Assembly (NCBI RefSeq): GCF_030506325.1
Contig: NZ_CP120683.1
Location: forward strand, 2,294,001-2,358,000
Direction: 5' to 3'
Source of the DNA: Tunicatimonas pelagia
GTDB lineage: Bacteria > Bacteroidota > Bacteroidia > Cytophagales > Cyclobacteriaceae
Length of the DNA stretch: 64,000 bases
Below are positions 1 through 64,000 of the stretch, one piece after another. Every line of letters starts with the position of its first letter. Position 1 is the stretch's first letter. The notes beneath the pieces were generated by a model. That model searched no databases. It was given only the letters and a program-made list of their open reading frames with translations, and had not been told where the DNA came from. A program made the translations under genes and the position numbers.

Positions 1-72
1 AATTAATGACTCGTTTACAAAATTCGTAATCTCATCATCATCCACCAACAGGATGCAATCTATCTGTTGCAT
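1..72 (-). CDS. Response regulator receiver domain, N-terminus only (cut by window edge)
   Basis: The first 24 codons on the minus strand read MQQIDCILLVDDDEITNFV and stay open to the window edge. The hydrophobic beta-1 strand followed by three acidic residues (VDDDE) is the acidic pocket that opens CheY-type receiver domains. The gene begins 16 bp after the stop of the histidine kinase on the same strand, so the two form a kinase-regulator pair. The output domain, if any, lies outside the window. Confidence 0.75.
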   Translation of the reverse strand, partial: MQQIDCILLVDDDEITNFVNESLI

Positions 73-88
73 AAAAAAATAACGGATT

Positions 89-2083
89 TTAACGCTTAAA
101 AAATACTACAAAAGTAGTTCCAGAACCGACTCTGCTCTCAACAGTAATTGTACCGCCCGCACCCTCAACAATTTTTTTAACGATATACAGTCCTACTCCT
201 GTTCCCTCTACATGACTGTGCAAACGCTGGAACATAGAGAATAGTTTGGTATCTTGACTTAAATCCATGCCCAATCCATTATCTGAAACTTTTAGTACGT
301 GGTGACCGTCCGTGGTATTGCACTGAATTCTTACAATAGGCTGCCGATTTGGATCATGATACTTAATAGCATTTGACAACAAGTTGTACACCACACTACG
401 CAAATTTTTGGGTGAAAAGTTGATATACTCACCAACATCTACCGTAACCTCTAGCTTGGTACCTGATTGTTCAATGAGCATAGCGAGATCCATTTGAACG
501 TCATCAATCATTTGCTTCAGATTGATGCTCTCCGTTGGCTGGTTAGATTGCTTCTGAAGCCGCGTGATTTCGCTCATATCTTCCAATGTATGAAGAAAAC
601 GAACAACGGATTTGTCTATTAAACCGAATACCTTCTGAATATTGGGTTTATTCATAACCTCAGCAGGTAGATGCCGCTCAAGCAGTTGCACTAGTGATTG
701 AATATTGGTGATAGGAGTTTTAAGATCGTGTGAAGCAGTATAAATGAAGCTATCCAGATCAGTATTAATGAATTGAAGCTGGCGGTTGGTATCGGTTAAC
801 TTTTGATTGCTGGCCTGTACTTTCGCATTTGCTATCTGTAGATCTTCGTTCAGTATCTTTTGCTCGCGCGTAATCCGATACAGGGTTTCTGCCGCGAGCT
901 TTTTTTCGTGAATATCGGTTGATGTACCTACCCACAACGTAATCTGCCCAGTTTCATCCCGCACAGGAACTGAGCGGCTCAGGTGCCAACGGTAGGTGCC
1001 ATCGTGACGCAGTAGCCGGTTTTCGTGCGTAAACTCTGATCCGGTCTGCAAAGCATGCCAATAGTTGGCTAACATATCGTGTAAATCATCAGCATGAACC
1101 ACCGGTCGCCACTTCCAACCAGCTAGTTGCTCATAGGCTAGTCCGGTATAATCAAACCACCGCTGACTGTAAAAGTCCACCGACCCATCGGGCAAATTCG
1201 TCCAAGTCATTTGCGGAATACTATTGAGCAAAGTACGAAAGTAGGTTTCGCTTTTCTCCAGCACCCGGCGTACTTCTACCCGTTGGGTAACTTCGGTTGC
1301 TACCATCACAATGCCCGTAACCTTGTGTTGTTCGTCCCGAAGAGGGTAGTACATAAAATCCCAATATCCCGTTTCGGGGCGACCGTAACGATTAATCTGA
1401 AAAGGCAATTCTTTAGCCACGTACGGATCACCGGTTGTCATTGTTTGATGGAGTAACTCTTCGTATCCTTGCCCTGCCAGTTCAGGTAATAGATCAAATA
1501 ACGGAGTATTAAGTGCCTGCTGTTGTGTCTGCCCCAGCAACTCAACGAAAGCAGTGTTGGCCCACTCTATAATGTACTGAGCCCCCCGAAAAACCGCAAC
1601 GGCTGCGGGTGCTTGCACAAACAGTGTAGATAAAAGATTGCGCTCAGCGGCAAGCGGCGGATTATCTAGCTCGAGGGGTACGCTTAACTTATGAATAATA
1701 TAGCTGAGAGAATTATGCTCATCGAGTACAGGGGTGGTAAGCACATGAGCACTTGCTTTATGATTACTTTCTTCCAGAGGTAATGATAAAAGTACCTCGT
1801 CTTGGTATTGGCTAATTTTAAAGCTTGCCTGGTGAGCTTGCTTGGTGTGCAATACTTCCTGTAGGGAAGCGTGCAAACAAGCACTGTACCCATTATCAGT
1901 AATTGCGAATACCTCCTTCAGTGGCTTTCCTACTATTTCTTGACGTACTTTACCCGTTGCCGATAAGTAGGCTTTGCTGGCTGTAAGAATGGATAAATCA
2001 GGCGAAAGAAGTAGGTATAAATCCGGAACTGTGTTAAATACTTCAAGCTGATCTGTCGAAAAAATAGCCATAGGGCTCAGCAA
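89..2083 (-). CDS. Multi-PAS sensor histidine kinase
   Basis: A 664-residue soluble sensor kinase; no membrane segment is visible, so it probably senses a cytoplasmic signal. The N-terminal 400 residues hold three PAS-like domains, the last two with PAC features (for example 'DGSVDFYSQRWFDYTGL' and 'RHDGTYRWHLSRSVPVRDE'). A short coiled coil leads to the HisKA dimerisation helix with the phospho-acceptor His in 'IYTASHDLKTPITN'. The HATPase domain follows with N-box 'NLLSNAIKYHD', G1 'VSDNGLGMD' and G2 'GTGVGLYIVKKI'. It should autophosphorylate and pass phosphate to the receiver protein starting just downstream. The ligand cannot be read from sequence. The 234-bp gap to the divergent lipoprotein gene shows no recognisable element. 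Confidence 0.9.
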   Translation of the reverse strand: MLSPMAIFSTDQLEVFNTVPDLYLLLSPDLSILTASKAYLSATGKVRQEIVGKPLKEVFAITDNGYSACLHASLQEVLHTKQAHQASFKISQYQDEVLLSLPLEESNHKASAHVLTTPVLDEHNSLSYIIHKLSVPLELDNPPLAAERNLLSTLFVQAPAAVAVFRGAQYIIEWANTAFVELLGQTQQQALNTPLFDLLPELAGQGYEELLHQTMTTGDPYVAKELPFQINRYGRPETGYWDFMYYPLRDEQHKVTGIVMVATEVTQRVEVRRVLEKSETYFRTLLNSIPQMTWTNLPDGSVDFYSQRWFDYTGLAYEQLAGWKWRPVVHADDLHDMLANYWHALQTGSEFTHENRLLRHDGTYRWHLSRSVPVRDETGQITLWVGTSTDIHEKKLAAETLYRITREQKILNEDLQIANAKVQASNQKLTDTNRQLQFINTDLDSFIYTASHDLKTPITNIQSLVQLLERHLPAEVMNKPNIQKVFGLIDKSVVRFLHTLEDMSEITRLQKQSNQPTESINLKQMIDDVQMDLAMLIEQSGTKLEVTVDVGEYINFSPKNLRSVVYNLLSNAIKYHDPNRQPIVRIQCNTTDGHHVLKVSDNGLGMDLSQDTKLFSMFQRLHSHVEGTGVGLYIVKKIVEGAGGTITVESRVGSGTTFVVFFKR

Positions 2084-2356
2084 ATAATCTTTTGAGAAAT
2101 TCTCAGTAGCAGCAATACTCCTGTACAGAGTGTCATCCGATGATTAAGAGCACTGAATCATTAACCGTTTTAAAGTTTCTTAGTAAGAAAATGATCTTTG
2201 TTTTAGTATCGTTTGCTCAATATCTCTAGGGCAAATAACTACAAGGAGCGAATAAAGTTATACTTCATCGGTAGGATTTATTCTTCCCTCTTCACACTAT
2301 TTTAAAACAGTATACCAATGGCATTAACTTTTGCCAGGAATTGCCGTTTTTACGGT

Positions 2357-2959
2357 ATGCGATTTCTGTCCCCCATTGTTTTTCTTCTGCTACTTAGTTC
2401 CTGCAATTACTCGGAGCAAATTTCCCAAGAATTGAATCAGGAGCCTTATTTCGATTTAACTGGCTTAGTAGCGCAACAACTCGTTCACTTAGACTCGCTA
2501 TATCCCTCAGTAGAGATCACGGCTACTATTAATGATCGTAAAGAAGTGGAAACCATGCGGAAAGATAGTGCCAATTGGGCCGAGACGCTTAAACTATTCA
2601 GCGAGGCCAATATCAATCTTCCGGTACTCCAGGGTAGCTACCAAGTTACCGACAGTACCGACCAAGAACACGGATGGAATATTCGTACTTACCAAGCTCT
2701 GAAAACGGCCAATGTTGAAATTCCGTACTTAGCGGTCTACTATCAAAAAACTTTACAGGATGTTCGGAAGGTTGAGGCTATCTTTCGGGAGAAGAATATG
2801 TTGTACCGAACCGAACGCCATATGGAAATGCAGCTTACCCCCGCTGAAGTGGGACCATTACTTACGGAGTACCAGAGTAGTGGAACGCAAAAAATGCTTT
2901 TTCGCGATAGTGTGCATTATCAGCTACGTGCTACATTAAAGTATCCCTCGCTAAATTAA
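2357..2959 (+). CDS. Uncharacterised lipoprotein
   Basis: About 200 residues with a signal sequence 'MRFLSPIVFLLLLSSC' ending in a good lipobox (LSSC), so it should be a lipid-anchored envelope protein. An in-frame ATG at 2318 would add 13 residues ahead of the signal peptide; the start at 2357 gives the more normal lipoprotein N-terminus. The rest is acidic and mixed alpha/beta, with no motif I recognise. It converges on the Wzc-like gene with only one base between the two stops, leaving no room for a separate terminator. Confidence 0.6.
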   Translation: MRFLSPIVFLLLLSSCNYSEQISQELNQEPYFDLTGLVAQQLVHLDSLYPSVEITATINDRKEVETMRKDSANWAETLKLFSEANINLPVLQGSYQVTDSTDQEHGWNIRTYQALKTANVEIPYLAVYYQKTLQDVRKVEAIFREKNMLYRTERHMEMQLTPAEVGPLLTEYQSSGTQKMLFRDSVHYQLRATLKYPSLN

Positions 2960-2960
2960 T

Positions 2961-5336
2961 CTAGCTTCTGCCAAAAATATGCTTCAGTCTTTCAACTATT
3001 CCTGGTAGCGGTTCTTCTGAGGTATAGTAATTTTGTCCATACTTTTCGTACGCATAACCATACTCGTTAACCGAATCTACGCTGTTTAAGATCAACGACA
3101 AATTCTCGTGCTTGCGCGTGGTTTGAATACGGTCAATATTTTTAATAAACACTTTGCGGGAGAAGTCTGCCCGAACAACGTACAGGGGAACATCTGCTTT
3201 TTCCATCACCAACGTTCCATCGGTAACCAGTCCTACCGGGGGAGTATCGATAACTACTAAATCATAGCGATTCTTTAGCTCTTCTAACGTATCGGCAAAT
3301 TTCTGGCTACCAATTAGCTCTGCCGGATTTGGAGGTATTGCTCCGGCCGAAATAAAATCTAGGTTGTCTATCTTTGAATGTCGAATGCAATCATCCAGCG
3401 TATATTTCTCAATGAGAATTGTGCTCATACCCTTTGCTGAGTTATCAGCATCAAAAGCAAAGTGTATTTTTGGCCTTCGCATGTCCAAATCGATCAGCAC
3501 CGTCTTCCGGCCCGACATGGCCATAATACTCGCCAGGTTTGTTGCAACAAATGTTTTACCTTCGGTGCTTACGGTAGAAGTCACCGATACCACTTGGCGG
3601 TTATCACTCAACCCCATAAACTGAAGATTGGTACGAATGGTACGAAAAGCTTCGCTGACGGCTAACTTAGACGATTCATTAACCACTAGCACCGCTGGCA
3701 ATGATTTGGCTCGCCTGTATTTGGGGATACTACCCACAACCGGCACTTGGGTGTACCGTTCTAGCTCCGATTGACTACTGATTTTATCGTGCAGTACGTA
3801 GGCAATGAGTAAAAAAGCTACGCTGAGCACCACTCCGGTAACGCCACCGGCTCCTCGTATTAATAAAACTTCGGGGGCTACCGGAGTACCTGGCAGCGTT
3901 GCCGGCAATAATACTACAAAATCGGTTACTGTGCCGGCCCTAGCAATTTCTAGCTCGTTTTTCTTTTGAATTAGTGAAAGAAATATTTCTTCGTACAGTG
4001 CGTAGTATCGCTGGTTACGGTTATAGTCCGTGCCCCGTGATGGGAGGCGCATAAACTCCTTTTCTATTTCTTCCCGATTTTTTGCTATCTCCTCTGCTTC
4101 TTGGCCTAGACTAACCTGATAACTTTGTAATAATTCTAGTATACTTTTCTTCAGAAGCGCAATTCGCTGATCTTTGAGCTGAATAGCGTAGGTTTTTTCT
4201 TTGTACGATCCTGCTAATAACTCTCGATCATTAATCAGCTTATTCAGCTCCTGAATGTGCGTAGTTACATCTGAAGGGTACTTACTGAACATGGTGGGTT
4301 CAGCCAGAACAACCTCTTCGTTTTCCACTTGCTTTTCTAACTCTGTTACCGCCTCTCGCATCTGAGTGAGCTCGAACCGCTTCAGCTCCAAAGCCTCCAG
4401 TTTCATAATAGCTTCGCCAATTTCTGAACGTAGATCGTTGGTTCGGTTCTGAATCGTAAAATCCTCAAAGTAGGTTTCGTACCTACCCAATCGATCCTCA
4501 ACGGTAGTTAGCTGTTCATCTAAAAACACAATCTGCTTTTCGGTAGCCTCGTTCTTTTTCTCCAACGTATATTCTAGGTACACCGAGTCCATAATAGCTA
4601 CTAGATCCCGTACCTTATGGCGGTCGTACCCCTGAAAACCGATACGAATTGTGTTGGCTTTCAGATTGACTGGCTCCACATTCATGTTTCTAGAGAGATA
4701 GCCCTTTACTGCTTTTTCACTGTTCACGGTAAAATAGTAGCGCGTGTCATCACGAGGCGATTCGTAATCTTCAGTAAGAGTTACTACAAAGCGAAATGAA
4801 GGGTTGCTGATTTCTTCTCCGAATGCGTATGCTCGCGATATTACTTCACTCTCTTCTTCGTAGGACAGCACAAATTGCTCATCGTTTAGTATCTCTATAT
4901 CAAAAGGACGATCATACGCGCCAACATCATAAATAGCGTATTGTACCCGAAAAGGAGAATTTTGGTAGCGCTCCTGAAAGTTGATCCGCCCCCGAGCATA
5001 ATAGCTGATATCCATCCGGGCTATTTCGGCTACTTTAGTGAAGAATAAGTCTGACTTAAGCAGCTCCACCTCACCCGCCATATTATCTAAGTTTTGCTCC
5101 AGGGCATTAATGCCTAGAATATTGGCCTGTTTCTCAACTCCCAGTTTCACTACCGATTCCGATTCGTAAACCGGACGAGTGTACCGAATGTACAGATGAG
5201 CTGCCAGATTAGTCAGCACTATAATTAACACCACCCACCAGGCGTGTTTCCGGAACAAGTAAATGAGCTTTCCCTGGTCAATTTGACCGGAAGCATTGCT
5301 ACTGTAGTAGGTAGATAGTTTGTTTTCGGGAGACAT
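2961..5336 (-). CDS. Wzc-like polysaccharide co-polymerase / tyrosine autokinase
   Basis: A 791-residue inner-membrane protein controlling chain length and export of a surface polysaccharide. The N-terminal Wzz domain starts with a membrane helix near residue 35, followed by a long periplasmic coiled coil, a GNVR-like stretch ('RLPSRGTDYNRNQRYY') and a second helix near 505-525. The cytoplasmic BY-kinase domain has Walker A 'STEGKT' (Lys near 594), Walker A' 'VLIDLDMRRP' and Walker B 'LVVIDTPPVG'. The C-terminus carries a tyrosine cluster ('EYGYAYEKYGQNYY') of the kind autophosphorylated in trans. It starts 6 bp after the Wza-like gene, so the partners are co-transcribed. Length and order are typical for Bacteroidota. 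Confidence 0.93.
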   Translation of the reverse strand: MSPENKLSTYYSSNASGQIDQGKLIYLFRKHAWWVVLIIVLTNLAAHLYIRYTRPVYESESVVKLGVEKQANILGINALEQNLDNMAGEVELLKSDLFFTKVAEIARMDISYYARGRINFQERYQNSPFRVQYAIYDVGAYDRPFDIEILNDEQFVLSYEEESEVISRAYAFGEEISNPSFRFVVTLTEDYESPRDDTRYYFTVNSEKAVKGYLSRNMNVEPVNLKANTIRIGFQGYDRHKVRDLVAIMDSVYLEYTLEKKNEATEKQIVFLDEQLTTVEDRLGRYETYFEDFTIQNRTNDLRSEIGEAIMKLEALELKRFELTQMREAVTELEKQVENEEVVLAEPTMFSKYPSDVTTHIQELNKLINDRELLAGSYKEKTYAIQLKDQRIALLKKSILELLQSYQVSLGQEAEEIAKNREEIEKEFMRLPSRGTDYNRNQRYYALYEEIFLSLIQKKNELEIARAGTVTDFVVLLPATLPGTPVAPEVLLIRGAGGVTGVVLSVAFLLIAYVLHDKISSQSELERYTQVPVVGSIPKYRRAKSLPAVLVVNESSKLAVSEAFRTIRTNLQFMGLSDNRQVVSVTSTVSTEGKTFVATNLASIMAMSGRKTVLIDLDMRRPKIHFAFDADNSAKGMSTILIEKYTLDDCIRHSKIDNLDFISAGAIPPNPAELIGSQKFADTLEELKNRYDLVVIDTPPVGLVTDGTLVMEKADVPLYVVRADFSRKVFIKNIDRIQTTRKHENLSLILNSVDSVNEYGYAYEKYGQNYYTSEEPLPGIVERLKHIFGRS

Positions 5337-5342
5337 ATCTAT

Positions 5343-6131
5343 TTACTCGGATAGCTGAGTTATTAGTAAGACTAACGTTATTGTACTGGTTATTAGACTA
5401 AAAATTGGGGAGATGTCCCGCAACACCTCTGAGGTTATTCGCTGCACGGGTTGTACATATATTATATCTCCTGGCAACACTTTCAGCGAGGCCTGCTTCA
5501 TACCCTCAACGGTTGATAAATTAATAAGCCTCACCTCGGGATCGTCGAGGTTACCCCGAATAAGGCGGATGTTATCGGTTCGGGAAATATTGCCTACCCC
5601 TCCGGCCAATGCTAATACTTCTACGAGATTGGTATTTTCATTCATCAGCGGAATTACTTGCCCACCTGCTGCCCCTAATACAATTACCCGTTTATTCACG
5701 TACCTCAGCAATACATAGGTATCTTCGTAAAACTCCTCGTACTGCTGTTTTAACAAATCAGTAGCTTCCTTCAGCGTGTAACCAGCAACCTCTACTTCAC
5801 CCACAAGAGGAAGTTCCACCACACCATTACTGAGTACTAAGTACTGGGGCATGAGTCGCATTTGGTTATTCTGATTCATCATACCTACTTCTCGGGCAAT
5901 TTCCCGGTTGGGATCAATTAGTAACTCCCCATCATTCGTGTATACCTCTACCTCCAAAAAATCATTAGGCTGGATTATATAATTTTTGTCTGCATCGGCC
6001 ACTGCTATTTGTAATTCTTCTTTTATGATCTCTTGCTCAGTGCTAAACAAAATACGGTTGCGGTACGCCCCACATGAACTTAGAAGAAATAACAAGCAAA
6101 CACAGACCGTAAGATGAAGGAGTACTTTCAA
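5343..6131 (-). CDS. Wza-like polysaccharide export lipoprotein
   Basis: A 262-residue outer-membrane polysaccharide-export protein. The signal peptide ends in lipobox 'LLSSC' (Cys20). A Poly_export domain begins near residue 52 ('NYIIQPNDFLEVEVYTND'), followed by SLBB-like strands ('RVIVLGAAGGQVIPL', 'LAGGVGNISRTDNIRLIRG'). The C-terminus has a hydrophobic stretch ('IFSLITSTITLVLLITQL') that fits the outer-membrane-spanning helix of Wza. It is sandwiched between rfbC and the Wzc-like kinase with gaps of 11 and 6 bp, forming the trans-envelope export machine with the latter. Confidence 0.92.
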   Translation of the reverse strand: MKVLLHLTVCVCLLFLLSSCGAYRNRILFSTEQEIIKEELQIAVADADKNYIIQPNDFLEVEVYTNDGELLIDPNREIAREVGMMNQNNQMRLMPQYLVLSNGVVELPLVGEVEVAGYTLKEATDLLKQQYEEFYEDTYVLLRYVNKRVIVLGAAGGQVIPLMNENTNLVEVLALAGGVGNISRTDNIRLIRGNLDDPEVRLINLSTVEGMKQASLKVLPGDIIYVQPVQRITSEVLRDISPIFSLITSTITLVLLITQLSE

Positions 6132-6142
6132 TAGCGTTAACC

Positions 6143-6700
6143 TTAAGTATACTGCTTCTGGTATTCAGACAAGCGAGGTAATGCCAAATCTTTATCGGAG
6201 ATAATGGGTTCCTGAATATCATATTTTTCCAGTTCCCAGTCGATGGCAAGATCGGCATCATCCCAAATGATTCCAGCCTCAGAAGCTTTATCATAAACAT
6301 TGGTACACTGATAGCTGAAAACACTTTCTTCTAGTGCCACAAAACCGTGGGCAAACCCTTCAGGTACGTAAAATTGGTTGCATCGCTCACTATCCAGCAC
6401 AACACTTTCGTAATGCCCAAAGGTAGAGGAACCTTTCCGAAGATCAACCGCCACATCTAGTACTTTCCCCTTACTTACACTCACCAGTTTACCCTGCTGA
6501 TAAGGTGGCAACTGCATATGTAGTCCGCGTAGTACCCCTTTGGTTGAGAAGGATTGGTTCGACTGGACAAATTGCCTATCTACACCGATTTCTCGGTATT
6601 TTTCTATATGAAATGTTTCCAGAAAGAACCCTCGACTATCTCGGTATAAATCTGGAATAATCTCTATTAGTCCTTCTATTGATGTTTTTCTTATCTTCAT
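6143..6700 (-). CDS. rfbC: dTDP-4-dehydrorhamnose 3,5-epimerase
   Basis: An RmlC/RfbC cupin of 185 residues, converting dTDP-4-keto-6-deoxyglucose to dTDP-4-keto-rhamnose for the polysaccharide made by the neighbouring genes. Family signatures include 'IEIIPDLYRDSRGFFLETF', 'FVQSNQSFSTKGVLRGLHMQ' with the catalytic His, 'GKVLDVAVDLRKGS' and 'FYVPEGFAHGFVALEE'. The start at 6700 (MKIRKTSIEGL) matches the family N-terminus; an ATG 15 bp upstream would add MLTSN. No rfbA, rfbB or rfbD is in the window, so the rest of the dTDP-sugar pathway is elsewhere or the product is another 6-deoxy sugar. Confidence 0.95.
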   Translation of the reverse strand: MKIRKTSIEGLIEIIPDLYRDSRGFFLETFHIEKYREIGVDRQFVQSNQSFSTKGVLRGLHMQLPPYQQGKLVSVSKGKVLDVAVDLRKGSSTFGHYESVVLDSERCNQFYVPEGFAHGFVALEESVFSYQCTNVYDKASEAGIIWDDADLAIDWELEKYDIQEPIISDKDLALPRLSEYQKQYT

Positions 6701-6762
6701 ATTGCTTGTAAGCAATTTTATGATAATAACTGGGAAAAGAAAATGCTTCCCGTAACTATTTA

Positions 6763-7878
6763 TTAGTTTACATTCATTTCATCTATGGCCCGAACGTATT
6801 TATCAACTACTACCTGCTGACTAAACTTAGCTTGCACCATCTCGCGTCCTCGCTCACCCATTACCCGTACTTCTTCCTGAGCCAGTTGAGCCATCGTTAG
6901 CATTTTCTCCGCCAAATCAGCAGCATCTCTTACTTTGCAAAGCAGTCCGTTTATTCCGTGCTTCACTACGTGCCGACAGCCCGGAGTATCAGTCGCTACA
7001 ATGGGTTTTTGTAAGCTGGCAGCTTCTAGTAACGTTCGGGGCAACCCTTCACGGTACGAGGGAAGCACCACACAATCGGCCTGTTGAATAAGGAAACGCA
7101 CATCATCTGTCGTTCCTAAGTAATCAACTACACCACTCTGAACCCACTGGTCAACCAGACCTACTGGAATTCCTCGCTTATGATTAGGATCTTTGGCCCC
7201 TAGTAGTTGGCATCGTACGGCAATACCCTGAGACTTCAACTGCTGAGCCGCCTCTATATATTCTACAATACCTTTGTCATAGATTAACCTAGAGATCACC
7301 AGGAAAGTGAATGTATGCTGGGAAGAAACTGGCTGACTATCTGGCTGAAATCGTAGCGTATCAATTCCCGAACCGGGCACTACATCTGCTTTATTACTAT
7401 TCAACAATCCCTCTCTGATAAATAGATCGTGGTCGTCGGGATTATGAAAAAATACTTTTTCGGAAAACCGGAAGGATACGCGATACAACCACTTAGCTAC
7501 CGCCGATACCATTCCATCTTGTAGAAAAACCGTACCCAACCCGCAAACATTATTAATAACCGGAATTTTTAGATAACTGGCCGCCAAGGTTCCGTAAATA
7601 TTGGGCTTCACCGTAAAATGAAGAATCAGATCTAGTTCTAACTTACCGTACAAACGGTATAGTTCTAAGATGAGGGATGCATCTCGCACGGGGTTTACCC
7701 CCCGGCTATCCATGTTTACATCGTACAATGTTATTCCATCCTCTCGCAAGCGATCGGAATAAGGGTCGGGCGGGGCAATTGAGACCACCTGATGACCTTG
7801 CTGCTGAAGAGCCTGGATTAATCCTAATCGGAAATTGTAAATGTTCCAAGCGGTGTTGGTAACAAGCGCAATTCTCAT
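6763..7878 (-). CDS. GT-B glycosyltransferase (family 4)
   Basis: A 371-residue retaining glycosyltransferase of GT4 type. The N-terminal domain begins 'MRIALVTNTAWNIYNFRLGL' and the C-terminal Glycos_transf_1 domain contains 'FTFLVISRLIYDKGIVEYIEA'. The nucleotide-sugar/phosphate-binding EX7E motif appears in 'PSYREGLPRTLLEAASLQKP'. It is the first gene of the leftward exopolysaccharide operon (glycosyltransferase, rfbC, Wza-like, Wzc-like) and presumably adds one sugar to the lipid-linked repeat unit. Sugar specificity cannot be read from sequence. The 290 bp upstream, toward the E1 dehydrogenase, probably hold the operon promoter, but I see no clear box there. Confidence 0.88.
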   Translation of the reverse strand: MRIALVTNTAWNIYNFRLGLIQALQQQGHQVVSIAPPDPYSDRLREDGITLYDVNMDSRGVNPVRDASLILELYRLYGKLELDLILHFTVKPNIYGTLAASYLKIPVINNVCGLGTVFLQDGMVSAVAKWLYRVSFRFSEKVFFHNPDDHDLFIREGLLNSNKADVVPGSGIDTLRFQPDSQPVSSQHTFTFLVISRLIYDKGIVEYIEAAQQLKSQGIAVRCQLLGAKDPNHKRGIPVGLVDQWVQSGVVDYLGTTDDVRFLIQQADCVVLPSYREGLPRTLLEAASLQKPIVATDTPGCRHVVKHGINGLLCKVRDAADLAEKMLTMAQLAQEEVRVMGERGREMVQAKFSQQVVVDKYVRAIDEMNVN

Positions 7879-8168
7879 GGAAAATAATTAATTGTAAGCC
7901 AGCTATTATTCCGACGTAATTACTACCCAGAGGTAGACGGGCTAATAGTTGAGCGCAATATACAATTTCCAATTTCTAAGCAATAACTACCTCAAAATCA
8001 GGGAGAGAGACCTTATGTAACTTTTTGAAAAAATTAACTGTAAGCTAAGTGGAAAGATAAAAGAAAAGGGATATAAATATTATAATAGCAAGAAACTATT
8101 ATACTGGAACTATATGCTTGACCATTTTATGAACTGCACCTGCTGTAAGAAAAGGGATCAGATAGTAT

Positions 8169-10640
8169 TTACCGGTACATTTCCTTAAACTGGCCTGGAT
8201 CGAATTCAACCATAAGGCTGTATACCGTATCGAAAACTGTTTCCACGTTGGGCTTAGAAAAATAGTCTCCGTCTGAGCCATAGGCCGGACGGTGCGCCCG
8301 ACTAGTGATCGTGCGGGGCTGAGAATCTAAGTACCGATAAGCCTGCTGCCCTTCTAGTACTTGCTGCATCATATAAGCCGATGCACCGCCAGGAACATCT
8401 TCATCCGCAAAAACCACCCGATTGGTCTTTTCAATAGATTTAACTATGCGATGATTAACATCAAAAGGGAGTAACGTTTGTACGTCAATCACGTCGCAAG
8501 AAATGCCGACTTCGGCTAATTCAGATGCTGCTTGCATTACCACCCGACACATGGAGCCGTAGGTAACAATTGTTACGTCGTTGCCCTCTCGTAGCACTTC
8601 AGGTTGGCCTAAAGGTACCGTAAACTCGCCTACGTTATTGGGCAGCTTTTCTTTCAGGCGGTAGCCGTTTAAGCTTTCTACAATCAGAGCTGGATCGTCG
8701 GACTGTAGCATGGTATTGTAGAATCCAGCTGCTTGCACCATATTTCGGGGAACCAGTATATAGATACCTCGCAAACTGTTTAGGATAGCTCCCATAGGCG
8801 AGCCGGAGTGCCAAATACCTTCCAAACGATGCCCACGAGTACGAATAATGAGCGGTGCTCCTTGCCCATTCATGGTTCGGTACCGCAGGGAGGCTAAATC
8901 ATCAGTTAGGGTGGCCAGTGCGTAGTAGATATAGTCTAAGTACTGTATCTCTACAATCGGACGTAAGCCCCGCAAAGCCGCGCCGATGCCTTGACCAATG
9001 ATAGACGGCTCCCGAATTCCTGTATCGGTCACTCGCAGAATGCCGTGTTTGGCTTGTAATCCGGCGAAGCCCTGGTTTACATCCCCAATTTTACCTACAT
9101 CCTCTCCAATGGCAAAAATCCGTGGGTCGCGGGCTAGTGCTTCATCAAAGCACGCATTTAGTACTTGCCGACCGTCTACTGACTTACTGCTCTTGTTAAA
9201 TGAGGGAGGAATAGTCGGAACATTCAACGCAGATTTTTTAGTTTGGCTGTACAGGTGACTGCTGTACCGCTCCTCGTTGTCTTCTCCGTAGGAATTTAAC
9301 CATTCAATAAGCTGATTACGCGCTTCGTGCTGCTCGTTTCGTACCAGCCGTAACGTTTTTTTCGCTAAGCGTACCACATCTAAGCGACTAGCATTAGGCT
9401 TCTTCTCCACTTGCTTAATAAGCTGCTGAATAGTCACTTTTTCTGAGCTCGCCTGAGCAACGGCTACAACCAACTGCTTAGCTTGACTAATTTCGGCATT
9501 CAGCTCACTACGGTAGGCCTTCCAGGCGGCATCCCGAGCTTGCCGGGCGGTATGTTTGGCTGCTTCTTCTATTTCGTCCAATCGCTCTTCAGAAGCAAAA
9601 CCGTTATTAACGATCCACTCCCGCATTTTTCGGTTGCAGTCGTACTCGCTCTCCCAAGCCAACCGCTCTTCGGATTTATACCGCTCGTGCGAGCCAGAGG
9701 TAGAGTGCCCCTGCGGTTGGGTTAACTCTTCCACATGAATCAGTATGGGTACATGTTTTCTTCGCGACAATCGGGTAGCAGCCTGATACGTTTCGCACAG
9801 ATTTTCGTAGTCCCACCCTTTTACAGTAATAATCTCCAGACCTTCTGTCGCCGATGTTCGCTGAAAACCTTCCAACGCTTCCGAAATGCTTTCTTTGGTG
9901 GTATGATATTCCTTAGGAACCGAGATTCCGTAGCCATCGTCCCAAACAGAAATTACCAACGGCACCTGCAAAACCCCGGCAGCATTTACTGTTTCCAGGA
10001 ACATGCCTTCCGACGTAGAGGCATCACCAATAGTGGCGAACGTCACTTCGCTACCATTTACTGAAAACCGGCCCATGTCGTGCAGTTCCGGGTTCTGGCG
10101 GTACAGTTTGGAAGCGTAGGCTAATCCTAGTGAGCGAGGAATTTGTCCCGCTGTGGGTGAAAGATCCGACCCAGTATTATACTGATCGGTTTGAGAGTGA
10201 AATTGCCCGGTTTCAGGGTCAATTAGGCGGGTGCCGAAGTGAGAATTCATGGAACGCCCACCGGAAGAAGGTTCGTGCTCAACATTAGCGTGTGCGTAAA
10301 TCTGAGCAAAAAACTGCTGTAAGGTAATTTGCCCGGTGGCGAACATAAACGTCTGGTCGCGGTAGTAACCCGAACGAAAATCTCCCTTCTGAAAAGCTTT
10401 GGCCATCGCAATCTGAGCTACTTCTTTGCCGTCACCAAACACGCCAAATTTTGCCTTGCCCATGAATACTTCCTTTCGGCCTAACAAGCTGGTGTGACGG
10501 CTCTCCCAGGCAATGCGATAGTCGTTTAGAATCTCTTCTATGGATAAATCAAGTGCTATGTGGTCTTGCGTTGTTTTCGATTCCACGATTTGAGGATTAC
10601 ATTGAACCAAATTCGTTCCTGAATTCAAATATCGTTGCAA
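8169..10640 (-). CDS. Fused alpha/beta E1 component of a 2-oxoacid dehydrogenase (branched-chain type)
   Basis: At 823 residues this is a natural fusion of the E1 alpha subunit (about 1-400) and beta subunit (about 480-823). The alpha half has the thiamine-diphosphate motif 'GDASTSEGMFLETVNAAGV' and the phosphorylation-loop-like 'GHSTSGSHERYKSEE'. The beta half has 'AIGEDVGKIGDVNQGFAGL' and 'YGSMCRVVMQAASELAEVGI'. It decarboxylates branched-chain 2-oxoacids or pyruvate and transfers the acyl group to an E2 lipoyl domain encoded elsewhere. The fused arrangement is usual in Bacteroidota. It stands alone on its strand and is divergent from the small gene upstream of secDF. Substrate choice is inferred only. 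Confidence 0.9.
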   Translation of the reverse strand: MQRYLNSGTNLVQCNPQIVESKTTQDHIALDLSIEEILNDYRIAWESRHTSLLGRKEVFMGKAKFGVFGDGKEVAQIAMAKAFQKGDFRSGYYRDQTFMFATGQITLQQFFAQIYAHANVEHEPSSGGRSMNSHFGTRLIDPETGQFHSQTDQYNTGSDLSPTAGQIPRSLGLAYASKLYRQNPELHDMGRFSVNGSEVTFATIGDASTSEGMFLETVNAAGVLQVPLVISVWDDGYGISVPKEYHTTKESISEALEGFQRTSATEGLEIITVKGWDYENLCETYQAATRLSRRKHVPILIHVEELTQPQGHSTSGSHERYKSEERLAWESEYDCNRKMREWIVNNGFASEERLDEIEEAAKHTARQARDAAWKAYRSELNAEISQAKQLVVAVAQASSEKVTIQQLIKQVEKKPNASRLDVVRLAKKTLRLVRNEQHEARNQLIEWLNSYGEDNEERYSSHLYSQTKKSALNVPTIPPSFNKSSKSVDGRQVLNACFDEALARDPRIFAIGEDVGKIGDVNQGFAGLQAKHGILRVTDTGIREPSIIGQGIGAALRGLRPIVEIQYLDYIYYALATLTDDLASLRYRTMNGQGAPLIIRTRGHRLEGIWHSGSPMGAILNSLRGIYILVPRNMVQAAGFYNTMLQSDDPALIVESLNGYRLKEKLPNNVGEFTVPLGQPEVLREGNDVTIVTYGSMCRVVMQAASELAEVGISCDVIDVQTLLPFDVNHRIVKSIEKTNRVVFADEDVPGGASAYMMQQVLEGQQAYRYLDSQPRTITSRAHRPAYGSDGDYFSKPNVETVFDTVYSLMVEFDPGQFKEMYR

Positions 10641-10839
10641 AAACTGCCTTCAAAAATACGAAAAAAGTGTGCGTTTCTCAAATACATCCTTATTCCGCCT
10701 TCGTATCTTTTGCTATTCAACTACAGCTTTTTGCTATTTATATAACATAGAAATAACCGAAATTAATTTACCAAACGACGGATATTTTTTTCACCTTTGT
10801 GTTTAGGCAAAGATTCCCTAGCTTTGCCACACTTTTCGT

Positions 10840-11199
10840 ATGAATACAGTACGTACCATATTAACTGAACAATCACGGATTGTATCTATACTAACGTTAA
10901 TCCTACTACTTTGGGTTACCGGTGGCACTGCTGTGCATTTCCCCAGGGGCGAAAGCGACTTGGCAAACCACGAGCAATCGGTTCCGGCTGATGATGCTGA
11001 CCAATCTACCACGATCTCCAATTTTCAGGAGGCCGTTATTCCTATCAGTAAGATTCATATTCTGTTCGTATATCATTTTCTGCGGGAATGGGTGCTGATT
11101 GAGGAAGAGACTTCTACTATATCAGCCAACGCCCCCCTCCCACCGAGTCAGCTTTTTCTGACGCTCTTTCGGCAAATAATTTCGCCTAACGCCCCCTAG
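10840..11199 (+). CDS. Small hypothetical protein upstream of secDF
   Basis: A 119-residue protein with one N-terminal hydrophobic helix ('IVSILTLILLLWVTGGTAV') that could be a signal anchor or uncleaved signal peptide. The remainder is unremarkable and ends 'QIISPNAP'. No domain recognised. A 7-bp hairpin (GGCAAAG/CTTTGCC, 10806-10828) lies just ahead of the start codon. The gene precedes secDF in the same direction with a 119-bp gap, so co-transcription is possible. Codon use looks normal, which supports it as a real gene, but nothing else does. Confidence 0.5.
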   Translation: MNTVRTILTEQSRIVSILTLILLLWVTGGTAVHFPRGESDLANHEQSVPADDADQSTTISNFQEAVIPISKIHILFVYHFLREWVLIEEETSTISANAPLPPSQLFLTLFRQIISPNAP

Positions 11200-11318
11200 C
11201 TGTCTTCTTTTCCTCAATCAATACTCGAGAGCTCGCTAACTGGCAGAAAGTACGTTTAGCTATACTCTCACATCAATTCATATTTAAAAAATTAGTCTAA
11301 TTATTAATCCTTACAATT

Positions 11319-14300
11319 ATGCGGAACCGAAGTGGTATCGTTATTCTTACCGTACTCGTCTCCCTGCTCTGTATCTACTATTTATCGTTTACGGTGGTTT
11401 CTAACCAAGTGCAGAAAAAGGCCGAGACCTACGCTACTGATGCGGAGGGCAATATCGATTTTGCCAAGAAGCAAGACTACCTGGACTCAGTATGGACCGA
11501 ACCGGTCTACAACCTACTGGGCATTGAGTACACTTACGAAGAAGTAAAAGAAACTGAACTCAACCTGGGTCTGGATTTACGGGGTGGAATGCACGTGGTG
11601 CTAGAAGTTTCCCCTACCGAAATTATCCGGGCACTATCGGGTGATAATAAAGATGCTGACTTCCTTCAGGCACTTGACTTAGCCCAGGAGCGGCGGGTGA
11701 ACAGCCAAGAACGGTTTACTACCTTGTTTGCCGATGCTTTTCAAGAGGTAGCTCCGAACAAGCCGTTGAGCCAAATCTTCGCCAATGCCGCTAACCGAGG
11801 TCGAATTAGCCGTGGTTCTACCAACGATGAGGTGATGGAAATTATTGATGAGGAAGTAGAAAATGCCATTGACCGCTCCTTCAACATCCTTCGTACCCGA
11901 ATTGATCGGTTCGGAACCTCCCAGCCTAACATTCAGCGCTTGCAGGGAACTGGCCGGATTCAGGTAGAGCTACCTGGGGTTGACAATCCTGAGCGGGTGC
12001 GTAAGCTCTTACAGGGGGTAGCCAAACTAGAATTCTTACAAGTGTACAACTCTCCCGAACTAGGCAGTGCCATTCAGGCGATTAACAACCTATTAGTATC
12101 CGAAATGGAACCGGGAGAAGGTGAATCGCTGGCAGATGCTTTAGCCGATGAGGGTGAAGACGATTTATCGGATTTAAACCCTACCGAAGATTCGGAAACA
12201 CTGGAAGGAGCTTTAGACCAAGACGATGTACCGGAGATTGCGGAGAATGAAGGGGAAGATGATTTAGAAGCGCAGCTATCGGGGGCTGATGCAGATTCTA
12301 CTGCTCTAGATTCTATGATAAACTCTCAGGTTTCGCCCTTGTATAGCTTGGTGCAGAATGGTTTCGGTGGTTTAGCCTACCGGGTAGAGGATACTGCTAA
12401 AATCAATGATATTTTCCAGCGGGAAGATGTACAGTCATTACTACCTTCTGATTTGAGCTTGGCTTGGCAAGTAAAGCCCGACGATGAACAGAACCCCGTG
12501 TTGCAACTGTATACGTTACAGCGGGGACGAGGAGGAAAAGCTCCACTAACTGGTGAGGTAGTTACAAACGCCCGTCAAGATTACGATCAAAATGCCCGTC
12601 CGGCAGTGAGTATGCAGATGAATGCGGAAGGAACCCGACTGTGGCGTCGGCTAACAGCCAATAGTGTTGGTCAGCAAATTGCGATTGTACTTGATAACCG
12701 AGTGTACTCAGCCCCAGTAGTGAATGAAGAAATTCCGAGTGGTAGCTCTATCATCTCCGGAAACTTTGAGATCCAGGAAGCCCAAGACTTAGCGAACATT
12801 CTGGAGGCCGGGGCACTACCCGCTCCCACCCGCATTGTGGAAGAAGCAATTGTTGGCCCTACCCTAGGTCGCTTGGCTATCAAGCAAGGGGTTACCTCTA
12901 TCTTAGTCGGGCTAGGACTGGTGGTGATCTTTATGATTATCTACTACGCTAAAGGTGGATTGGTAGCCAATGTAGCCCTGCTGTTCAACATCTTCTTTGT
13001 ACTGGGAATCTTGGCGCAACCAACGGTTGGTGCCGCACTCACCTTACCGGGCATTGCTGGTATTGTACTAACCATTGGTATGGCCATTGATGCTAACGTA
13101 CTGATTTTTGAACGTATCCGCGAGGAGCTACGAAACGGAATGCGGCTGAAAGCAGCAATAAAGACCGGATACAACAAAGCCTACAGTTCAATTATTGACT
13201 CCAATGCTACTACGTTCTTAACGGCTCTAATCTTATTCATTTTTGGACAAGGGCCGGTACGAGGATTTGCCGTAACCTTGATGATCGGTATTATCTGCTC
13301 GTTCTTCTCGGCGGTGTTCATCACCCGGGTAATTATTGAATGGATGACCCGCAAAGGCGATGAAAGTAAGGTTTCCTTCTCAATGCCTTTCTCCGGAAAC
13401 TTGCTCAATAATTTGAACTTTGACTTCATGTCGAAGCGAAGAATTGCTTACATCTTTAGCGGAGCTTTTATTGGTTTGGGATTGATTGCGCTTATCTCTC
13501 AACCTCTTAATTTAGGCGTTGATTTTAAGGGTGGCCGCTCTTACGTAGTGACATTTGATGAGGCGGTAGTACCTTCCGATTTAATGACTTCGCTTTCGGA
13601 TGATTTTGAGGATAAAGCGGTAGAGGTAAAAACTTTCGGAGCTACTAATGTGCTGAAAATTACCACGAGTTATTTGGTAGGTGATGAATCAGACGAAGCC
13701 GATACTGATGTACGCCAGCGGCTATTGGGTGGAATTACCGAGTTTACCGGAGGGAATTTCGTAGAAAACACAGCTGAATTGGGAGAGAATCAGTTTACCA
13801 TTTCTAGTTCATCTAAAGTGGGAGCCACTATTGCCGATGATATTTTGAATGCTTCCCTGGAGGCGATTGTCTTTTCACTGATTGTGATCTTCCTCTATAT
13901 TTTAATTCGTTTCCGTAAGTGGCAGTACAGTACCGGGGCGATTATTGCCTTGTTTCACGATGTACTGTTTGTATTGGGGGCTTACGCCATTGCCGGACTA
14001 CTCGGTGTACGCTACGAGGTAGATCAGGTATTTATTGCAGCAATGCTTACCATTGTAGGTTACTCCATTAACGATACCGTAATTGTATTTGACCGTATTC
14101 GGGAAACATTGGGGGTGAAGCCTCGGCTACCGCTAGAAGAGGCGGTTAATGAATCGGTAAATAACGTAATGAGCCGTACGCTAATTACTTCACTCACTAC
14201 CTTGTTGGTGGTATTTATTCTACTCGTGTTTGGTGGTGAGGTACTACGAGGCTTCTCGTTTGCCTTATTTATCGGTATACTAGTCGGTACGTATTCATCG

Positions 14301-14381
14301 GTATACATTGCATCTCCGGTAGTAGTAGACCTGACCCAGCGACGAGCCGAAGCACCTGCCCGGAAGCCGCAGAAAGCCTAG
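11319..14381 (+). CDS. secDF: Protein translocase SecDF fusion
   Basis: A 1020-residue fusion of SecD and SecF, the proton-driven RND-type accessory of the Sec translocon that helps pull proteins into the periplasm. SecD begins with a membrane helix and the P1 motif 'LGLDLRGGMHVVLEV'. The SecD membrane region has 'GIAGIVLTIGMAIDANVLIFERIREEL'-type residues including the conserved Asp and Arg. SecF begins after about residue 700 with 'NLGVDFKGGRSYVV' and 'VGYSINDTVIVFDRIRET'. An acidic low-complexity insertion, rich in Asp/Glu, sits in the SecD periplasmic domain near residues 265-330. Fusion is typical of Bacteroidota. Confidence 0.97.
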   Translation: MRNRSGIVILTVLVSLLCIYYLSFTVVSNQVQKKAETYATDAEGNIDFAKKQDYLDSVWTEPVYNLLGIEYTYEEVKETELNLGLDLRGGMHVVLEVSPTEIIRALSGDNKDADFLQALDLAQERRVNSQERFTTLFADAFQEVAPNKPLSQIFANAANRGRISRGSTNDEVMEIIDEEVENAIDRSFNILRTRIDRFGTSQPNIQRLQGTGRIQVELPGVDNPERVRKLLQGVAKLEFLQVYNSPELGSAIQAINNLLVSEMEPGEGESLADALADEGEDDLSDLNPTEDSETLEGALDQDDVPEIAENEGEDDLEAQLSGADADSTALDSMINSQVSPLYSLVQNGFGGLAYRVEDTAKINDIFQREDVQSLLPSDLSLAWQVKPDDEQNPVLQLYTLQRGRGGKAPLTGEVVTNARQDYDQNARPAVSMQMNAEGTRLWRRLTANSVGQQIAIVLDNRVYSAPVVNEEIPSGSSIISGNFEIQEAQDLANILEAGALPAPTRIVEEAIVGPTLGRLAIKQGVTSILVGLGLVVIFMIIYYAKGGLVANVALLFNIFFVLGILAQPTVGAALTLPGIAGIVLTIGMAIDANVLIFERIREELRNGMRLKAAIKTGYNKAYSSIIDSNATTFLTALILFIFGQGPVRGFAVTLMIGIICSFFSAVFITRVIIEWMTRKGDESKVSFSMPFSGNLLNNLNFDFMSKRRIAYIFSGAFIGLGLIALISQPLNLGVDFKGGRSYVVTFDEAVVPSDLMTSLSDDFEDKAVEVKTFGATNVLKITTSYLVGDESDEADTDVRQRLLGGITEFTGGNFVENTAELGENQFTISSSSKVGATIADDILNASLEAIVFSLIVIFLYILIRFRKWQYSTGAIIALFHDVLFVLGAYAIAGLLGVRYEVDQVFIAAMLTIVGYSINDTVIVFDRIRETLGVKPRLPLEEAVNESVNNVMSRTLITSLTTLLVVFILLVFGGEVLRGFSFALFIGILVGTYSSVYIASPVVVDLTQRRAEAPARKPQKA

Positions 14382-14393
14382 TAAGGGTGTTTA

Positions 14394-14460
14394 GTGTTAT
14401 GGTGCTTAAATAAGGGTTAATATAGTATCTATAACACTTCGCGCTTTAACACCATAACAC
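14394..14460. repeat. Inverted repeat between convergent genes, GTGTTATGGTG family
   Basis: Left arm GTGTTATGGTGCTTAAA (14394-14410) pairs with right arm TTTAACACCATAACAC (14445-14460), leaving a 34-nt loop. The right arm touches the stop codon of the methyltransferase. Position between two convergent genes suggests a bidirectional terminator or processing hairpin. The same word recurs in the aroB/DAHP-synthase gap. Confidence 0.7.
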
Positions 14461-15203
14461 TATTCCCTTTGAAAAATCATTAAGTGCTGTTGGGGCAGTA
14501 GGTCTTTGTTTTCTACTAATTCAAGACCTACTGCTTCCATTTCTTTTACGGCCTGGGCTTCGGTCATTTTGTGCCGGGGCTTGATAGGCACCGATGGGTC
14601 TTCCGCCCGGTATTCTACTAAGGCTACTTTCCCAGTGGGCGATAGCGACTCGGCAATCGCTAACATCATTTCGTAGGGATGAGAAAACTCATGATAGGCA
14701 TCCACCAGTAGAACCCAATCTACTGAGCCTTTAGGCAGTTTGGGGTCTTCAATCGTACCCAAAACAGTCTCTATGTTTTTGATTTGCTGCTTCTGCTCTT
14801 TTTCTTCTATCATTTGTAGCATCTCCGGCTGAATATCTACCGCTAGCACTTTCCCCTGCGGTACCAGCGGACTCATCCGAAAAGTGAAGTAACCCGAACC
14901 CGCTCCAATATCCGCAACCACATCGTCTTGTTTCAACGCTAGGGCATCAATAAGCAGATCGGTACGTTCTTCCTTCTCTCGCTCCGACCGTTCCAGCCAT
15001 CCGGCTCCCAAGTGCCCCATCACTTGGGCAATATCTCTCCCAAAGTAAAATTTCCCCGTACCATCCGCACTGGTCGGATTACCAAAAGTATATAGGCTAT
15101 CCGTACTCTGAGTAGCACTTGTCTGCGTTTGAGGCGATTGAGCACAAGCTCCAAATAACGCCCCAACAAATAAAAGAGCAATAAAATGGCGGCAGATCAT
15201 CAT
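14460..15203 (-). CDS. Lipoprotein class I SAM-dependent methyltransferase
   Basis: A 247-residue methyltransferase fold carried on a lipoprotein. The signal peptide 'MMICRHFIALLFVGALFGAC' ends at Cys20. The SAM-binding motif I is 'VVADIGAGSGYFTFRMS', followed by 'GKVLAVDIQPEMLQMI' and post-motif 'DWVLLVDAYHEFSHPYEMM'. The fold is intact, yet an exported methyltransferase would need SAM outside the cytoplasm, so either the lipobox is not used or the substrate is unusual. Homologous exported proteins are common in Bacteroidota genomes and uncharacterised. It precedes the alkyltransferase-like gene in the opposite order on the same strand with a 47-bp gap, so the two may be co-transcribed. Confidence 0.8.
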   Translation of the reverse strand: MMICRHFIALLFVGALFGACAQSPQTQTSATQSTDSLYTFGNPTSADGTGKFYFGRDIAQVMGHLGAGWLERSEREKEERTDLLIDALALKQDDVVADIGAGSGYFTFRMSPLVPQGKVLAVDIQPEMLQMIEEKEQKQQIKNIETVLGTIEDPKLPKGSVDWVLLVDAYHEFSHPYEMMLAIAESLSPTGKVALVEYRAEDPSVPIKPRHKMTEAQAVKEMEAVGLELVENKDLLPQQHLMIFQRE

Positions 15204-15250
15204 TGATTTGTTTTTTACCTTCTGTCTTTCAAAATTCCGTTCTCCGTTTC

Positions 15251-15589
15251 TTATTCAAGCTCTTCAGCTGGATTCCAAAAATGATGATCAAAATCTTGAA
15301 CCTTATCATCTACAACCCTGACTCCCTCTTGCTCTAAACGCTCTTGCATAGCCGTAGGCGTAGCAAAATGATGTTTTCCCGTGAGTAATCCGTTTCGGTT
15401 TACTACCCGATGGGCAGGAACTTCGGGGTCAGTGTGCGCCTGATTCATGGCCCAGCCCACCATGCGGGCACTACCTTTAGCACCCAAATAATGTGCGATG
15501 GTTCCGTAGCTAGTAACCCTACCGGGCGGAATGAGTTTTACTACGGCGTACACATCCTCAAAAAAACTGTATTGGTCTTTCTTAGCCAT
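15251..15589 (-). CDS. Alkyltransferase-like protein (MGMT family, no active-site Cys)
   Basis: A 112-residue MGMT-fold protein. It has the DNA-binding region 'VTSYGTIAHYLGAKGSARMVGWAMN', including the Arg finger near residue 42, but the acceptor motif PCHRV reads 'PAHRVV' with Ala at position 59. This is the hallmark of alkyltransferase-like proteins, which bind O6-alkylguanine without repairing it and route it to nucleotide excision repair. Most studied ATLs have Trp or Ala here. Length matches the single-domain ATL class. It is expected to be cytoplasmic and to work with UvrABC. It probably heads a transcript with the methyltransferase downstream. Confidence 0.85.
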   Translation of the reverse strand: MAKKDQYSFFEDVYAVVKLIPPGRVTSYGTIAHYLGAKGSARMVGWAMNQAHTDPEVPAHRVVNRNGLLTGKHHFATPTAMQERLEQEGVRVVDDKVQDFDHHFWNPAEELE

Positions 15590-15689
15590 TTAACCCTTGT
15601 TTTGCTACAAAATTCGCAAAATATAGCACATCCTTATCACGTTAGCCAACCAGATTCCGTTATATTGACGATACGAACAATTACGGTGT

Positions 15690-16250
15690 ATGTCTAAACA
15701 GCTCTTTTTCCCTCTGGGATTCCTATTGGTATGCCTATTAACCGGATGCGCTACGTCGAAGAAGCCAACGACGCGTCGGTCGGTTTCTCCCCCTCCGGCC
15801 CGACCTGCTGCAAAAGTACCAAGTACTCCTAAGCGTACCGCCCGGATTAACAAATTAGACGACCAACAGCAAAAAATTATTAATACAGCTCGTTCCTTCG
15901 CCGGAACCCCTTACCGCTGGGGGGGCACCACTCGGGGTGGGATGGACTGTTCGGGTTTACTCATGATTTCGTTTCAGGAAGCTGGAATTAATCTGCCTCG
16001 CACATCAGCAGAGCAGAGTAAGTTTGGCCGACTAGTTAGTATTCGCGAGTTGCGCCCCGGCGATTTAGTCTTCTTTGCCACTAAAAGCAAACATAGCCGT
16101 AAAGTCACCCACGCGGGGTTAGTAACTGAAGTTAGAGGAAAAAATAATGTGCAGTTTATTCATGCCTCTACCAAGCTGGGAGTAGTAGAAAGTAATATCT
16201 TTTCCGATTATTATCGCCGTACCTTCGTAAAAGCCCGCCGCCCCTTTTAA
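15690..16250 (+). CDS. NlpC/P60 family lipoprotein, putative murein endopeptidase
   Basis: A 186-residue lipoprotein with lipobox 'LLTGC' at Cys20, a basic/Pro-rich linker, then an NlpC/P60 papain-like domain from about residue 60. The catalytic Cys is in 'GGMDCSGLL' (Cys87), the His in 'KVTHAGLVTEV', and the third polar residue in 'VQFIHAST'. The family cleaves D-Glu to diaminopimelate bonds in peptidoglycan stem peptides. It should act in the periplasm from the outer membrane. Gene start follows the divergent ATL gene by 100 bp, so promoters are back to back there. Confidence 0.9.
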   Translation: MSKQLFFPLGFLLVCLLTGCATSKKPTTRRSVSPPPARPAAKVPSTPKRTARINKLDDQQQKIINTARSFAGTPYRWGGTTRGGMDCSGLLMISFQEAGINLPRTSAEQSKFGRLVSIRELRPGDLVFFATKSKHSRKVTHAGLVTEVRGKNNVQFIHASTKLGVVESNIFSDYYRRTFVKARRPF

Positions 16251-16289
16251 TTTTATCACTTTTTGCCTACATTCGCAATCCAAAATATA

Positions 16290-16530
<241 letters not shown>

Positions 16531-16639
16531 TCTTTTTTGCTTCACGTCTCAGCTTTCGTATTTCCTCAAAGGCCATACTGATTACGTGTGCCTTACAACA
16601 ACCACTAATCCATAGTACCTAAACAAAATATGATATTCT

Positions 16640-18046
16640 ATGGCTGTTGTATTCAAAGCGCAAGATAACATTCGCTTAGATGAGCAAAATACTAGCGAAG
16701 AATTAAAACACAATCAGTTTTTTAATCAGCTATTCGCCAAAGAGTTTGAACGCTTAGAAAAACAAGGACATACCTATTTAGATTATACCGGCGGAGGACT
16801 TTACGGAGCATCTCAACTGGAAAAACATTTTGCGCTTCTGAAGCAGAATACTTTCGGTAATCCACACTCTACCAACCCTACTTCGCAATACGCTACGGCA
16901 TTGGTAGAAGGTGCTAGAAAAGCAGTAATCGAATACTTTGAGGCGTATGATTACTACTGTATTTTTACCCAAAATGCCTCAAGTGCCATCAAGATCATAG
17001 GCGAATCTTACCCGTTCGGCAGTAATGGTCAACTGTTGCTTCTGGTCGATAACCATAATTCTATTAATGGCCTCCGAAGTTACTGTAGCAACCGGGGCGG
17101 AACGTACGAATATGTCGCCCTTCAAGAAGATTTGACCGTGGATGCTACTCAACTTCGTGCTCAGTTATCTCAAGTTAACGATACCAATCAGAGACTATTT
17201 ACCTTTCCGGCTCAATCTAACGTATCAGGCGTAAAGCACGACTTACAGTGGGTATTACAAGCCCAACAGCAAGGCTGGGATGTTTTGCTCGATGCGGCGG
17301 CGTTCGTTCCAACCTCGCCCCTCAATTTATCCACCATTCAACCCGATTTTGTGAGCCTATCATTTTACAAAATGTTTGGCTACCCTACCGGAGTTGGTTG
17401 CCTACTCGTAAAAAAATCAAAGTTCCATAAGCTGATAAAGCCCTGGTTCGCAGGCGGAACTGTTCGAATAGCTTCTGTCAGGGCCAATTACCATTTTCTG
17501 GAGAATAACCACGAGCGGTTTGAAGATGGCACTGTCGACTACCTATCCCTTCCTGCCATCAAGATTGGCCTCGATTTTATCAATCAAATTGGCATTGAGC
17601 GAATTAATAGCCGAGTGACGTCTTTAAGCGATTATCTTTATCGCGAACTTCAGAAAATACGTCATATTACAGGCGAGCCGGTGGTTCAGGTTTATGGCCC
17701 TACTAACCGAAAAGAAGTTGGTGGAACTCTGGCTATGAATTTCTACGATGCCCGGGGCGAGCGTTATCACTTTCAAACCATTGAACATGAGGCTAATAAG
17801 CGATCAATCTCCATTCGCTCAGGCTGCTTCTGCAACCCCGGCATTGACGAAACTCAGCACAATATTTACACTGCTGAGCTAGAAGACTACTTTGTTTCGC
17901 ATAGAGAGAGCAGCCACCAAGAAATTGTCGAGCAACTAGGGCACACCCGGGGTGCGGTGAGAGTATCGGTCGGCATAGCCACTCGCAAACAGGATTTAGA
18001 TTTCTTTCTGGATTTTGTACACTCTTTCAAAAACAAAACCCAATAG
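16640..18046 (+). CDS. Class V aminotransferase-fold PLP enzyme, molybdenum-cofactor-sulfurase-like
   Basis: A 468-residue fold-type-I PLP enzyme close to the N-terminal domain of MoCo sulfurases. The PLP Lys lies in 'SLSFYKMFGYPTGVG' (Lys244) and the nucleophilic Cys in 'ISIRSGCFCNPGI', the MOCOS-type GCFCNPG motif rather than the IscS/SufS loop. 'YLDYTGGGLYGASQL' and 'GNPHSTNPTSQY' are typical N-terminal motifs. The expected reaction is persulfide formation from L-cysteine. It lies upstream of cysE and cysM in the same direction, so sulfur comes from the cysteine those enzymes make. No C-terminal MOSC domain is present. The acceptor is unknown, though a Mo-dependent nitrate reductase lies 25 kb downstream. 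Confidence 0.8.
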   Translation: MAVVFKAQDNIRLDEQNTSEELKHNQFFNQLFAKEFERLEKQGHTYLDYTGGGLYGASQLEKHFALLKQNTFGNPHSTNPTSQYATALVEGARKAVIEYFEAYDYYCIFTQNASSAIKIIGESYPFGSNGQLLLLVDNHNSINGLRSYCSNRGGTYEYVALQEDLTVDATQLRAQLSQVNDTNQRLFTFPAQSNVSGVKHDLQWVLQAQQQGWDVLLDAAAFVPTSPLNLSTIQPDFVSLSFYKMFGYPTGVGCLLVKKSKFHKLIKPWFAGGTVRIASVRANYHFLENNHERFEDGTVDYLSLPAIKIGLDFINQIGIERINSRVTSLSDYLYRELQKIRHITGEPVVQVYGPTNRKEVGGTLAMNFYDARGERYHFQTIEHEANKRSISIRSGCFCNPGIDETQHNIYTAELEDYFVSHRESSHQEIVEQLGHTRGAVRVSVGIATRKQDLDFFLDFVHSFKNKTQ

Positions 18047-18166
18047 TGCAGCCTAATATTTCTCAATTAAGATAACACTTGCTTAAACCTTCCGTATTTA
18101 AGAGAGCATAGTCCATAAAGCTGACTACTTGCATAACCTTTCTTAAACGATCACTTGGCCTAGAGC

Positions 18167-18997
18167 ATGACTACGCAATTTCTTAAAAAGATTTATGCCA
18201 CACATCAAGTCTGCACTACTTGCCCGTCGCCTACTGAGGTAGCGACTTTTTTTGATAAGTTATTGGGGGCACTGTTCGCTGACTTCACTCAACTAGCCCA
18301 TCTGTCAGAAGCAGCATTTGTGGGGCTGATGGAGCAATTGCAGCAAGATCTTGATCGTCTGTTGCAACAAAGTCCATCGCAATTAGGAAAAGTATCGCAA
18401 GTAACCCAGGCGTTTTTTGATGCGGTTCCTGCAATATATAATTTAATTCAAGATGACGTTACCGGAATTTACGAGGGCGACCCAGCGGCTAAAGACCGAA
18501 GCCAAGTAATTCGCTCGTATCCAGGCTTTTACGCAATTGCTGCTTATCGTTTTGCTCATCAATTACATCTTCTGGGCGTAGAGGACTTACCTCGTATTAT
18601 TACCGAATACGCGCACAGTAAAACGGGTATTGACATTCATCCGTCGGCTAAGATTGGCTCTCATTTTTGCATCGACCACGGTACCGGAATTGTGGTGGGA
18701 GCCACTACCATTATCGGTAATCACGTTAAAATTTATCAGAACGTTACCTTAGGAGCACTAAGTGTGAATAAGGAAGATGCGGCAATTAAACGCCACCCCA
18801 CCATTGAAGACCACGTGATTATTTATTCGGGAGCTACCATTCTAGGAGGCAAAACGGTGATCGGACAAGGCAGTATCATTGGGGGCAACGTTTGGCTCAC
18901 CCGCAGCGTGCCACCTAAATCCAAGATTTATTACCAATCGAGAATGTATAATGATGCCGATCAGGATACTGATCTTATCATCCACAAAATCAGTTAG
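18167..18997 (+). CDS. cysE: Serine O-acetyltransferase
   Basis: A 276-residue acetyltransferase making O-acetylserine from serine and acetyl-CoA, the first step of cysteine synthesis. The C-terminal left-handed beta-helix of hexapeptide repeats starts at 'HPSAKIGSHFCIDHGTGIVV' with the catalytic Asp-His pair, then 'IGNHVKIYQNVTLGALSV' and 'GATILGGKTVIGQGSIIGGN'. The N-terminal helical domain is longer than in E. coli CysE. It is 35 bp upstream of the cysteine synthase gene, so the two are very likely co-expressed and may form a cysteine synthase complex. Confidence 0.93.
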   Translation: MTTQFLKKIYATHQVCTTCPSPTEVATFFDKLLGALFADFTQLAHLSEAAFVGLMEQLQQDLDRLLQQSPSQLGKVSQVTQAFFDAVPAIYNLIQDDVTGIYEGDPAAKDRSQVIRSYPGFYAIAAYRFAHQLHLLGVEDLPRIITEYAHSKTGIDIHPSAKIGSHFCIDHGTGIVVGATTIIGNHVKIYQNVTLGALSVNKEDAAIKRHPTIEDHVIIYSGATILGGKTVIGQGSIIGGNVWLTRSVPPKSKIYYQSRMYNDADQDTDLIIHKIS

Positions 18998-19032
18998 TAT
19001 ATTTTTCGTTCACTTTCTCTTCTATACCGTCT

Positions 19033-19911
19033 ATGAAGTTCGTTGATCTCATTGGGAACACTCCTTTAGTAGAATTGCAAAATATTCCTAAAAAAAAGAA
19101 TGTCACCTTACTAGGGAAACTGGAGGGAAATAACCCTGGAGGAAGTGTGAAAGACCGAGCCGCCTACGGTATGATTAGAGGCGCGCTAGATCGAGGTGAT
19201 ATTAAAGTGGACGATCAGTTAGTGGAAGCCACCAGCGGAAATACTGGAATTGCCCTGGCGATGATTGCTAGTATACTAGGTCTGAAGATGACTCTGATTA
19301 TGCCGGATAATTCTACCCGCGAGCGGGTGCTGGCAATGGAAGCCTACGGGGCTAAAGTTATCCTCACTCCCGCCGAAAAAACCATAGAATACTCCCGAGA
19401 GCTAGCTGAGCAAATGTCTACTGACGAGGGCTATTTTATGCTCAATCAGTTTGCTAATTCTGACAATTATAAAGCGCATTATCGTACTACCGGTCCCGAA
19501 ATCTGGCAAGGTACCGAAGGGCAAATCACGCACTTTGTTTCAGCCATGGGCACTACAGGTACCATCATGGGAGTGTCTCGCTATCTGAAAGAACAAAATT
19601 CAGCGGTACAGATTGTGGGTACGCAACCTACCGATGGCTCCCGTATTCCCGGCATTCGCCGATGGAGCCCTGAGTTTTTACCTAAGATCTTCGATCCGGA
19701 ACGAGTGGATAGAGTAATTGATGTAAGCGAAGCCGATGCCCGAACCCATACCAAACGACTAGCGAAAGAAGAAGGAATATTATCAGGAATGAGTAGCGGC
19801 GGCGCGCTCTATGCCGCCTTACAAATAGCCGAAGAAATTGATTCAGGAGTGATTGTACACATCGTTTGCGACCGGGGCGACCGTTATCTCAGTTCTGATT
19901 TGTTTACTTGA
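19033..19911 (+). CDS. cysM: Cysteine synthase (O-acetylserine sulfhydrylase), CysM type
   Basis: A 292-residue fold-type-II PLP enzyme that converts O-acetylserine and sulfide (or thiosulfate) to cysteine. The start 'MKFVDLIGNTPLVELQNI' is canonical; the PLP Lys is in 'NPGGSVKDRAAYGM' (Lys40), the substrate loop is 'EATSGNTGIALAM' and the phosphate-binding loop is 'SAMGTTGTIMG'. The short C-terminus ends 'CDRGDRYLSSDLF', typical of CysM. It follows cysE directly. The B-type call rests on the overall length and this tail. Confidence 0.93.
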   Translation: MKFVDLIGNTPLVELQNIPKKKNVTLLGKLEGNNPGGSVKDRAAYGMIRGALDRGDIKVDDQLVEATSGNTGIALAMIASILGLKMTLIMPDNSTRERVLAMEAYGAKVILTPAEKTIEYSRELAEQMSTDEGYFMLNQFANSDNYKAHYRTTGPEIWQGTEGQITHFVSAMGTTGTIMGVSRYLKEQNSAVQIVGTQPTDGSRIPGIRRWSPEFLPKIFDPERVDRVIDVSEADARTHTKRLAKEEGILSGMSSGGALYAALQIAEEIDSGVIVHIVCDRGDRYLSSDLFT

Positions 19912-19925
19912 TTGCCCTCCTCTAG

Positions 19926-20269
19926 CTAATTCCCTTCCTCATACTGATACCGAACGGCTTTAGCTTTCAATATCAATGCTGCAGTTGCTTCCGAATGCTC
20001 TATGTCTATATCATGGAAAACAATCGCATCGGCTCCTACTGCCCTTGCTCGATCAATCATAGCCTGCTGAATTTTTTCTTGACTTGCCAATGATCCTCCG
20101 CCATTAGCTAGGGTTCCGATAATCTCATAGGGTTGGTCAATTTTATTTTCATCATAGAAAATTTCAATTTCTTGAGGCGAATAGGGTGGATAGGTTTCGC
20201 CTGAATAGAATACACGGGCGTGCAACAAACTATGGCAAACATTGTGAGTGATAATAAAAGAGATTTCAT
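19926..20269 (-). pseudogene. Small lipoprotein gene split by a one-base frameshift
   Basis: From the ATG at 20269 one frame encodes a signal peptide and lipobox-like end, 'MKSLLLSLTMFAIVCCTP', but then runs into unrelated codons. The adjacent frame carries the rest, beginning 'RVFYSGETYPPYSPQEIEIF' and ending 'KAKAVRYQYEEGN' at 19926. The span is 344 bp, two bases over a whole codon number, so one extra C in the GCCCG run near 20215 would restore 'CTPRVFYSGETYPP'. This makes a normal lipoprotein of about 114 residues. It could be a true lesion, an assembly error, or programmed shifting. Function unknown. Confidence 0.7.
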
Positions 20270-20421
20270 GGCACTAATGGTTAGGTAAAAAATGTTGTAG
20301 CAGAAATAGATCAAATCCAGTGCCAACCAGGTGTTTGCTTTTGTCGTTTTCATAAAACAACTTCGTATCTACGTAATACTGAAGTGCAAAACAAACCTCC
20401 CTTAACCACGTTCTCGAGACT

Positions 20422-21528
20422 ATGATAGGTTACCGATTTACCGATTATACCCCCGACCCTCAGCAGGAAGGGCAAAGTACTTTTGACCAGTTACTGAAGA
20501 TTTTTATGGAGCTGATGGTAGTCACCTCGGGTGATGTTTCTGAAACTTTGCAGTGGATGACTAGCCTGGACAACCAGTACAATATTACCAACGCTGACTA
20601 CGGCATGGGTGATTTCATCCAAGACCTGAAAGACAAAGGCTACATCACTGATGAAAACCCCGAAGGGAAGTTTGAGGTGACGGCCAAGACCGAACGGAAG
20701 ATTCGGCGCAGTGCGTTAGAAGAAATCTTCGGTAAGCTCAAAAAATCGGGTAAGGGCGACCACAAGACTCCCTACAGCGGTTTTGGCGATGAACCCAGCA
20801 CTGATCGTCGTGACTACCAGTTCGGCGATACCCTGGAGCAAATTGCCATGACTGATTCTATTCGTAATGCTCAGATCAATCATGGTTTGGGAGATTTTAC
20901 CCTCACCGAAGGAGACCTGGAGGTAAATGATACCGAGTATAAAACTCAGACCTCTACCGTGCTAATGATTGACATCTCGCACTCCATGATTCTCTACGGT
21001 GAAGACCGCATCACTCCGGCCAAGAAAGTAGCGATGGCTCTAGCCGAATTAATCACCACCAAGTATCGTAAGGACACACTGGATATTATCGTGTTCGGAA
21101 ATGATGCCTGGCAAATTCAAATCAAAGACTTACCTTATTTACAAGTTGGCCCATACCACACCAATACCGTAGCCGGCCTGGAACTGGCAATGGATATTCT
21201 GCGTCGCCGGAAAACCGCGAATAAGCAAATCTTCATGATTACCGATGGCAAACCCACCTGCCTGAAGCAAGGCATTAAGTACTATAAAAATAGCTTTGGA
21301 CTGGACAGCAAAATCCTGAATAAAACGCTAAGCCTGGGAGCACAATGCCGACGATTGGGCATTCCAGTTACCACCTTTATGATCGCTTCCGATCCCTACC
21401 TGAAACAGTTCGTTCAGAAATTTACCCAGGTAAACAGCGGCAATGCCTACTACAGCAGCCTGAAAGGGTTGGGTCACCTCATTTTTGAAGACTACCGCCG
21501 CAATCGCCGGAAAAACTTCAAACAATAA
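20422..21528 (+). CDS. VWA-domain protein, partner of a MoxR-type ATPase
   Basis: A 368-residue cytoplasmic protein. The C-terminal half is a von Willebrand factor A domain with the MIDAS motif DxSxS in 'VLMIDISHSMILYG' (Asp184) and the second metal site at 'FMITDGKPTC'. The N-terminal half is charged and helical. The gene sits directly ahead of a MoxR-like AAA+ ATPase gene, an arrangement typical of chaperone-like pairs that insert metals or remodel client proteins. The client here is unknown. No signal peptide or membrane helix is visible. Confidence 0.85.
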   Translation: MIGYRFTDYTPDPQQEGQSTFDQLLKIFMELMVVTSGDVSETLQWMTSLDNQYNITNADYGMGDFIQDLKDKGYITDENPEGKFEVTAKTERKIRRSALEEIFGKLKKSGKGDHKTPYSGFGDEPSTDRRDYQFGDTLEQIAMTDSIRNAQINHGLGDFTLTEGDLEVNDTEYKTQTSTVLMIDISHSMILYGEDRITPAKKVAMALAELITTKYRKDTLDIIVFGNDAWQIQIKDLPYLQVGPYHTNTVAGLELAMDILRRRKTANKQIFMITDGKPTCLKQGIKYYKNSFGLDSKILNKTLSLGAQCRRLGIPVTTFMIASDPYLKQFVQKFTQVNSGNAYYSSLKGLGHLIFEDYRRNRRKNFKQ

Positions 21529-21672
21529 CGTAGTCATTAAATGTTAAAGCTTAGAAGCAAGTTGCTCAATGTATAGTGTTTGGGGTGAGGTACAATCTAT
21601 ACATAATGCCAAGCACTAGGCTCCCAGCAAGTAACCAAACAATTTACCTATTCTTTGATTCGATTATAGTAC

Positions 21673-23181
21673 ATGAATTACCAAGATATACCCTCTGATA
21701 AGCTGACTAAAATTCATACGCTCGGTGAACTAAAAGCCAGCGGCTATCAGCCCAGATCAGTAAAGCAAGAGTTACGCGATAATCTCATTCATCGGCTTCA
21801 GAGCAAGGAATCTGTTTTTGAAGGTATTTGGGGCTACGAAGAGTCCGTAATTCCCGATACGGAACGAGCCATTCTCTCCATGCACAATATCATCTTTCTA
21901 GGATTGCGAGGACAGGCCAAAACTAAAATGGCTCGCATGATGGTAGAGTTGCTAGATGAATATATTCCGATTATTGAAGGAGCTGAACTGAGTGATGACC
22001 CATTGCAGCCTCTTTCGTACTACGGAAAAGTTACTGTGGAAGAACACGGCGATAAGACCCCAATCGCTTGGGTACACCGCTCAGAACGATACACCGAAAA
22101 ATTAGCCACGCCCGACGTTTCGGTTGCTGATTTAATTGGTGATACTGACCCTATCAAAGCCGCTTCGCTGAAACTCCCTTATTCTGATGAACGAGTAATT
22201 CACTACGGCTTAGTTCCGCGCTCGCACCGGGGCATCTTTGTTATTAACGAGCTACCCGATTTGCAAGCCCGCATTCAGGTAGCCTTATTCAATATTTTGC
22301 AAGAGGGCGATATTCAGATTCGGGGATTCCGGGTACGCTTACCGCTGGATATTCAGTTTGTATTTACCGCCAACCCCGAAGACTACACCAACCGGGGCAG
22401 TATTGTTACGCCACTAAAAGACCGGATTGATAGCCAGATTATTACCCACTACCCGCGTTCTATAGAAATCAGCCGTAAAATTACTGAGCAGGAAGCTCAG
22501 GTTAAGGAACCTCAAGAGAAAATATCGCTTACTAGTATAGCGAAAGATTTGGTTGAGCAAATTGCTTTTGAAGCACGCGAAAGTGAGTACGTTGACGAAA
22601 AAAGTGGAATCTCTGCTCGTTTAACCATTTCAGCTTACGAAAACCTGCTAAGCTCCGCCGAACGCCGAATGCTCATCAATAATGAGAAGAATACCCTTAT
22701 TCGCGTGTCTGATTTTGTGGGTGTCATTCCGTCTATCACTGGAAAGGTAGAGTTGGTATACGAAGGCGAGCAGGAAGGCCCAGGCATTGTAGCCCATAAC
22801 TTGGTGGGTAAAGCCATTCGCACTCAGTTTGTGGAATATTTTCCGAACCCGGAAGATAAACGTAAGCAGAAAGAACGAAACCCGTACCGAAAAATTGTTA
22901 ACTGGTTTGGCGAAGGAAACGAAGTAGATTTACTTAACGACCTTAGCGATAGCCAGTACAAAAAGTTGATAAAGAGTGTACCCGGCTTGCAAGATTTGGT
23001 AGAAGAGTACCACAAAGGCTTGAGAGAGGCCGAAAAATTATTTATGATGGAATTTGCGCTGCACGGATTGGCCGAGTACAGTCAGCTCAGCAAAAAGCAA
23101 CTTACTTCGGGTACCCAATTTAAAGACTTACTCAGCAGTATGTTTTCCATGTCGGACTACGACGATGAAGATGACGATTAA
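21673..23181 (+). CDS. MoxR/magnesium-chelatase-like AAA+ ATPase
   Basis: A 502-residue AAA+ ATPase. Walker A reads 'GLRGQAKTK' (about 77-85), followed by the substrate-facing insert. The Walker B region is 'GIFVINELPDL', with Asn-Glu instead of the usual Asp-Glu. Sensor 1 is 'FVFTANPEDYTNRGSIVTPL' and the arginine-finger region is 'KDRIDSQIITHYP'. The C-terminus ends in an acidic tail (DYDDEDDD). It is paired with the VWA gene 144 bp upstream and should act on the same client. The intergenic stretch shows nothing notable. Confidence 0.85.
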   Translation: MNYQDIPSDKLTKIHTLGELKASGYQPRSVKQELRDNLIHRLQSKESVFEGIWGYEESVIPDTERAILSMHNIIFLGLRGQAKTKMARMMVELLDEYIPIIEGAELSDDPLQPLSYYGKVTVEEHGDKTPIAWVHRSERYTEKLATPDVSVADLIGDTDPIKAASLKLPYSDERVIHYGLVPRSHRGIFVINELPDLQARIQVALFNILQEGDIQIRGFRVRLPLDIQFVFTANPEDYTNRGSIVTPLKDRIDSQIITHYPRSIEISRKITEQEAQVKEPQEKISLTSIAKDLVEQIAFEARESEYVDEKSGISARLTISAYENLLSSAERRMLINNEKNTLIRVSDFVGVIPSITGKVELVYEGEQEGPGIVAHNLVGKAIRTQFVEYFPNPEDKRKQKERNPYRKIVNWFGEGNEVDLLNDLSDSQYKKLIKSVPGLQDLVEEYHKGLREAEKLFMMEFALHGLAEYSQLSKKQLTSGTQFKDLLSSMFSMSDYDDEDDD

Positions 23182-23184
23182 AAT

Positions 23185-23370
23185 CAATGTGCAGTGTACA
23201 ATTAACAATTAGCAATAAAATAGCTTTCGCTTTAATTGTTCATTGCACATTGTTCATTGTTAATTGAGAGTAGGACAATAACGAAAGTTAGTGGACGATT
23301 AACGATTAGCGATAAAATAGCTTTTGCTTTAATTGTTCACTGCACATTGTTCATTGCTAATTGATAAAGG
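23185..23370. repeat. Two tandem copies of a self-complementary repeat unit
   Basis: Two similar units of roughly 70 nt lie head to tail: unit 1 contains TTAACAATTAGCAATAAAAT then ATTGTTCATTGCACATTG, and unit 2 contains TTAACGATTAGCGATAAAAT then ATTGTTCACTGCACATTG. Within each unit the ends are partly complementary (CAATGTGCA...TGCACATTG and ACAATTAA...TTTAATTGT). The second unit ends only a few bases before the AlbA-type gene. It may act as a terminator for the MoxR gene or as an RNA processing site. Confidence 0.75.
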
Positions 23371-23371
23371 T

Positions 23372-24085
23372 GTGTTGTTACCGGATATTCGTCAGCTAGT
23401 AGAGCAGGGCGAAAGTGAAACAGTAGAATTTAAGCGAAAAGTAGCCCATCCGGATAAAATCATCCGGGAGATTGTTGCTTTTGCCAATACGCACGGCGGA
23501 AATTTGCTCATTGGGGTGGATGATGACGGAAGCATCCCGGGCATTAAGTTTGCCGAAGAAGAAATATTTGCGCTAGAGCAAGCCATTCAGCGCTGGTGCC
23601 GTCCCCGCATTGATTATCAGTACGAAGTAGTACCGCTTAATCAGAAACGAGCCGTAGTTAACTACACTATTGCTGAGAGTCCCCGCAAACCACACTTGGT
23701 GCTGAACAGTGCCCTAAAGTTTTCAGAAAATAATGGTTCTGGTGCCCAACACCATACTGAGAAGAAAATCGTTAAACCCCAGCGTAAAGGTACGGCCTAC
23801 GTCCGCTACCAAGATCAAAGCTTGCAAGCCAGCACCGAAATGTGGCAAATCTTAAAGCAAGGTAGGCGCAACCGAGACATCCGCTTCACTTACGGCGACA
23901 AAGAACGCTTACTGATGCAGCACTTGGAGCAGCACCGCAAAATTACGCTACGAGAATTTTCTATCGTCGCCCAACTGCCCCGTCGGGTAGCATCCCGCAC
24001 GTTGGTGCGCTTGGTTCTAGCCAATGTGCTAACCATTATTCCGAAGGAAAAGGAAGATGTATTCATCCGCAATTTTTCTCATTAA
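23372..24085 (+). CDS. AlbA_2/Schlafen-type ATP-binding domain protein with C-terminal winged helix
   Basis: About 237 residues from the GTG at 23372. The N-terminal AlbA_2 (divergent AAA-4) domain has 'ESETVEFKRKVAHPDKIIREIVAFANTHGG'-type residues with 'NLLIGVDDDGSIPGI'. The C-terminal 60 residues ('LLMQHLEQHRKITLREFSIV') look like a winged helix. Such proteins bind nucleic acid and act as regulators or RNA-cleaving enzymes; which applies here is unknown. A longer reading from TTG at 23333 would put 13 residues inside the upstream repeat, so GTG 23372 or TTG 23375, preceded by AAAGG, is the better start. Confidence 0.75.
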   Translation: MLLPDIRQLVEQGESETVEFKRKVAHPDKIIREIVAFANTHGGNLLIGVDDDGSIPGIKFAEEEIFALEQAIQRWCRPRIDYQYEVVPLNQKRAVVNYTIAESPRKPHLVLNSALKFSENNGSGAQHHTEKKIVKPQRKGTAYVRYQDQSLQASTEMWQILKQGRRNRDIRFTYGDKERLLMQHLEQHRKITLREFSIVAQLPRRVASRTLVRLVLANVLTIIPKEKEDVFIRNFSH

Positions 24086-24158
24086 TTCCCTATATTTGTT
24101 GCCCTCTTTCGAGTAAGATTACCAGCTGTAGGTGCCCACGTAAGTTTAAATTTTTTCT

Positions 24159-25517
24159 ATGCCACGAAGTAAGAAAAATACTACCCCCTCTACCGAGGAA
24201 AAGAAAATTTTTGTTCTAGATACTTCCGTTATTCTGTACTCTCACGATTCTATCATGAATTTTGATGAGCACGATGTTGGCATACCCATCACCGTACTGG
24301 AAGAATTAGATCAGTTCAAAAAAGGTAGCGATACTCGCAACTTTGAGGCGAGGGAATTTATCCGCTTGCTCGATTCGCTCTCCGAAAAACACACCTTGCA
24401 AGACTGGATTCCGCTGAACGGTCGGTCCCGAGGCAGTTTTAAAGTGGTGATGAGTAACGAAAGTAAAGTCAACGCTGAAGAAGTGTTTGATGAGCGCAAA
24501 CCTGACCACAAAATTCTGAATGCGGCTCTCACATTACGCGATGCCTACCCCGACCGACAGGTTGTTTTAGTGACTAAAGACATTAATCTTCGCTTGAAGG
24601 CTAAGTCACTTAATCTGGTAGCTCAAGATTATGAAACTGGGAAAGTAAAGCATGTAGACGACCTAGACCAAGGAACTACCGTGCTAGAGCGGGTAAACAG
24701 CCAAAAGATCTCAGACATGTACAAAGATGGCTTCTGCGAAGTGGAGGACATCCGAGGCGTGAAAGATGTAAAGGCCAATCAGTATTATATTCTGAAAAGC
24801 TCTAAAAATTCGGCCCTTAGCTACTACAATCCGGAAACGCAGAAGATGGAGAAGGTAGAAAAGCGAACTGCCTACGGAATTCGCCCGAAGAACGCTGAGC
24901 AGACCTTTGCCTTACACGCCATTACCAATCCTAATGTTCGGTTAGTCACCGTTCAAGGAGTAGCTGGCACCGGGAAAACCCTTCTGGCCTTAGCCGGAGC
25001 CCTGGAGCAGCGGCGGGAGTTTAAGCAAATCTATCTGGCTCGCCCCATTGTACCTTTAAGTAACAAAGACATTGGCTATCTACCGGGTGATATTAAGTCG
25101 AAGTTGAACCCGTACATGGAACCGCTGTGGGACAACTTGAAGTTTATCCAAAACCAGTTCAACGAGAACGATAAAGACTTCACTCGTATTACCGAGATGG
25201 TGAACAAGGAAAAATTGGTAATCACCCCGCTAGCGTATATTCGGGGGCGTAGTTTATCTAATATTTTTTTTATTGTGGATGAAGCCCAAAATCTCACCCC
25301 CCACGAAGTGAAAACGATTATCACCCGGGCGGGCGAGAATTGCAAGATTATATTTACCGGAGATGTCTACCAGATCGATACCCCCTACCTTGATTCCCAA
25401 AGCAACGGTCTTTCGTATCTGATTGATCGTATCGCCCAGCACCCGCTCTACGCTCACGTTACATTGGTTCGGGGCGAGCGTTCTGAATTAGCCAACTTAG
25501 CAAACGAACTGCTGTAG
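24159..25517 (+). CDS. PIN-domain PhoH-family ATPase
   Basis: A 452-residue protein with an N-terminal PIN nuclease domain (about 10-145; 'KIFVLDTSVILYSHDSIMNF', acidic residues at 'FEAREFIRLLD' and 'HKILNAALTLRD') and a C-terminal PhoH ATPase domain. Walker A is 'GVAGTGKT' (267-274) and Walker B is 'NIFFIVDEAQNL'. This PIN-PhoH architecture is the PhoH2/YlaK type, linked to RNA unwinding and cleavage. It is cytoplasmic. The gene follows the AlbA-type gene by 73 bp in the same direction, so both could belong to one RNA-related transcript. It is complete and of normal length. Confidence 0.93.
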   Translation: MPRSKKNTTPSTEEKKIFVLDTSVILYSHDSIMNFDEHDVGIPITVLEELDQFKKGSDTRNFEAREFIRLLDSLSEKHTLQDWIPLNGRSRGSFKVVMSNESKVNAEEVFDERKPDHKILNAALTLRDAYPDRQVVLVTKDINLRLKAKSLNLVAQDYETGKVKHVDDLDQGTTVLERVNSQKISDMYKDGFCEVEDIRGVKDVKANQYYILKSSKNSALSYYNPETQKMEKVEKRTAYGIRPKNAEQTFALHAITNPNVRLVTVQGVAGTGKTLLALAGALEQRREFKQIYLARPIVPLSNKDIGYLPGDIKSKLNPYMEPLWDNLKFIQNQFNENDKDFTRITEMVNKEKLVITPLAYIRGRSLSNIFFIVDEAQNLTPHEVKTIITRAGENCKIIFTGDVYQIDTPYLDSQSNGLSYLIDRIAQHPLYAHVTLVRGERSELANLANELL

Positions 25518-25559
25518 AAAGAATACTTAACTACCGTTCTAAAACCTCTTGTAATAACG

Positions 25560-25696
25560 CACTTTTGTCTTATGGACAAGAGTGACTTCTGTTCTACGAA
25601 TGAGCAATGCAAACTCTGGTGGATGGCACGCATCCAGCGGGGATAGAGTCGCCTGCTCGAGATGCCGTAATTTGCTTTGCTCATCCGGCAAAAGTG
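25560..25696 (+). ncRNA. Candidate structured non-coding RNA (strand uncertain)
   Basis: A 372-bp gene-free gap after phoH holds nested complementary segments. An outer stem pairs CACTTTTG (25560-25567) with CAAAAGTG (25689-25696). Inside, GAGCAATGCAAA (25602-25613) pairs with TTTGCTTTGCTC (25671-25682) with one mismatch, ACTCT (25613-25617) with AGAGT (25645-25649), and TGGATG/CATCCA (25620-25636) forms a hairpin. CACTTTTGTC can instead pair with GACAAGAGTG (25575-25584), giving two exclusive folds. A run of T follows. No open frame on either strand looks coding. It matches no RNA family that I recognise, so the call is structural only. Confidence 0.45.
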
Positions 25697-25889
25697 TTTT
25701 TTGCTATCTCTAAGTTGCCTACTATTACAACTACTTTCTAAAGCATAATTGTATCGAGTTCTTTGAACCTGAATAGCCGATAAACTTTTTGAAGTCTGCC
25801 AAGTTTTACTGTTAGAACTCACACATAATTTTTTAGCAGACCGCATTTATTTTTTAGCGGCTCACCAATCATATTAAAGAGTTACCACT

Positions 25890-26402
25890 ATGATGATTTC
25901 TAAGTATTTATCAGCTAACAACAATGTTATAGGATGCCCGGTGCACAATTCCGTAGAGGAAAAGGTGGGCATTATTCAAGATGTCTTTATCAGTCCCGAA
26001 ACAAATCAGATCGTTTTTGCTATTCTAGAAGAAGGAGGTTTTTTAGGATTGGTTAGCGATGAGTACGCAGTGCCCTGGTCGATGCTAGAGTTCAATACCA
26101 ACTCTAGTTCCATCTTGCTGGAAGTGCGTAAAGAGAAAATTAAAAACGCCCCGAAGGTAGATATTCAAAAATTGATAAACGGCGACCGAGCTGAGATAAG
26201 CAAATTAGAAGAATACTACGGAACACGAGATTTATCTCCTAAAGGCGATGTAGACCAAGAAGATTACCAAGCTGAGCAAAATACTGACCACCCCCACCAA
26301 GGCTACGAAGGGTCGGCTAAAATCACGGGGGAAGTTGACTCAGCCCCTCCAGCCGAGGGTATGGATTACGAAAAAGTGAAAGGGATCAATCAGAATAGCT
26401 AA
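25890..26402 (+). CDS. PRC-barrel domain protein
   Basis: A 170-residue protein with one PRC-barrel domain in the first 90 residues ('LSANNNVIGCPVHNSVEEKV', 'GIIQDVFISPETNQIVFAIL', 'YAVPWSMLEFN'). The rest is a charged, probably disordered tail. No signal peptide is present. Small stress-related PRC-barrel proteins of this kind are common in Bacteroidota and are linked to general stress responses; the function is not established. The gene lies 372 bp downstream of phoH and converges on aroB, the two being separated by a long inverted repeat. Confidence 0.75.
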   Translation: MMISKYLSANNNVIGCPVHNSVEEKVGIIQDVFISPETNQIVFAILEEGGFLGLVSDEYAVPWSMLEFNTNSSSILLEVRKEKIKNAPKVDIQKLINGDRAEISKLEEYYGTRDLSPKGDVDQEDYQAEQNTDHPHQGYEGSAKITGEVDSAPPAEGMDYEKVKGINQNS

Positions 26403-26405
26403 AAT

Positions 26406-26512
26406 AGAAAGCTTAGAAGCTGTTTTAAGATGTATGCTGAACTGAAAATGCTGCTATTTTAGTAGTATTTTCGGTCAGTGAGATGTTTTAAAACAGCTTC
26501 TTAGCTATTTTC
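26406..26512. terminator. Long inverted repeat between convergent genes (probable bidirectional terminator)
   Basis: Outer arms GAAGCTGTTTTAA and TTTAAAACAGCTTC pair closely and extend into the flanking TAGAAAGCTTA/TTAGCTATTTTC. An inner stem pairs CTGAACTGAAAATGCTGCTA with TAGTAGTATTTTCGGTCAG with a few mismatches. Almost the whole gap between the PRC-barrel gene and aroB folds on itself, as expected for a terminator shared by converging transcripts, though it is far longer than a usual intrinsic terminator. Confidence 0.65.
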
Positions 26513-26516
26513 CTAT

Positions 26517-27557
26517 TTACAAACCTCGATAGTACTCCAAAGCCTCTCGGATAGCCGATTCCGTTACTGCAACATCAAAGTGAGCTTTTCCTATCTTATC
26601 TAGTAAGGTGCAAAGAATAGCACCTTGTTGATTCTTCTTGTCTTGCTTGGTCAAGTGCGTAATCGCTTCCAGAGATTCTAACGGAATATCGACTTTACCA
26701 AAAATCGCCAGAATAAAATCTTCTATCTCCTCGGCCTCTTCCAGACTAAGCGAAGCGTACTTCACCGAAAGTTGCGCTTCGGCAATCATTCCAATGGCAA
26801 TTGCCTCACCGTGAAGCAATGGAGTTGCTGATTCCAGAAAATGACTTTCTACCGCATGGCCCACCGTATGCCCGAAGTTCAGAATCTTCCGCAGACCGCC
26901 TTCCCGAAAGTCTCGTTCTACCACCCACGATTTTACCTGTACCGAATGCCGAATATGCTCCACCCACGGCTGGTTGGCTAATGCAACACCCCGCAGCTTG
27001 TTCCAGTACGTTCCGTCCTGAATAAGCGCGTGCTTAATCACTTCCGCAAAACCCGACCGTAGTTCTTGTTCGGGTAGTGTCTTTAGAAAATTGGCATCAA
27101 TCAGCACTTGTTGCGGTTCCTGAAAAAGGCCAATGTGATTCTTAAATCCGTTGAAGTCAACCCCCAGCTTCCCCCCTACCGACGCATCTACTTGGGCCAA
27201 CAAAGTGGTTGGAATATTTACGAATGACATACCTCGCTTGTAGGTGGCGGCACAAAAGCCTCCCATATCACCAATCACCCCGCCCCCCAGGTTAATCAGT
27301 AGTCCTTTACGGTCGAAATGCTCTTCGGTAAGCTGCTGCCAGATATACGCGCAGGTATCCAGATTTTTGTAGACCTCGCCACTTTTTATCTCAATAATTA
27401 AACAATCGGTAGATAGCACTTCCTGTATCAGTGGCAGGCAGTGTTCTCGAATGTTCTCATCAACCAGCACTGCCACTTGCGACGGCTTTTGCCGACGTAA
27501 GACATCCGAAAGTACTCCAGTGATATTATCAGTAATTGTTACGCTATTAGCGGGCAT
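26517..27557 (-). CDS. aroB: 3-dehydroquinate synthase
   Basis: A 346-residue NAD- and metal-dependent enzyme converting DAHP to 3-dehydroquinate, the second step of the shikimate pathway. Seen motifs include 'LINLGGGVIGDMGGFCAATY', 'FVNIPTTLLAQVDASVGGK', 'GFAEVIKHALIQD' and the metal-binding His in 'ILNFGHTVGHAVES' and 'LLHGEAIAIGM'. It is downstream of the DAHP synthase/chorismate mutase gene on the same strand, with about 105 bp of repeat DNA between. Two early shikimate steps are therefore clustered. Confidence 0.96.
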   Translation of the reverse strand: MPANSVTITDNITGVLSDVLRRQKPSQVAVLVDENIREHCLPLIQEVLSTDCLIIEIKSGEVYKNLDTCAYIWQQLTEEHFDRKGLLINLGGGVIGDMGGFCAATYKRGMSFVNIPTTLLAQVDASVGGKLGVDFNGFKNHIGLFQEPQQVLIDANFLKTLPEQELRSGFAEVIKHALIQDGTYWNKLRGVALANQPWVEHIRHSVQVKSWVVERDFREGGLRKILNFGHTVGHAVESHFLESATPLLHGEAIAIGMIAEAQLSVKYASLSLEEAEEIEDFILAIFGKVDIPLESLEAITHLTKQDKKNQQGAILCTLLDKIGKAHFDVAVTESAIREALEYYRGL

Positions 27558-27562
27558 GAATT

Positions 27563-27661
27563 ATTAGTGTTATGATGCGAAGTGTTATGGTGTTGATGTA
27601 CTTGAGAAATGGAGCATTTCTAAACGCTCTAACACCCAGCACCATAACACTGTAACACCAA
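27563..27661. repeat. Intergenic inverted repeat, GTGTTATGGTG family, second copy
   Basis: The left side has AGTGTTATGATGCGAAGTGTTATGGTGTT and the right side has CTAACACCCAGCACCATAACACTGTAACACC, written here as overlapping words AGTGTTATGGTGTT and AGCACCATAACACT. A second, inner complementarity (GAAATGGAGCATTTC) lies between. The same GTGTTATGGTG/CACCATAACAC word pair sits at 14394-14460, 13 kb away, so it is a dispersed family. Confidence 0.65.
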
Positions 27662-27663
27662 AA

Positions 27664-28782
27664 TTATGATTCTACTCGTAAGCCTGATTCGGTTTCGCTT
27701 TCGTTAGGCAGATTATCCATTACTTCCGTTTGCTTGCGGATCGATTCTACGTGCAGTAGATTGAATAGGTCAACAATAAATCTTTCTCGTAAATTGGCAT
27801 CTTTCGCCCACTCTTTACGCGATTCAAATACCCGGTTCCAGCGGTCGAGCAGAAAAGCGGCTACGTTGTTTTTCTTTTTCCAAGCACCAATCTGAGCCAC
27901 TAAATCTAAACGACGGGCCAGTAGCTCGATCATTTCCCGGTCAGAGTGGTCAATCTGGATACGTAGTTCTTCCAGGTGGGTGATGTACTCAATATCTTCC
28001 GAAGAAGCCTGACGAATTTGTAGATTACGGATGATCTCTCCCAGGGTTTGCGGGGTTATCTGCTGGCGAGCGTCGCTCCACGCCTGTTCGGGGTCGCGGT
28101 GGGTTTCAATAATCAATCCCTCAAAGTTCAAATCCATCGCAATCTGACAAGCCTCGGCAATATCTTCTCGCTTACCCATGATATGACTAGGATCACAGAT
28201 CATGGGTAAGCCCGGTAGCTGCCGTTTCATCTCTATTGGTAATTGCCACATGGGAACATTGCGGAAACGGGTTTTCTGGTAGGTAGAAAACCCTCGGTGA
28301 ATTGCGCCTAGCTTAGTAACTCCGGCTTGGTTAAGTCGCTCCAACGCGCCCATCCACAATGCTAAATCCGGGTTGATTGGATTTTTTACCAATACGGGTA
28401 CATCACAACCGCGCATGGCATCGGCAATTTCTTGCACAATAAACGGACTCACCGTACTGCGGGCTCCCACCCACAGCACATCTACACCATAGTGTAAAGC
28501 CTCTTCTACGTGCATTGCATTAGCCACCTCTACCGAGAATTGTACACCCAGTTCCTTCTTTATGTCCTGAATCCACTGTAAGGCTTCCTGCCCTACTCCT
28601 TCAAAGGTATTCGGGCGCGTTCGGGGTTTCCAGACTCCGGCTCGCATCAGTGTTACGCCTTGTTCTTTTACAGCCTTCACGGTATCATAAAGCTGTTCTT
28701 CTGTTTCGGCACTACATGGCCCGGCAATAATAAGTGGATCGGTTATACCAATGTTCCACTGCGATAGTTCAGTGAGTTTCAT
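27664..28782 (-). CDS. Bifunctional DAHP synthase / chorismate mutase (type II)
   Basis: About 372 residues from the ATG at 28782 (MKLTELSQW); a start 15 bp upstream is possible but less typical. The N-terminal 260 residues are a type I-beta DAHP synthase ('PLIIAGPCSAETEEQL', 'LMRAGVWKPRTRPNTFEGVG', 'MICDPSHIMGKRE', 'GLIIETHRDPEQAW'). The C-terminal 90 residues are an AroQ chorismate mutase ('LEELRIQIDHSDREMIELLARR', shortened here by eye to the helix with its catalytic Arg and Lys). The mutase domain usually gives feedback control by aromatic end products. This fusion order is typical of Bacteroidota. It is followed by aroB. Confidence 0.94.
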   Translation of the reverse strand: MKLTELSQWNIGITDPLIIAGPCSAETEEQLYDTVKAVKEQGVTLMRAGVWKPRTRPNTFEGVGQEALQWIQDIKKELGVQFSVEVANAMHVEEALHYGVDVLWVGARSTVSPFIVQEIADAMRGCDVPVLVKNPINPDLALWMGALERLNQAGVTKLGAIHRGFSTYQKTRFRNVPMWQLPIEMKRQLPGLPMICDPSHIMGKREDIAEACQIAMDLNFEGLIIETHRDPEQAWSDARQQITPQTLGEIIRNLQIRQASSEDIEYITHLEELRIQIDHSDREMIELLARRLDLVAQIGAWKKKNNVAAFLLDRWNRVFESRKEWAKDANLRERFIVDLFNLLHVESIRKQTEVMDNLPNESETESGLRVES

Positions 28783-28817
28783 AGAGATTGAAAACAAATG
28801 TGCTTACTAGAATAGTT

Positions 28818-28896
28818 TACTGTAATGAATGAATAATGATTAGTGATTAATGACTGATGAAGGTCCATTATTCATCAATCATTAATGATTACAGTT
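28818..28896. repeat. Intergenic inverted repeat, TAATGATTAGTGATTAATGA family
   Basis: Left words CTGTAATGAATGAATAATGA and TTAGTGATTAATGACTGATG face right words TTATTCATCAATCATTAATG and ATTACAG. The arms are imperfect but clearly complementary. The right arm contains the first possible start codon of the proline dehydrogenase gene (28885). Confidence 0.6.
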
Positions 28897-30090
28897 ATGG
28901 AGTACATACTTACCGAAGCCTCTCCGGTTTCATTTGATAATACTGAAATTGCTTTTTCGTACAAGTCTAACCTGGATTTACGGAAAACGTATTGGCTATT
29001 CAAATCAATTAACTACCCTTTCCTAACTAACATAGGTACAAAGGTGGTGAAAATCGCCTTAAAATTAAAGTTACCTATTCATGGCGTACTAAAACACACC
29101 TTATTTCAGCAATTTTGCGGAGGTGAAACCATTGCCGATTGTACCGATACTATCCAAATGTTGGCGTCGCACAATGTAAAAACAATTCTGGATTATTCGG
29201 TAGAAGTTAAGAAAACCGAAGAAGGCTTTGAGCATACCACCGAAGAAACGTTGCGAGTTATTGAAGCTGCTCAACATACTCCTGACATGCCGTTTTGCGC
29301 TTTTAAGATGACGGGTATTATGCAATTTGAATTGATGGCTAGAGTACAAGCTGGGCAATCTCTTTCGGCGGAGCAAGAAGCAGCTTTTAATCGGGGGAAG
29401 GCCCGGTTGGAACGACTGTGCGAAGCAGCCTATCAGGCCGATGTGGGTATATTCATCGATGGTGAGGAATCCTGGATTCAGGAAGTGATTGATAGTTTGG
29501 CTAATGAGATGATGCAGCGATATAACCAGAAGAAAGTAATCGTGTACAATACTTACCAAATGTACCGTCACGAAATGCTAGATAACCTCAAGAAAGCCTA
29601 CCGACAAGCGGTAACCCATCAGTATCATTTAGGTGTAAAACTGGTACGCGGTGCTTACATGGAAAAGGAGCGAGATCGCGCCCAAGAACAAGGGTATACT
29701 GATCCCATTCAACCCAATAAAGAAGCAACAGACGAAGACTATAATCGGGCACTACTGTATTGCCTCAACCATAAGCAGCGAATCTCACTATGCTCCGGCT
29801 CGCACAATGAGTATAGTAACTACTACCTCACCATGCTAATGGAAAAACACTCCGTGAAGCCCAGCGACCCCCGCATATATTTCGCCCAGCTCTACGGCAT
29901 GAGCGATAACATCTCTTTTAATCTATCACGAACGGGCTACAACGTAGCCAAGTACCTTCCCTACGGCCCCTTAGAAGCCGTAATGCCCTATCTCTTCCGC
30001 CGAGCCGAAGAGAATACCTCCGTTCGGGGCCAGAGCAGCCGCGAACTTACAATGGTTAGTCAGGAGATGAAACGACGTAAACGAAATTAA
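28885..30090 (+). CDS. Proline dehydrogenase family protein
   Basis: A 401-residue FAD-dependent proline dehydrogenase (PRODH barrel), oxidising proline to pyrroline-5-carboxylate with electrons passed to quinones. Family features include 'LDYSVEVKKTEEGFEHT', 'CAFKMTGIM', 'GIFIDGEESWIQEVID', 'GVKLVRGAYMEKERDRA' and 'CSGSHNEYSN'. It lacks the P5C dehydrogenase half of long PutA proteins. The start may be the ATG at 28885, inside the upstream repeat, or the one at 28897 (MEYILTEAS); the second is more likely. It stands alone on its strand. Confidence 0.92.
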   Translation: MITVMEYILTEASPVSFDNTEIAFSYKSNLDLRKTYWLFKSINYPFLTNIGTKVVKIALKLKLPIHGVLKHTLFQQFCGGETIADCTDTIQMLASHNVKTILDYSVEVKKTEEGFEHTTEETLRVIEAAQHTPDMPFCAFKMTGIMQFELMARVQAGQSLSAEQEAAFNRGKARLERLCEAAYQADVGIFIDGEESWIQEVIDSLANEMMQRYNQKKVIVYNTYQMYRHEMLDNLKKAYRQAVTHQYHLGVKLVRGAYMEKERDRAQEQGYTDPIQPNKEATDEDYNRALLYCLNHKQRISLCSGSHNEYSNYYLTMLMEKHSVKPSDPRIYFAQLYGMSDNISFNLSRTGYNVAKYLPYGPLEAVMPYLFRRAEENTSVRGQSSRELTMVSQEMKRRKRN

Positions 30091-30110
30091 TCCCAAGCCA
30101 AAAACTAGTA

Positions 30111-30710
30111 CTAGCCGATTGCTTTTTTAATTATCTCCAAAGAACCTGAAGAGAACGGTAAGCTAAGTGCTGCTTGCTGTCCTTGCCCCGACATTTTTCG
30201 CCAGGTTTTAGCCACAATATCTATGACTTTTTCATCGGTATGTTTCTTAGCAAACGCGGCAAAGTAGTACTGTAGGAAAACCAGACAGATTACATCTTCC
30301 AGCACTTGCACCTCCGCATCGCGTTTTAATTGCTTTTTGCTAATTAGAGATACCACCCGAGCGACTGCTTCCTGCTCGTAGCCTTGCTCCTGCATAATCT
30401 CGGCAGCCCGATTACTGTGGAATTTTTTAAGCTGGCTACGCCACAGCAGATAGCCTTTACGATCCATCGGATACTGATTTCGTGGTATTTTCCAACGCTC
30501 AATATGCTGGCTGCGGGCGGCTAATTGCAGAGTTTCAGGAGCATCCGGATAAAAAGCGTGTAGGGTTTCGCTCATCCGCTGAGCGTAGAGCAACTCCGAA
30601 GGTACTACCCGCCCAGCTTCATCGTAATCGGTTCGGGGATCCTGCCGGTTGGCTTGGTCAAAAGCTGCCAGCGTACGGGGAAGTCGATGAATACTACTAT
30701 CGTGGGCCAT
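30111..30710 (-). CDS. DUF4202-type protein
   Basis: A 199-residue soluble protein matching my memory of the DUF4202 family: 'AFDQANRQDPRTDYDEAG', 'ELLYAQRMSETLHAFYP', 'LAARSQHIERWKIPRNQYP' and 'EDVICLVFLQYYFAAFAKKH'. The His-containing helix 'RSQHIERW' and paired acidic residues suggest an HD-like metal site, but this is inference. It lies next to cobA and nirB, and DUF4202 genes are often found beside nitrite or sulfite reductase genes, so a role in siroheme or nitrite metabolism is plausible. No biochemical function is known to me. Confidence 0.75.
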   Translation of the reverse strand: MAHDSSIHRLPRTLAAFDQANRQDPRTDYDEAGRVVPSELLYAQRMSETLHAFYPDAPETLQLAARSQHIERWKIPRNQYPMDRKGYLLWRSQLKKFHSNRAAEIMQEQGYEQEAVARVVSLISKKQLKRDAEVQVLEDVICLVFLQYYFAAFAKKHTDEKVIDIVAKTWRKMSGQGQQAALSLPFSSGSLEIIKKAIG

Positions 30711-30795
30711 AGCATCTAAGATACGTAGCCAATAATCAAAGTCAGCATCATTTTTAATTTTAACTCTTCTCGAGTGCTAATCACCTGCTCAAAAC

Positions 30796-31566
30796 TTATA
30801 CTAAAGCTAAGCCAGCCACCTTTTGCTGCACCGATTCCCAGTGCTTGGCTACCACGGCCCCAATCACAATAATGGCGGGCGACTGTAGTTTTTGCTCCCT
30901 AACGGTTTGCTGAATAGATTGTAAGTTTCCAATCCCTATTTGCTCATTTGAACAGGTACCGTTCTGAATAATCGCAATAGACTCATCGCCACCTCGGTGC
31001 TGAGAAAAAAGCTTAATAATACTGGACAACTGACGCATACCCATAAGAATCACTACGGTGGCCGACGACTGAGCCGCCAGTGCCATATCCGATGAGAGCG
31101 TACCGGAGCGGGTGGTTCCGGTGACCACCCAGAAGCTTTCGCTTACTCCCCGCGAGGTTAGGGGAATATTGTTGGTGGCAGGAACGGCTAGCGCACTACT
31201 GATACCCGGTACCATCGTCACTTCCAATCCGTGCTTTATTGCGTATTCTTTTTCCTCTTGTCCTCGTCCGAACACAAACGGATCACCACCCTTTAGGCGT
31301 ACTACGTGTCCGTGAGAGTAAGCGTACCGTACGATAAGCTGGTTGATGCTTCGTTGTTGTACTTGATGCAAGCCCGCTCGTTTCCCCACGAAAATTTTAA
31401 GTGCTTCCGGTTGGCAGTACCGCAACAAGGTCGGGTTCGCTAGGGCATCGTACAGCACCACATCGGCGGCTTCTAGTGCCCGAACTCCTTTCAGCGTGAT
31501 GAGTTCTTCGTCACCCGGGCCAGCACCTACCATTGTTAAACGAGGATTTACAGCGTAATTTATCAT
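30796..31566 (-). CDS. cobA: Uroporphyrinogen-III C-methyltransferase (siroheme synthesis)
   Basis: A 256-residue SUMT methylating uroporphyrinogen III at C2 and C7 to precorrin-2, the committed step toward siroheme. Motifs: 'LTMVGAGPGDEELITLKGV', 'VVLYDALANPTLL', 'VVRLKGGDPFVFGRGQEE', 'VVPGISSALAVPA' type loop and 'NIPLTSRGVS'. It lacks the CysG N-terminal dehydrogenase/ferrochelatase, which must be encoded elsewhere. Divergent from nirB, whose product needs siroheme, and separated by a 129-bp region with two TTTTACGTAA sites, so both are probably controlled together. Confidence 0.95.
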   Translation of the reverse strand: MINYAVNPRLTMVGAGPGDEELITLKGVRALEAADVVLYDALANPTLLRYCQPEALKIFVGKRAGLHQVQQRSINQLIVRYAYSHGHVVRLKGGDPFVFGRGQEEKEYAIKHGLEVTMVPGISSALAVPATNNIPLTSRGVSESFWVVTGTTRSGTLSSDMALAAQSSATVVILMGMRQLSSIIKLFSQHRGGDESIAIIQNGTCSNEQIGIGNLQSIQQTVREQKLQSPAIIVIGAVVAKHWESVQQKVAGLALV

Positions 31567-31601
31567 AATTCGTAGCTTCTCAGTTAAGTAAAGGCAGATA
31601 A

Positions 31602-31645
31602 TTTTTACGTAAAATTACTTATTTTTATTTTTATTTTACGTAACT
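31602..31645. promoter_or_regulatory. Two TTTTACGTAA sites between cobA and nirB
   Basis: The cobA/nirB intergenic region contains a perfect 12-bp palindrome TTTTACGTAAAA (31603-31614) and a second copy TTTTACGTAACT (31634-31645), separated by an AT-rich stretch. The 31-bp centre-to-centre spacing is close to three helical turns. The same core is present ahead of the porin and the NarX-like kinase gene, which supports a shared operator for the nitrate/nitrite island. The regulator is not shown by the sequence. Confidence 0.6.
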
Positions 31646-31695
31646 ACTTCCGTATTTAGACTAATAATTACGAAATTTTACTCAAATAGTCCTGT

Positions 31696-34185
31696 ATGCG
31701 TCATATTGTTGTCATCGGAAACGGAATGGTAGGTTACAAATTCTGCGAGAAGCTACGTAAGCTAGCTGACCCTACTCAAGTAGCCATTACCGTATTTGGA
31801 GAAGAGTGCCGTCCGGCTTACGACCGGGTACATTTAAGCGAGTACTTTAGCGACCAGAATGCTGACAAACTCACTTTAGCCCCCGCTCGCTGGTATGAAG
31901 AGCAGAACATTCAATTACATACCGGCGAACTGATTGCCTGGATTGACCGAAGGAATAAAACCGTAGAAACCCATCGGGGTAAAACGTTGAGCTACGATCA
32001 ATTAGTAATTGCCACCGGCTCTAGTGCCTTTGTTCCACCCATACCGGGTACCGACAAGCGGGGAGTGTTTGTGTACCGCACTATTGAAGACCTGGAAGCC
32101 ATTATCGCCTATGGCAAAAAAATGCGATCGGCAGCGGTGCTGGGTGGTGGTTTGTTAGGGCTGGAGGCGGCAAAAGCTATGGTTGATATGGGTTTGGAAA
32201 CTCACGTAGTAGAATTTGCTTCTCGCCTTATGCCCCGGCAGTTAGACGAAGTCGGAGCCCGCACGCTGCAAACCCGAATAGAGGAATTAGGTATTCAAGT
32301 TCACCTGAACAAAAATACACAAGCGATTAGCGGCAATGGTAAATTGGATGCGCTGCGCTTTGCCGACGAATCTAACTTACCAGTAGATATGCTGGTGATC
32401 TCGGCGGGCATTCGCCCTCGTGATGAGCTGGGTCGTTCTGCGAGACTAGATATTGGGCCACGGGGCGGAATTGTGGTAAATGACGCTATGCAAACCTCTG
32501 ACCCCGCTATCTACGCTATTGGAGAGGTCGCATTACATCAGGATATAATCTACGGGCTAGTAGCCCCGGGGTACGATATGGCCGAAGTAGCGGCTCGTCA
32601 TTTGGTGGGCGATATTGAGAAAAACTTTTCCGGAGATGATATGTCTACCAAGCTCAAGCTAATGGGCGTAGATGTGGCGAGCTTCGGTGATGCTTTCGGG
32701 GCAAAATCTGAGCACAACGCGATTGTTTTCGAAGATAAGGCGAAAGGAGTCTACAAACGTATCAATATTTCAGCGGATGGTAAACGACTATTAGGGGGAA
32801 TGTTGGTGGGCGATGCCGAAGCCTACAATATGCTATTGCAAACCATGCAAAATGGCATGGCTCTTCCGCCCAATCCGGAAGATCTGATCTTGGGAAGCCG
32901 AGGCGGAGAAACTTCGGGAGCTGGTCTGGATAGCTTACCCGACGAAGCCCAAATTTGCTCTTGCGAGGCGGTAACTAAAGGAATGATTTGCGAAGCAGTG
33001 CTCACCGGAGAGGCGCAGAGCGTAAAAGAAATCAAAGCCTGTACCAAAGCGGGTACGGGCTGCGGGGGCTGTATGCCAATGGTATCCGATCTGTTTGACC
33101 TAGCTCAAGCCAAAATGGGAAAACGGGTTCGGAAAACGCTTTGCGAACATTTTAACTATACCCGTCAGGAGCTACTAGACATTATTCAGGTAAAAGAAAT
33201 AAAATCGTACGATACTCTACTGAATGAATACGGAACGGGTGATGGCTGCGAGGTATGCAAACCGGCGGTAGCTTCTATCTTGGCAAGCCTCTGGAATGAA
33301 CTGGTTACCCAGCAAGACACCATCCAGGATACGAACGACCGTTTTCTGGCCAATATTCAGCGGGGCGGCACCTACTCGGTAGTGCCTCGGATTCCGGGTG
33401 GGGAAATTACTCCGGACAAGCTCATCGTCATTGGGCAGGTAGCGAAAAAGTACGATTTATATACGAAGATTACCGGAGGGCAGCGCATAGACTTATTTGG
33501 TGCTCACTTGCACCAGCTACCCGACATCTGGGAAGAACTTATTGCGGCGGGTTTTGAGAGCGGTCACGCCTACGGCAAATCCCTACGAACTGTTAAAAGC
33601 TGCGTAGGTTCAGCTTGGTGCCGCTATGGCTTGCACGATTCGGTCTCTTTTGCCATCGAAGTGGAAGATCGCTACAAAGGCCTTCGTTCTCCCCATAAGC
33701 TAAAGGGTGCTGTATCAGGTTGCGCCCGAGAGTGCGCGGAAGCCCAAAGCAAAGATTTTGGCATTATTGCTACCGACAAAGGCTGGAATCTTTACGTATG
33801 CGGCAACGGCGGAATAAAACCTCAACATGCCTTGCTGCTGGCGCAGGACGTAGATAAAGAAACCTGCATCAAGTACATTGATCGCTTCCTGATGTTTTAC
33901 ATCAAAACCGCCGAGACTCTGACTCGTACCGCCCCTTGGCTCAATAAGCTAGAAGGAGGCATTGACTACTTACGAGATGTAGTGGTAAACGACTGCCTTG
34001 GTATTGGCGAGCAGCTAGAACAGGAAATGCAACGTACTTTAGCCGTGTACCGCTGCGAGTGGAAGGAAGTAGTGAACAACCCCGAGCTACGGGCTAAATT
34101 CACCCACTTTATTAATTCCGAGGCTACCGATCCCGCCGTACAGTTCGATGAAATGCGCGGGCAAAAAGTACCAGCCAAATGGTAA
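31696..34185 (+). CDS. nirB: NADH-dependent assimilatory nitrite reductase, large subunit
   Basis: An 829-residue cytoplasmic enzyme reducing nitrite to ammonium. Domain order: FAD/NAD oxidoreductase (1-400; 'IVVIGNGMVGYKF', 'AAVLGGGLLGLEAA', 'PAIYAIGEVALH'), two BFD-like [2Fe-2S] domains ('ICSCEAVTKGMICEAV' and 'GDGCEVCKPAV'), a ferredoxin-like half domain ('YTKITGGQRIDLFGA') and the siroheme-[4Fe-4S] domain with Cys ligands in 'SCVGSAWCRYGL' and 'VSGCARECAEA'. All cofactor ligands are present. It is followed 30 bp or more later by nirD and divergently paired with cobA. Confidence 0.97.
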   Translation: MRHIVVIGNGMVGYKFCEKLRKLADPTQVAITVFGEECRPAYDRVHLSEYFSDQNADKLTLAPARWYEEQNIQLHTGELIAWIDRRNKTVETHRGKTLSYDQLVIATGSSAFVPPIPGTDKRGVFVYRTIEDLEAIIAYGKKMRSAAVLGGGLLGLEAAKAMVDMGLETHVVEFASRLMPRQLDEVGARTLQTRIEELGIQVHLNKNTQAISGNGKLDALRFADESNLPVDMLVISAGIRPRDELGRSARLDIGPRGGIVVNDAMQTSDPAIYAIGEVALHQDIIYGLVAPGYDMAEVAARHLVGDIEKNFSGDDMSTKLKLMGVDVASFGDAFGAKSEHNAIVFEDKAKGVYKRINISADGKRLLGGMLVGDAEAYNMLLQTMQNGMALPPNPEDLILGSRGGETSGAGLDSLPDEAQICSCEAVTKGMICEAVLTGEAQSVKEIKACTKAGTGCGGCMPMVSDLFDLAQAKMGKRVRKTLCEHFNYTRQELLDIIQVKEIKSYDTLLNEYGTGDGCEVCKPAVASILASLWNELVTQQDTIQDTNDRFLANIQRGGTYSVVPRIPGGEITPDKLIVIGQVAKKYDLYTKITGGQRIDLFGAHLHQLPDIWEELIAAGFESGHAYGKSLRTVKSCVGSAWCRYGLHDSVSFAIEVEDRYKGLRSPHKLKGAVSGCARECAEAQSKDFGIIATDKGWNLYVCGNGGIKPQHALLLAQDVDKETCIKYIDRFLMFYIKTAETLTRTAPWLNKLEGGIDYLRDVVVNDCLGIGEQLEQEMQRTLAVYRCEWKEVVNNPELRAKFTHFINSEATDPAVQFDEMRGQKVPAKW

Positions 34186-34308
34186 AACCGGAAAAGGGAG
34201 AACGAAGAAAGGTTAGTGGGTTATACTTTTCATTCATTTAGCATTCGCTCCCTCTTACGTTTCCCATCCTCCTTTTTCCTAATCTCTAAAATCCAATCTC
34301 CAAAAGCT

Positions 34309-34686
34309 ATGACTAATACGCTAGACTATAAAACCGTTTCATCAGAAAATGTAACCAACTGGTTCAAAGCTGCCCCGGTAACCGCATTTCCCGCCAATGG
34401 TGGGGCGTGTGTGTTGTACCGGGGAAAGCAAATTGCCGTATTTAATTTCACCCGCCGGGACGAATGGTACGCTTGCCAGAACCTTTGCCCGCACAAGCAG
34501 CAAATGATTCTCTCCCGAGGGATGATTGGTTCGGAGCAAGACGAGCCGAAGGTGGCCTGCCCATTTCATAAGCGGGCCTTTTCACTCCAGTCAGGAAAAT
34601 GCCTTAACGCCGATGAATGCGCTATTGCCACGTACCCGGTGAAAATAGAAGAGGGCTACGTATACATCGGTTTTGACGAAGCCTGA
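34309..34686 (+). CDS. nirD: Nitrite reductase small subunit (Rieske type)
   Basis: A 125-residue Rieske [2Fe-2S] protein, partner of NirB. The cluster ligands are in 'QNLCPHKQQM' and 'ACPFHKRAFSL'. I chose the ATG at 34309 (MTNTLDYKTVSSENV) because residues upstream of it, from GTG 34216, resemble translated intergenic repeat and are not family-like. The 123-bp gap after nirB is purine-rich on one side and pyrimidine-rich on the other, giving weak self-complementarity. Confidence 0.92.
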   Translation: MTNTLDYKTVSSENVTNWFKAAPVTAFPANGGACVLYRGKQIAVFNFTRRDEWYACQNLCPHKQQMILSRGMIGSEQDEPKVACPFHKRAFSLQSGKCLNADECAIATYPVKIEEGYVYIGFDEA

Positions 34687-34841
34687 GCGATGCCATTCTA
34701 CATCGGCTACGGGATAAAATATAGGGTGATGGCAAAGCTCTTGTTCTACGGTCTGCGTTAAGTGAGAGCGCTTGCTTGACCCACTTCAGTGTTACCCAAG
34801 CTTTTTTATAGCAAGAATAAAAATGTTAGCTTCGTAACAAT

Positions 34842-35831
34842 ATGAAAGTATTGATTACCGGAAGCAGTGGTCATTTGGGCGAAGCTATCGTCAGGAAGCT
34901 AAGAGAAACTTCCTATGTTCCCGTAGGTGTCGACATTAAGCCGTCGGAGTTTACTACCCACGTAGGTTCAATCACCGATCGGGATTTTGTGATGGAAACC
35001 CTGAAAGGCGTAGATTTTATCATCCATACTGCTACTCTGCATAAGCCTCACGTGGCTACGCATACTTATCAGGATTTTGTAGACACCAATATTACGGGTA
35101 CGCTGAACTTATTGGAGGTAGCTGCTGCTAATCGTGCGAAGGCATTTATCTACACCAGCACCACTAGCACATTTGGCGATTCACTCACTCCTCCACCGGG
35201 CGAGCTGGCGGTCTGGGTTACTGAGCAAACGCCATCCATTCCTAAAAATATTTACGGGGTTACTAAAGAGGCAGCCGAGAACCTTGTCCAACTGTTTTCT
35301 CGCAACCACCAACTACCGGGTGTAGTACTTAAAACATCTCGTTTTTTTCCGGAAGAGGACGATAAAAAGGAAATGCGGGATGCCTACGAAGATGCTAACC
35401 TGCGGGTTACCGAACTTTTATATCGGCGAGTGGATCTTGAAGATGCTGTTTCGGCTCACCTTCAGGCTATTGAACGAGCCGAGCAAATAGGCTTCGGGAA
35501 GTATATCATTAGTGCTACCTCGCCCTTTCAACCGCAGCACTTGACCATGCTGCACGCAGATGCTGCTTCGGTAGTGCGTCAACTTTATCCTGATTTTGAA
35601 GATATTTTCAGTCAGAAAAGTTGGAAGATGGTTCCTCAAATAGACCGAGTGTACGTGAATAAAAAGGCTCGACTTGAGCTGGGCTGGCAACCGAAATACG
35701 ATTTCAGGTATGCTTTAGATTGTTTAAAAAGAGACGAGGATTTTCGCAGTCCGTTAGCTCGGACGGTAGGCATAAAAGGTTACCATCCCCAAAAATTTAT
35801 TGATGGTCCCTACCCGGTCACCAACCACTAG
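34842..35831 (+). CDS. NAD-dependent epimerase/dehydratase family protein
   Basis: A 329-residue extended short-chain dehydrogenase. The Rossmann motif is 'VLITGSSGHLGEAIVRKL' and the catalytic Ser/Thr-Tyr-Lys set is 'IYTSTTSTFGDS' with 'NIYGVTKEAAENLV' (YxxxK). Substrate is probably a nucleotide sugar or related carbonyl, but specificity cannot be read. It sits between nirD and the NarX-like kinase, though nothing links it to nitrogen metabolism, so it may be an insertion into the cluster. The 155 bp upstream show no clear operator. Confidence 0.82.
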   Translation: MKVLITGSSGHLGEAIVRKLRETSYVPVGVDIKPSEFTTHVGSITDRDFVMETLKGVDFIIHTATLHKPHVATHTYQDFVDTNITGTLNLLEVAAANRAKAFIYTSTTSTFGDSLTPPPGELAVWVTEQTPSIPKNIYGVTKEAAENLVQLFSRNHQLPGVVLKTSRFFPEEDDKKEMRDAYEDANLRVTELLYRRVDLEDAVSAHLQAIERAEQIGFGKYIISATSPFQPQHLTMLHADAASVVRQLYPDFEDIFSQKSWKMVPQIDRVYVNKKARLELGWQPKYDFRYALDCLKRDEDFRSPLARTVGIKGYHPQKFIDGPYPVTNH

Positions 35832-35935
35832 CTGTTCGGTACTCTACCCACTCAATAATCAAGTTCACCCTCCCTTTTGTGAAGCAGTTAAGATTTAGCT
35901 GAGTAATCAACGTTCAGACTTTGCTCATCTATCCG

Positions 35936-35950
35936 TATTTTTACGTACTT
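35936..35950 (+). promoter_or_regulatory. TTTTTACGTA site ahead of the NarX-like kinase gene
   Basis: TATTTTTACGTACTTTG lies 20-34 bp before the kinase start. It carries one TTTTTACGTA half of the motif found at the cobA/nirB and porin promoters and runs into TACTTTG, close to the Bacteroidota -7 box TAnnTTTG. This suggests self-regulation of the sensor, but the match is a half site only. Confidence 0.4.
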
Positions 35951-35969
35951 TGCCCATTATTTCAACAGG

Positions 35970-37835
35970 ATGAAAGCGAGCGAACGCAAGAATAGCTTTG
36001 AGAAACTATGGGTTTTATACGCCCTCGCCTTATTCGGTATTGCCGCATCCATCATCAGCAGCCAAGTATACGTACAGCAGTACTTCAGCAAGCAAGAAAA
36101 CGACTCCCGAATTATTAACATTGCCGGACGGCAGCGGATGCTGAGTCAGAAAATCAGTAAGCTAGTCTTACAAATTAATGCCACCGATGAGCCAGTCTCT
36201 CAGGAAAAATATCGAAATCAACTGGCTCAAGCCGTAACACTCTGGGAGCAGTCTCACCAAGCCTTACTTCAGGGTGACCCTGATCTTCAGGTGCAAGTTG
36301 ATAATAGTGTATCCATTGACTCTATGTTTCAGGCTCTGGAGCCTGAGTACAACATCATTGTTCAAAGTGCTAAACAGCTAGTTGAACAGCTTGAGTTTAC
36401 TACACCCAATCGCTCTGATTCTTTGCTGATGCTTGCTGCGAAGATTCTAGACAATGAATCTCAGTATCTGGAAGAAATGGATACCATCGTATTTCAGTAC
36501 GATAAAGAAGCGCGGGAGCGGGTGCTGTACTTGGAGAAAATAGAGTTACTGCTGCTGGGTATCTCGCTGGTTATTATTTTGTGTGAGCTGCTATTTATCT
36601 TTCGCCCCACTGTTCGGCAAATTCGCAAAACTATCAAAGAATTAATTCAGTCGGAGAAGTTGGCAAAGGGGATGGCTAGGGAATTAGAGGTATTGTATAA
36701 TTCTTTGGAAGCATCGTATCAGGAACTAGCCGAAGTAGAGCTGGTAGAAGACACTCCCACCTTATACGCTAAGACCGATGCTACTGGCCGATTTTCGTAC
36801 GTAAGCGACATTTTTAGCGGTGATCTGGAATACAATGTATTTGAGCGAAACGAAGATTTATTTTCTTGGCTAGAACAAGAAGGGTATAGTGCCGATCAGG
36901 TAGAAAACATCCGACGCCGGGCACTAGCTGGCAATACCTGGGTAGGCGAGATCAAAGCTACTTCTGAGTCGGGCGATTTTATTTGGTTGCTGGCTCATAT
37001 TGTGCCTACACTTGACGATCAGCAGCAAGTAGAATCCCTCAACCTGATCTGTAGTAACCAAACCGAGCTGAAGGAAGCCCAGGCCCGCTCGCACGAAATT
37101 ACCCGGGAAAAAATAGATAAAAAAGTAAAAGAGCAACGCTTCCGCTCTAGTCTCATACTAGAAGGGCAAGAAGAAGAGCGCCGCCGCATCTCCCGCGATA
37201 TTCACGATGGCATCGGGCAATTACTTACCGCCCTGAAATTTAAGGTAGAAGCAATTGATTTGGCCCCCAACATGCCCAAACGAGAAACTGAAGTGCAGGA
37301 GGCGCAATCACTCCTCAACCACATTATTCGGGAAGTGCGACGGGTATCGTTTAACCTCAATCCCAGCGCACTGAACGACTACGGCCTGATTCCCGCTACC
37401 AAGCGATTCTGTGCCGAGGCCAACCGATTGTCGGATAAAGCTATTATCTTTGACAATGAGACCGGTTTTATTAATCGATTAGAAAAAAATATTGAAACTA
37501 ATTTGTACCGCATTATTCAGGAGTCGGTGAATAATGCTATCAAATACGCTAACGCTAATGAGATTCGGGTGATTTTTAGTCACAACGCCCACTACCTGAA
37601 TGTAGCGATTCAGGACGACGGCGTAGGTTTTTCTTATCAAGAATACGCCCAACAACCGGCTCCCATTAGCAAAAATGGTTCAGGGTTAGGATTGTTCAAT
37701 ATGCGGGAACGGGCTAGTTTCATTAATGCCACGCTGGATATTCATTCTGCCGAGGGCAAAGGCACCCAAATTAACATACATTTACCCATCAATGAGCGAG
37801 TCAATGGATCATATCAAAGCAGTACTAGCGGATGA
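35970..37835 (+). CDS. NarX/PilJ-type nitrate-nitrite sensor histidine kinase
   Basis: A 621-residue membrane sensor. A first membrane helix ('WVLYALALFGIAASIISSQV') leads to a periplasmic PilJ/NarX domain with the P-box-like 'IINIAGRQRMLSQKISKLV', the type that binds nitrate or nitrite in NarX/NarQ. A second helix ('LLLGISLVIILCELLFIF') precedes a PAS domain and a HisKA_3/HATPase core with phospho-His in 'ISRDIHDGIGQLL' (His412) and 'NLYRIIQESVNNAIKYANA', 'GSGLGLFNMRERA'. It overlaps the response-regulator gene, so the two form a translationally coupled pair, and its location argues for control of the nitrate island. Confidence 0.9.
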   Translation: MKASERKNSFEKLWVLYALALFGIAASIISSQVYVQQYFSKQENDSRIINIAGRQRMLSQKISKLVLQINATDEPVSQEKYRNQLAQAVTLWEQSHQALLQGDPDLQVQVDNSVSIDSMFQALEPEYNIIVQSAKQLVEQLEFTTPNRSDSLLMLAAKILDNESQYLEEMDTIVFQYDKEARERVLYLEKIELLLLGISLVIILCELLFIFRPTVRQIRKTIKELIQSEKLAKGMARELEVLYNSLEASYQELAEVELVEDTPTLYAKTDATGRFSYVSDIFSGDLEYNVFERNEDLFSWLEQEGYSADQVENIRRRALAGNTWVGEIKATSESGDFIWLLAHIVPTLDDQQQVESLNLICSNQTELKEAQARSHEITREKIDKKVKEQRFRSSLILEGQEEERRRISRDIHDGIGQLLTALKFKVEAIDLAPNMPKRETEVQEAQSLLNHIIREVRRVSFNLNPSALNDYGLIPATKRFCAEANRLSDKAIIFDNETGFINRLEKNIETNLYRIIQESVNNAIKYANANEIRVIFSHNAHYLNVAIQDDGVGFSYQEYAQQPAPISKNGSGLGLFNMRERASFINATLDIHSAEGKGTQINIHLPINERVNGSYQSSTSG

Positions 37836-38484
37836 CCACGGGGTAGTTCGCAGTGGTATTAAGTCGCTACTAGAAAGCGAAGGCGATATTCAGGTAGTAG
37901 CCGAAGCAGAAAACGGGCAGGAAGCCCTTCAGCAGGTGGCCACGTATCAACCAGATATTGCTATTCTTGACATTCGGATGCCAATAATGAATGGGCTAGA
38001 GGCAACCCAAAAGATTAGTGAGCAGGAGCAGAAAGTGAAGGTACTGATTTTGTCTATGCATGACGACGAAGAATACATTCTGCAATCGGTAGAGAGTGGA
38101 GCCGCGGGCTACTTGCTGAAGGGCTCTAGCAAAGAAGAGTTTTTGAAAGCAGTGCGAACCGTACACGAAGGCGAACGCTACTTTAGTGCCGATGTCTCGC
38201 GGGTGTTCGTAAATAACTACCTTAACCAAAAACCTTCTAAAGTAAATCGCGCTCCCAATGTCTCCCAGAACACTTACGACCTTACCAAGCGGGAAAAACA
38301 GATACTACGGTTACTTTTTGAAGGGGTAGGGAACAAAGAAATTGCCGAGCAACTGGACAAAAGCATTCGTACCGTAGAAACCCATCGGTTTAATATTATG
38401 AAGAAATTGGGGGTGAATAATGTAGTAGAACTCATTAAAAAGATAGAGGACGAGCAAGTACTCAAGGGTACTTTGTATGCATGA
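37792..38484 (+). CDS. NarL/FixJ-type response regulator
   Basis: About 230 residues. The receiver domain has the acidic pair 'VLADDHGVV' and phospho-Asp in 'IAILDIRMP' (Asp60). The C-terminal LuxR-type helix-turn-helix is 'LTKREKQILRLLFEGVGNKE' to 'IRTVETHRFNIMKKLGV'. I place the start at 37792 (MSESMDHIKAVL), overlapping the kinase by 44 bp; ATG 37804 is an alternative. A longer reading from 37726 adds residues lying wholly within the kinase gene. It should bind operators when phosphorylated by the upstream sensor; the TTTTACGTAA sites are candidates. Confidence 0.93.
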   Translation: MSESMDHIKAVLADDHGVVRSGIKSLLESEGDIQVVAEAENGQEALQQVATYQPDIAILDIRMPIMNGLEATQKISEQEQKVKVLILSMHDDEEYILQSVESGAAGYLLKGSSKEEFLKAVRTVHEGERYFSADVSRVFVNNYLNQKPSKVNRAPNVSQNTYDLTKREKQILRLLFEGVGNKEIAEQLDKSIRTVETHRFNIMKKLGVNNVVELIKKIEDEQVLKGTLYA

Positions 38485-38512
38485 TACTGCTCGATAGCAA
38501 TACTTAGAGAAA

Positions 38513-38902
38513 ATGAAAAACGAACAATGCCCAATATGCTACTCAAAGCTTGAGGTTGTAGATTGTGCACCTTGTAACGACTGTGGGCATTTGGAGGAAG
38601 AGATTGAACATTTTAAGCAAGGCAAACACCAATACAATGTTTACAATATTTATAGGGGGCTAAAATTACAACTATGTGACTTCTGTGATGTTGACTTTGG
38701 ATCGTATAAAGGTGAATATCTCGGATTTAATGATAATAAGAGGATTGGATACGAAAACTTTGAATTCGTCTCTTCCGTAGAAGCACCCTCAATTGAAAAG
38801 GCTAAATACTGTCCTGAATGTGGAAATCAGCTAGCTTTCTTGAAGTTTCTTAGAGATTTGAGGGAATTCATTAAAAAAGAAACTGTTGCTGGCAAAAAGT
38901 AA
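38513..38902 (+). CDS. Uncharacterised zinc-ribbon-like protein
   Basis: A 129-residue Cys-rich protein. Pairs 'CPICYSKL' and 'CAPCNDCGHL' near the N-terminus, 'CDFCDVDFG' in the middle and 'CPECGNQL' at the end make four CxxC knuckles, enough for two zinc ribbons. No membrane segment. It lies between the NarL-like regulator and mobA in the same direction (28 and 30 bp gaps), so it is probably co-transcribed and may serve the nitrate island. I do not recognise a named family and infer no specific function. Confidence 0.65.
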   Translation: MKNEQCPICYSKLEVVDCAPCNDCGHLEEEIEHFKQGKHQYNVYNIYRGLKLQLCDFCDVDFGSYKGEYLGFNDNKRIGYENFEFVSSVEAPSIEKAKYCPECGNQLAFLKFLRDLREFIKKETVAGKK

Positions 38903-38932
38903 AGCATGTTCTATTAACCACAATTTTTTCGT

Positions 38933-39532
38933 ATGAACGTAAGCAAGCAGGATATAGTAGCTTTAATTTTGTGCGGAGGATTCAGTTCCCGGATGGGTAC
39001 CGATAAAGGGCTGAAAGAGGAAGGGGAAATTCCGTGGGCGCAACAATTGTATAATCAGCTATCTGAGCTAAAATTACCGACCTACCTCTCCGTTCGCTCC
39101 GATCAGCAGGCTGCCTACGCGAGTCGTCTGCCTGATATATCTTTAATTACCGACGAGGTGCTTACCGGGATTAATGGGCCATTACGGGGTATGATCTCAG
39201 CGCATCGGGTCTTTCCGCAGCAGCATCTGTTAGTGGCTCCCTGTGATACGCCTCGTTTAACCGCGGAAGCATTTGACCTTTGGATTGACACCTTTCAACA
39301 GCAAAATCAACCACATACCGCAGTAGTTTGCCGCACCGGAAAGCAGATGCAACCTCTGTGTGGAATTTACAGCCAAACTGGTTTAGCAAATTTAGATAAC
39401 CTTTATCAGCAAGGTCGCCTCACCGACCAAAGTATGTACGCTGTTGTTGAGCACCATTTGAATAGCTTTTTTCTGGATGTTCCTAACGAAATGATCAGCC
39501 TGTACAAAAACTTCAACACCCCGCAGGACTAA
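38933..39532 (+). CDS. mobA: Molybdenum cofactor guanylyltransferase
   Basis: A 199-residue nucleotidyltransferase attaching GMP to molybdopterin to form the bis-MGD cofactor that the nitrate reductase downstream requires. The signature 'LILCGGFSSRMGTDKGL' matches the MobA P-loop (LAGGxSxRMGxxK), followed by 'LITDEVLTGINGPLRGM' and 'LLVAPCDTPRL' with the metal-binding Asp. It follows the zinc-ribbon gene by 30 bp. Other moa/moe genes are not in the window. Confidence 0.92.
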   Translation: MNVSKQDIVALILCGGFSSRMGTDKGLKEEGEIPWAQQLYNQLSELKLPTYLSVRSDQQAAYASRLPDISLITDEVLTGINGPLRGMISAHRVFPQQHLLVAPCDTPRLTAEAFDLWIDTFQQQNQPHTAVVCRTGKQMQPLCGIYSQTGLANLDNLYQQGRLTDQSMYAVVEHHLNSFFLDVPNEMISLYKNFNTPQD

Positions 39533-39780
39533 GAAGCAGTGAACAGTGAGCAATGCCGCCGTGGCTCGGTACAGTTAGCAATGACTGATGATTAGTGACT
39601 AATGACTAACGACAAGTTAGCCACTACTTCCCACCTCTGACTTTTGCGAAGTAATTTCCTTTAATTTCTCAATTCCTAACCTCTTATCATACTTCCAACC
39701 CCTCTCTTTCCATCCATCATTAATCATCAGTCGTTATTCATTATTCACCTTTCTAAGTAATTATTCTTAATTACTGAATT
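39533..39780. repeat. Gene-free stretch with TAATGACTGATGATTAGTGA-type repeats
   Basis: After mobA, the words AATGACTGATGATTAGTGAC and TAATGACTAACGAC are matched some 110 bp later by CATTAATCATCAGTCGTTAT and TCATTATTCAC, giving a long-range inverted repeat. The intervening stretch is pyrimidine-rich with no open frame. No gene is supported here. Confidence 0.6.
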
Positions 39781-39791
39781 TTTGGAAAATA

Positions 39792-39836
39792 TTTTTACGT
39801 AATATTACGTAAAAACAAAATTCTTCTTTACCTTTG
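39792..39836 (+). promoter_or_regulatory. Palindromic operator and -7 box ahead of the porin gene
   Basis: A perfect 24-bp palindrome (39792-39815) consists of TTTTTACGTAAT and its complement ATTACGTAAAAA. Thirteen bases further on is TACCTTTG (39829-39836), an exact TAnnTTTG Bacteroidota -7 box. No -33 TTG is visible where it should be; the palindrome lies there instead, centred near -38. This is the layout of an activator-dependent promoter for the porin, and probably the transporter and nitrate reductase genes behind it. Confidence 0.7.
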
Positions 39837-39881
39837 AATCAATCCGGATGATTCAAGTAACTCACTCAAACTGTATCCCTC

Positions 39882-41162
39882 ATGCTTCAATCATTTACCA
39901 AACTTTGCCTAGCAGTTTTGCTGGTAAGTCTAAGCACCACAGCGTACAGTCAATTCACGCTGAGTGGTCAGATACGCCCCCGGGCTGAATTCCGAAACGG
40001 GTTCAAAACCCCCAACACCGAGGCTAATGATCCTGCGTTCTTTATTGAGCAACGATCCCGAATTAACTTCGGCTACCAACACGAAAAATTAGCGTTTCAA
40101 TTATCCCTGCAAGACATACGCATCTGGGGAAATGCGGCTCAGATATATAAAAATGATCCGGCACTCACTAATGTGTACGAAGCCTACGGCGAGTACCGCT
40201 TCTCTCCTAAAACCGCTATTCGAGTCGGCCGCCAAGCTTTAAACTACGATAATGCCCGGTTTCTGGGAGATCTCGACTGGGCCCAGCAGGGACGTAGCCA
40301 CGATGCCGCCTTGCTCATGCTAAGTGACTCCAGTGGCTGGAAACTTCATGTGGGTGCAGCTTATAATCAAAATGTTCCCTTTGAACCGGGACAGCTTTCG
40401 GGCACCTTCTACGACGGGGTAAATAATTATAAAACTATGCAGTTTGCTTGGTGGCATAAAGACTGGGCTGCCGCTAATGCTTCATTCCTCATCTTCAACG
40501 ATGGCCGTCAACTGGCCGATTCTAGTCTTAATTTTCGCCAAACCTACGGATTTATCGGTAGCAAGCAGATCAAAACAGTTAAACTCACTGGCGAGCTGTA
40601 CTACCAGGGCGGGAAAGATCCGGCTGATCAGGATGTGAACGCCTGGCTTATCGCACTAAACGCTACTGTCAACACTTCGCTCACCCCGCTTACGTTAGGG
40701 TTTGATTATCTGTCGGGTTCAGAGGCGAATGCCAATACTAACCGAGCGTTTGTCCCGCTCTACGGCACCAATCATAAGTTTTACGGCCTTATGGACTATT
40801 TCTACGTGGGTAACAATCACGGTCAGGGCGGGCAAACGGCTGGTTTACTAGATGTGTACGTGCAGTCCAAATTCAAACTCAGTAAAAAATCGGCTTTAAT
40901 CGCCCACGCTCATTACTTTCAATCGCCTACTACTATTTACGCAATGGAAGGTACCGGAGAAAAGCTTTCCGGTACGCTGGGCGAGGAAATAGATTTAGTG
41001 TACAATCTCAACCTAAGCGATGAGGTTAATTTTAAGCTAGGCTACTCCCACCTATTCTCTACGGAATCACTGGAAGCCCTTAAGGGCGGAGCACAACGAC
41101 AGGGTCAAAACCAATGGGCCTGGATGATGCTCACCTTCAACCCTACCTTTATTTCTAAGTAA
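39882..41162 (+). CDS. Alginate-export-family outer-membrane porin
   Basis: A 426-residue exported beta-barrel. The signal peptide ends near 'LSTTAYSQFTLSG'. The barrel begins 'QIRPRAEFRNGFKTP' and is rich in alternating strand patterns such as 'INFGYQHEKLAFQLSLQDIR', 'TAIRVGRQALNYDNARFLG' and the terminal 'WAWMMLTFNPTFIS', fitting the alginate_exp barrel family. In this cluster it is more likely a channel for nitrate, nitrite or another anion across the outer membrane than an alginate exporter; no alginate genes are nearby. Placed directly before the NarK-type transporter and carries the cluster's strongest operator. Confidence 0.83.
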   Translation: MLQSFTKLCLAVLLVSLSTTAYSQFTLSGQIRPRAEFRNGFKTPNTEANDPAFFIEQRSRINFGYQHEKLAFQLSLQDIRIWGNAAQIYKNDPALTNVYEAYGEYRFSPKTAIRVGRQALNYDNARFLGDLDWAQQGRSHDAALLMLSDSSGWKLHVGAAYNQNVPFEPGQLSGTFYDGVNNYKTMQFAWWHKDWAAANASFLIFNDGRQLADSSLNFRQTYGFIGSKQIKTVKLTGELYYQGGKDPADQDVNAWLIALNATVNTSLTPLTLGFDYLSGSEANANTNRAFVPLYGTNHKFYGLMDYFYVGNNHGQGGQTAGLLDVYVQSKFKLSKKSALIAHAHYFQSPTTIYAMEGTGEKLSGTLGEEIDLVYNLNLSDEVNFKLGYSHLFSTESLEALKGGAQRQGQNQWAWMMLTFNPTFISK

Positions 41163-41283
41163 ATATACGTAATCAGTAATGACTGATAAATAATGATGAA
41201 TGATTAAAGACGATCACACCATTAATCATCACTCATTAGTCATTACTCATCAATTATTCTTCACCACTCACTAATTATTAGTT
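41163..41283. repeat. Intergenic inverted repeat, TAATGACTGAT family
   Basis: AGTAATGACTGATAAATAAT and GATGAATGATTAAAG on the left face TTAATCATCACTCATTAGTC and ATTACTCATCAATTATT on the right. ATACGTAAT at the left end resembles the ACGTAA core of the nitrate operators. The segment fills the gap between porin and transporter genes. Confidence 0.6.
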
Positions 41284-42639
41284 ATGAAATCCAACAAAGC
41301 GACTTCCATCAATTTGTTTAGTCTCAAAACTATCCAGATGCGTACTTTTCATCTGAGTTGGTTTGCTTTCTTTTTGTGCTTCTTCGGCTGGTTTGGCATC
41401 GCCCCGCTTATGGCTGTAGTTCGGGATGAACTAGATTTAACTAAAGGGCAAATTGGGAATATTATTATCTCTTCCGTAGCCATTACCGTGTTTGCCCGGT
41501 TAGCAATTGGCTGGCTCTGCGATAAAATTGGTCCGAGAATTACCTATACTTACCTACTAATCTTAGGTTCTATTCCGGTGATGTTGATTGGGCTAAGCAA
41601 CAGCTACGAAAGCTTTCTCATCTTTCGCCTTGCCATCGGGGTGATCGGGGCATCGTTTGTGATTACTCAGTACCACACATCCATGATGTTTGCCCCTAAT
41701 GTGGTTGGTACGGCTAATGCCACCACCGCCGGTTGGGGTAACTTGGGCGGAGGAGTTACTCAAATGGTGATGCCTCTCATTTTTGCGGCATTTGTCGGGC
41801 TTGGCTTTCTAGATGCCTCTGCTTGGCGTTACGCGATGCTAGTTCCCGCCGTCGCCTTGGTAATCTGCGGAATACTTTACTATCGTTTCACTACCGATTA
41901 TCCCGAAGGCAATTTGAAAGACTTGAAAAAGATTAACCCTGACTTTGCAGCTAAGAGTAAGAATGCCAAAGGCTCATTTGTGGCTGCTATGAAAGATTAC
42001 CGGGTTTGGGCGTTGTTTGTTATCTACGGCGCCTGCTTTGGAGTAGAACTCACGATCAATAACATTGCAGCTATCTACTACCACGACTATTTTAATCTGG
42101 ACCTGAGAATGGCTGGGCTCATCGCCGGACTGTTCGGGCTGATGAATATCTTCGCTCGTTCGCTGGGTGGTATCTTTGGCGACCGGGCCGGTATCAAGTA
42201 CGGACTGAAGGGTCGCGTAGCATTTTTAGGTATCGTTCTACTCCTGGAAGGGATCGCGCTGATTATCTTCTCCAAGATGGCGGTGCTGCCGTTGGCGATT
42301 ATCAGCATGATCGTATTCAGTCTGTTCGTACAAATGTCTGAAGGAGCTACCTACTCAGTGGTGCCATTCATTAATAAGAAAGCTATTGGTGCTGTATCGG
42401 GAATCGTTGGTGCGGGTGGTAATGCCGGCGCCGTAGCAGCTGGCTTCCTGTTCAAAGCTGAAAATATCTCCTATCCCGAAGCGCTCACCATTGTAGGAAT
42501 GGTCGTGGTCGGAGTATCTGCTCTGTCCATGCTGGTTCGCTTCTCTACGGTAGCTGAAACTGAAGCCAAAGCCGAGATGGACATAGCACTGGCTAGTAAA
42601 GCTGCTCTAAAATCTGAACCTATTCCGGTCACTGCATAA
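41284..42639 (+). CDS. NarK/NasA-type nitrate/nitrite MFS transporter
   Basis: A 451-residue inner-membrane major facilitator with 12 predicted helices. Nitrate-transporter signatures are visible: 'FHLSWFAFFLCFFGWFGIAP', 'FRLAIGVIGASFVITQYHTS', 'GTANATTAGWGNLGGGVTQM' (nitrate signature with conserved Gly-rich helix) and 'VSGIVGAGGNAGAVAAGFLF' (second nitrate signature). It imports nitrate, and possibly exports or imports nitrite, to supply the reductase encoded next. Lies 105 bp upstream of the nitrate reductase gene. Confidence 0.94.
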   Translation: MKSNKATSINLFSLKTIQMRTFHLSWFAFFLCFFGWFGIAPLMAVVRDELDLTKGQIGNIIISSVAITVFARLAIGWLCDKIGPRITYTYLLILGSIPVMLIGLSNSYESFLIFRLAIGVIGASFVITQYHTSMMFAPNVVGTANATTAGWGNLGGGVTQMVMPLIFAAFVGLGFLDASAWRYAMLVPAVALVICGILYYRFTTDYPEGNLKDLKKINPDFAAKSKNAKGSFVAAMKDYRVWALFVIYGACFGVELTINNIAAIYYHDYFNLDLRMAGLIAGLFGLMNIFARSLGGIFGDRAGIKYGLKGRVAFLGIVLLLEGIALIIFSKMAVLPLAIISMIVFSLFVQMSEGATYSVVPFINKKAIGAVSGIVGAGGNAGAVAAGFLFKAENISYPEALTIVGMVVVGVSALSMLVRFSTVAETEAKAEMDIALASKAALKSEPIPVTA

Positions 42640-42662
42640 TAGCGGGGGTGCTTGACTAGGCT

Positions 42663-42712
42663 ACGAGTTTTGAGTTGCGAGCTCTTAGATTAGCTCGCAA
42701 CTCAAAATTCGT
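42663..42712. terminator. 20-bp near-perfect hairpin between transporter and nitrate reductase genes
   Basis: ACGAGTTTTGAGTTGCGAGC (42663-42682) pairs with GCTCGCAACTCAAAATTCGT (42693-42712) at 19 of 20 positions, with a 10-nt loop. No T-run follows, so it is more likely an RNA-stabilising or processing hairpin inside the operon than a strict terminator; it could set unequal levels of the two messages. Confidence 0.6.
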
Positions 42713-42744
42713 ATCTCGAATTCCAACTCGTATCTCAGTAACCT

Positions 42745-45700
42745 ATGAAGTCATCTTCCCCCATTCGTACCACTTGTTCTTACTGCGGAGTAGGCTGCGG
42801 AATCCTCGTAAACCAGGATGCCAAAGGCCGCATTGAGGTGAAAGGCGATCCTGATCATCCGGTCAATCGGGGAATGCTTTGCTCTAAGGGAATGAACCTG
42901 CACCATGTGGCGCAAAACCATACCGACCGCATTCTGTATCCGCATATGCGGTGGAGCCGCCATCATCCTATGCAGCGGGTCAACTGGGATACAGCTATTC
43001 AACGGGCGGCTGCCGTCTTTAGCTCAATCATTGATCGGCATGGGCCGGATTCGGTAGGGCTTTACGTATCGGGGCAGTGCCTGACTGAAGAATACTACTT
43101 GGCCAACAAGCTTACCAAGGGCTTTTTAGGAACCAATAATATTGATACCAACTCCCGCTTGTGCATGAGTTCAGCGGTGGTAGGCTACGTGAAAGCTTTC
43201 GGGGAAGATGCGGTGCCGATTAGCTACGAAGATATTGAACTAGCCGATTGTTTCTTCATTGCGGGAGCCAACCCAGCCTGGTGTCATCCTATTTTGTTCC
43301 GGCGTATTGAGCAGCACAAGGAACGTAATCCCAACACCAAAATTATTGCGGTTGATCCTCGCCAAACCCAAACTTGTTCTCAAGCTGATCTGCATCTGCA
43401 AATCCGTCCGGGCACTGATACCACTTTGTACCAAGCCATCGGTCGCTGCCTGATTGAACAGGGCGATATTGACCTAACATTTATTAAGAGCCATACCGAC
43501 GGCTTCGAGAAGTACCGTAAGGAGGCAATGCAAACCACGTTAGCCGAAGCGGCAGCCATCTGCGATGTATCTATTGATGACATTAAAAAAGCCGCTCGCT
43601 GGATTGGAGAGTCTAAAGGCTTCTTGACCATGTGGGCAATGGGGCTAAACCAGAGTACTTCCGGAGTCAATAAAAACTTAGCCCTCATCAACCTTAACTT
43701 GATTACAGGACATATCGGCAAGCCCGGCTCTGGCCCATTCTCTCTCACCGGACAACCCAATGCGATGGGCGGACGGGAGGTAGGTGGGATGGCCAACCTA
43801 CTGGCAGCTCACCGAAACTTGCTTGACCCCGCGCAACGCCAAGCCGTAGCCGACTTTTGGGAGGTAGAAAAAATTGCCGATAAACCAGGACTCACGGCTA
43901 CCCAAATGATTGACGCCCTAGAAGATGGGCGCATGAAAGCGATCTGGATTATTTGCACTAATCCGCTGGTAAGTTTGCCTAACGCCCGGCGGGTAGAAGC
44001 CGCCCTGAAGAAAGCTTCGTTTGTCATCGTGCAGGATATTTCCTATCGCTCAGATACGGTGCCCTTCGCTGATTTATTGCTACCAGCGGCCGGATGGTTG
44101 GAGAAGGAAGGCACCATGACTAACTCGGAACGACGGATTACCTACTTACCCAAAGTGATTGACGCTCCCGGGGAAGCCCTGCCCGATGCAGAGATTCTGT
44201 GTCGCTTTGCTCAAAAGATGGGTTACTCCAGCTTTAATTACCCGGATACGGCGGCAATTTACGCTGAGCACTGTGCATTGACGAAAGGAACCAATATTGA
44301 TATTTCCGGGCTGAGCTATGAAACTTTAAAAGCCCGTAAAACGGTGCAGTGGCCGGTTCCTTCGGCCGATCACCCGGGTACTCCCCGGCTGTTTACCGAT
44401 CATAAATTTTACACGCCTAACGGACGAGCCCAAATTCTTCCCAGCGGGCCTTCTCACCCCGCTGATACCACCACTCCCGATTATCCGTTTATTCTGACTA
44501 CCGGACGCATCCGCGATCAGTGGCATACTATGACCAGGACCGGAACGGTACAAAAGCTTAATCAGCACTTATCAACCCCATTTTTGGAGATTCATCCTGA
44601 TGATGCCCGGGCAAGGGGTATCAAAGATCGAGATACGGTCGTGATTCGAAATGATCAGGGGGAAGTGCGGGTTCATGCTAAAGTCACCAAGACCATTAAA
44701 CGTGGGGTAGTGTTTCTGCCGATGCACTGGGGAAAGCTACTTCAGCAAGATTTTAGCCGGGCCAATAACCTAACTACCGGAGTGATTGATCCGGTTTCTA
44801 AGGAGCCGGACTTCAAATACACGGCAGTAGAAGTAGCTCGCTATCAGAAAGAAAAGCAAAAGATTATCATCGTTGGAGCCGGGGCTGCCGCCTACCGATT
44901 TATTAATACTTACCGGGAGCTCAATCAGGATGATGAGCTACACGTATTTTCCAAAGAGGCTCACCCATTTTATAATCGGGTACTACTGCCCGAATACGTC
45001 AACGATCAATTGGGCTGGGATGACTTAGTGAAGTTTAAAACGGCTGACGCCTTTGATGAGCTAAACGTTCAATTGCACGCTTCTAATCCCGTTGAGTCTA
45101 TTAACCGGGAGAAAAAAATCATCACCGACAGTCAGGGGCAAACCCACCGTTACGACTTGCTGGTTCTGGCCACCGGAAGCCGGGCGTTCGTTCCCCCGGA
45201 TGTACCCATGCATTACCCTGGCATTTTTACCTTGCGCGACCGCAGCAACGCCGATAAACTCAAAGCCTACTTGCCCGAAGAAAGTCAGGTGCTGATTGTA
45301 GGGGGTGGTTTGTTAGGATTAGAGTTGGCAGCGGCGTTATCAGAAGTAGGAGTTCAAGTGTCTATTGTGCAGCTTTCTTCCCGGCTGATGGAACGACAAC
45401 TAGACACCACCGCTAGCACCTTGCTCCGCGAGCAAGTAGAGCAGATGGGGATTAAAATTTACACTAACGATCAAGTACAATTGATCGATCCTCATCGTCC
45501 CCGAGAACCAATCCAAGTTCGACTTAAAAGTGGTAAAGCTCTGGGTTGCCACGCAGTAGTGTATGCCGTTGGTACCCGCCCGAACAGTGAATTAGCCAAA
45601 GAGGCCAAACTGGACTGTGGACGAGGGGTGAAAGTAAACGATTACCTGCAAACCTCCGACCCGACTATTTTTGCCTTAGGTGAGATTGCCCAACATCGGG

Positions 45701-46257
45701 AAAAAATACTGGGAATTACCGCGGCGGCCGAAAAACAAGCTGATGTTGCCGCTCGCTTCATCAATGGTGATCTACTTAGTCGCTACGAGGGTAGTGCGCC
45801 CATGAATATCCTGAAATTCACAAATCTGAACCTCTGCTCCGTTGGTATTCCCGAAGTTCCCCACCCGCAACGGGACGAATACGAAGAGGTGGTATTTATC
45901 GATAAGGCAAAAGCATACTACAAAAAATGCATTATTCACCAGGATCAGCTAGTAGGTGCCATTTTGATGGGGAGCAAGGACGAATTTGCGGAGTTTAAGC
46001 AACTTATTGAGACCCAAACTGAACTGGGTGACCAACGAGAGCAGCTCCTGCGAAGCAAAGGGGAACGTCAAGCGGTGATTGGCAAAATTGTATGCTCCTG
46101 CGGAAACGTTGGACAGGGAAATATCGATCAGGCTATTGAACAAGGAGCCGATCAGCTAAACACCCTTTGTCAGGCCACCGGGGCCGGATTAGGTTGCGGA
46201 AGCTGCAAACCCGAAATACAAGCTATCCTGAAGGAGAAAGCCACAGTAATCGTGTAG
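42745..46257 (+). CDS. Assimilatory nitrate reductase fused to a NirB-like flavoprotein/BFD module
   Basis: A 1170-residue cytoplasmic enzyme. The first 700 residues are a bis-MGD molybdoenzyme of the NasA/NasC class: [4Fe-4S] ligands in 'TTCSYCGVGCGILV' and 'MLCSKGMNL', then 'SRLCMSSAVVGYVKAFGED', 'SLTGQPNAMGGREVGGMAN' and a C-terminal molydop-binding domain ('LTTGRIRDQWHTMTRTG'). From about 705 there is an FAD/NAD(P) oxidoreductase domain ('IIIVGAGAAAYRFI', 'VLIVGGGLLGLELAAALSEV', 'PTIFALGEIAQH') and a final BFD [2Fe-2S] domain ('VCSCGNVGQGNI', 'GAGLGCGSCKPEI'). The tail is homologous to the NirB N-terminus, so a NasB-like electron-transfer unit is covalently attached. Confidence 0.93.
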   Translation: MKSSSPIRTTCSYCGVGCGILVNQDAKGRIEVKGDPDHPVNRGMLCSKGMNLHHVAQNHTDRILYPHMRWSRHHPMQRVNWDTAIQRAAAVFSSIIDRHGPDSVGLYVSGQCLTEEYYLANKLTKGFLGTNNIDTNSRLCMSSAVVGYVKAFGEDAVPISYEDIELADCFFIAGANPAWCHPILFRRIEQHKERNPNTKIIAVDPRQTQTCSQADLHLQIRPGTDTTLYQAIGRCLIEQGDIDLTFIKSHTDGFEKYRKEAMQTTLAEAAAICDVSIDDIKKAARWIGESKGFLTMWAMGLNQSTSGVNKNLALINLNLITGHIGKPGSGPFSLTGQPNAMGGREVGGMANLLAAHRNLLDPAQRQAVADFWEVEKIADKPGLTATQMIDALEDGRMKAIWIICTNPLVSLPNARRVEAALKKASFVIVQDISYRSDTVPFADLLLPAAGWLEKEGTMTNSERRITYLPKVIDAPGEALPDAEILCRFAQKMGYSSFNYPDTAAIYAEHCALTKGTNIDISGLSYETLKARKTVQWPVPSADHPGTPRLFTDHKFYTPNGRAQILPSGPSHPADTTTPDYPFILTTGRIRDQWHTMTRTGTVQKLNQHLSTPFLEIHPDDARARGIKDRDTVVIRNDQGEVRVHAKVTKTIKRGVVFLPMHWGKLLQQDFSRANNLTTGVIDPVSKEPDFKYTAVEVARYQKEKQKIIIVGAGAAAYRFINTYRELNQDDELHVFSKEAHPFYNRVLLPEYVNDQLGWDDLVKFKTADAFDELNVQLHASNPVESINREKKIITDSQGQTHRYDLLVLATGSRAFVPPDVPMHYPGIFTLRDRSNADKLKAYLPEESQVLIVGGGLLGLELAAALSEVGVQVSIVQLSSRLMERQLDTTASTLLREQVEQMGIKIYTNDQVQLIDPHRPREPIQVRLKSGKALGCHAVVYAVGTRPNSELAKEAKLDCGRGVKVNDYLQTSDPTIFALGEIAQHREKILGITAAAEKQADVAARFINGDLLSRYEGSAPMNILKFTNLNLCSVGIPEVPHPQRDEYEEVVFIDKAKAYYKKCIIHQDQLVGAILMGSKDEFAEFKQLIETQTELGDQREQLLRSKGERQAVIGKIVCSCGNVGQGNIDQAIEQGADQLNTLCQATGAGLGCGSCKPEIQAILKEKATVIV

Positions 46258-46339
46258 CAGTGGATAATAATGATGAATGAATGATGAGTAATGATTGATG
46301 ACAGTCACTTGTAGACTGTGGACTAATGACATATGACCA

Positions 46340-47833
46340 ATGACTGAAACATTACTTTCGGAAGATTCCGTAGGAAAACGTACCTTGCCCATTGTGTTGA
46401 TTCGAGTGTTTGTCAAGGGCGGTATTATCTCACCGGGCGATTTGCTGGGGGTGCTCAAGGTAGCTCAAGCCTTAGACCTGGATTATATCCACTTAGGTTC
46501 ACGGCAAGATATTCTCTTTCCTATTGAGAAATCTAAAGTTGATTTGTTACCCGTGCTACTGGCAGCGTTACCATTGCCGTATGAATATCAGGAAAGTGAG
46601 CAGCAAAACATCATAAGTTCGTACATCACCCGCGACATCATTTCTTCCACTCGCTGGCTAGCTCCCCACATCTACCACTACGTTCTGGATAGCTTCGACT
46701 ACCTCCCTACGCACAAGATTAATATCATTGATCCCTTGCAGGGCATGGTTCCGTTGTTTACGGGGAATATCAACTTCATTGCCTCGCCTATTGACAACTA
46801 CTGGTACCTGTATTTTCGCTATACCGATATTCAGGCCAAACCCTGGTGTTGCCCCGAACTAATTTACGGCTTTGATCTGGCCAAAGTAGCTCAAGCCGTG
46901 GAGAAGCTCAATCCCCTAGCCAACCAACTCTCTTTCTCTCAACTCTACGAACAGCTTAAGCAGCAGGTACACTTTAACACTCGACCTATTGAGCAACCTT
47001 TAGCGTACCCCGATACCATGTTTCCTTACTACGAAGGCATCAATCTGATGGAAGGTGGTAAGTACTGGATGGGATTGTACTGGCGAAATAATCGGTTTAC
47101 TATCAAATTTTTGCAGGCCCTTTGCGAACAATGTTTGGCCACCAACATCGGTAATATTGGGTTAACCCCCTGGAAGTCTATTGTAGTAAAAGGTATTACC
47201 GAAGGCGACCGACTGGCCTGGGAGAAGCTATTGGGGAAGTACGGTATCAATATGCGTCATTCCTCTCTCGAGCTAAATTGGCATATACCCGTAGCTGATG
47301 ATGAAGCACTTGAACTAAAGAATTATTTGGTTCGGGTGTTAGACCAACGCGATATTAGCACCTACGGATTGACATTTTCCGTAAAAACCCAAGCCCATCA
47401 GATATTATTTTCCTCAGTAGCTATTGAGAGAGTAGTTGCTAGCAATGAGCAGGCACCCACGCAATACAATATTCTATACGCTAAAGACTTCAACCCCAAC
47501 CTGTTCGAATTTATTTACTACGCCCGATCAGTGAGTAAAGAAGTTATTCCTTCCTTACTGATAGAGTTAAGTAAGAAATACTACGAACAGTTGCACGCCA
47601 AGACCGTGCCATCGGAAAAATCAGTGCAGCTTTCCTTATCTTCTGTTGCTGAAGATCGGCAGGTTTATCAATGCACACAATGCCTGGGAGTATACGATAG
47701 CCAAATTGGTAACCCCAGTGCGGAGATTAACCCTGGTGTAACCTTTGAAGATTTGCCGGAAGACTACACTTGCCACGTCTGCAGTGCTCCGAAGGCTAGT
47801 TTTGCCAAAATCACGTTATCTGAGTTGCTGTGA
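46340..47833 (+). CDS. Rubredoxin fused to a degenerate nitrite/sulfite-reductase-like fold
   Basis: A 497-residue protein. The C-terminal 55 residues are a rubredoxin with iron ligands in 'YQCTQCLGVY' and 'YTCHVCSAPK'. The rest resembles siroheme nitrite/sulfite reductases: a first ferredoxin-like half domain ('GIISPGDLLGVLKVAQALDL' then 'IHLGSRQDILFP') and a second ('FLQALCEQCLATNIGNIGLT' then 'PWKSIVVKGI'). Where siroheme enzymes have GCPxxC cluster ligands, this protein reads 'IIDPLQGMVPLFTGNINFIA' with no Cys, so the siroheme-[4Fe-4S] site appears lost. It ends the nitrate operon and may deliver electrons to nitrate reductase. Function is inferred. Confidence 0.72.
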   Translation: MTETLLSEDSVGKRTLPIVLIRVFVKGGIISPGDLLGVLKVAQALDLDYIHLGSRQDILFPIEKSKVDLLPVLLAALPLPYEYQESEQQNIISSYITRDIISSTRWLAPHIYHYVLDSFDYLPTHKINIIDPLQGMVPLFTGNINFIASPIDNYWYLYFRYTDIQAKPWCCPELIYGFDLAKVAQAVEKLNPLANQLSFSQLYEQLKQQVHFNTRPIEQPLAYPDTMFPYYEGINLMEGGKYWMGLYWRNNRFTIKFLQALCEQCLATNIGNIGLTPWKSIVVKGITEGDRLAWEKLLGKYGINMRHSSLELNWHIPVADDEALELKNYLVRVLDQRDISTYGLTFSVKTQAHQILFSSVAIERVVASNEQAPTQYNILYAKDFNPNLFEFIYYARSVSKEVIPSLLIELSKKYYEQLHAKTVPSEKSVQLSLSSVAEDRQVYQCTQCLGVYDSQIGNPSAEINPGVTFEDLPEDYTCHVCSAPKASFAKITLSELL

Positions 47834-48262
47834 TCCACCCGGCCTACCCATCATCACTCCTACACGAACAACCTTGTACCTCTCCAATAAGAACTTACCT
47901 CCCATTAGGTTGCTAAAGCAATGCTTAATCCAATCTTAGTATACACAGAAGTATACCCTCTTTATTATTACGGCATCTCACCAAAAGCTCCGTGAGACTG
48001 GTCGGCAGATTTAAGAACCGAGCAGGGTTTTCATAATTTTAGATTGAAAAATGTTGCCAAATACACGTCTATTCATTAACATAGCAGCTATTAATATGAC
48101 AGTTTGAATTCGTTATTGTATTGAACTACTACTTCATAGTGGAATTCTTGTCATATTCGCTACTATTAATCCATTCGTTAAAAAGTAATTTACCGGCATG
48201 GCCTATCTTTCCGGTAGAAAGCCTGCCCATTCACATTTACTACATTACTAAAACTATTAATT
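47834..48262. other. Gene-free gap with an inverted repeat (48093-48157)
   Basis: This 429-bp gap separates the nitrate island from the CsgG operon. AATATGACA followed by GAATTC (48093-48111) is mirrored by GAATTCTTGTCATATT (48142-48157), 9- and 6-bp arms with a 4-nt offset, suitable for an operator or hairpin. A segment AAAAATGTTGCC near 48047 resembles the sigma-linked motif described downstream but lacks its second half. No coding frame is supported. Confidence 0.45.
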
Positions 48263-49174
48263 ATGAGAAGTTATTTACTCCTTATCTGCTTATTACTAGG
48301 GGGCACCCGTATTTGCGCTCAGAGCGACGCACCCATGATCATTGGTATTACCGATTTTATTTTTGATGGTAACGAAGAAGTGAATCGGAAGTACAGTGGC
48401 TCACTTTCCAACAATGTGTATGAGGCTTTTTCAGAAAGCAAAATGTTCAAACTCGTTGAGAGAAGTAAGCTATCAGAAATCAACGAAGAACTCGATAGAA
48501 ATAGAGAAGAGTGGCATATCCTATCTGATTTTTTGGTGGAGCAAGGTAAAATACTGGGAGCGAGCCACCTGCTAGTAGGCGAGATTGAGTTTATCCGCTT
48601 CGAAGAAGCAGGCTCTAGCGTGTTTGCTAGCTTACTAAGCGACGACGACACAAAAGATAGAAACGAAAGGGATGGGTTGAAAATGCTAAAAGCTGCGGTA
48701 GATCTCAACTTTAATATTGTAGATGTGGAGACTGGAGAGATTATCGAGACCGAAAGCCTTGATTTTGGAGGTGATGCCATCCAAGTAGGCTCCACTGATA
48801 GTGCCTCAGCAGTGCTAGATTTGAAAGAAGACATCTACAAGAAGACCAACAGATTCATCTACAAGCACTGGCCACAAATATACGACATAGTGAAGATCGA
48901 GGAGCGAGGCAAATTTGGTAAGCCAGCACTGTTCTACATCAACGGCGGAGCTGCTAACAATTTGGAACAAGGAAATAAGTTTCAAATCGTAAAAGTTGAT
49001 TCTTTAGACCTAGGTGGTGGTAATATAGAAATAATAGAGCGTTCATTAGGTGAAGCAGTTATCTATGAAATCAACAGCCCTCAAGTCTCCTTATGCAGGG
49101 TTGTTTCTGGCCGTAAAGAAATATTAGAAAGCACCGACAACGGTGAAACAGTATTCTGTAAACGCCTCTTCTAG
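48263..49174 (+). CDS. CsgG-like exported protein
   Basis: A 303-residue protein with a cleavable signal peptide ('MRSYLLLICLLLGGTRICAQ'). The body looks like the CsgG/HfaB fold: 'IGITDFIFDGNEEVNRKYSG', 'FKLVERSKLSEINEELDRN', 'GASHLLVGEIEFIRF' and 'NFNIVDVETGEIIETE'. CsgG forms secretion channels in curli systems, but no curlin genes are present and many CsgG-like proteins have other roles. It starts the four-gene operon ending in the caspase gene, with a 1-bp gap to the next gene from its likely start. Confidence 0.7.
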   Translation: MRSYLLLICLLLGGTRICAQSDAPMIIGITDFIFDGNEEVNRKYSGSLSNNVYEAFSESKMFKLVERSKLSEINEELDRNREEWHILSDFLVEQGKILGASHLLVGEIEFIRFEEAGSSVFASLLSDDDTKDRNERDGLKMLKAAVDLNFNIVDVETGEIIETESLDFGGDAIQVGSTDSASAVLDLKEDIYKKTNRFIYKHWPQIYDIVKIEERGKFGKPALFYINGGAANNLEQGNKFQIVKVDSLDLGGGNIEIIERSLGEAVIYEINSPQVSLCRVVSGRKEILESTDNGETVFCKRLF

Positions 49175-49175
49175 T

Positions 49176-49640
49176 ATGCTTAGACTTAATGAATCTACAC
49201 TACTATTTCTGCTGGGGGTTTTGCTAGTAAGTGCTTGCAAGACTCCACTGAAAACAACTGATGTGTCTTTAACCGGAAGCTACGACCGGAATACCTTACA
49301 AATGAGTGCCACGGGCTACGGTGAAACGGAAGAAGATGCTGAGATGGATGCGTATCGTCGGGCACTTGACGCAGTGATGTTTAGAGGGTTTCCCCAGGAA
49401 GGGTCATCAGTACGAGACCCATTGATCATGGATAAGGCTAAGGCAGTGGCAAATCACGAAGATTTCTTTGATAAACTCTACAGTGAGAGGCTACTGGAAG
49501 AGTTCATACTATCGTCATCTTCGGCGGGCAAGCAAAAGCAAGGGGGACAATACGAGTCTAAACAGAATATATCATTTAATCTACGACTGTTACGTAAGAG
49601 ACTCCAGGACGAAGGAATTATTAGAAAATTCGGAATATAG
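49176..49640 (+). CDS. Small LPP20-like lipoprotein
   Basis: About 154 residues from the ATG at 49176, with signal peptide and lipobox 'LLVSACKTP'. The segment 'SATGYGETEEDAEMDAYRRA' resembles the LPP20/DUF-type pattern often found in exported partners of CsgG-like proteins. An upstream in-frame ATG at 49143 lies inside the previous gene and would bury the signal peptide. Its start is one base past the preceding stop, so it is translationally linked. No catalytic motif is seen; a structural role in the envelope is plausible. Confidence 0.65.
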   Translation: MLRLNESTLLFLLGVLLVSACKTPLKTTDVSLTGSYDRNTLQMSATGYGETEEDAEMDAYRRALDAVMFRGFPQEGSSVRDPLIMDKAKAVANHEDFFDKLYSERLLEEFILSSSSAGKQKQGGQYESKQNISFNLRLLRKRLQDEGIIRKFGI

Positions 49641-49650
49641 TTTACTACGC

Positions 49651-50526
49651 ATGAAAACCTACTTACTACTAATTGCCCTTTTCGTTGGGGTACTGTTTTC
49701 CAGTACATTCGCTCAAGCGCAATCTGGCACCGCCGACCAAGTAACCATCCAGCCGACCGTAATGGTAGTGCCCTTTGTAAAACAAGATGAAGATATGCGG
49801 GCAAAAATTGAAAACGATCCGAACATAAGGCTGGCACTGTCGAAAGTAAAGCAAGGGTTTGATGAGCGGGAATTCACTACATATGATTTCATTGCCAGCT
49901 ACCGAGCCATGGTACGGAGAAGCACAATGAACATGGAGAACCAATCCGATCTTAAACAACTAATCATCGCTGAGTCGGGTACCGATATCTACGTTGACAC
50001 TGACCTAATTATCAACAAAGCAGATGGCGGTAATAGTGCTCAAATCATTCTTCAGGCCTACGATCAGTCAACAGGACAGTCGTTGTCAAATGCAAACGGC
50101 AGCTCCGGAGTTTTTCGCACCGATCAAATTGGGATTTTAGTAGAAAAAGCCAGCGAAGACGCGATTAATAAAATGCTGGACGTGATGATGGAGAAATTTA
50201 CTGCCATGCGGAGTGAAGGGCGTTCATACGTAATCAACTTCAATTTAGCCAATGATGCCTCAATCACTATGAATGAACCTAAAGGAGAAAAGAATACTCC
50301 GCTAAAGTTTATTATTCGTGATTGGCTCAAGAAAAACGCCCACAATGGCTACTACCACATGAAAGGTTCTACCGAAACGTCTCTCTCAGTAGATGATTTT
50401 AGACTACCCGCTAATGGGCAAATCGGTGATTTGGAATATGAGATGTATAGCTTTTTCCAGGATATTGGACTAAGTGCTAATACATCATTAGTCGGGCAAG
50501 AACTTGTAGTCACCATCACCGAATAA
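49651..50526 (+). CDS. Uncharacterised exported protein (possibly DUF6175-like)
   Basis: A 291-residue protein beginning with a clear signal peptide ('MKTYLLLIALFVGVLFSSTF' then AQAQS). The body starts 'VTIQPTVMVVPFVKQDEDMR' and has alternating alpha/beta segments such as 'SGTDIYVDTDLIINKADGG' and 'QIILQAYDQSTGQSLSNANG'. It reminds me of uncharacterised Bacteroidota proteins labelled DUF6175, but I am not certain. The start at 49651 was chosen for the signal peptide; a 61-codon upstream extension lies within the previous gene. Gap of 10 bp to the lipoprotein gene and 11 bp to the caspase gene. Confidence 0.65.
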   Translation: MKTYLLLIALFVGVLFSSTFAQAQSGTADQVTIQPTVMVVPFVKQDEDMRAKIENDPNIRLALSKVKQGFDEREFTTYDFIASYRAMVRRSTMNMENQSDLKQLIIAESGTDIYVDTDLIINKADGGNSAQIILQAYDQSTGQSLSNANGSSGVFRTDQIGILVEKASEDAINKMLDVMMEKFTAMRSEGRSYVINFNLANDASITMNEPKGEKNTPLKFIIRDWLKKNAHNGYYHMKGSTETSLSVDDFRLPANGQIGDLEYEMYSFFQDIGLSANTSLVGQELVVTITE

Positions 50527-50537
50527 TTTAGAGTACC

Positions 50538-52412
50538 GTGAAATACTTGTTTTCTGCTATCCTACTGGGAATGTGTCTGATCTTAGAGTCAGTATCTTAC
50601 GCCCAAAATGATTCTAACGACGGATTGGTGCTCACCTACAATCCACCCAAGAACCTTGGGGAACTAAACGCTGGTCAGCTAAAAAAGCTGGAAGCCAGAG
50701 TAATGACAATTCTCACCAAAAACGGTATAGCTTCGCAAGGAGAGTTTTCGCCGTTTATCGTGACCCCTTCCGTAAATTTCTACGAATCGGAAGTGGTGGA
50801 AGGATTACGAAAGTTATACGTAATGAAAGGGGATTTTGGCCTAACCGTTGGACTAAAAAGTGGTGAAGCCTTTACTTCAGAGACAGTAGAGATTATTGGT
50901 AGCGGAACCAATGAGGCGCAAGCGAAGAATAATTTCATCAACAAAATTTCTAGTAAAGCCAACAGCTTTCAAGACTTATTCTCTCAGGCGACGGATGAGG
51001 TTACCACCTACTACGCCAACAACTGCGATCAGATTATTAGTGAGGTTACTAATCTTAGAAATACCGAAAAGTATGAGGGTGCCCTTATTCGTTTGCTTTC
51101 CATCCCTTCCTACGCCAAAGGTTGCCACGCCAAGGCCTCAACACTGATTGCGGAAGCCTATCAAGAGTATCAAGATAGAAATTGTGAAAGATTGATTAAC
51201 ATCGCCCAAAGCGCGATAGCTCTACGGCATTATGATGCCGCAGTAGGGGCGCTGATACAAATCAATCCACAATCCAGTTGTTACGAAAAAAGCCTACCCC
51301 TGAAAGAAGATATCACCGCAGCTACGCAAAATCATTACGATAACATGTGGCAAATGCAGCAGGATATACTGCAAAGCTACACCACTATTCTACAGGCCAA
51401 GTACCAAAACCAATCAGGCAGTGCCACCCCGGCAATTCATATCATTACGCCCGTACAGGCAGCAGGTACTAACTCAACAGTTGTTTATAATACTCGGGTG
51501 GCAATTCACGGTCAGGTAATCAACGCCCAGAATGCCCAAAAACTATTCATTGATGGATTAGAGACTACCTGGGATTCAGAAGGTGAGTTCAACCGAACAC
51601 TACTGCTCGATACCGAAGAGAAAACCGTTAGAGTTGAGGTGATAAGCCAAAGTGGAAATACTTCTGCAAAGGAGCTTTATTTGAAAAGAAGCAGTAATTC
51701 AACTCCGGACGTTGTAAACCAACCAAGTGTTAATGCTGCCAACCTGACTAAAGTCGCACTAGTTGTAGGTAATAATCAGTACGAAGAAAGTGCCCTCAGG
51801 AACGCAGTGAACGATGCACTGAGTATGGAGAGTGCATTAGCATCGCTCGGGTTTCAAGTTACCAAAGCAATAGATGCTGACAGTAAAACCATGCGAGAAA
51901 AAATTCCGGCGTTTGTGGCACAAGCAAACCGAGCCGATGTGTCGCTGTTCTATTACTCAGGGCACGGATTAGAAATCAATGGGATCAATTATCTGGTTCC
52001 GGTAGACAATGCTACAGGAGGTATCGATAAATATATTAATATTAACGAAGTACTGGAAAAGATTCAGAGCAGTAGCGAGCGCGATTTAAATGTTGTTATC
52101 CTGGATGCTTGCCGTTCGTCAAATTTTATATCAGCTAAAGATGCCGAACGAATCGGTTTGGCTACTATAAGCCCGCCTACCGGAACCTTAATTGCTTACG
52201 CTACTGCCCCGGGCGAAACTTCCTCTGACGGAACCTCTGCTGAGGGTAACGGAGTATATACCGGACAGCTTATTAAGCAAATTGTTCTTCCGCAACGCAT
52301 AGAAGATGTATTTTTAAATACCCGAAAAGCAGTTATGGAAAGAACCAATAACCAACAGCGCCCCTGGGAAGAAATGAGCTTAAATAATGTATTTTATCTA
52401 AAAGCGAATTAG
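50538..52412 (+). CDS. Exported caspase-like (C14) protease
   Basis: A 624-residue protein starting GTG, with a signal peptide ending near 'SVSYAQ'. Residues 25-290 are helical and repeat-like with paired Cys ('ANNCDQIISEV', 'AKGCHAKAS', 'DRNCERLIN', 'QSSCYEKSL') that may form disulfides. An Ig-like domain follows ('AIHIITPVQAAGTNSTVVYN' onward). The caspase domain runs from about 405: 'KVALVVGNNQYEESALRNAV', catalytic His476 in 'LFYYSGHGLEI' and Cys525 in 'VVILDACRSSNF'. Metacaspase-like cleavage is expected in the periplasm or outside. It closes the CsgG operon and converges with the anti-sigma gene 7 bp away. Confidence 0.88.
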   Translation: MKYLFSAILLGMCLILESVSYAQNDSNDGLVLTYNPPKNLGELNAGQLKKLEARVMTILTKNGIASQGEFSPFIVTPSVNFYESEVVEGLRKLYVMKGDFGLTVGLKSGEAFTSETVEIIGSGTNEAQAKNNFINKISSKANSFQDLFSQATDEVTTYYANNCDQIISEVTNLRNTEKYEGALIRLLSIPSYAKGCHAKASTLIAEAYQEYQDRNCERLINIAQSAIALRHYDAAVGALIQINPQSSCYEKSLPLKEDITAATQNHYDNMWQMQQDILQSYTTILQAKYQNQSGSATPAIHIITPVQAAGTNSTVVYNTRVAIHGQVINAQNAQKLFIDGLETTWDSEGEFNRTLLLDTEEKTVRVEVISQSGNTSAKELYLKRSSNSTPDVVNQPSVNAANLTKVALVVGNNQYEESALRNAVNDALSMESALASLGFQVTKAIDADSKTMREKIPAFVAQANRADVSLFYYSGHGLEINGINYLVPVDNATGGIDKYININEVLEKIQSSSERDLNVVILDACRSSNFISAKDAERIGLATISPPTGTLIAYATAPGETSSDGTSAEGNGVYTGQLIKQIVLPQRIEDVFLNTRKAVMERTNNQQRPWEEMSLNNVFYLKAN

Positions 52413-52419
52413 TAGTAAA

Positions 52420-53253
52420 TTATTCAAGCTCGTTAAGCATTTTAGCTGCTTGTTTATTGTAAGGGTGCTGCTCTTTGTTTGATATGTTAGTAAGCAATTC
52501 TACCGCACTTGTTTCGTCTCCGTTGGTAAGATAAGCTATTGCTAAGTACCACTCAGCATAAGGGCGATAGCCACTGTTACCCTGAGCTATTCTTTCCAAA
52601 TACTCAATACCTCGGGATAGATATTCATCATTAACATTTTGCTGATTGAGCATTAGCAACGTAACTGCATTATATAATAATGCCTTATTATTTTTGTCTC
52701 CTTCCGGTACTTCGTTAAATAGTGATTCCGCTTCGGAATAATTCTTTTGCTCGTAAGCCTCCAGTGCTAGCTTAGTATTTATATCTAAACCGTCTTTTGT
52801 ACGAGGAGTGTCGTCGGGCAGTTCAGTATCCTCTGGTAGGTTAGCCAGAGCCAAATGCTCAATAGTAACTCCTGGCGAAGTATCTATTAGCAGAAAGAAA
52901 ACCAGTGAAACCGCCAATATCAGGGATGCAGCTACTGCCAGCACCCAAGTGGGGCGCAAGGAGTGTACTTTAGCCTGCGGGCTACCAGTACTACTTCCGC
53001 CGGTTTCATCAATTTTTTCCGAGCTTCCCTCGGTAAGAAGATCCTTTTCTACTTGAGCTTTAAGTTCTAGCAATACTTCATCGAGGGCATCCCGTTGCTC
53101 TAATCGCACTGCTTGCCGTAAATCTTCCTGAAAAGAAAACTCTTCCTGAAACTCCGGATCTTTTTGATATTCCTTCAGTTCTTGGGACTCTTCCGGTGTG
53201 ATGTTGCCCAATATATTTTTTTCAATCAGTAGCTTTTGTCGTTCGGTAAGCAT
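52420..53253 (-). CDS. Membrane TPR protein, likely anti-sigma factor
   Basis: A 277-residue single-pass membrane protein. The N-terminal 110 residues are cytoplasmic and helical ('MLTERQKLLIEKNILGNITP', 'QEDLRQAVRLEQRDALDEVL'), resembling the sigma-binding part of Bacteroidota anti-sigma proteins. A membrane helix 'TWVLAVAASLILAVSLVFFL' follows, then periplasmic TPR-like repeats ('KLALEAYEQKNYSEAESLFN', 'YAEWYLAIAYLTNGDETSAV'). It overlaps the sigma-factor stop by one base (TAATG), so it is translationally coupled. A periplasmic TPR sensor next to an exported caspase gene suggests a link, but this is inference. Confidence 0.75.
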   Translation of the reverse strand: MLTERQKLLIEKNILGNITPEESQELKEYQKDPEFQEEFSFQEDLRQAVRLEQRDALDEVLLELKAQVEKDLLTEGSSEKIDETGGSSTGSPQAKVHSLRPTWVLAVAASLILAVSLVFFLLIDTSPGVTIEHLALANLPEDTELPDDTPRTKDGLDINTKLALEAYEQKNYSEAESLFNEVPEGDKNNKALLYNAVTLLMLNQQNVNDEYLSRGIEYLERIAQGNSGYRPYAEWYLAIAYLTNGDETSAVELLTNISNKEQHPYNKQAAKMLNELE

Positions 53254-53813
53254 TATTTATTCGTTTGTTCAGGCCCAAAAACTTTTTTTCTTAAATTATC
53301 TACACAAACTGATATCCGAGTCTTGGCTACATCAGCACTAGCATATTCCATAATCTCAGCGATCTTCTTGTGGTCGTAGCCCTTATCAAACCGCAGGAAA
53401 ATGATTTTCTGACACCCCTTTCCTAGCTTGCGGATCCCTGCCCGAATTCGCTCAATTCGTTCATTTGAGTAAAATAAATCAGGATCAAAGAGTGACTCGC
53501 TATCGGCTTCCTGTCTAAAACCATCCATACCGCCTCGGTCTCGCTTATCCTTTCGGGTAATATCTATTAGCTTGTTATAGCCAATCCTAAATAGTAGAGC
53601 CTTTACGTTTTTAATTTCTCCTTTAGCCTTTGTCTTTCTTCCGTTGTTTATCAGAAAATAAACGTCCAGAACCGCATCGTGAAAGGCAGTTAGACAGTTG
53701 TCTTGACCAAACTCCCTTTGGTACTTTCCAACGAACTTCCGCACATTATCATTGTACAATTTCTTAATTTCTTCTTCTGGACTTTGGTTATGGTCGTTTT
53801 GGTTATCCTCCAT
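53253..53813 (-). CDS. ECF-type RNA polymerase sigma factor
   Basis: A 186-residue sigma-70 family protein with only regions 2 and 4. Region 2 is around 'LTAFHDAVLDVYFLINNGRK' and 'VKALLFRIGYNKLIDITRKD'; region 4 is 'GCQKIIFLRFDKGYDHKKIA' with the recognition helix near 'SADVAKTRISVCVDNLRKKV'. It directs RNA polymerase to a dedicated promoter set and is presumably held inactive by the co-encoded membrane protein. Its own upstream DNA carries a copy of the AATGTTTAC-N15-nCG motif whose second box ends 7 bp before the ATG, suggesting autoregulation and a very short or absent leader. Confidence 0.9.
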   Translation of the reverse strand: MEDNQNDHNQSPEEEIKKLYNDNVRKFVGKYQREFGQDNCLTAFHDAVLDVYFLINNGRKTKAKGEIKNVKALLFRIGYNKLIDITRKDKRDRGGMDGFRQEADSESLFDPDLFYSNERIERIRAGIRKLGKGCQKIIFLRFDKGYDHKKIAEIMEYASADVAKTRISVCVDNLRKKVFGPEQTNK

Positions 53814-53820
53814 TAGCTAA

Positions 53821-53850
53821 GGCGAAAATAAATATAAAGGGTAAACATTA
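53821..53850 (-). promoter_or_regulatory. Candidate ECF promoter of the sigma-factor gene (diverged copy)
   Basis: Read on the minus strand, TAATGTTTAC (53850-53841) is followed after exactly 15 bp by TCGCC (53825-53821). It matches the four plus-strand copies in the first box and in spacing, but the second box keeps only the CG core. The ATG lies 7 bp beyond, so any transcript from here would be leaderless or nearly so. Confidence 0.5.
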
Positions 53851-54111
53851 GTTTAAGTAGAGTTAAGTGCAGCCAAAGTAATAAACTACCGCTAAAGTAA
53901 AAAGCACGGCAGTAAACGTTAATCAAAATACTTTCCCGGATACCGGGCAATGTAATCCGTTTTTGCAAAACACACAAATTTTGTACATCTCAGTACGCCA
54001 GACGTATAAATATGCACAAGAAAGTGCTTTTTAACTACTCTGCGAACCTCACCTATACTGCGACGACCTTGCTAAAAAAGGAGAATAGAATTTTTCTAAA
54101 ATTATTCCGGT

Positions 54112-54142
54112 AAAATGTTTACCAAACCGAAAGTTCACCGAC
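54112..54142 (+). promoter_or_regulatory. AAAATGTTTAC-N15-CCGAC motif, copy 1
   Basis: AAAATGTTTAC is followed after 15 unconserved bases by CCGAC. ATTCC lies just upstream of the first box, as in the other copies. Spacing and CG-containing second box resemble ECF sigma-factor promoters. There is no convincing gene directly downstream; it could drive a long leader or a small RNA. Confidence 0.6.
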
Positions 54143-54313
54143 TTTACTAAATGGGTCTGAGTGAAATTGTGTCACTATCACTTCTCAATATTCCACTCTC
54201 ACCCTTTTGAAGGGGGTGTAAGCCCTCAAAACTCGCCAATACAACTAAGGCAAGTTCTGTCCGTCTCAATCAGTCTCACTACTTGCTTGCAAAAAACTAA
54301 AATTTACTCCACA

Positions 54314-54344
54314 AAAATGTTTACCCAACACCCCAAGTGCCGAC
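54314..54344 (+). promoter_or_regulatory. AAAATGTTTAC-N15-CCGAC motif, copy 2
   Basis: Same two boxes with a different 15-bp spacer (CCAACACCCCAAGTG). CTCC precedes the first box. Lies between the sigma-factor gene and the first small peptide gene, pointing toward the latter. Confidence 0.6.
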
Positions 54345-54406
54345 ATATTGATGTAAATGCGAAAGCGGTAACAACGGAAGATAAAAAAATGAAAAAATAA
54401 TTCCTC

Positions 54407-54437
54407 AAAATGTTTACCGCAGCTACCACTCTCCGAC
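54407..54437 (+). promoter_or_regulatory. AAAATGTTTAC-N15-CCGAC motif, copy 3 (likely promoter of the small peptide gene)
   Basis: Same boxes with spacer CGCAGCTACCACTCT, preceded by ATTCC. It is the copy closest to the first small peptide gene, giving a leader of about 180 nt that contains a strong hairpin. Confidence 0.62.
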
Positions 54438-54508
54438 ATACAGTCAAAAGCAACTAACAATGAGCTATTCAAAATAAATCTGGAGAAACTTTAAGCAGAC
54501 GTCTTTTC

Positions 54509-54555
54509 AGAAGCACCGAAGATACGGGTGATAGGGATACCCCTTCTGTGCTTCT
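54509..54555 (+). promoter_or_regulatory. Leader hairpin ahead of the first small peptide gene
   Basis: AGAAGCAC pairs with GTGCTTCT (8 bp), then GAAG with CTTC and GGGT with ACCC across small bulges, around a 9-nt loop. It lies in the presumed leader between the sigma-like motif and the GTG start. A poly-T run (about 54591-54598) follows 36 nt later without a strong stem. Function may be message stability or attenuation; the second peptide gene lacks an equivalent. Confidence 0.5.
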
Positions 54556-54623
54556 ATCCCGAGAAAATAGCCTAACGGCTTACCAGTCATTTTTTTTCAA
54601 GTGATGTAAAAACCAATTGTATC

Positions 54624-54800
54624 GTGAAAAATCTATTAAAACTAGTATTAGGAATCTGTGTAGCACTATCCCTAGTACACTGTACCTCTGACGCCGACCA
54701 AGAAATCTTCGATGAAACTCGCGTAGCTATCGAAGAAGATGCTAAAACACTCGGGGGGGGAGAAGGAGAGCACGACTATTGTCGTGGCGGTTGCGAATAA
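54624..54800 (+). CDS. Small exported Cys-containing peptide, copy 1
   Basis: A 58-residue product starting GTG. The N-terminus 'MKNLLKLVLGICVALSLVHC' is a signal peptide with a lipobox-like Cys20 (the -1 residue His is unusual). The mature part shares 'EIFDETRVAIEE' and 'AKTLGGGE' with the next gene, and ends 'HDYCRGGCE' with two Cys. A run of eight G (54753-54760) encodes the Gly stretch and is prone to slippage. Followed by a strong intrinsic terminator. Transcription probably starts from the sigma-linked motif upstream. Peptide signal, toxin or small lipoprotein are all possible; no family recognised. Confidence 0.75.
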   Translation: MKNLLKLVLGICVALSLVHCTSDADQEIFDETRVAIEEDAKTLGGGEGEHDYCRGGCE

Positions 54801-54809
54801 TCAGGTACT

Positions 54810-54842
54810 CAGTAGTGTTTAAAAAAACACTACTGTTTTATC
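54810..54842 (+). terminator. Rho-independent terminator after the first small peptide gene
   Basis: CAGTAGTGTTT (54810-54820) pairs perfectly with AAACACTACTG (54825-54835) around an AAAA loop and is followed by TTTTAT. It lies 9 bp after the stop codon. The 11-bp stem and U-tract are classical, and the placement confirms that the short upstream gene is a real transcription unit. Confidence 0.9.
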
Positions 54843-55054
54843 AATACCGTATAGCAAGCTATCTTACAGTTACCATACTGCTATTCATCTTCTTAACTTT
54901 CAATACTGATCAAAAATAATTATCATTGTGTATGATCGTATTCTACGTAACCAAATATAGAAACGCAACTAAAGACGCATTCACCCCAAGAACCTGATGC
55001 AATAAACTTAATCTCAATACGCAAATTTTTTATAATCCTTTAACCTTAATTTCT

Positions 55055-55231
55055 ATGAAAACCCTACTAAAAGTAGTGGTCAGTGCAGGTTTTGTTTTAT
55101 CGTTTATATGCTGCACCTCCGAAGTCGATGAAGCAATCTTCGATGAAACTCGCGTAGCCATCGAGGAGGAAGCCAAGACCTTAGGCGGTGGAGAAGAAGA
55201 GCACGATCCCTGTCGTAAGGATTGTGAGTAG
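55055..55231 (+). CDS. Small exported Cys-containing peptide, copy 2
   Basis: A 58-residue paralogue of the preceding peptide, the same length to the residue. The signal segment is 'MKTLLKVVVSAGFVLSFICC'; the mature part has 'AIFDETRVAIEEEAKTLGGG' and ends 'HDPCRKDCE'. A 24-nt stretch around ATCTTCGATGAAACTCGCG is identical in both genes, and elsewhere the third codon positions differ, so the protein sequence is under selection. The Gly run here is encoded by mixed codons with no G tract. No copy of the sigma-linked motif was found directly upstream. It lies 111 bp ahead of the TPR kinase gene. Confidence 0.75.
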   Translation: MKTLLKVVVSAGFVLSFICCTSEVDEAIFDETRVAIEEEAKTLGGGEEEHDPCRKDCE

Positions 55232-55342
55232 ATCAATGTTTCACCAATGGCTCTCTCATCCGGAGGGGAGAACTTAAATACATCGTAGTAGGTTCTCTAG
55301 TCTCTGTAGGAATTCCTATATTTAGCTCTAGGCTAACCTACT

Positions 55343-57211
55343 ATGATGTATTTACTTCTACTTTTCTTTTCCTTTACTGTTTCCACCCCTCTTGAGGATG
55401 AAAATACTAAAAATAATACTTTAAGAGCACAGGCTGATTCTTTATATACGGTAGCTGAAAATTACTACGATCAAGGGCAAACGACTCAATCAATCACGAC
55501 TCTTCAAAATGCTTTACCTATATACGAGAATCTAGGCGATTCTACTCGAAAATCAGATGTATTTAATAATATTGGGTTTTTCTATACTACTCTAGGAGAA
55601 CTAGATCAAGGTATAAGTTATTTTAAACAGGCACTTCGTACTGATAAATTTCAGCAGGACACTTCCCGGATGATTGGCCGGATAAAAAATATTGGGATTG
55701 CTTACCAAAACAAAGGGTTTTATCAAACCGCACTCAGTCATTATTTAGAAGCCTTACAATTCGCTCAAGAAGCTGATCGAGGAAAAAGTATTGCTTCTAT
55801 TAGTAATTCTATCGCCTTACTACTTCAAGAACAGGATCAAATTGATAAAAGCCTGTTCTATCATAAAATGGCACTTCAGCAGTGGAAATCACTTCAAATG
55901 AAAGATAAAGTAGCCTATTCGTATAACAACATCGGAGTACTGTACGATGATACGAATCAGTACGATTCGGCTCTGCATTATTACTTTCGAGCACTAGAGC
56001 AAAAGCAGCAAACTGGAAGCAAAAGCTCGCAGGCGATTACACTCTATAATATCGGAAATGTGTACCTTCAATTGGATAGTCTGGAAAAAGCACAGAACTA
56101 TCTACTTCAGGCGTTACCTATTCAACGGGCGGTGGGTAACAAGGAAAAATTAACGGCTATTTACAACAGCATTGCCGAATGGTATCTAGCTAAACAAAAT
56201 CTACTACAAGCTATAGCGTACATGGATAGTGCCCGGCAGCTTATTCAACAAACCGATATCCGTACCGATAAACTGGAGAACTGGAAGTTACGAATAGACG
56301 TGCTGGAGCAGCAGCAGCAGTTTGGGGAGGCCAATACCTTACTGCATCAGTGGGCTGCCCTGCGGGATAGTTTGTTCAACGAAGAAAAAGTGGCGGTGGT
56401 AAAAACCCAATCGGAATTTGAACTTAACCAGGCTAATCAGGAGAAAGAACTGGCTCGGCAGGAAGCTACGTTGGCGCAAACCGAACGGGAGCAGCAACGG
56501 TTGATTACTATTTTTCTGGGGCTGGTAACCACTCTATTATTTGTAATTGGGGTCGTTATCTGGAATAACCGCCGTAAGATTCGCCAGAAGAACGCGCAGC
56601 TCCAGCAGAAAAACCAGTTGATTGAGCTTCAGAAGTCAGATATTCGGCACCGCACCCAAAACGTGCTGGAGCGGGTGGTGTACGTACTGCAACTGGTTTC
56701 GCAGGAGGTTGACGACGAAGAGCAAAAGTTCCAGATCAAGCGGGGCGAGAATATGATCTTTGCCTTGTCTAATCTGGAAGAAACGTTGTACGAATTAGAG
56801 GATGAAGAGCAAGTACCGGTGGCCTTCTTTTTCAACAAGCTACTAAACGAACTACTGAAATCACACACGCTTAAGGCAAAATTCAATCTAGATATTGGCT
56901 CATCACTCGTATTACCTATCGATGTAGTTATTCCCCTAGCACTCATTACAGCTGAACTGGTAACTAACGCCATTAAACACGCTTTTGCCGAAATGGCTGA
57001 TCCCACACTGTGGATAACAATACGCCACCAAGGCAGTCAATTACACCTGTTGGTTCGGGATAACGGGGCAGGGTTTAGCGAAGCCGTTATTGCTAAGGGG
57101 TTCGGACAACGGCTTATCCGAAAGCTAGTAAAGCATTTAGATGGCATGATGGATTATACCACCCAGCAGGGAACCGAATTTAGTCTTATATTTCCGATAA
57201 AATCTACCTAA
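55343..57211 (+). CDS. TPR-domain sensor histidine kinase (HisKA_2 type)
   Basis: A 622-residue membrane kinase. A signal peptide is followed by about seven TPR repeats (30-340; for example 'VFNNIGFFYTTLGELDQGIS', 'AYSYNNIGVLYDDTNQYDSA', 'TLYNIGNVYLQLDSLEKAQN') in the periplasm. After a coiled coil comes a single membrane helix ('LITIFLGLVTTLLFVIGVVI') and a cytoplasmic HisKA_2 domain with phospho-His in 'KSDIRHRTQNVLERV' (His436), then HATPase ('LITAELVTNAIKHAF', 'VRDNGAGFSE'). The next gene, 7 bp on, is its LytTR regulator. Periplasmic TPRs suit peptide or protein binding, so the tandem small peptides next door are attractive ligands, but untested. Confidence 0.9.
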   Translation: MMYLLLLFFSFTVSTPLEDENTKNNTLRAQADSLYTVAENYYDQGQTTQSITTLQNALPIYENLGDSTRKSDVFNNIGFFYTTLGELDQGISYFKQALRTDKFQQDTSRMIGRIKNIGIAYQNKGFYQTALSHYLEALQFAQEADRGKSIASISNSIALLLQEQDQIDKSLFYHKMALQQWKSLQMKDKVAYSYNNIGVLYDDTNQYDSALHYYFRALEQKQQTGSKSSQAITLYNIGNVYLQLDSLEKAQNYLLQALPIQRAVGNKEKLTAIYNSIAEWYLAKQNLLQAIAYMDSARQLIQQTDIRTDKLENWKLRIDVLEQQQQFGEANTLLHQWAALRDSLFNEEKVAVVKTQSEFELNQANQEKELARQEATLAQTEREQQRLITIFLGLVTTLLFVIGVVIWNNRRKIRQKNAQLQQKNQLIELQKSDIRHRTQNVLERVVYVLQLVSQEVDDEEQKFQIKRGENMIFALSNLEETLYELEDEEQVPVAFFFNKLLNELLKSHTLKAKFNLDIGSSLVLPIDVVIPLALITAELVTNAIKHAFAEMADPTLWITIRHQGSQLHLLVRDNGAGFSEAVIAKGFGQRLIRKLVKHLDGMMDYTTQQGTEFSLIFPIKST

Positions 57212-57218
57212 ACTACTT

Positions 57219-57983
57219 ATGAAGTTACTCCTCGTTGAAGATGACCCCATGATTGCCGATCAGATTTATGAAGATGTAACCTCATTCTATCCCGAACGCC
57301 TTACTATTATAGGCCCCTACAATAACTTTGATAGCGCGGTGGCCGGATTGGTAAAAGAAAAGCCCTCGTTGGCGGTGCTGGATATTCACTTAAAGCGAGA
57401 GCGAGAAGCGGGCATTCGCCTAGCCGAAGCTATAAATCAGGTACTGCCCATCCCCTTTATTTTTCTGACTGGGCTACCCGATAGGAAAGGTTTTGAGAAA
57501 GCTAAGCATACCCTTCCGGTCGCTTTCCTTAAGAAACCCTACGAAAAAGACGGGCTGAAACGCGCCCTAGACTTAACAATGATGCATGTTGAGCGAAACA
57601 AAGTGGCGACGCAACAAACCATTCCTGCGGTTATAAAGCCACTAGGGGAAGATGGTGTTTGGGTTACCACCTCCCGTAATGAACAAGAACTGCTCAAGCT
57701 TAATGAGATTATATTTCTAAAAGTGGACGACCACTACATTGATGCCCATAAAGTGCAGGGAGGAACACCCACCATGTTTAAGTCTTCCCTACGTGACTTT
57801 TACGAAGACTACCTGAGTGCGTTCAGCAACTTTTTTCACCTCGATCGCTCGCACGTAATCAATCTGAAATATGTAACCAGAATCAAGGATAACCACGTTT
57901 ACCTATCAGAAGAAGATAAATTTTCTATTCCTAAAAACCGACGCATTGATCTCTACAAGCGTTTGGGGGTTTACCCAACCTGA
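57219..57983 (+). CDS. LytTR-family response regulator
   Basis: A 254-residue regulator. The receiver domain starts 'MKLLLVEDDPMIADQIYEDV' and has the phospho-Asp in 'LAVLDIHLKRE' (Asp55) and the conserved Lys in 'VAFLKKPYEKD'. The C-terminal LytTR DNA-binding domain includes 'NEIIFLKVDDHYIDAHKV', 'FFHLDRSHVINLKYVTRIKD' and 'KFSIPKNRRIDLYKRL'. It is transcribed with the TPR kinase and presumably controls neighbouring or surface-related genes; no LytTR direct-repeat site was recognised. Confidence 0.94.
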   Translation: MKLLLVEDDPMIADQIYEDVTSFYPERLTIIGPYNNFDSAVAGLVKEKPSLAVLDIHLKREREAGIRLAEAINQVLPIPFIFLTGLPDRKGFEKAKHTLPVAFLKKPYEKDGLKRALDLTMMHVERNKVATQQTIPAVIKPLGEDGVWVTTSRNEQELLKLNEIIFLKVDDHYIDAHKVQGGTPTMFKSSLRDFYEDYLSAFSNFFHLDRSHVINLKYVTRIKDNHVYLSEEDKFSIPKNRRIDLYKRLGVYPT

Positions 57984-58247
57984 TACGTAACCGCCCTCAA
58001 TTTTCACCTTTACGAATATAATCGGGGGTTCTGCGAACTAATCCCTGCCCTACACGAAATAAAGTTCGTGCCTACTTTGGCGTGCCCTATTTTTAGCGAA
58101 TTGGCTCCGGTAATATCGGCCACCCGACTGACACAAGGAACTAAACAAAAAAAATTTAAAAATCTTCCAAAAAATGTTTACTCACCAGGCCTTGATGCGA
58201 CTTCCTAGTGAAAATCAATTTAAAAACATTCACTTACCATTTTACCT
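57984..58247. other. Gene-free gap ahead of the small membrane peptide
   Basis: This 264-bp gap between the LytTR gene and the tiny membrane-peptide gene holds copy 4 of the sigma-linked motif near its right end and AT-rich DNA upstream of it. No open frame of note. Confidence 0.5.
58171..58201 (+). promoter_or_regulatory. AAAATGTTTAC-N15-GCGAC motif, copy 4
   Basis: AAAATGTTTAC, 15 bp (TCACCAGGCCTTGAT), then GCGAC. CTTCC lies upstream of the first box. It is 3.7 kb from the other copies and 46 bp ahead of the small membrane-peptide gene, a normal promoter distance. It probably drives that gene and the outer-membrane genes behind it. Confidence 0.62.
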
Positions 58248-58319
58248 ATGAAGTCAATACTTACCATCGTCTTGGTGCTGCTCGTAGTCTTTTATGCTTT
58301 CCTTGAAGGGTTATTGTAG
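58248..58319 (+). CDS. 23-residue membrane peptide
   Basis: A very short frame beginning 'MKSILTIVLVLLVVFYAF' and ending 'LEGLL', almost entirely one hydrophobic helix with a single N-terminal Lys. It lies 46 bp after sigma-linked motif copy 4 and 42 bp ahead of the barrel gene. Tiny one-helix membrane proteins are easily missed; it could also be chance or a leader peptide. Evidence is position, start codon and the hydrophobic composition only. Confidence 0.4.
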   Translation: MKSILTIVLVLLVVFYAFLEGLL

Positions 58320-58361
58320 ACTATTATTAACTAAAAATACTAAACCAAAATTATCTTAATT

Positions 58362-58901
58362 ATGAAAACGCTTATTACCTCTTTTGTTGTAGTCTTCATC
58401 TTAGCGGCTTTGCCCAGCTTTGGTCAGTCAGCATATCAGTCCGGCAACTTTATCATTAACGGTGGCATTGGTCTTGGCTCCAGTATCTACGGCACTGTTT
58501 CTCTCAATGGTAGCGCTGAATATTTTATTAACGACGAAGTTTCTATTGGTGGTGGCATAGGATACTCTGGCTACAGTCGCGGGCGTTACTTTGGCGATCC
58601 GCTGCGGGTCAGTGTGATTTACGTAGGCCCCCGGGGCTCATTTCACCTTTCCAATACACTCGGAATAGACAATAGTGCACTAGATGTATACGCTGGGGTT
58701 TTTGTCGGCTACGGTATTGTTTCTGTATCGTACCGAAACGAAAGAGTGTGGGGAGCAAACCCTTACTACAATGGCTATTCCAACTTTAATTATGACATCT
58801 TCGGAGGTGCCCGATATTTGTTTAACGAGAATCTGGCCGCCTACGGCGAGCTTGGATTCGGAATATCGGTACTACAGCTAGGAATTACTTTTAGTCTCTA
58901 A
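58362..58901 (+). CDS. Outer-membrane beta-barrel protein
   Basis: A 179-residue exported protein with signal peptide 'MKTLITSFVVVFILAALPSF' and body of alternating strands with Gly/aromatic pattern ('FIINGGIGLGSSIYGTVSLN', 'VSIGGGIGYSGYSRGRYFGD', 'DIFGGARYLFNENLAAYGEL') ending 'LGITFSL', with the aromatic/hydrophobic C-terminal strand expected for barrel insertion. Small porin-like barrels of this size (OMP_b-brl) are usual in Bacteroidota. It overlaps in operon order with the OmpA-barrel gene 7 bp downstream. Function unknown. Confidence 0.8.
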   Translation: MKTLITSFVVVFILAALPSFGQSAYQSGNFIINGGIGLGSSIYGTVSLNGSAEYFINDEVSIGGGIGYSGYSRGRYFGDPLRVSVIYVGPRGSFHLSNTLGIDNSALDVYAGVFVGYGIVSVSYRNERVWGANPYYNGYSNFNYDIFGGARYLFNENLAAYGELGFGISVLQLGITFSL

Positions 58902-58908
58902 TCTGAAA

Positions 58909-60108
58909 GTGCGTAAAGTCATGAATGACCTAGCCTACAGTATACTATTCTTTTGGGTGTTGGCCGTAATTCCCGCTTACAGTCAAAGTCCCGAAAGCGA
59001 TGTGCAGGAAATTCTTCAAAGGTTAGATGCGGGCGAGCCTGTAGAGAATATGGTGATGAATTTAGGAGATATTAACTTCCGGTTTGGTACCGCCGATCTG
59101 GAGCCGCAGGCAACTACCTATTTAAACCAAGTGGTAAATCTGATGCAAAAGGCTTCCAATATAGAACTCTACATTCAGGGTTTTGCCGATAATGTTGGAA
59201 GCTCAGACTTTAACAAGAGATTATCTACGAATCGCGCTCAAAACGTGCTGATTTATCTTGAGAAAAAAGGAGTTGAGTCGGATAGATTGATTAGTGAGGG
59301 GTTTGGTAGTGGTAAACCCGTTGCTGATAATACTACCTCCGAAGGAAGAGCCCAGAACCGAAGGGTAGAAATGGAGGTAATTAAACCCGAAGCCGTTGAA
59401 ACTATTCAGGATATTATTGTGCTAACCAGCCGCCAACGAATTGGCTCAGTAGTTATTGACTACAACGAGGAGCAGGTACGCTACCAGCAGTTTACCAGTA
59501 ACGATACAATGGTTGTGCAAACTGAAGAGGTAGATACCATTTACTTCTCGGACGGTACTGTGAAAGCTTTTCCCAGGCCAGTGAAAGAGAAGTTTGATTT
59601 TGCTCAGTGGTGGGGTGATAACGTGCCGATCTTCAAAACATCTGAGTCCTTTCACCGAGGCAATTTTATAGTCGGCTTAGGCATTGGGTTAGATAATGTA
59701 GACATCGGCTACGGTGATAGCGAACACCCGATTGTTATTCCCCCGGTCATGCTCATTGTTGAGCTACCGATTGGGTACAACGTGGGGCTGGGAATGACAG
59801 CTGGGGCTATGCACTGGGGCGTACCCGAAGTAGACGACATTCTATACGAATACTACGCCGTGAGTGCCCGGCTGGCCTATCACTTCAATCTGGGACGAAA
59901 GGTAGACCTCTACATCGGAGGAGCAATCACTGGGCGACAGATTACAAAAACAGAGGGCGATGAGCGTAACAGTAAACAAGAAATTGATCCTGGGTTACTC
60001 TTGGGCATTCGCTATTACATTAACAATACCTTCGGAGTCTTTGGTGAAATTGGCGACGAGAGCGTGGCCTACCCTAAAGTTGGCCTAGCCATCAAATTTG
60101 GAAATTAA
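58909..60108 (+). CDS. OmpA-domain / outer-membrane beta-barrel protein
   Basis: A 399-residue exported protein from GTG (ATG 58921 possible). After the signal peptide ('ILFFWVLAVIPAYSQ') comes an OmpA peptidoglycan-binding domain ('INFRFGTADLEPQATTYLNQ', 'YIQGFADNVGSSDFNKRLST', 'SEGRAQNRRVEMEVI'), with the conserved Asp and Arg that bind diaminopimelate. A linker leads to a C-terminal beta-barrel ('FIVGLGIGLDNVDIGYGD', 'YNVGLGMTAGAMHWGVPE', 'LGIRYYINNTFGVFGEIG'). OmpA domains usually sit after the barrel, so this reversed order is notable. It probably tethers the outer membrane to the wall. Confidence 0.82.
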   Translation: MRKVMNDLAYSILFFWVLAVIPAYSQSPESDVQEILQRLDAGEPVENMVMNLGDINFRFGTADLEPQATTYLNQVVNLMQKASNIELYIQGFADNVGSSDFNKRLSTNRAQNVLIYLEKKGVESDRLISEGFGSGKPVADNTTSEGRAQNRRVEMEVIKPEAVETIQDIIVLTSRQRIGSVVIDYNEEQVRYQQFTSNDTMVVQTEEVDTIYFSDGTVKAFPRPVKEKFDFAQWWGDNVPIFKTSESFHRGNFIVGLGIGLDNVDIGYGDSEHPIVIPPVMLIVELPIGYNVGLGMTAGAMHWGVPEVDDILYEYYAVSARLAYHFNLGRKVDLYIGGAITGRQITKTEGDERNSKQEIDPGLLLGIRYYINNTFGVFGEIGDESVAYPKVGLAIKFGN

Positions 60109-60125
60109 ATATAGCTAAACAACCT

Positions 60126-61049
60126 ATGAGAAATCTAATAATTCTGTTAGCCGTAGCCACGGTGTGTGCTTCTTGCTACGAAGATCACTCGGATTTAATT
60201 CCTGATCCCGAAGTCTTACCGGGTGCTATGAACCTTTTAGCTAGTGATGATAAAGCCCTTACAATTGACCTCACGTGGGATGAGGTGCCAGGGGCTGATT
60301 CTTATAAGGTTTTTCGGCGAGACTACTTTGCGGTTGAAGACTCAATGCTAGAAGTTGGGGAATCAGACGTTACATTTTATACCAATTTAGATGTTGAGTC
60401 CAGCACCTCTTATGAGTACTACGTAGCAGCATTCAACGGAGTGCTAGGAATACCTTCAGATACTGTGGTAGGTTCTACCCGACGCATTACTACGGAAGAA
60501 ACTTTCGATGTACTAGCAGAATTTACCGATGGTGAATCGTATGAATCTTCAGGGGCTTACCAGCTAGGAGAAGTTATTCTTACAGTTATCGGTGAACAAG
60601 CGCAGGCATCAGCTGATTTGGTATTTCTGATTGATAATACCGGAAGCATGAGTGATGATATTTATTATATCCAGGTCAATCTCAATGCCATCATTGATGC
60701 ATTACCAACGGGAGTACGGGTAGGAGTAGCCGAATACGGAGATAATAATGTAGATCCTACCAACTGGTACGAATCCACACCGCTCACCAGTGACCTAGCC
60801 TCTATTAAAGATTATATCAACGCCATTCAGGTAAGTAGCGGAGGCGATACACCAGAATCGGTATACGATGGATTGTATCGTACCATCGATGAAATGAACT
60901 GGAGTTCTTCAGTAAAGAAAATGATAATTGTCATTGGGGATGCTCCACCGTTAGAAGGGTTCTATTCCAATTATACGCTCAAAGAAGTAGTAGAAAAAGC
61001 CAATGAGGTTGATATTGTTGCTAACCTATATCCCATTTTAGTCTACTGA
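60126..61049 (+). CDS. Lipoprotein with FnIII and VWA domains
   Basis: A 307-residue lipoprotein with lipobox 'VCASCYED' (Cys17). Residues 30-120 form a fibronectin type III fold ('LTIDLTWDEVPGADSYKVFR', 'SSTSYEYYVAAFNGV'). Residues 155-307 form a von Willebrand factor A domain with MIDAS motif 'LVFLIDNTGSMSDDI', Thr at 'GGDTPESV' and 'MIIVIGDAPPLEG'. The combination suits protein-protein or surface adhesion. It lies 17 bp after the OmpA-barrel gene, so it belongs to the same transcript and should act at the outer membrane. Confidence 0.8.
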   Translation: MRNLIILLAVATVCASCYEDHSDLIPDPEVLPGAMNLLASDDKALTIDLTWDEVPGADSYKVFRRDYFAVEDSMLEVGESDVTFYTNLDVESSTSYEYYVAAFNGVLGIPSDTVVGSTRRITTEETFDVLAEFTDGESYESSGAYQLGEVILTVIGEQAQASADLVFLIDNTGSMSDDIYYIQVNLNAIIDALPTGVRVGVAEYGDNNVDPTNWYESTPLTSDLASIKDYINAIQVSSGGDTPESVYDGLYRTIDEMNWSSSVKKMIIVIGDAPPLEGFYSNYTLKEVVEKANEVDIVANLYPILVY

Positions 61050-61131
61050 AATACGTCCGCTTGCAGTACGTAGCTCAAAATTCATATCAATACCAATCAT
61101 GTACAATATTTTCATTAAAACTTATGTAACC

Positions 61132-62217
61132 ATGACACGAACATTCTACTTTCTCGTCGTTCTAATTTTAAGTCTATCTCAGTCTTACGCCAAAGTAATT
61201 CGGGTAGATAACAACGAAGGCGCATCAGCCGATTATATCAAACTACAGAATGCTATTAATAATGCCGACCCAGGCGATTCTATTTACGTGGTAGGCTCAC
61301 CAAATTATTATGATACTAATACTCAGGGACGTTTAGTAGAGATAAGATTAAACAAAGAGGTAATCATCATTGGTCCCGGGTACTTTTTAGGAGAGAATAA
61401 CAATACTCAATTCAACAAGCAAACTGCTAAGGTCTACCAAATCAATATTGGCGAAGGAGCAGATAACTCAATACTCACTGGTCTAGACTTCAACGCTAGT
61501 AGCAGTTCATATATAAATATTAATCGGGAACGACTGGATGGAAGCCAGGGCAATAATAGTCCCAATAATATCACGATTACTCGGAATATTATTGACGAAC
61601 TATATATTTACCATGCCTCAAATACCTTAGTAGAAAGAAATTATATCAGTACCAATGTTAACCCTATTTTCCTAGATGAAACCTCTAGCCGTAGTGTCAT
61701 TCGTAATAATATTCTCCGATCCGGTAATAGATATGCTACAATATATGGCGACTTTCAAGGAGTATTATCTAATACTGTAATCAGTAATAATACGCTAACT
61801 AATGGTCTTTATCGCATCCGTGGAGCTACTATTCAAAACAACATATTCATTACTGGAGGGTTTAATGATTGTGATGATAACAATGTAAAGAATAATATTT
61901 TCACTACTGTAGAGGATGCTGTATTCCCCGAAAATTCTACGGCCAACGATGCAGAAAACAATATTTTCGGAGCGGTACAAGCCAACTTGTTCATCGCCCC
62001 TACCCCTTCTTTGGATAGAGATTTTCAGTTAGCCGATCAATCACCCGCTCGGGGAATTGGTATTGACGGAGTTGATGCCGGGGCTTTCGGAGGAACTAGT
62101 CCTTATAAAATATCTGGCCTACCGGGTATCCCAGCCATCTATGACCTCACGACCAGTGGGATTGGTACGCCTACCGATGGAATGAGTGTAACTATTAAGG
62201 CACGATCTCACAACTAG
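61132..62217 (+). CDS. Right-handed parallel beta-helix exported protein
   Basis: About 361 residues from ATG 61132 (MTRTFYFLVVLILSLS), where the signal peptide is well placed; an ATG at 61099 adds 11 residues. The body shows pectate-lyase-like coils with N-rich turns ('LQNAINNADPGDSIYV', 'NNSPNNITITRNIIDELYIY', 'NTLVERNYISTNVNPIFLDE', 'RSVIRNNILRSGN', 'VISNNTLTNGLYRIRGATIQ'). The end 'PAIYDLTTSGIGTPTDGMSV' is a conserved C-terminal tail seen in related Bacteroidota surface proteins. Such helices usually bind or cleave polysaccharides; no catalytic residues were identified. Next gene begins 7 bp later. Confidence 0.75.
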   Translation: MTRTFYFLVVLILSLSQSYAKVIRVDNNEGASADYIKLQNAINNADPGDSIYVVGSPNYYDTNTQGRLVEIRLNKEVIIIGPGYFLGENNNTQFNKQTAKVYQINIGEGADNSILTGLDFNASSSSYININRERLDGSQGNNSPNNITITRNIIDELYIYHASNTLVERNYISTNVNPIFLDETSSRSVIRNNILRSGNRYATIYGDFQGVLSNTVISNNTLTNGLYRIRGATIQNNIFITGGFNDCDDNNVKNNIFTTVEDAVFPENSTANDAENNIFGAVQANLFIAPTPSLDRDFQLADQSPARGIGIDGVDAGAFGGTSPYKISGLPGIPAIYDLTTSGIGTPTDGMSVTIKARSHN

Positions 62218-62224
62218 GCTACCC

Positions 62225-64000
62225 ATGAAGATTTTTATTAGCCTATTGATGATAGCACTGCTATCAACCACTAGCCTTTGGGCGCAGAATATTGTAGCAG
62301 CCGAGTACTATATTGACACTGATGCGGGATTTGGTCAAAATACACCCATCCCTCTTAATGGACCAGGTAGTAATATTACCCAATCCTTTACGGTTGATTT
62401 GAGCGACGTAAGTATCGGTTCGCGCACACTATGGGTACGCGTAAAAGACGATCAGGGCCGTTGGAGTATTGTTACTAGTCGGGCATTTCTGGTGGAAAAC
62501 ATCATTCCTGAGGAGGGAATTTTAGCTGCCGAATACTTTGTCGATGAAGATTTAGGTTTTGGTAACAACCAGCGCATTCCGCTGAATAGTATTGGGAGCG
62601 ATGTAACTGTTACTTTTACCGTAGATCTGAGCGATTATAAACCAGGTATCCATATGCTTTATGCCCGCACTTTAGATGTGAAAGGGAACTGGTCAATTGT
62701 AAGCCATATGCCTTTCGTAGTGGTAGACAACGCTGAGTTGAATAATATAATTGCGTTAGAATATTACTACTACAGCGTAGCGGAGGAAGCTATTGTTGGG
62801 TCAGATACACTGAATTATCGTTTTTCTGAACCCAAGGCTTTTGTCAATGAAGCATTCCCAGCTAATGTACAATCCTTATCTAATGGTGAGGAGTATATAC
62901 TTTACGTTTGGGCAATTGATGTAGCGGGCCGTCGCAGCTTAGCCAGTACTACGCAATTTAAGTACTGTAACAATATTAATGGCGATTGCAGGAAACCTCT
63001 GGCTATTGACTCCTTGGTAGTGACCAATATAGGTTGTGTACAAGATGAGCTAGGCAAAGTAGAAATCGCTGCTTCGGGAGATGGTATACGCTCGTATAGC
63101 TTAGATAACGTTACTTTCTACGAAAGTAACGTATTTACTGGTTTGCGGGAAGGCACCTACACTGTGTATGTCAAATCCGGTACTGAAGTAATCAGTGAGG
63201 ACTTCATCATACGGGTCGCTACCGTAGTGGGAGATTGCCCCGACCCCAGCCCTAAACTTGAGTTCAAAATTACCAATACTACCTGCGCCACCAGTATTGA
63301 TGGTGAAGCGATAATTTCAGTTGTGAACGGAGGCAGCAGATTTACCTACAGCATTGATGGCACTACCTACGTAGCTGATAGTGTATTCACTGACTTAGCT
63401 TCCGGAGACTATACGGCTTATGCCCAGAGCGCGGATACTACCATTTCTAGAAGTTTCTCAATCAGTTCCCCTGATCCAATCATCTTAATAACTCAAAGCG
63501 CTATATCTCCCACCTGTGCCCAGCCGCAGAGCGGTAGCTTTACCGTAGTAGTTGCTGGCGGGGCTGGTGATAATTATACTTTTCGTATTGACGGAGTTGC
63601 TACTCAGACCAATGGTACATTTACCGGATTGGCCGCAGGAAATTACCAAGTGATTATAGAAGATGAGAATGGCTGTTCTATCACAACCGAAGTAGAAGTT
63701 CCGGCGGATGCCGCTGCTCCCGCCACTCCAATCATTACTTCTCAGTCTAACGCTGACCCCGAAGCCCTAGCAACAGAGGTAATACTTACCGTGAGCAACG
63801 TAAGCGGAATCTTCACTTGGTTTCTGGATGGCGAAGAAGTTACGGGTGAATCGTCCAACCAAATTACGCTGACCAGTGGTGGAGCCTACACGGTGCTGGT
63901 TACCAATGCCGAAGGATGTCCTAGTGCTATCTCTGATGGGTTTCAAGTAACGTCCATCACCAATGAGTTAGCTCAGAATGTGTTAGTGTTTCCTAATCCA
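62225..64000 (+). CDS. Large secreted repeat protein with T9SS sorting domain (3' end outside window)
   Basis: An open frame of 592 codons runs from ATG 62225 to the right edge. A signal peptide ('MKIFISLLMIALLSTTSLWA') is followed by two copies of an 'AAEYYIDTDAGFGQNTPIPL'-type repeat (AEYF/AEYY, FG, IPLN, TFTVDLSD), a third related unit, then several Ig-like SprB-type repeats ('YSLDNVTFYESNVFTGLREG', 'YSIDGTTYVADSVFTDLASG', 'FRIDGVATQTNGTFTGLAAG'). The last visible residues 'NELAQNVLVFPNP' are the start of a type IX secretion C-terminal sorting domain. It is probably exported across the outer membrane by T9SS and anchored on the surface; it likely shares its transcript with the beta-helix gene. 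Confidence 0.88.
   Translation, partial: MKIFISLLMIALLSTTSLWAQNIVAAEYYIDTDAGFGQNTPIPLNGPGSNITQSFTVDLSDVSIGSRTLWVRVKDDQGRWSIVTSRAFLVENIIPEEGILAAEYFVDEDLGFGNNQRIPLNSIGSDVTVTFTVDLSDYKPGIHMLYARTLDVKGNWSIVSHMPFVVVDNAELNNIIALEYYYYSVAEEAIVGSDTLNYRFSEPKAFVNEAFPANVQSLSNGEEYILYVWAIDVAGRRSLASTTQFKYCNNINGDCRKPLAIDSLVVTNIGCVQDELGKVEIAASGDGIRSYSLDNVTFYESNVFTGLREGTYTVYVKSGTEVISEDFIIRVATVVGDCPDPSPKLEFKITNTTCATSIDGEAIISVVNGGSRFTYSIDGTTYVADSVFTDLASGDYTAYAQSADTTISRSFSISSPDPIILITQSAISPTCAQPQSGSFTVVVAGGAGDNYTFRIDGVATQTNGTFTGLAAGNYQVIIEDENGCSITTEVEVPADAAAPATPIITSQSNADPEALATEVILTVSNVSGIFTWFLDGEEVTGESSNQITLTSGGAYTVLVTNAEGCPSAISDGFQVTSITNELAQNVLVFPNP
63108..63132. repeat. Perfect 11-bp hairpin inside the T9SS protein gene
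   Basis: ACGTTACTTTC (63108-63118) and GAAAGTAACGT (63122-63132) pair perfectly around a 3-nt loop inside coding sequence. It encodes 'NVTFYESNV' in a repeat unit. This may be coincidence or a feature of the message; other repeat units do not share it. Confidence 0.55.

Follow-up and report, generated by a model that had tools for sequence, protein, structure and literature searches.

Siroheme reductases, comprising the sulfite reductase hemoprotein (CysI/SiRHP), NirA and plant ferredoxin-nitrite reductase, share a two-half fold with two NIR_SIR_ferr half domains. The combination of such an enzyme with a rubredoxin has been described in NIRFU, a nitrite reductase-rubredoxin-FNR fusion of Micromonas and other prasinophytes, the reductase part of which is 53% identical to the tomato protein and close to plant nitrite reductase (PMC5344333). 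A C-terminal rubredoxin behind an oxidoreductase core is also found in the flavorubredoxin NorV, which works with the reductase NorW.

The window analyzed here, a stretch of 64,000 nucleotides from Tunicatimonas pelagia, encodes a 497-aa protein that resembles each of these systems and matches none of them completely. Its predicted structure has the two-half fold of the siroheme reductases (Z 25-28), but the protein shows no PF01077 match, lacks the four cluster/siroheme Cys, would not be expected to perform siroheme chemistry and carries an added rubredoxin. Like NIRFU, it consists of a siroheme-reductase part followed by a rubredoxin and is linked to nitrate assimilation; NIRFU, in contrast, is eukaryotic, adds an FNR domain and has an apparently ordinary reductase part. 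The first-pass annotation had stated that no characterized protein with this build was known, which does not hold for the pairing of siroheme reductase and rubredoxin (PMC5344333), although the reductase part of NIRFU resembles the ordinary plant enzyme. As for NorV, the core is followed by a C-terminal rubredoxin, and the adjacent gene, for a nitrate reductase fusion, contributes an NADH/FAD module of the NorW family; the core, however, has a siroheme-reductase fold rather than that of a flavodiiron protein and no recognizable catalytic metal site. Finally, the best NCBIfam match of the core is CobG (precorrin-3B synthase, TIGR02435), which is also matched by 18 of 20 relatives (best E 1.6e-8); yet the protein reaches only 23 bits against a cut-off of 234.8 and lies in a nitrate operon, not a cobalamin operon. 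No model in Pfam or NCBIfam covers the whole protein.

Domain architecture and metal-site residues

The gene and its encoded features are as follows:

46340..47833, + strand: gene for the siroheme-reductase-like/rubredoxin protein (497-aa ORF)
46400..46540, + strand: first NIR_SIR_ferr half domain (Pfam PF03460), residues 21-67, holding 'LGSRQDILFP'
47051..47239, + strand: second NIR_SIR_ferr half domain, approximately residues 238-300, holding 'LTPWKSIVVKGI' (22.4 bits on its own against the Pfam cut-off of 24)
47123..47134, + strand: conserved Cys pair (C262-x-x-C265) carried by a helix within the second half domain, off the known ligand positions
47258..47389, + strand: residues 307-350, aligned with both Cys motifs of the [4Fe-4S]-siroheme centre of CysI/NirA and Cys-free here
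47600..47650, + strand: linker, residues 421-437, of low confidence (pLDDT <50)
47660..47812, + strand: rubredoxin domain, residues 441-491, with Cys 445/448/478/481

Both half domains had been recognized earlier from 'LGSRQDILFP' and the second motif listed above, and each of these motifs falls within a PF03460 match; taken over both stretches, the whole protein scores 43.8 bits against a cut-off of 24. The 20 relatives first aligned all match PF03460 and show the same domain pattern. The complete four-Cys rubredoxin proposed to close the chain was likewise recovered by Pfam (PF00301 at residues 443-488, E 2.1e-13, 50.5 bits against a cut-off of 23). Its CxxC...CxxC cysteines are invariant in all 66 rubredoxin-bearing sequences and persist where the domain is shortened, as in L014 and L077; among the 20 relatives, one has such a shortened domain with all four Cys. 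Judged by these residues, the domain is intact.

The AlphaFold2 model, calculated from a 20-row alignment, has a mean pLDDT of 85, with low confidence at the N-terminus and the linker. Residues 19-421 superimpose on E. coli SiRHP with a Z score of 27.9 (383 residues, 3.3 Å), followed by spinach nitrite reductase (25.6) and M. tuberculosis NirA (25.0), and residues 440-492 align with rubredoxins at Z scores of up to 9.9. A Foldseek search with the model likewise pointed to siroheme reductases, and a search of solved structures by sequence returned matches to the rubredoxin part only. The fold assignment had been left open to refutation by structure prediction, and the model does match the siroheme reductases, with a complete two-half fold predicted.

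The metal centre, in turn, is missing from this fold. Neither the protein nor any of its 20 relatives matches the 4Fe-4S half domain PF01077, whereas genuine NirA-type reductases of related operons match it twice. In a profile-profile alignment to NirA-type sequences and CysI (97% probability, E 2.8e-10, 14% identity), the first CysI Cys pair falls into a loop that is shortened here, near 'RHSSLELNWH', and the second pair falls near 'LTFSVKT'; the protein has no Cys at either ligand-motif position, and none of 73 aligned sequences holds four Cys in this region. The absence of the siroheme/cluster site, claimed by the first-pass annotation, is thereby borne out. The same annotation had named Cys ligands elsewhere in the chain as a way in which the site might be rebuilt. 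Ahead of the rubredoxin, the only Cys are C170, C171, C262 and C265; only C262 and C265 are conserved (45 and 47 of 48 sequences, respectively), and in the profile alignment they do not coincide with the ligands of E. coli CysI. A standard Fe-S site assembled from other Cys was therefore ruled out, since the core conserves only these two; together with H307 they may form a mixed site.

We also compared the basic residues of the pocket, using residue roles that we assume from CysI and taking R83, R153, K215 and K217 to be its active-site basic residues in E. coli. CysI R83 corresponds to R22 (R in 40 and K in 6 of 48 sequences), and R55, which is invariant, aligns with R117; other residues stand in place of R113 and R153, and the alignment is ambiguous in the K215/K217 strand. 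As all four siroheme/[4Fe-4S] Cys ligands are lost from the aligned positions, the protein is almost certainly incapable of reducing nitrite or sulfite by the usual chemistry, and it is best read as a siroheme-reductase pseudoenzyme. At approximately 14% identity to NirA, CysI and CobG, a tree is unreliable, and we therefore do not claim descent from NirA.

Despite this loss, the gene is under purifying selection. Closely related, unsaturated pairs gave dN/dS ratios of 0.010-0.058 for the core and of 0.06-0.15 for linker plus rubredoxin (Nei-Gojobori), and R55, Q56, W106, Q134, N145, E232, W243, Y247, R249, K279 and K327 do not vary among the 66 rubredoxin-bearing sequences. A pseudogene or chance ORF was ruled out by these ratios and by more than 70 intact sequences. 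The related idea of a decaying, functionless relic of a NirA-type reductase draws on the distance from active enzymes (14% identity in the profile alignment), but is effectively refuted by the selection data, with dN/dS at 0.01-0.06 in the core, reading frames intact in more than 70 sequences and strict linkage to two other genes; we regard it as having next to no chance of being correct.

Genomic context and distribution in Bacteroidota

The pseudoenzyme gene lies in a nitrate island with the following further members:

31696..34185, + strand: NirB, full-length nitrite reductase large subunit
34216..34686, + strand: NirD, nitrite reductase small subunit
41284..42639, + strand: NarK-like nitrate/nitrite MFS transporter, the gene preceding the fusion
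42745..46257, + strand: fused assimilatory nitrate reductase, with a NasC-like catalytic part (residues 1-698) and a NirB-N-like NADH/FAD and BFD [2Fe-2S] part (residues 705-1165)

The fusion directly precedes the pseudoenzyme gene and the next long ORF downstream, starting at 48263, is no nitrate gene, in agreement with the proposed position at the end of the island. This arrangement recurs in other genomes, as expected from the proposed tie to the fused nitrate reductase. In each of the 45 fetched loci in which both genes are visible, the pseudoenzyme gene follows the fusion downstream and on the same strand, no more than 1 kb away except in L015 (2.4 kb); three further fetched loci were too short to show the order. 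In a sample of 119 genomes of family f17, it was found just downstream in 22 of 22 fusion genomes. A mirror-tree correlation of 0.92 between pseudoenzyme and fusion over the 45 loci was not used as evidence of contact, because vertical descent alone can yield such a value.

Several other genes of the island were recorded in passing. A 129-aa protein with several CxxC pairs (38513-38902) has no good NCBIfam match. The gene beside narK (39882-41162) encodes a relative of the 'alginate export family' that occurs near nitrate genes in many loci; its product is perhaps an outer-membrane channel for nitrate. A DUF4202-like protein (30111-30710) by cobA/nirB recurs in several other nitrate islands, and cobA itself is close by in many loci.

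To place the gene in the phylum, we drew 395 genomes across Bacteroidota. The pseudoenzyme was found over most of its length in 29, the fusion in 33 and full-length NirB in 28. Full NirB, on the one hand, and the fusion together with a rubredoxin-bearing pseudoenzyme, on the other, mark the very same 28 genomes; these span eight families (f1, f11, f13, f16, f17, f19, f20 and f36) and, owing to shared ancestry and joint transfer, do not represent independent trials. In G163, the remaining holder, the copy is without a rubredoxin, and fusion and NirB are both absent. Three exceptions lie outside this sample: in G450, the assembly of which is fragmented, the pseudoenzyme and NirB were found but no fusion; G469, at 83% completeness, lacks full NirB; and G005 combines the pseudoenzyme with a partial fusion at a contig end and has no full NirB. 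The operon also occurs on plasmids of Hymenobacter, Spirosoma and Persicobacter. On a Hymenobacter volaticus plasmid (L058, NZ_CP095062.1), nirB (6018-8521) consists of two overlapping ORFs, 6018-7262 and 7259-8521, and is absent from the gene table; the split may be a frameshift or a sequencing error. Beyond Bacteroidota, a scan of close relatives together with plasmids returned lone rubredoxins only.

Five of the 395 genomes hold the fusion without the pseudoenzyme (G254, G088, G046, G191 and G215, represented by the alternative operons L101-L105 in this order). Full-length NirB is absent from all five, and in every one a two-half siroheme reductase is encoded near the fusion. In the three loci read by Pfam (L101, L104 and L105), this reductase carries 4Fe-4S half domains. 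In L101 and L104, the NirA-type reductase gene is followed by genes for a flavodoxin and an FAD/NAD(P)H reductase, and the ORFs of L102 match those of both loci in size and order; at least sometimes, this kit brings its own electron supply. Since the five fusion genomes with a NirA-type reductase have neither NirB nor pseudoenzyme, the fused nitrate reductase comes with one of two alternative kits: a NirA-type two-half reductase, or NirBD plus the rubredoxin-bearing pseudoenzyme. The pseudoenzyme thus belongs to the fusion/NirBD type of nitrate assimilation of Bacteroidota.

One clade departs from this pattern. Seven copies in family f17 (L079 and L130-L135) stop before the rubredoxin and form a single clade (support 100/100), and G163, considered a lone exception at one point, was no longer treated as such once its clade was found. 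As these copies are nested among rubredoxin-bearing sequences, the rubredoxin was most simply lost there. Six genomes have only a rubredoxin-free copy, and all six are without fusion and without NirB; the seventh (G521) has a rubredoxin-free copy in addition to a normal copy beside the fusion. The invariant core residues are retained in the clade, save F384 and T341 in part, and the seven loci share no informative neighbor gene. Second full-length copies, found in G437 and G530, lie near a gene of the RelA/SpoT family and one for a universal stress protein, neighbors that gave no hint of a role. As loss of the rubredoxin coincides with the absence of fusion and NirB, the rubredoxin goes with the nitrate pathway, whereas the core is able to survive alone. 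Because it does so without fusion or NirB, it must serve some purpose by itself in these genomes.

Possible roles beside the fused nitrate reductase

Our favored reading, to which we would give somewhat less than an even chance, is that Bacteroidota of the NirBD type keep the pseudoenzyme as a dedicated partner for their fused nitrate reductase, with the rubredoxin carrying electrons. In the complex that we infer, the dead reductase core would bind to the fused nitrate reductase and possibly to NirBD too; the rubredoxin, tethered by its flexible linker, would shuttle single electrons between NADH/FAD modules and reductases, in a direction that is likewise presumed. The rubredoxin probably is a carrier of single electrons, and its reduction is plausible, as the fusion contains a NorW-family NADH/FAD module: the flavoprotein part resembles the NADH:rubredoxin reductase NorW (E 1.4e-56), a likeness common to many flavoproteins of the NorW family. 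The linkage to the fusion would also fit the electron-transfer scaffold suggested by the first-pass annotation. Against the partner reading, the same fusion lives without the pseudoenzyme in the five NirA-type genomes, and rubredoxin-free cores persist without fusion or NirB. Moreover, every Fe-S Cys of the fused nitrate reductase is present and no insertion specific to pseudoenzyme-holding genomes was found in it, so that nothing visibly needs an extra electron carrier; the retained Cys also ruled out a role as a stand-in for a lost nitrate reductase cluster.

The same data bear on three other roles. The core could act as a structural adaptor that bridges the fused nitrate reductase and NirBD, handing over nitrite unreleased, with the rubredoxin being structural or redox-sensing rather than a carrier. 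This would explain why the protein is present exactly where fusion and NirBD must cooperate and absent alongside a NirA-type reductase, and the slower evolution of the core relative to linker and rubredoxin points the same way; yet the constancy of the four rubredoxin Cys in 66 sequences, shortened domains included, and the lack of a partner-specific insertion in the nitrate reductase leave us regarding the adaptor as unlikely. Alternatively, the pocket may have been retooled to bind an anionic ligand or another cofactor (for example, a cluster-less tetrapyrrole, nitrite or NO), for a reaction of its own or for sensing, with electrons from the rubredoxin. R55, which aligns with CysI R117, is identical together with Q56, Q134, N145, R249, K279 and K327 in all 66 rubredoxin-bearing sequences and in all seven rubredoxin-free copies, and the core alone persists in one clade. 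This invariance may, however, come from folding or contacts; moreover, the core has lost the counterparts of CysI R113 and R153 and shows no evident set of metal ligands, and a retooled pocket is rather improbable in our view. A maturation or siroheme-delivery factor for NirB or the fused nitrate reductase, to which we assign a still lower chance, would account for the co-occurrence with NirB in 28 of 28 sample genomes and for cobA near many loci, and a siroheme-reductase fold might retain siroheme in order to pass it on. The pseudoenzyme co-occurs with NirB as well as with the fusion, so that the assembly factor for NirB suggested by the first-pass annotation may also apply. The fusion, however, exists without the pseudoenzyme in five genomes. 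Delivery has no obvious need of a rubredoxin either, and E. coli and B. subtilis, which served as search controls, have NirB; E. coli NirBD is active without such a protein, and neither species is known to need one. A wider form of the retooling idea, in which the siroheme pocket serves another ligand or reaction and the pseudoenzyme is a third, hitherto unrecognized necessary component of nitrate assimilation in Bacteroidota that leads a separate life beyond the pathway in the rubredoxin-free clade, likewise strikes us as unlikely.

Although its component parts are known, a siroheme reductase that is dead yet conserved and constantly accompanies a nitrate pathway has, to our knowledge, not been described before; our literature search returned no paper on the pseudoenzyme and no mutant data. 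Wherever the genes are annotated, the public product name is 'rubredoxin' (for example, WP_245126150.1 and WP_232563077.1, both full-length), a name that hides the siroheme-reductase core.

Overall, one version of the nitrate-use pathway probably requires the pseudoenzyme, which has not been described as part of it. If so, NirB-type nitrate assimilation in Bacteroidota would have a component that is missing from standard accounts, and the protein would clearly exemplify a metalloenzyme that lost its metal centre and was retained as a partner protein. The three-way co-occurrence, together with the clade that has naturally lost the rubredoxin, makes its role directly testable.
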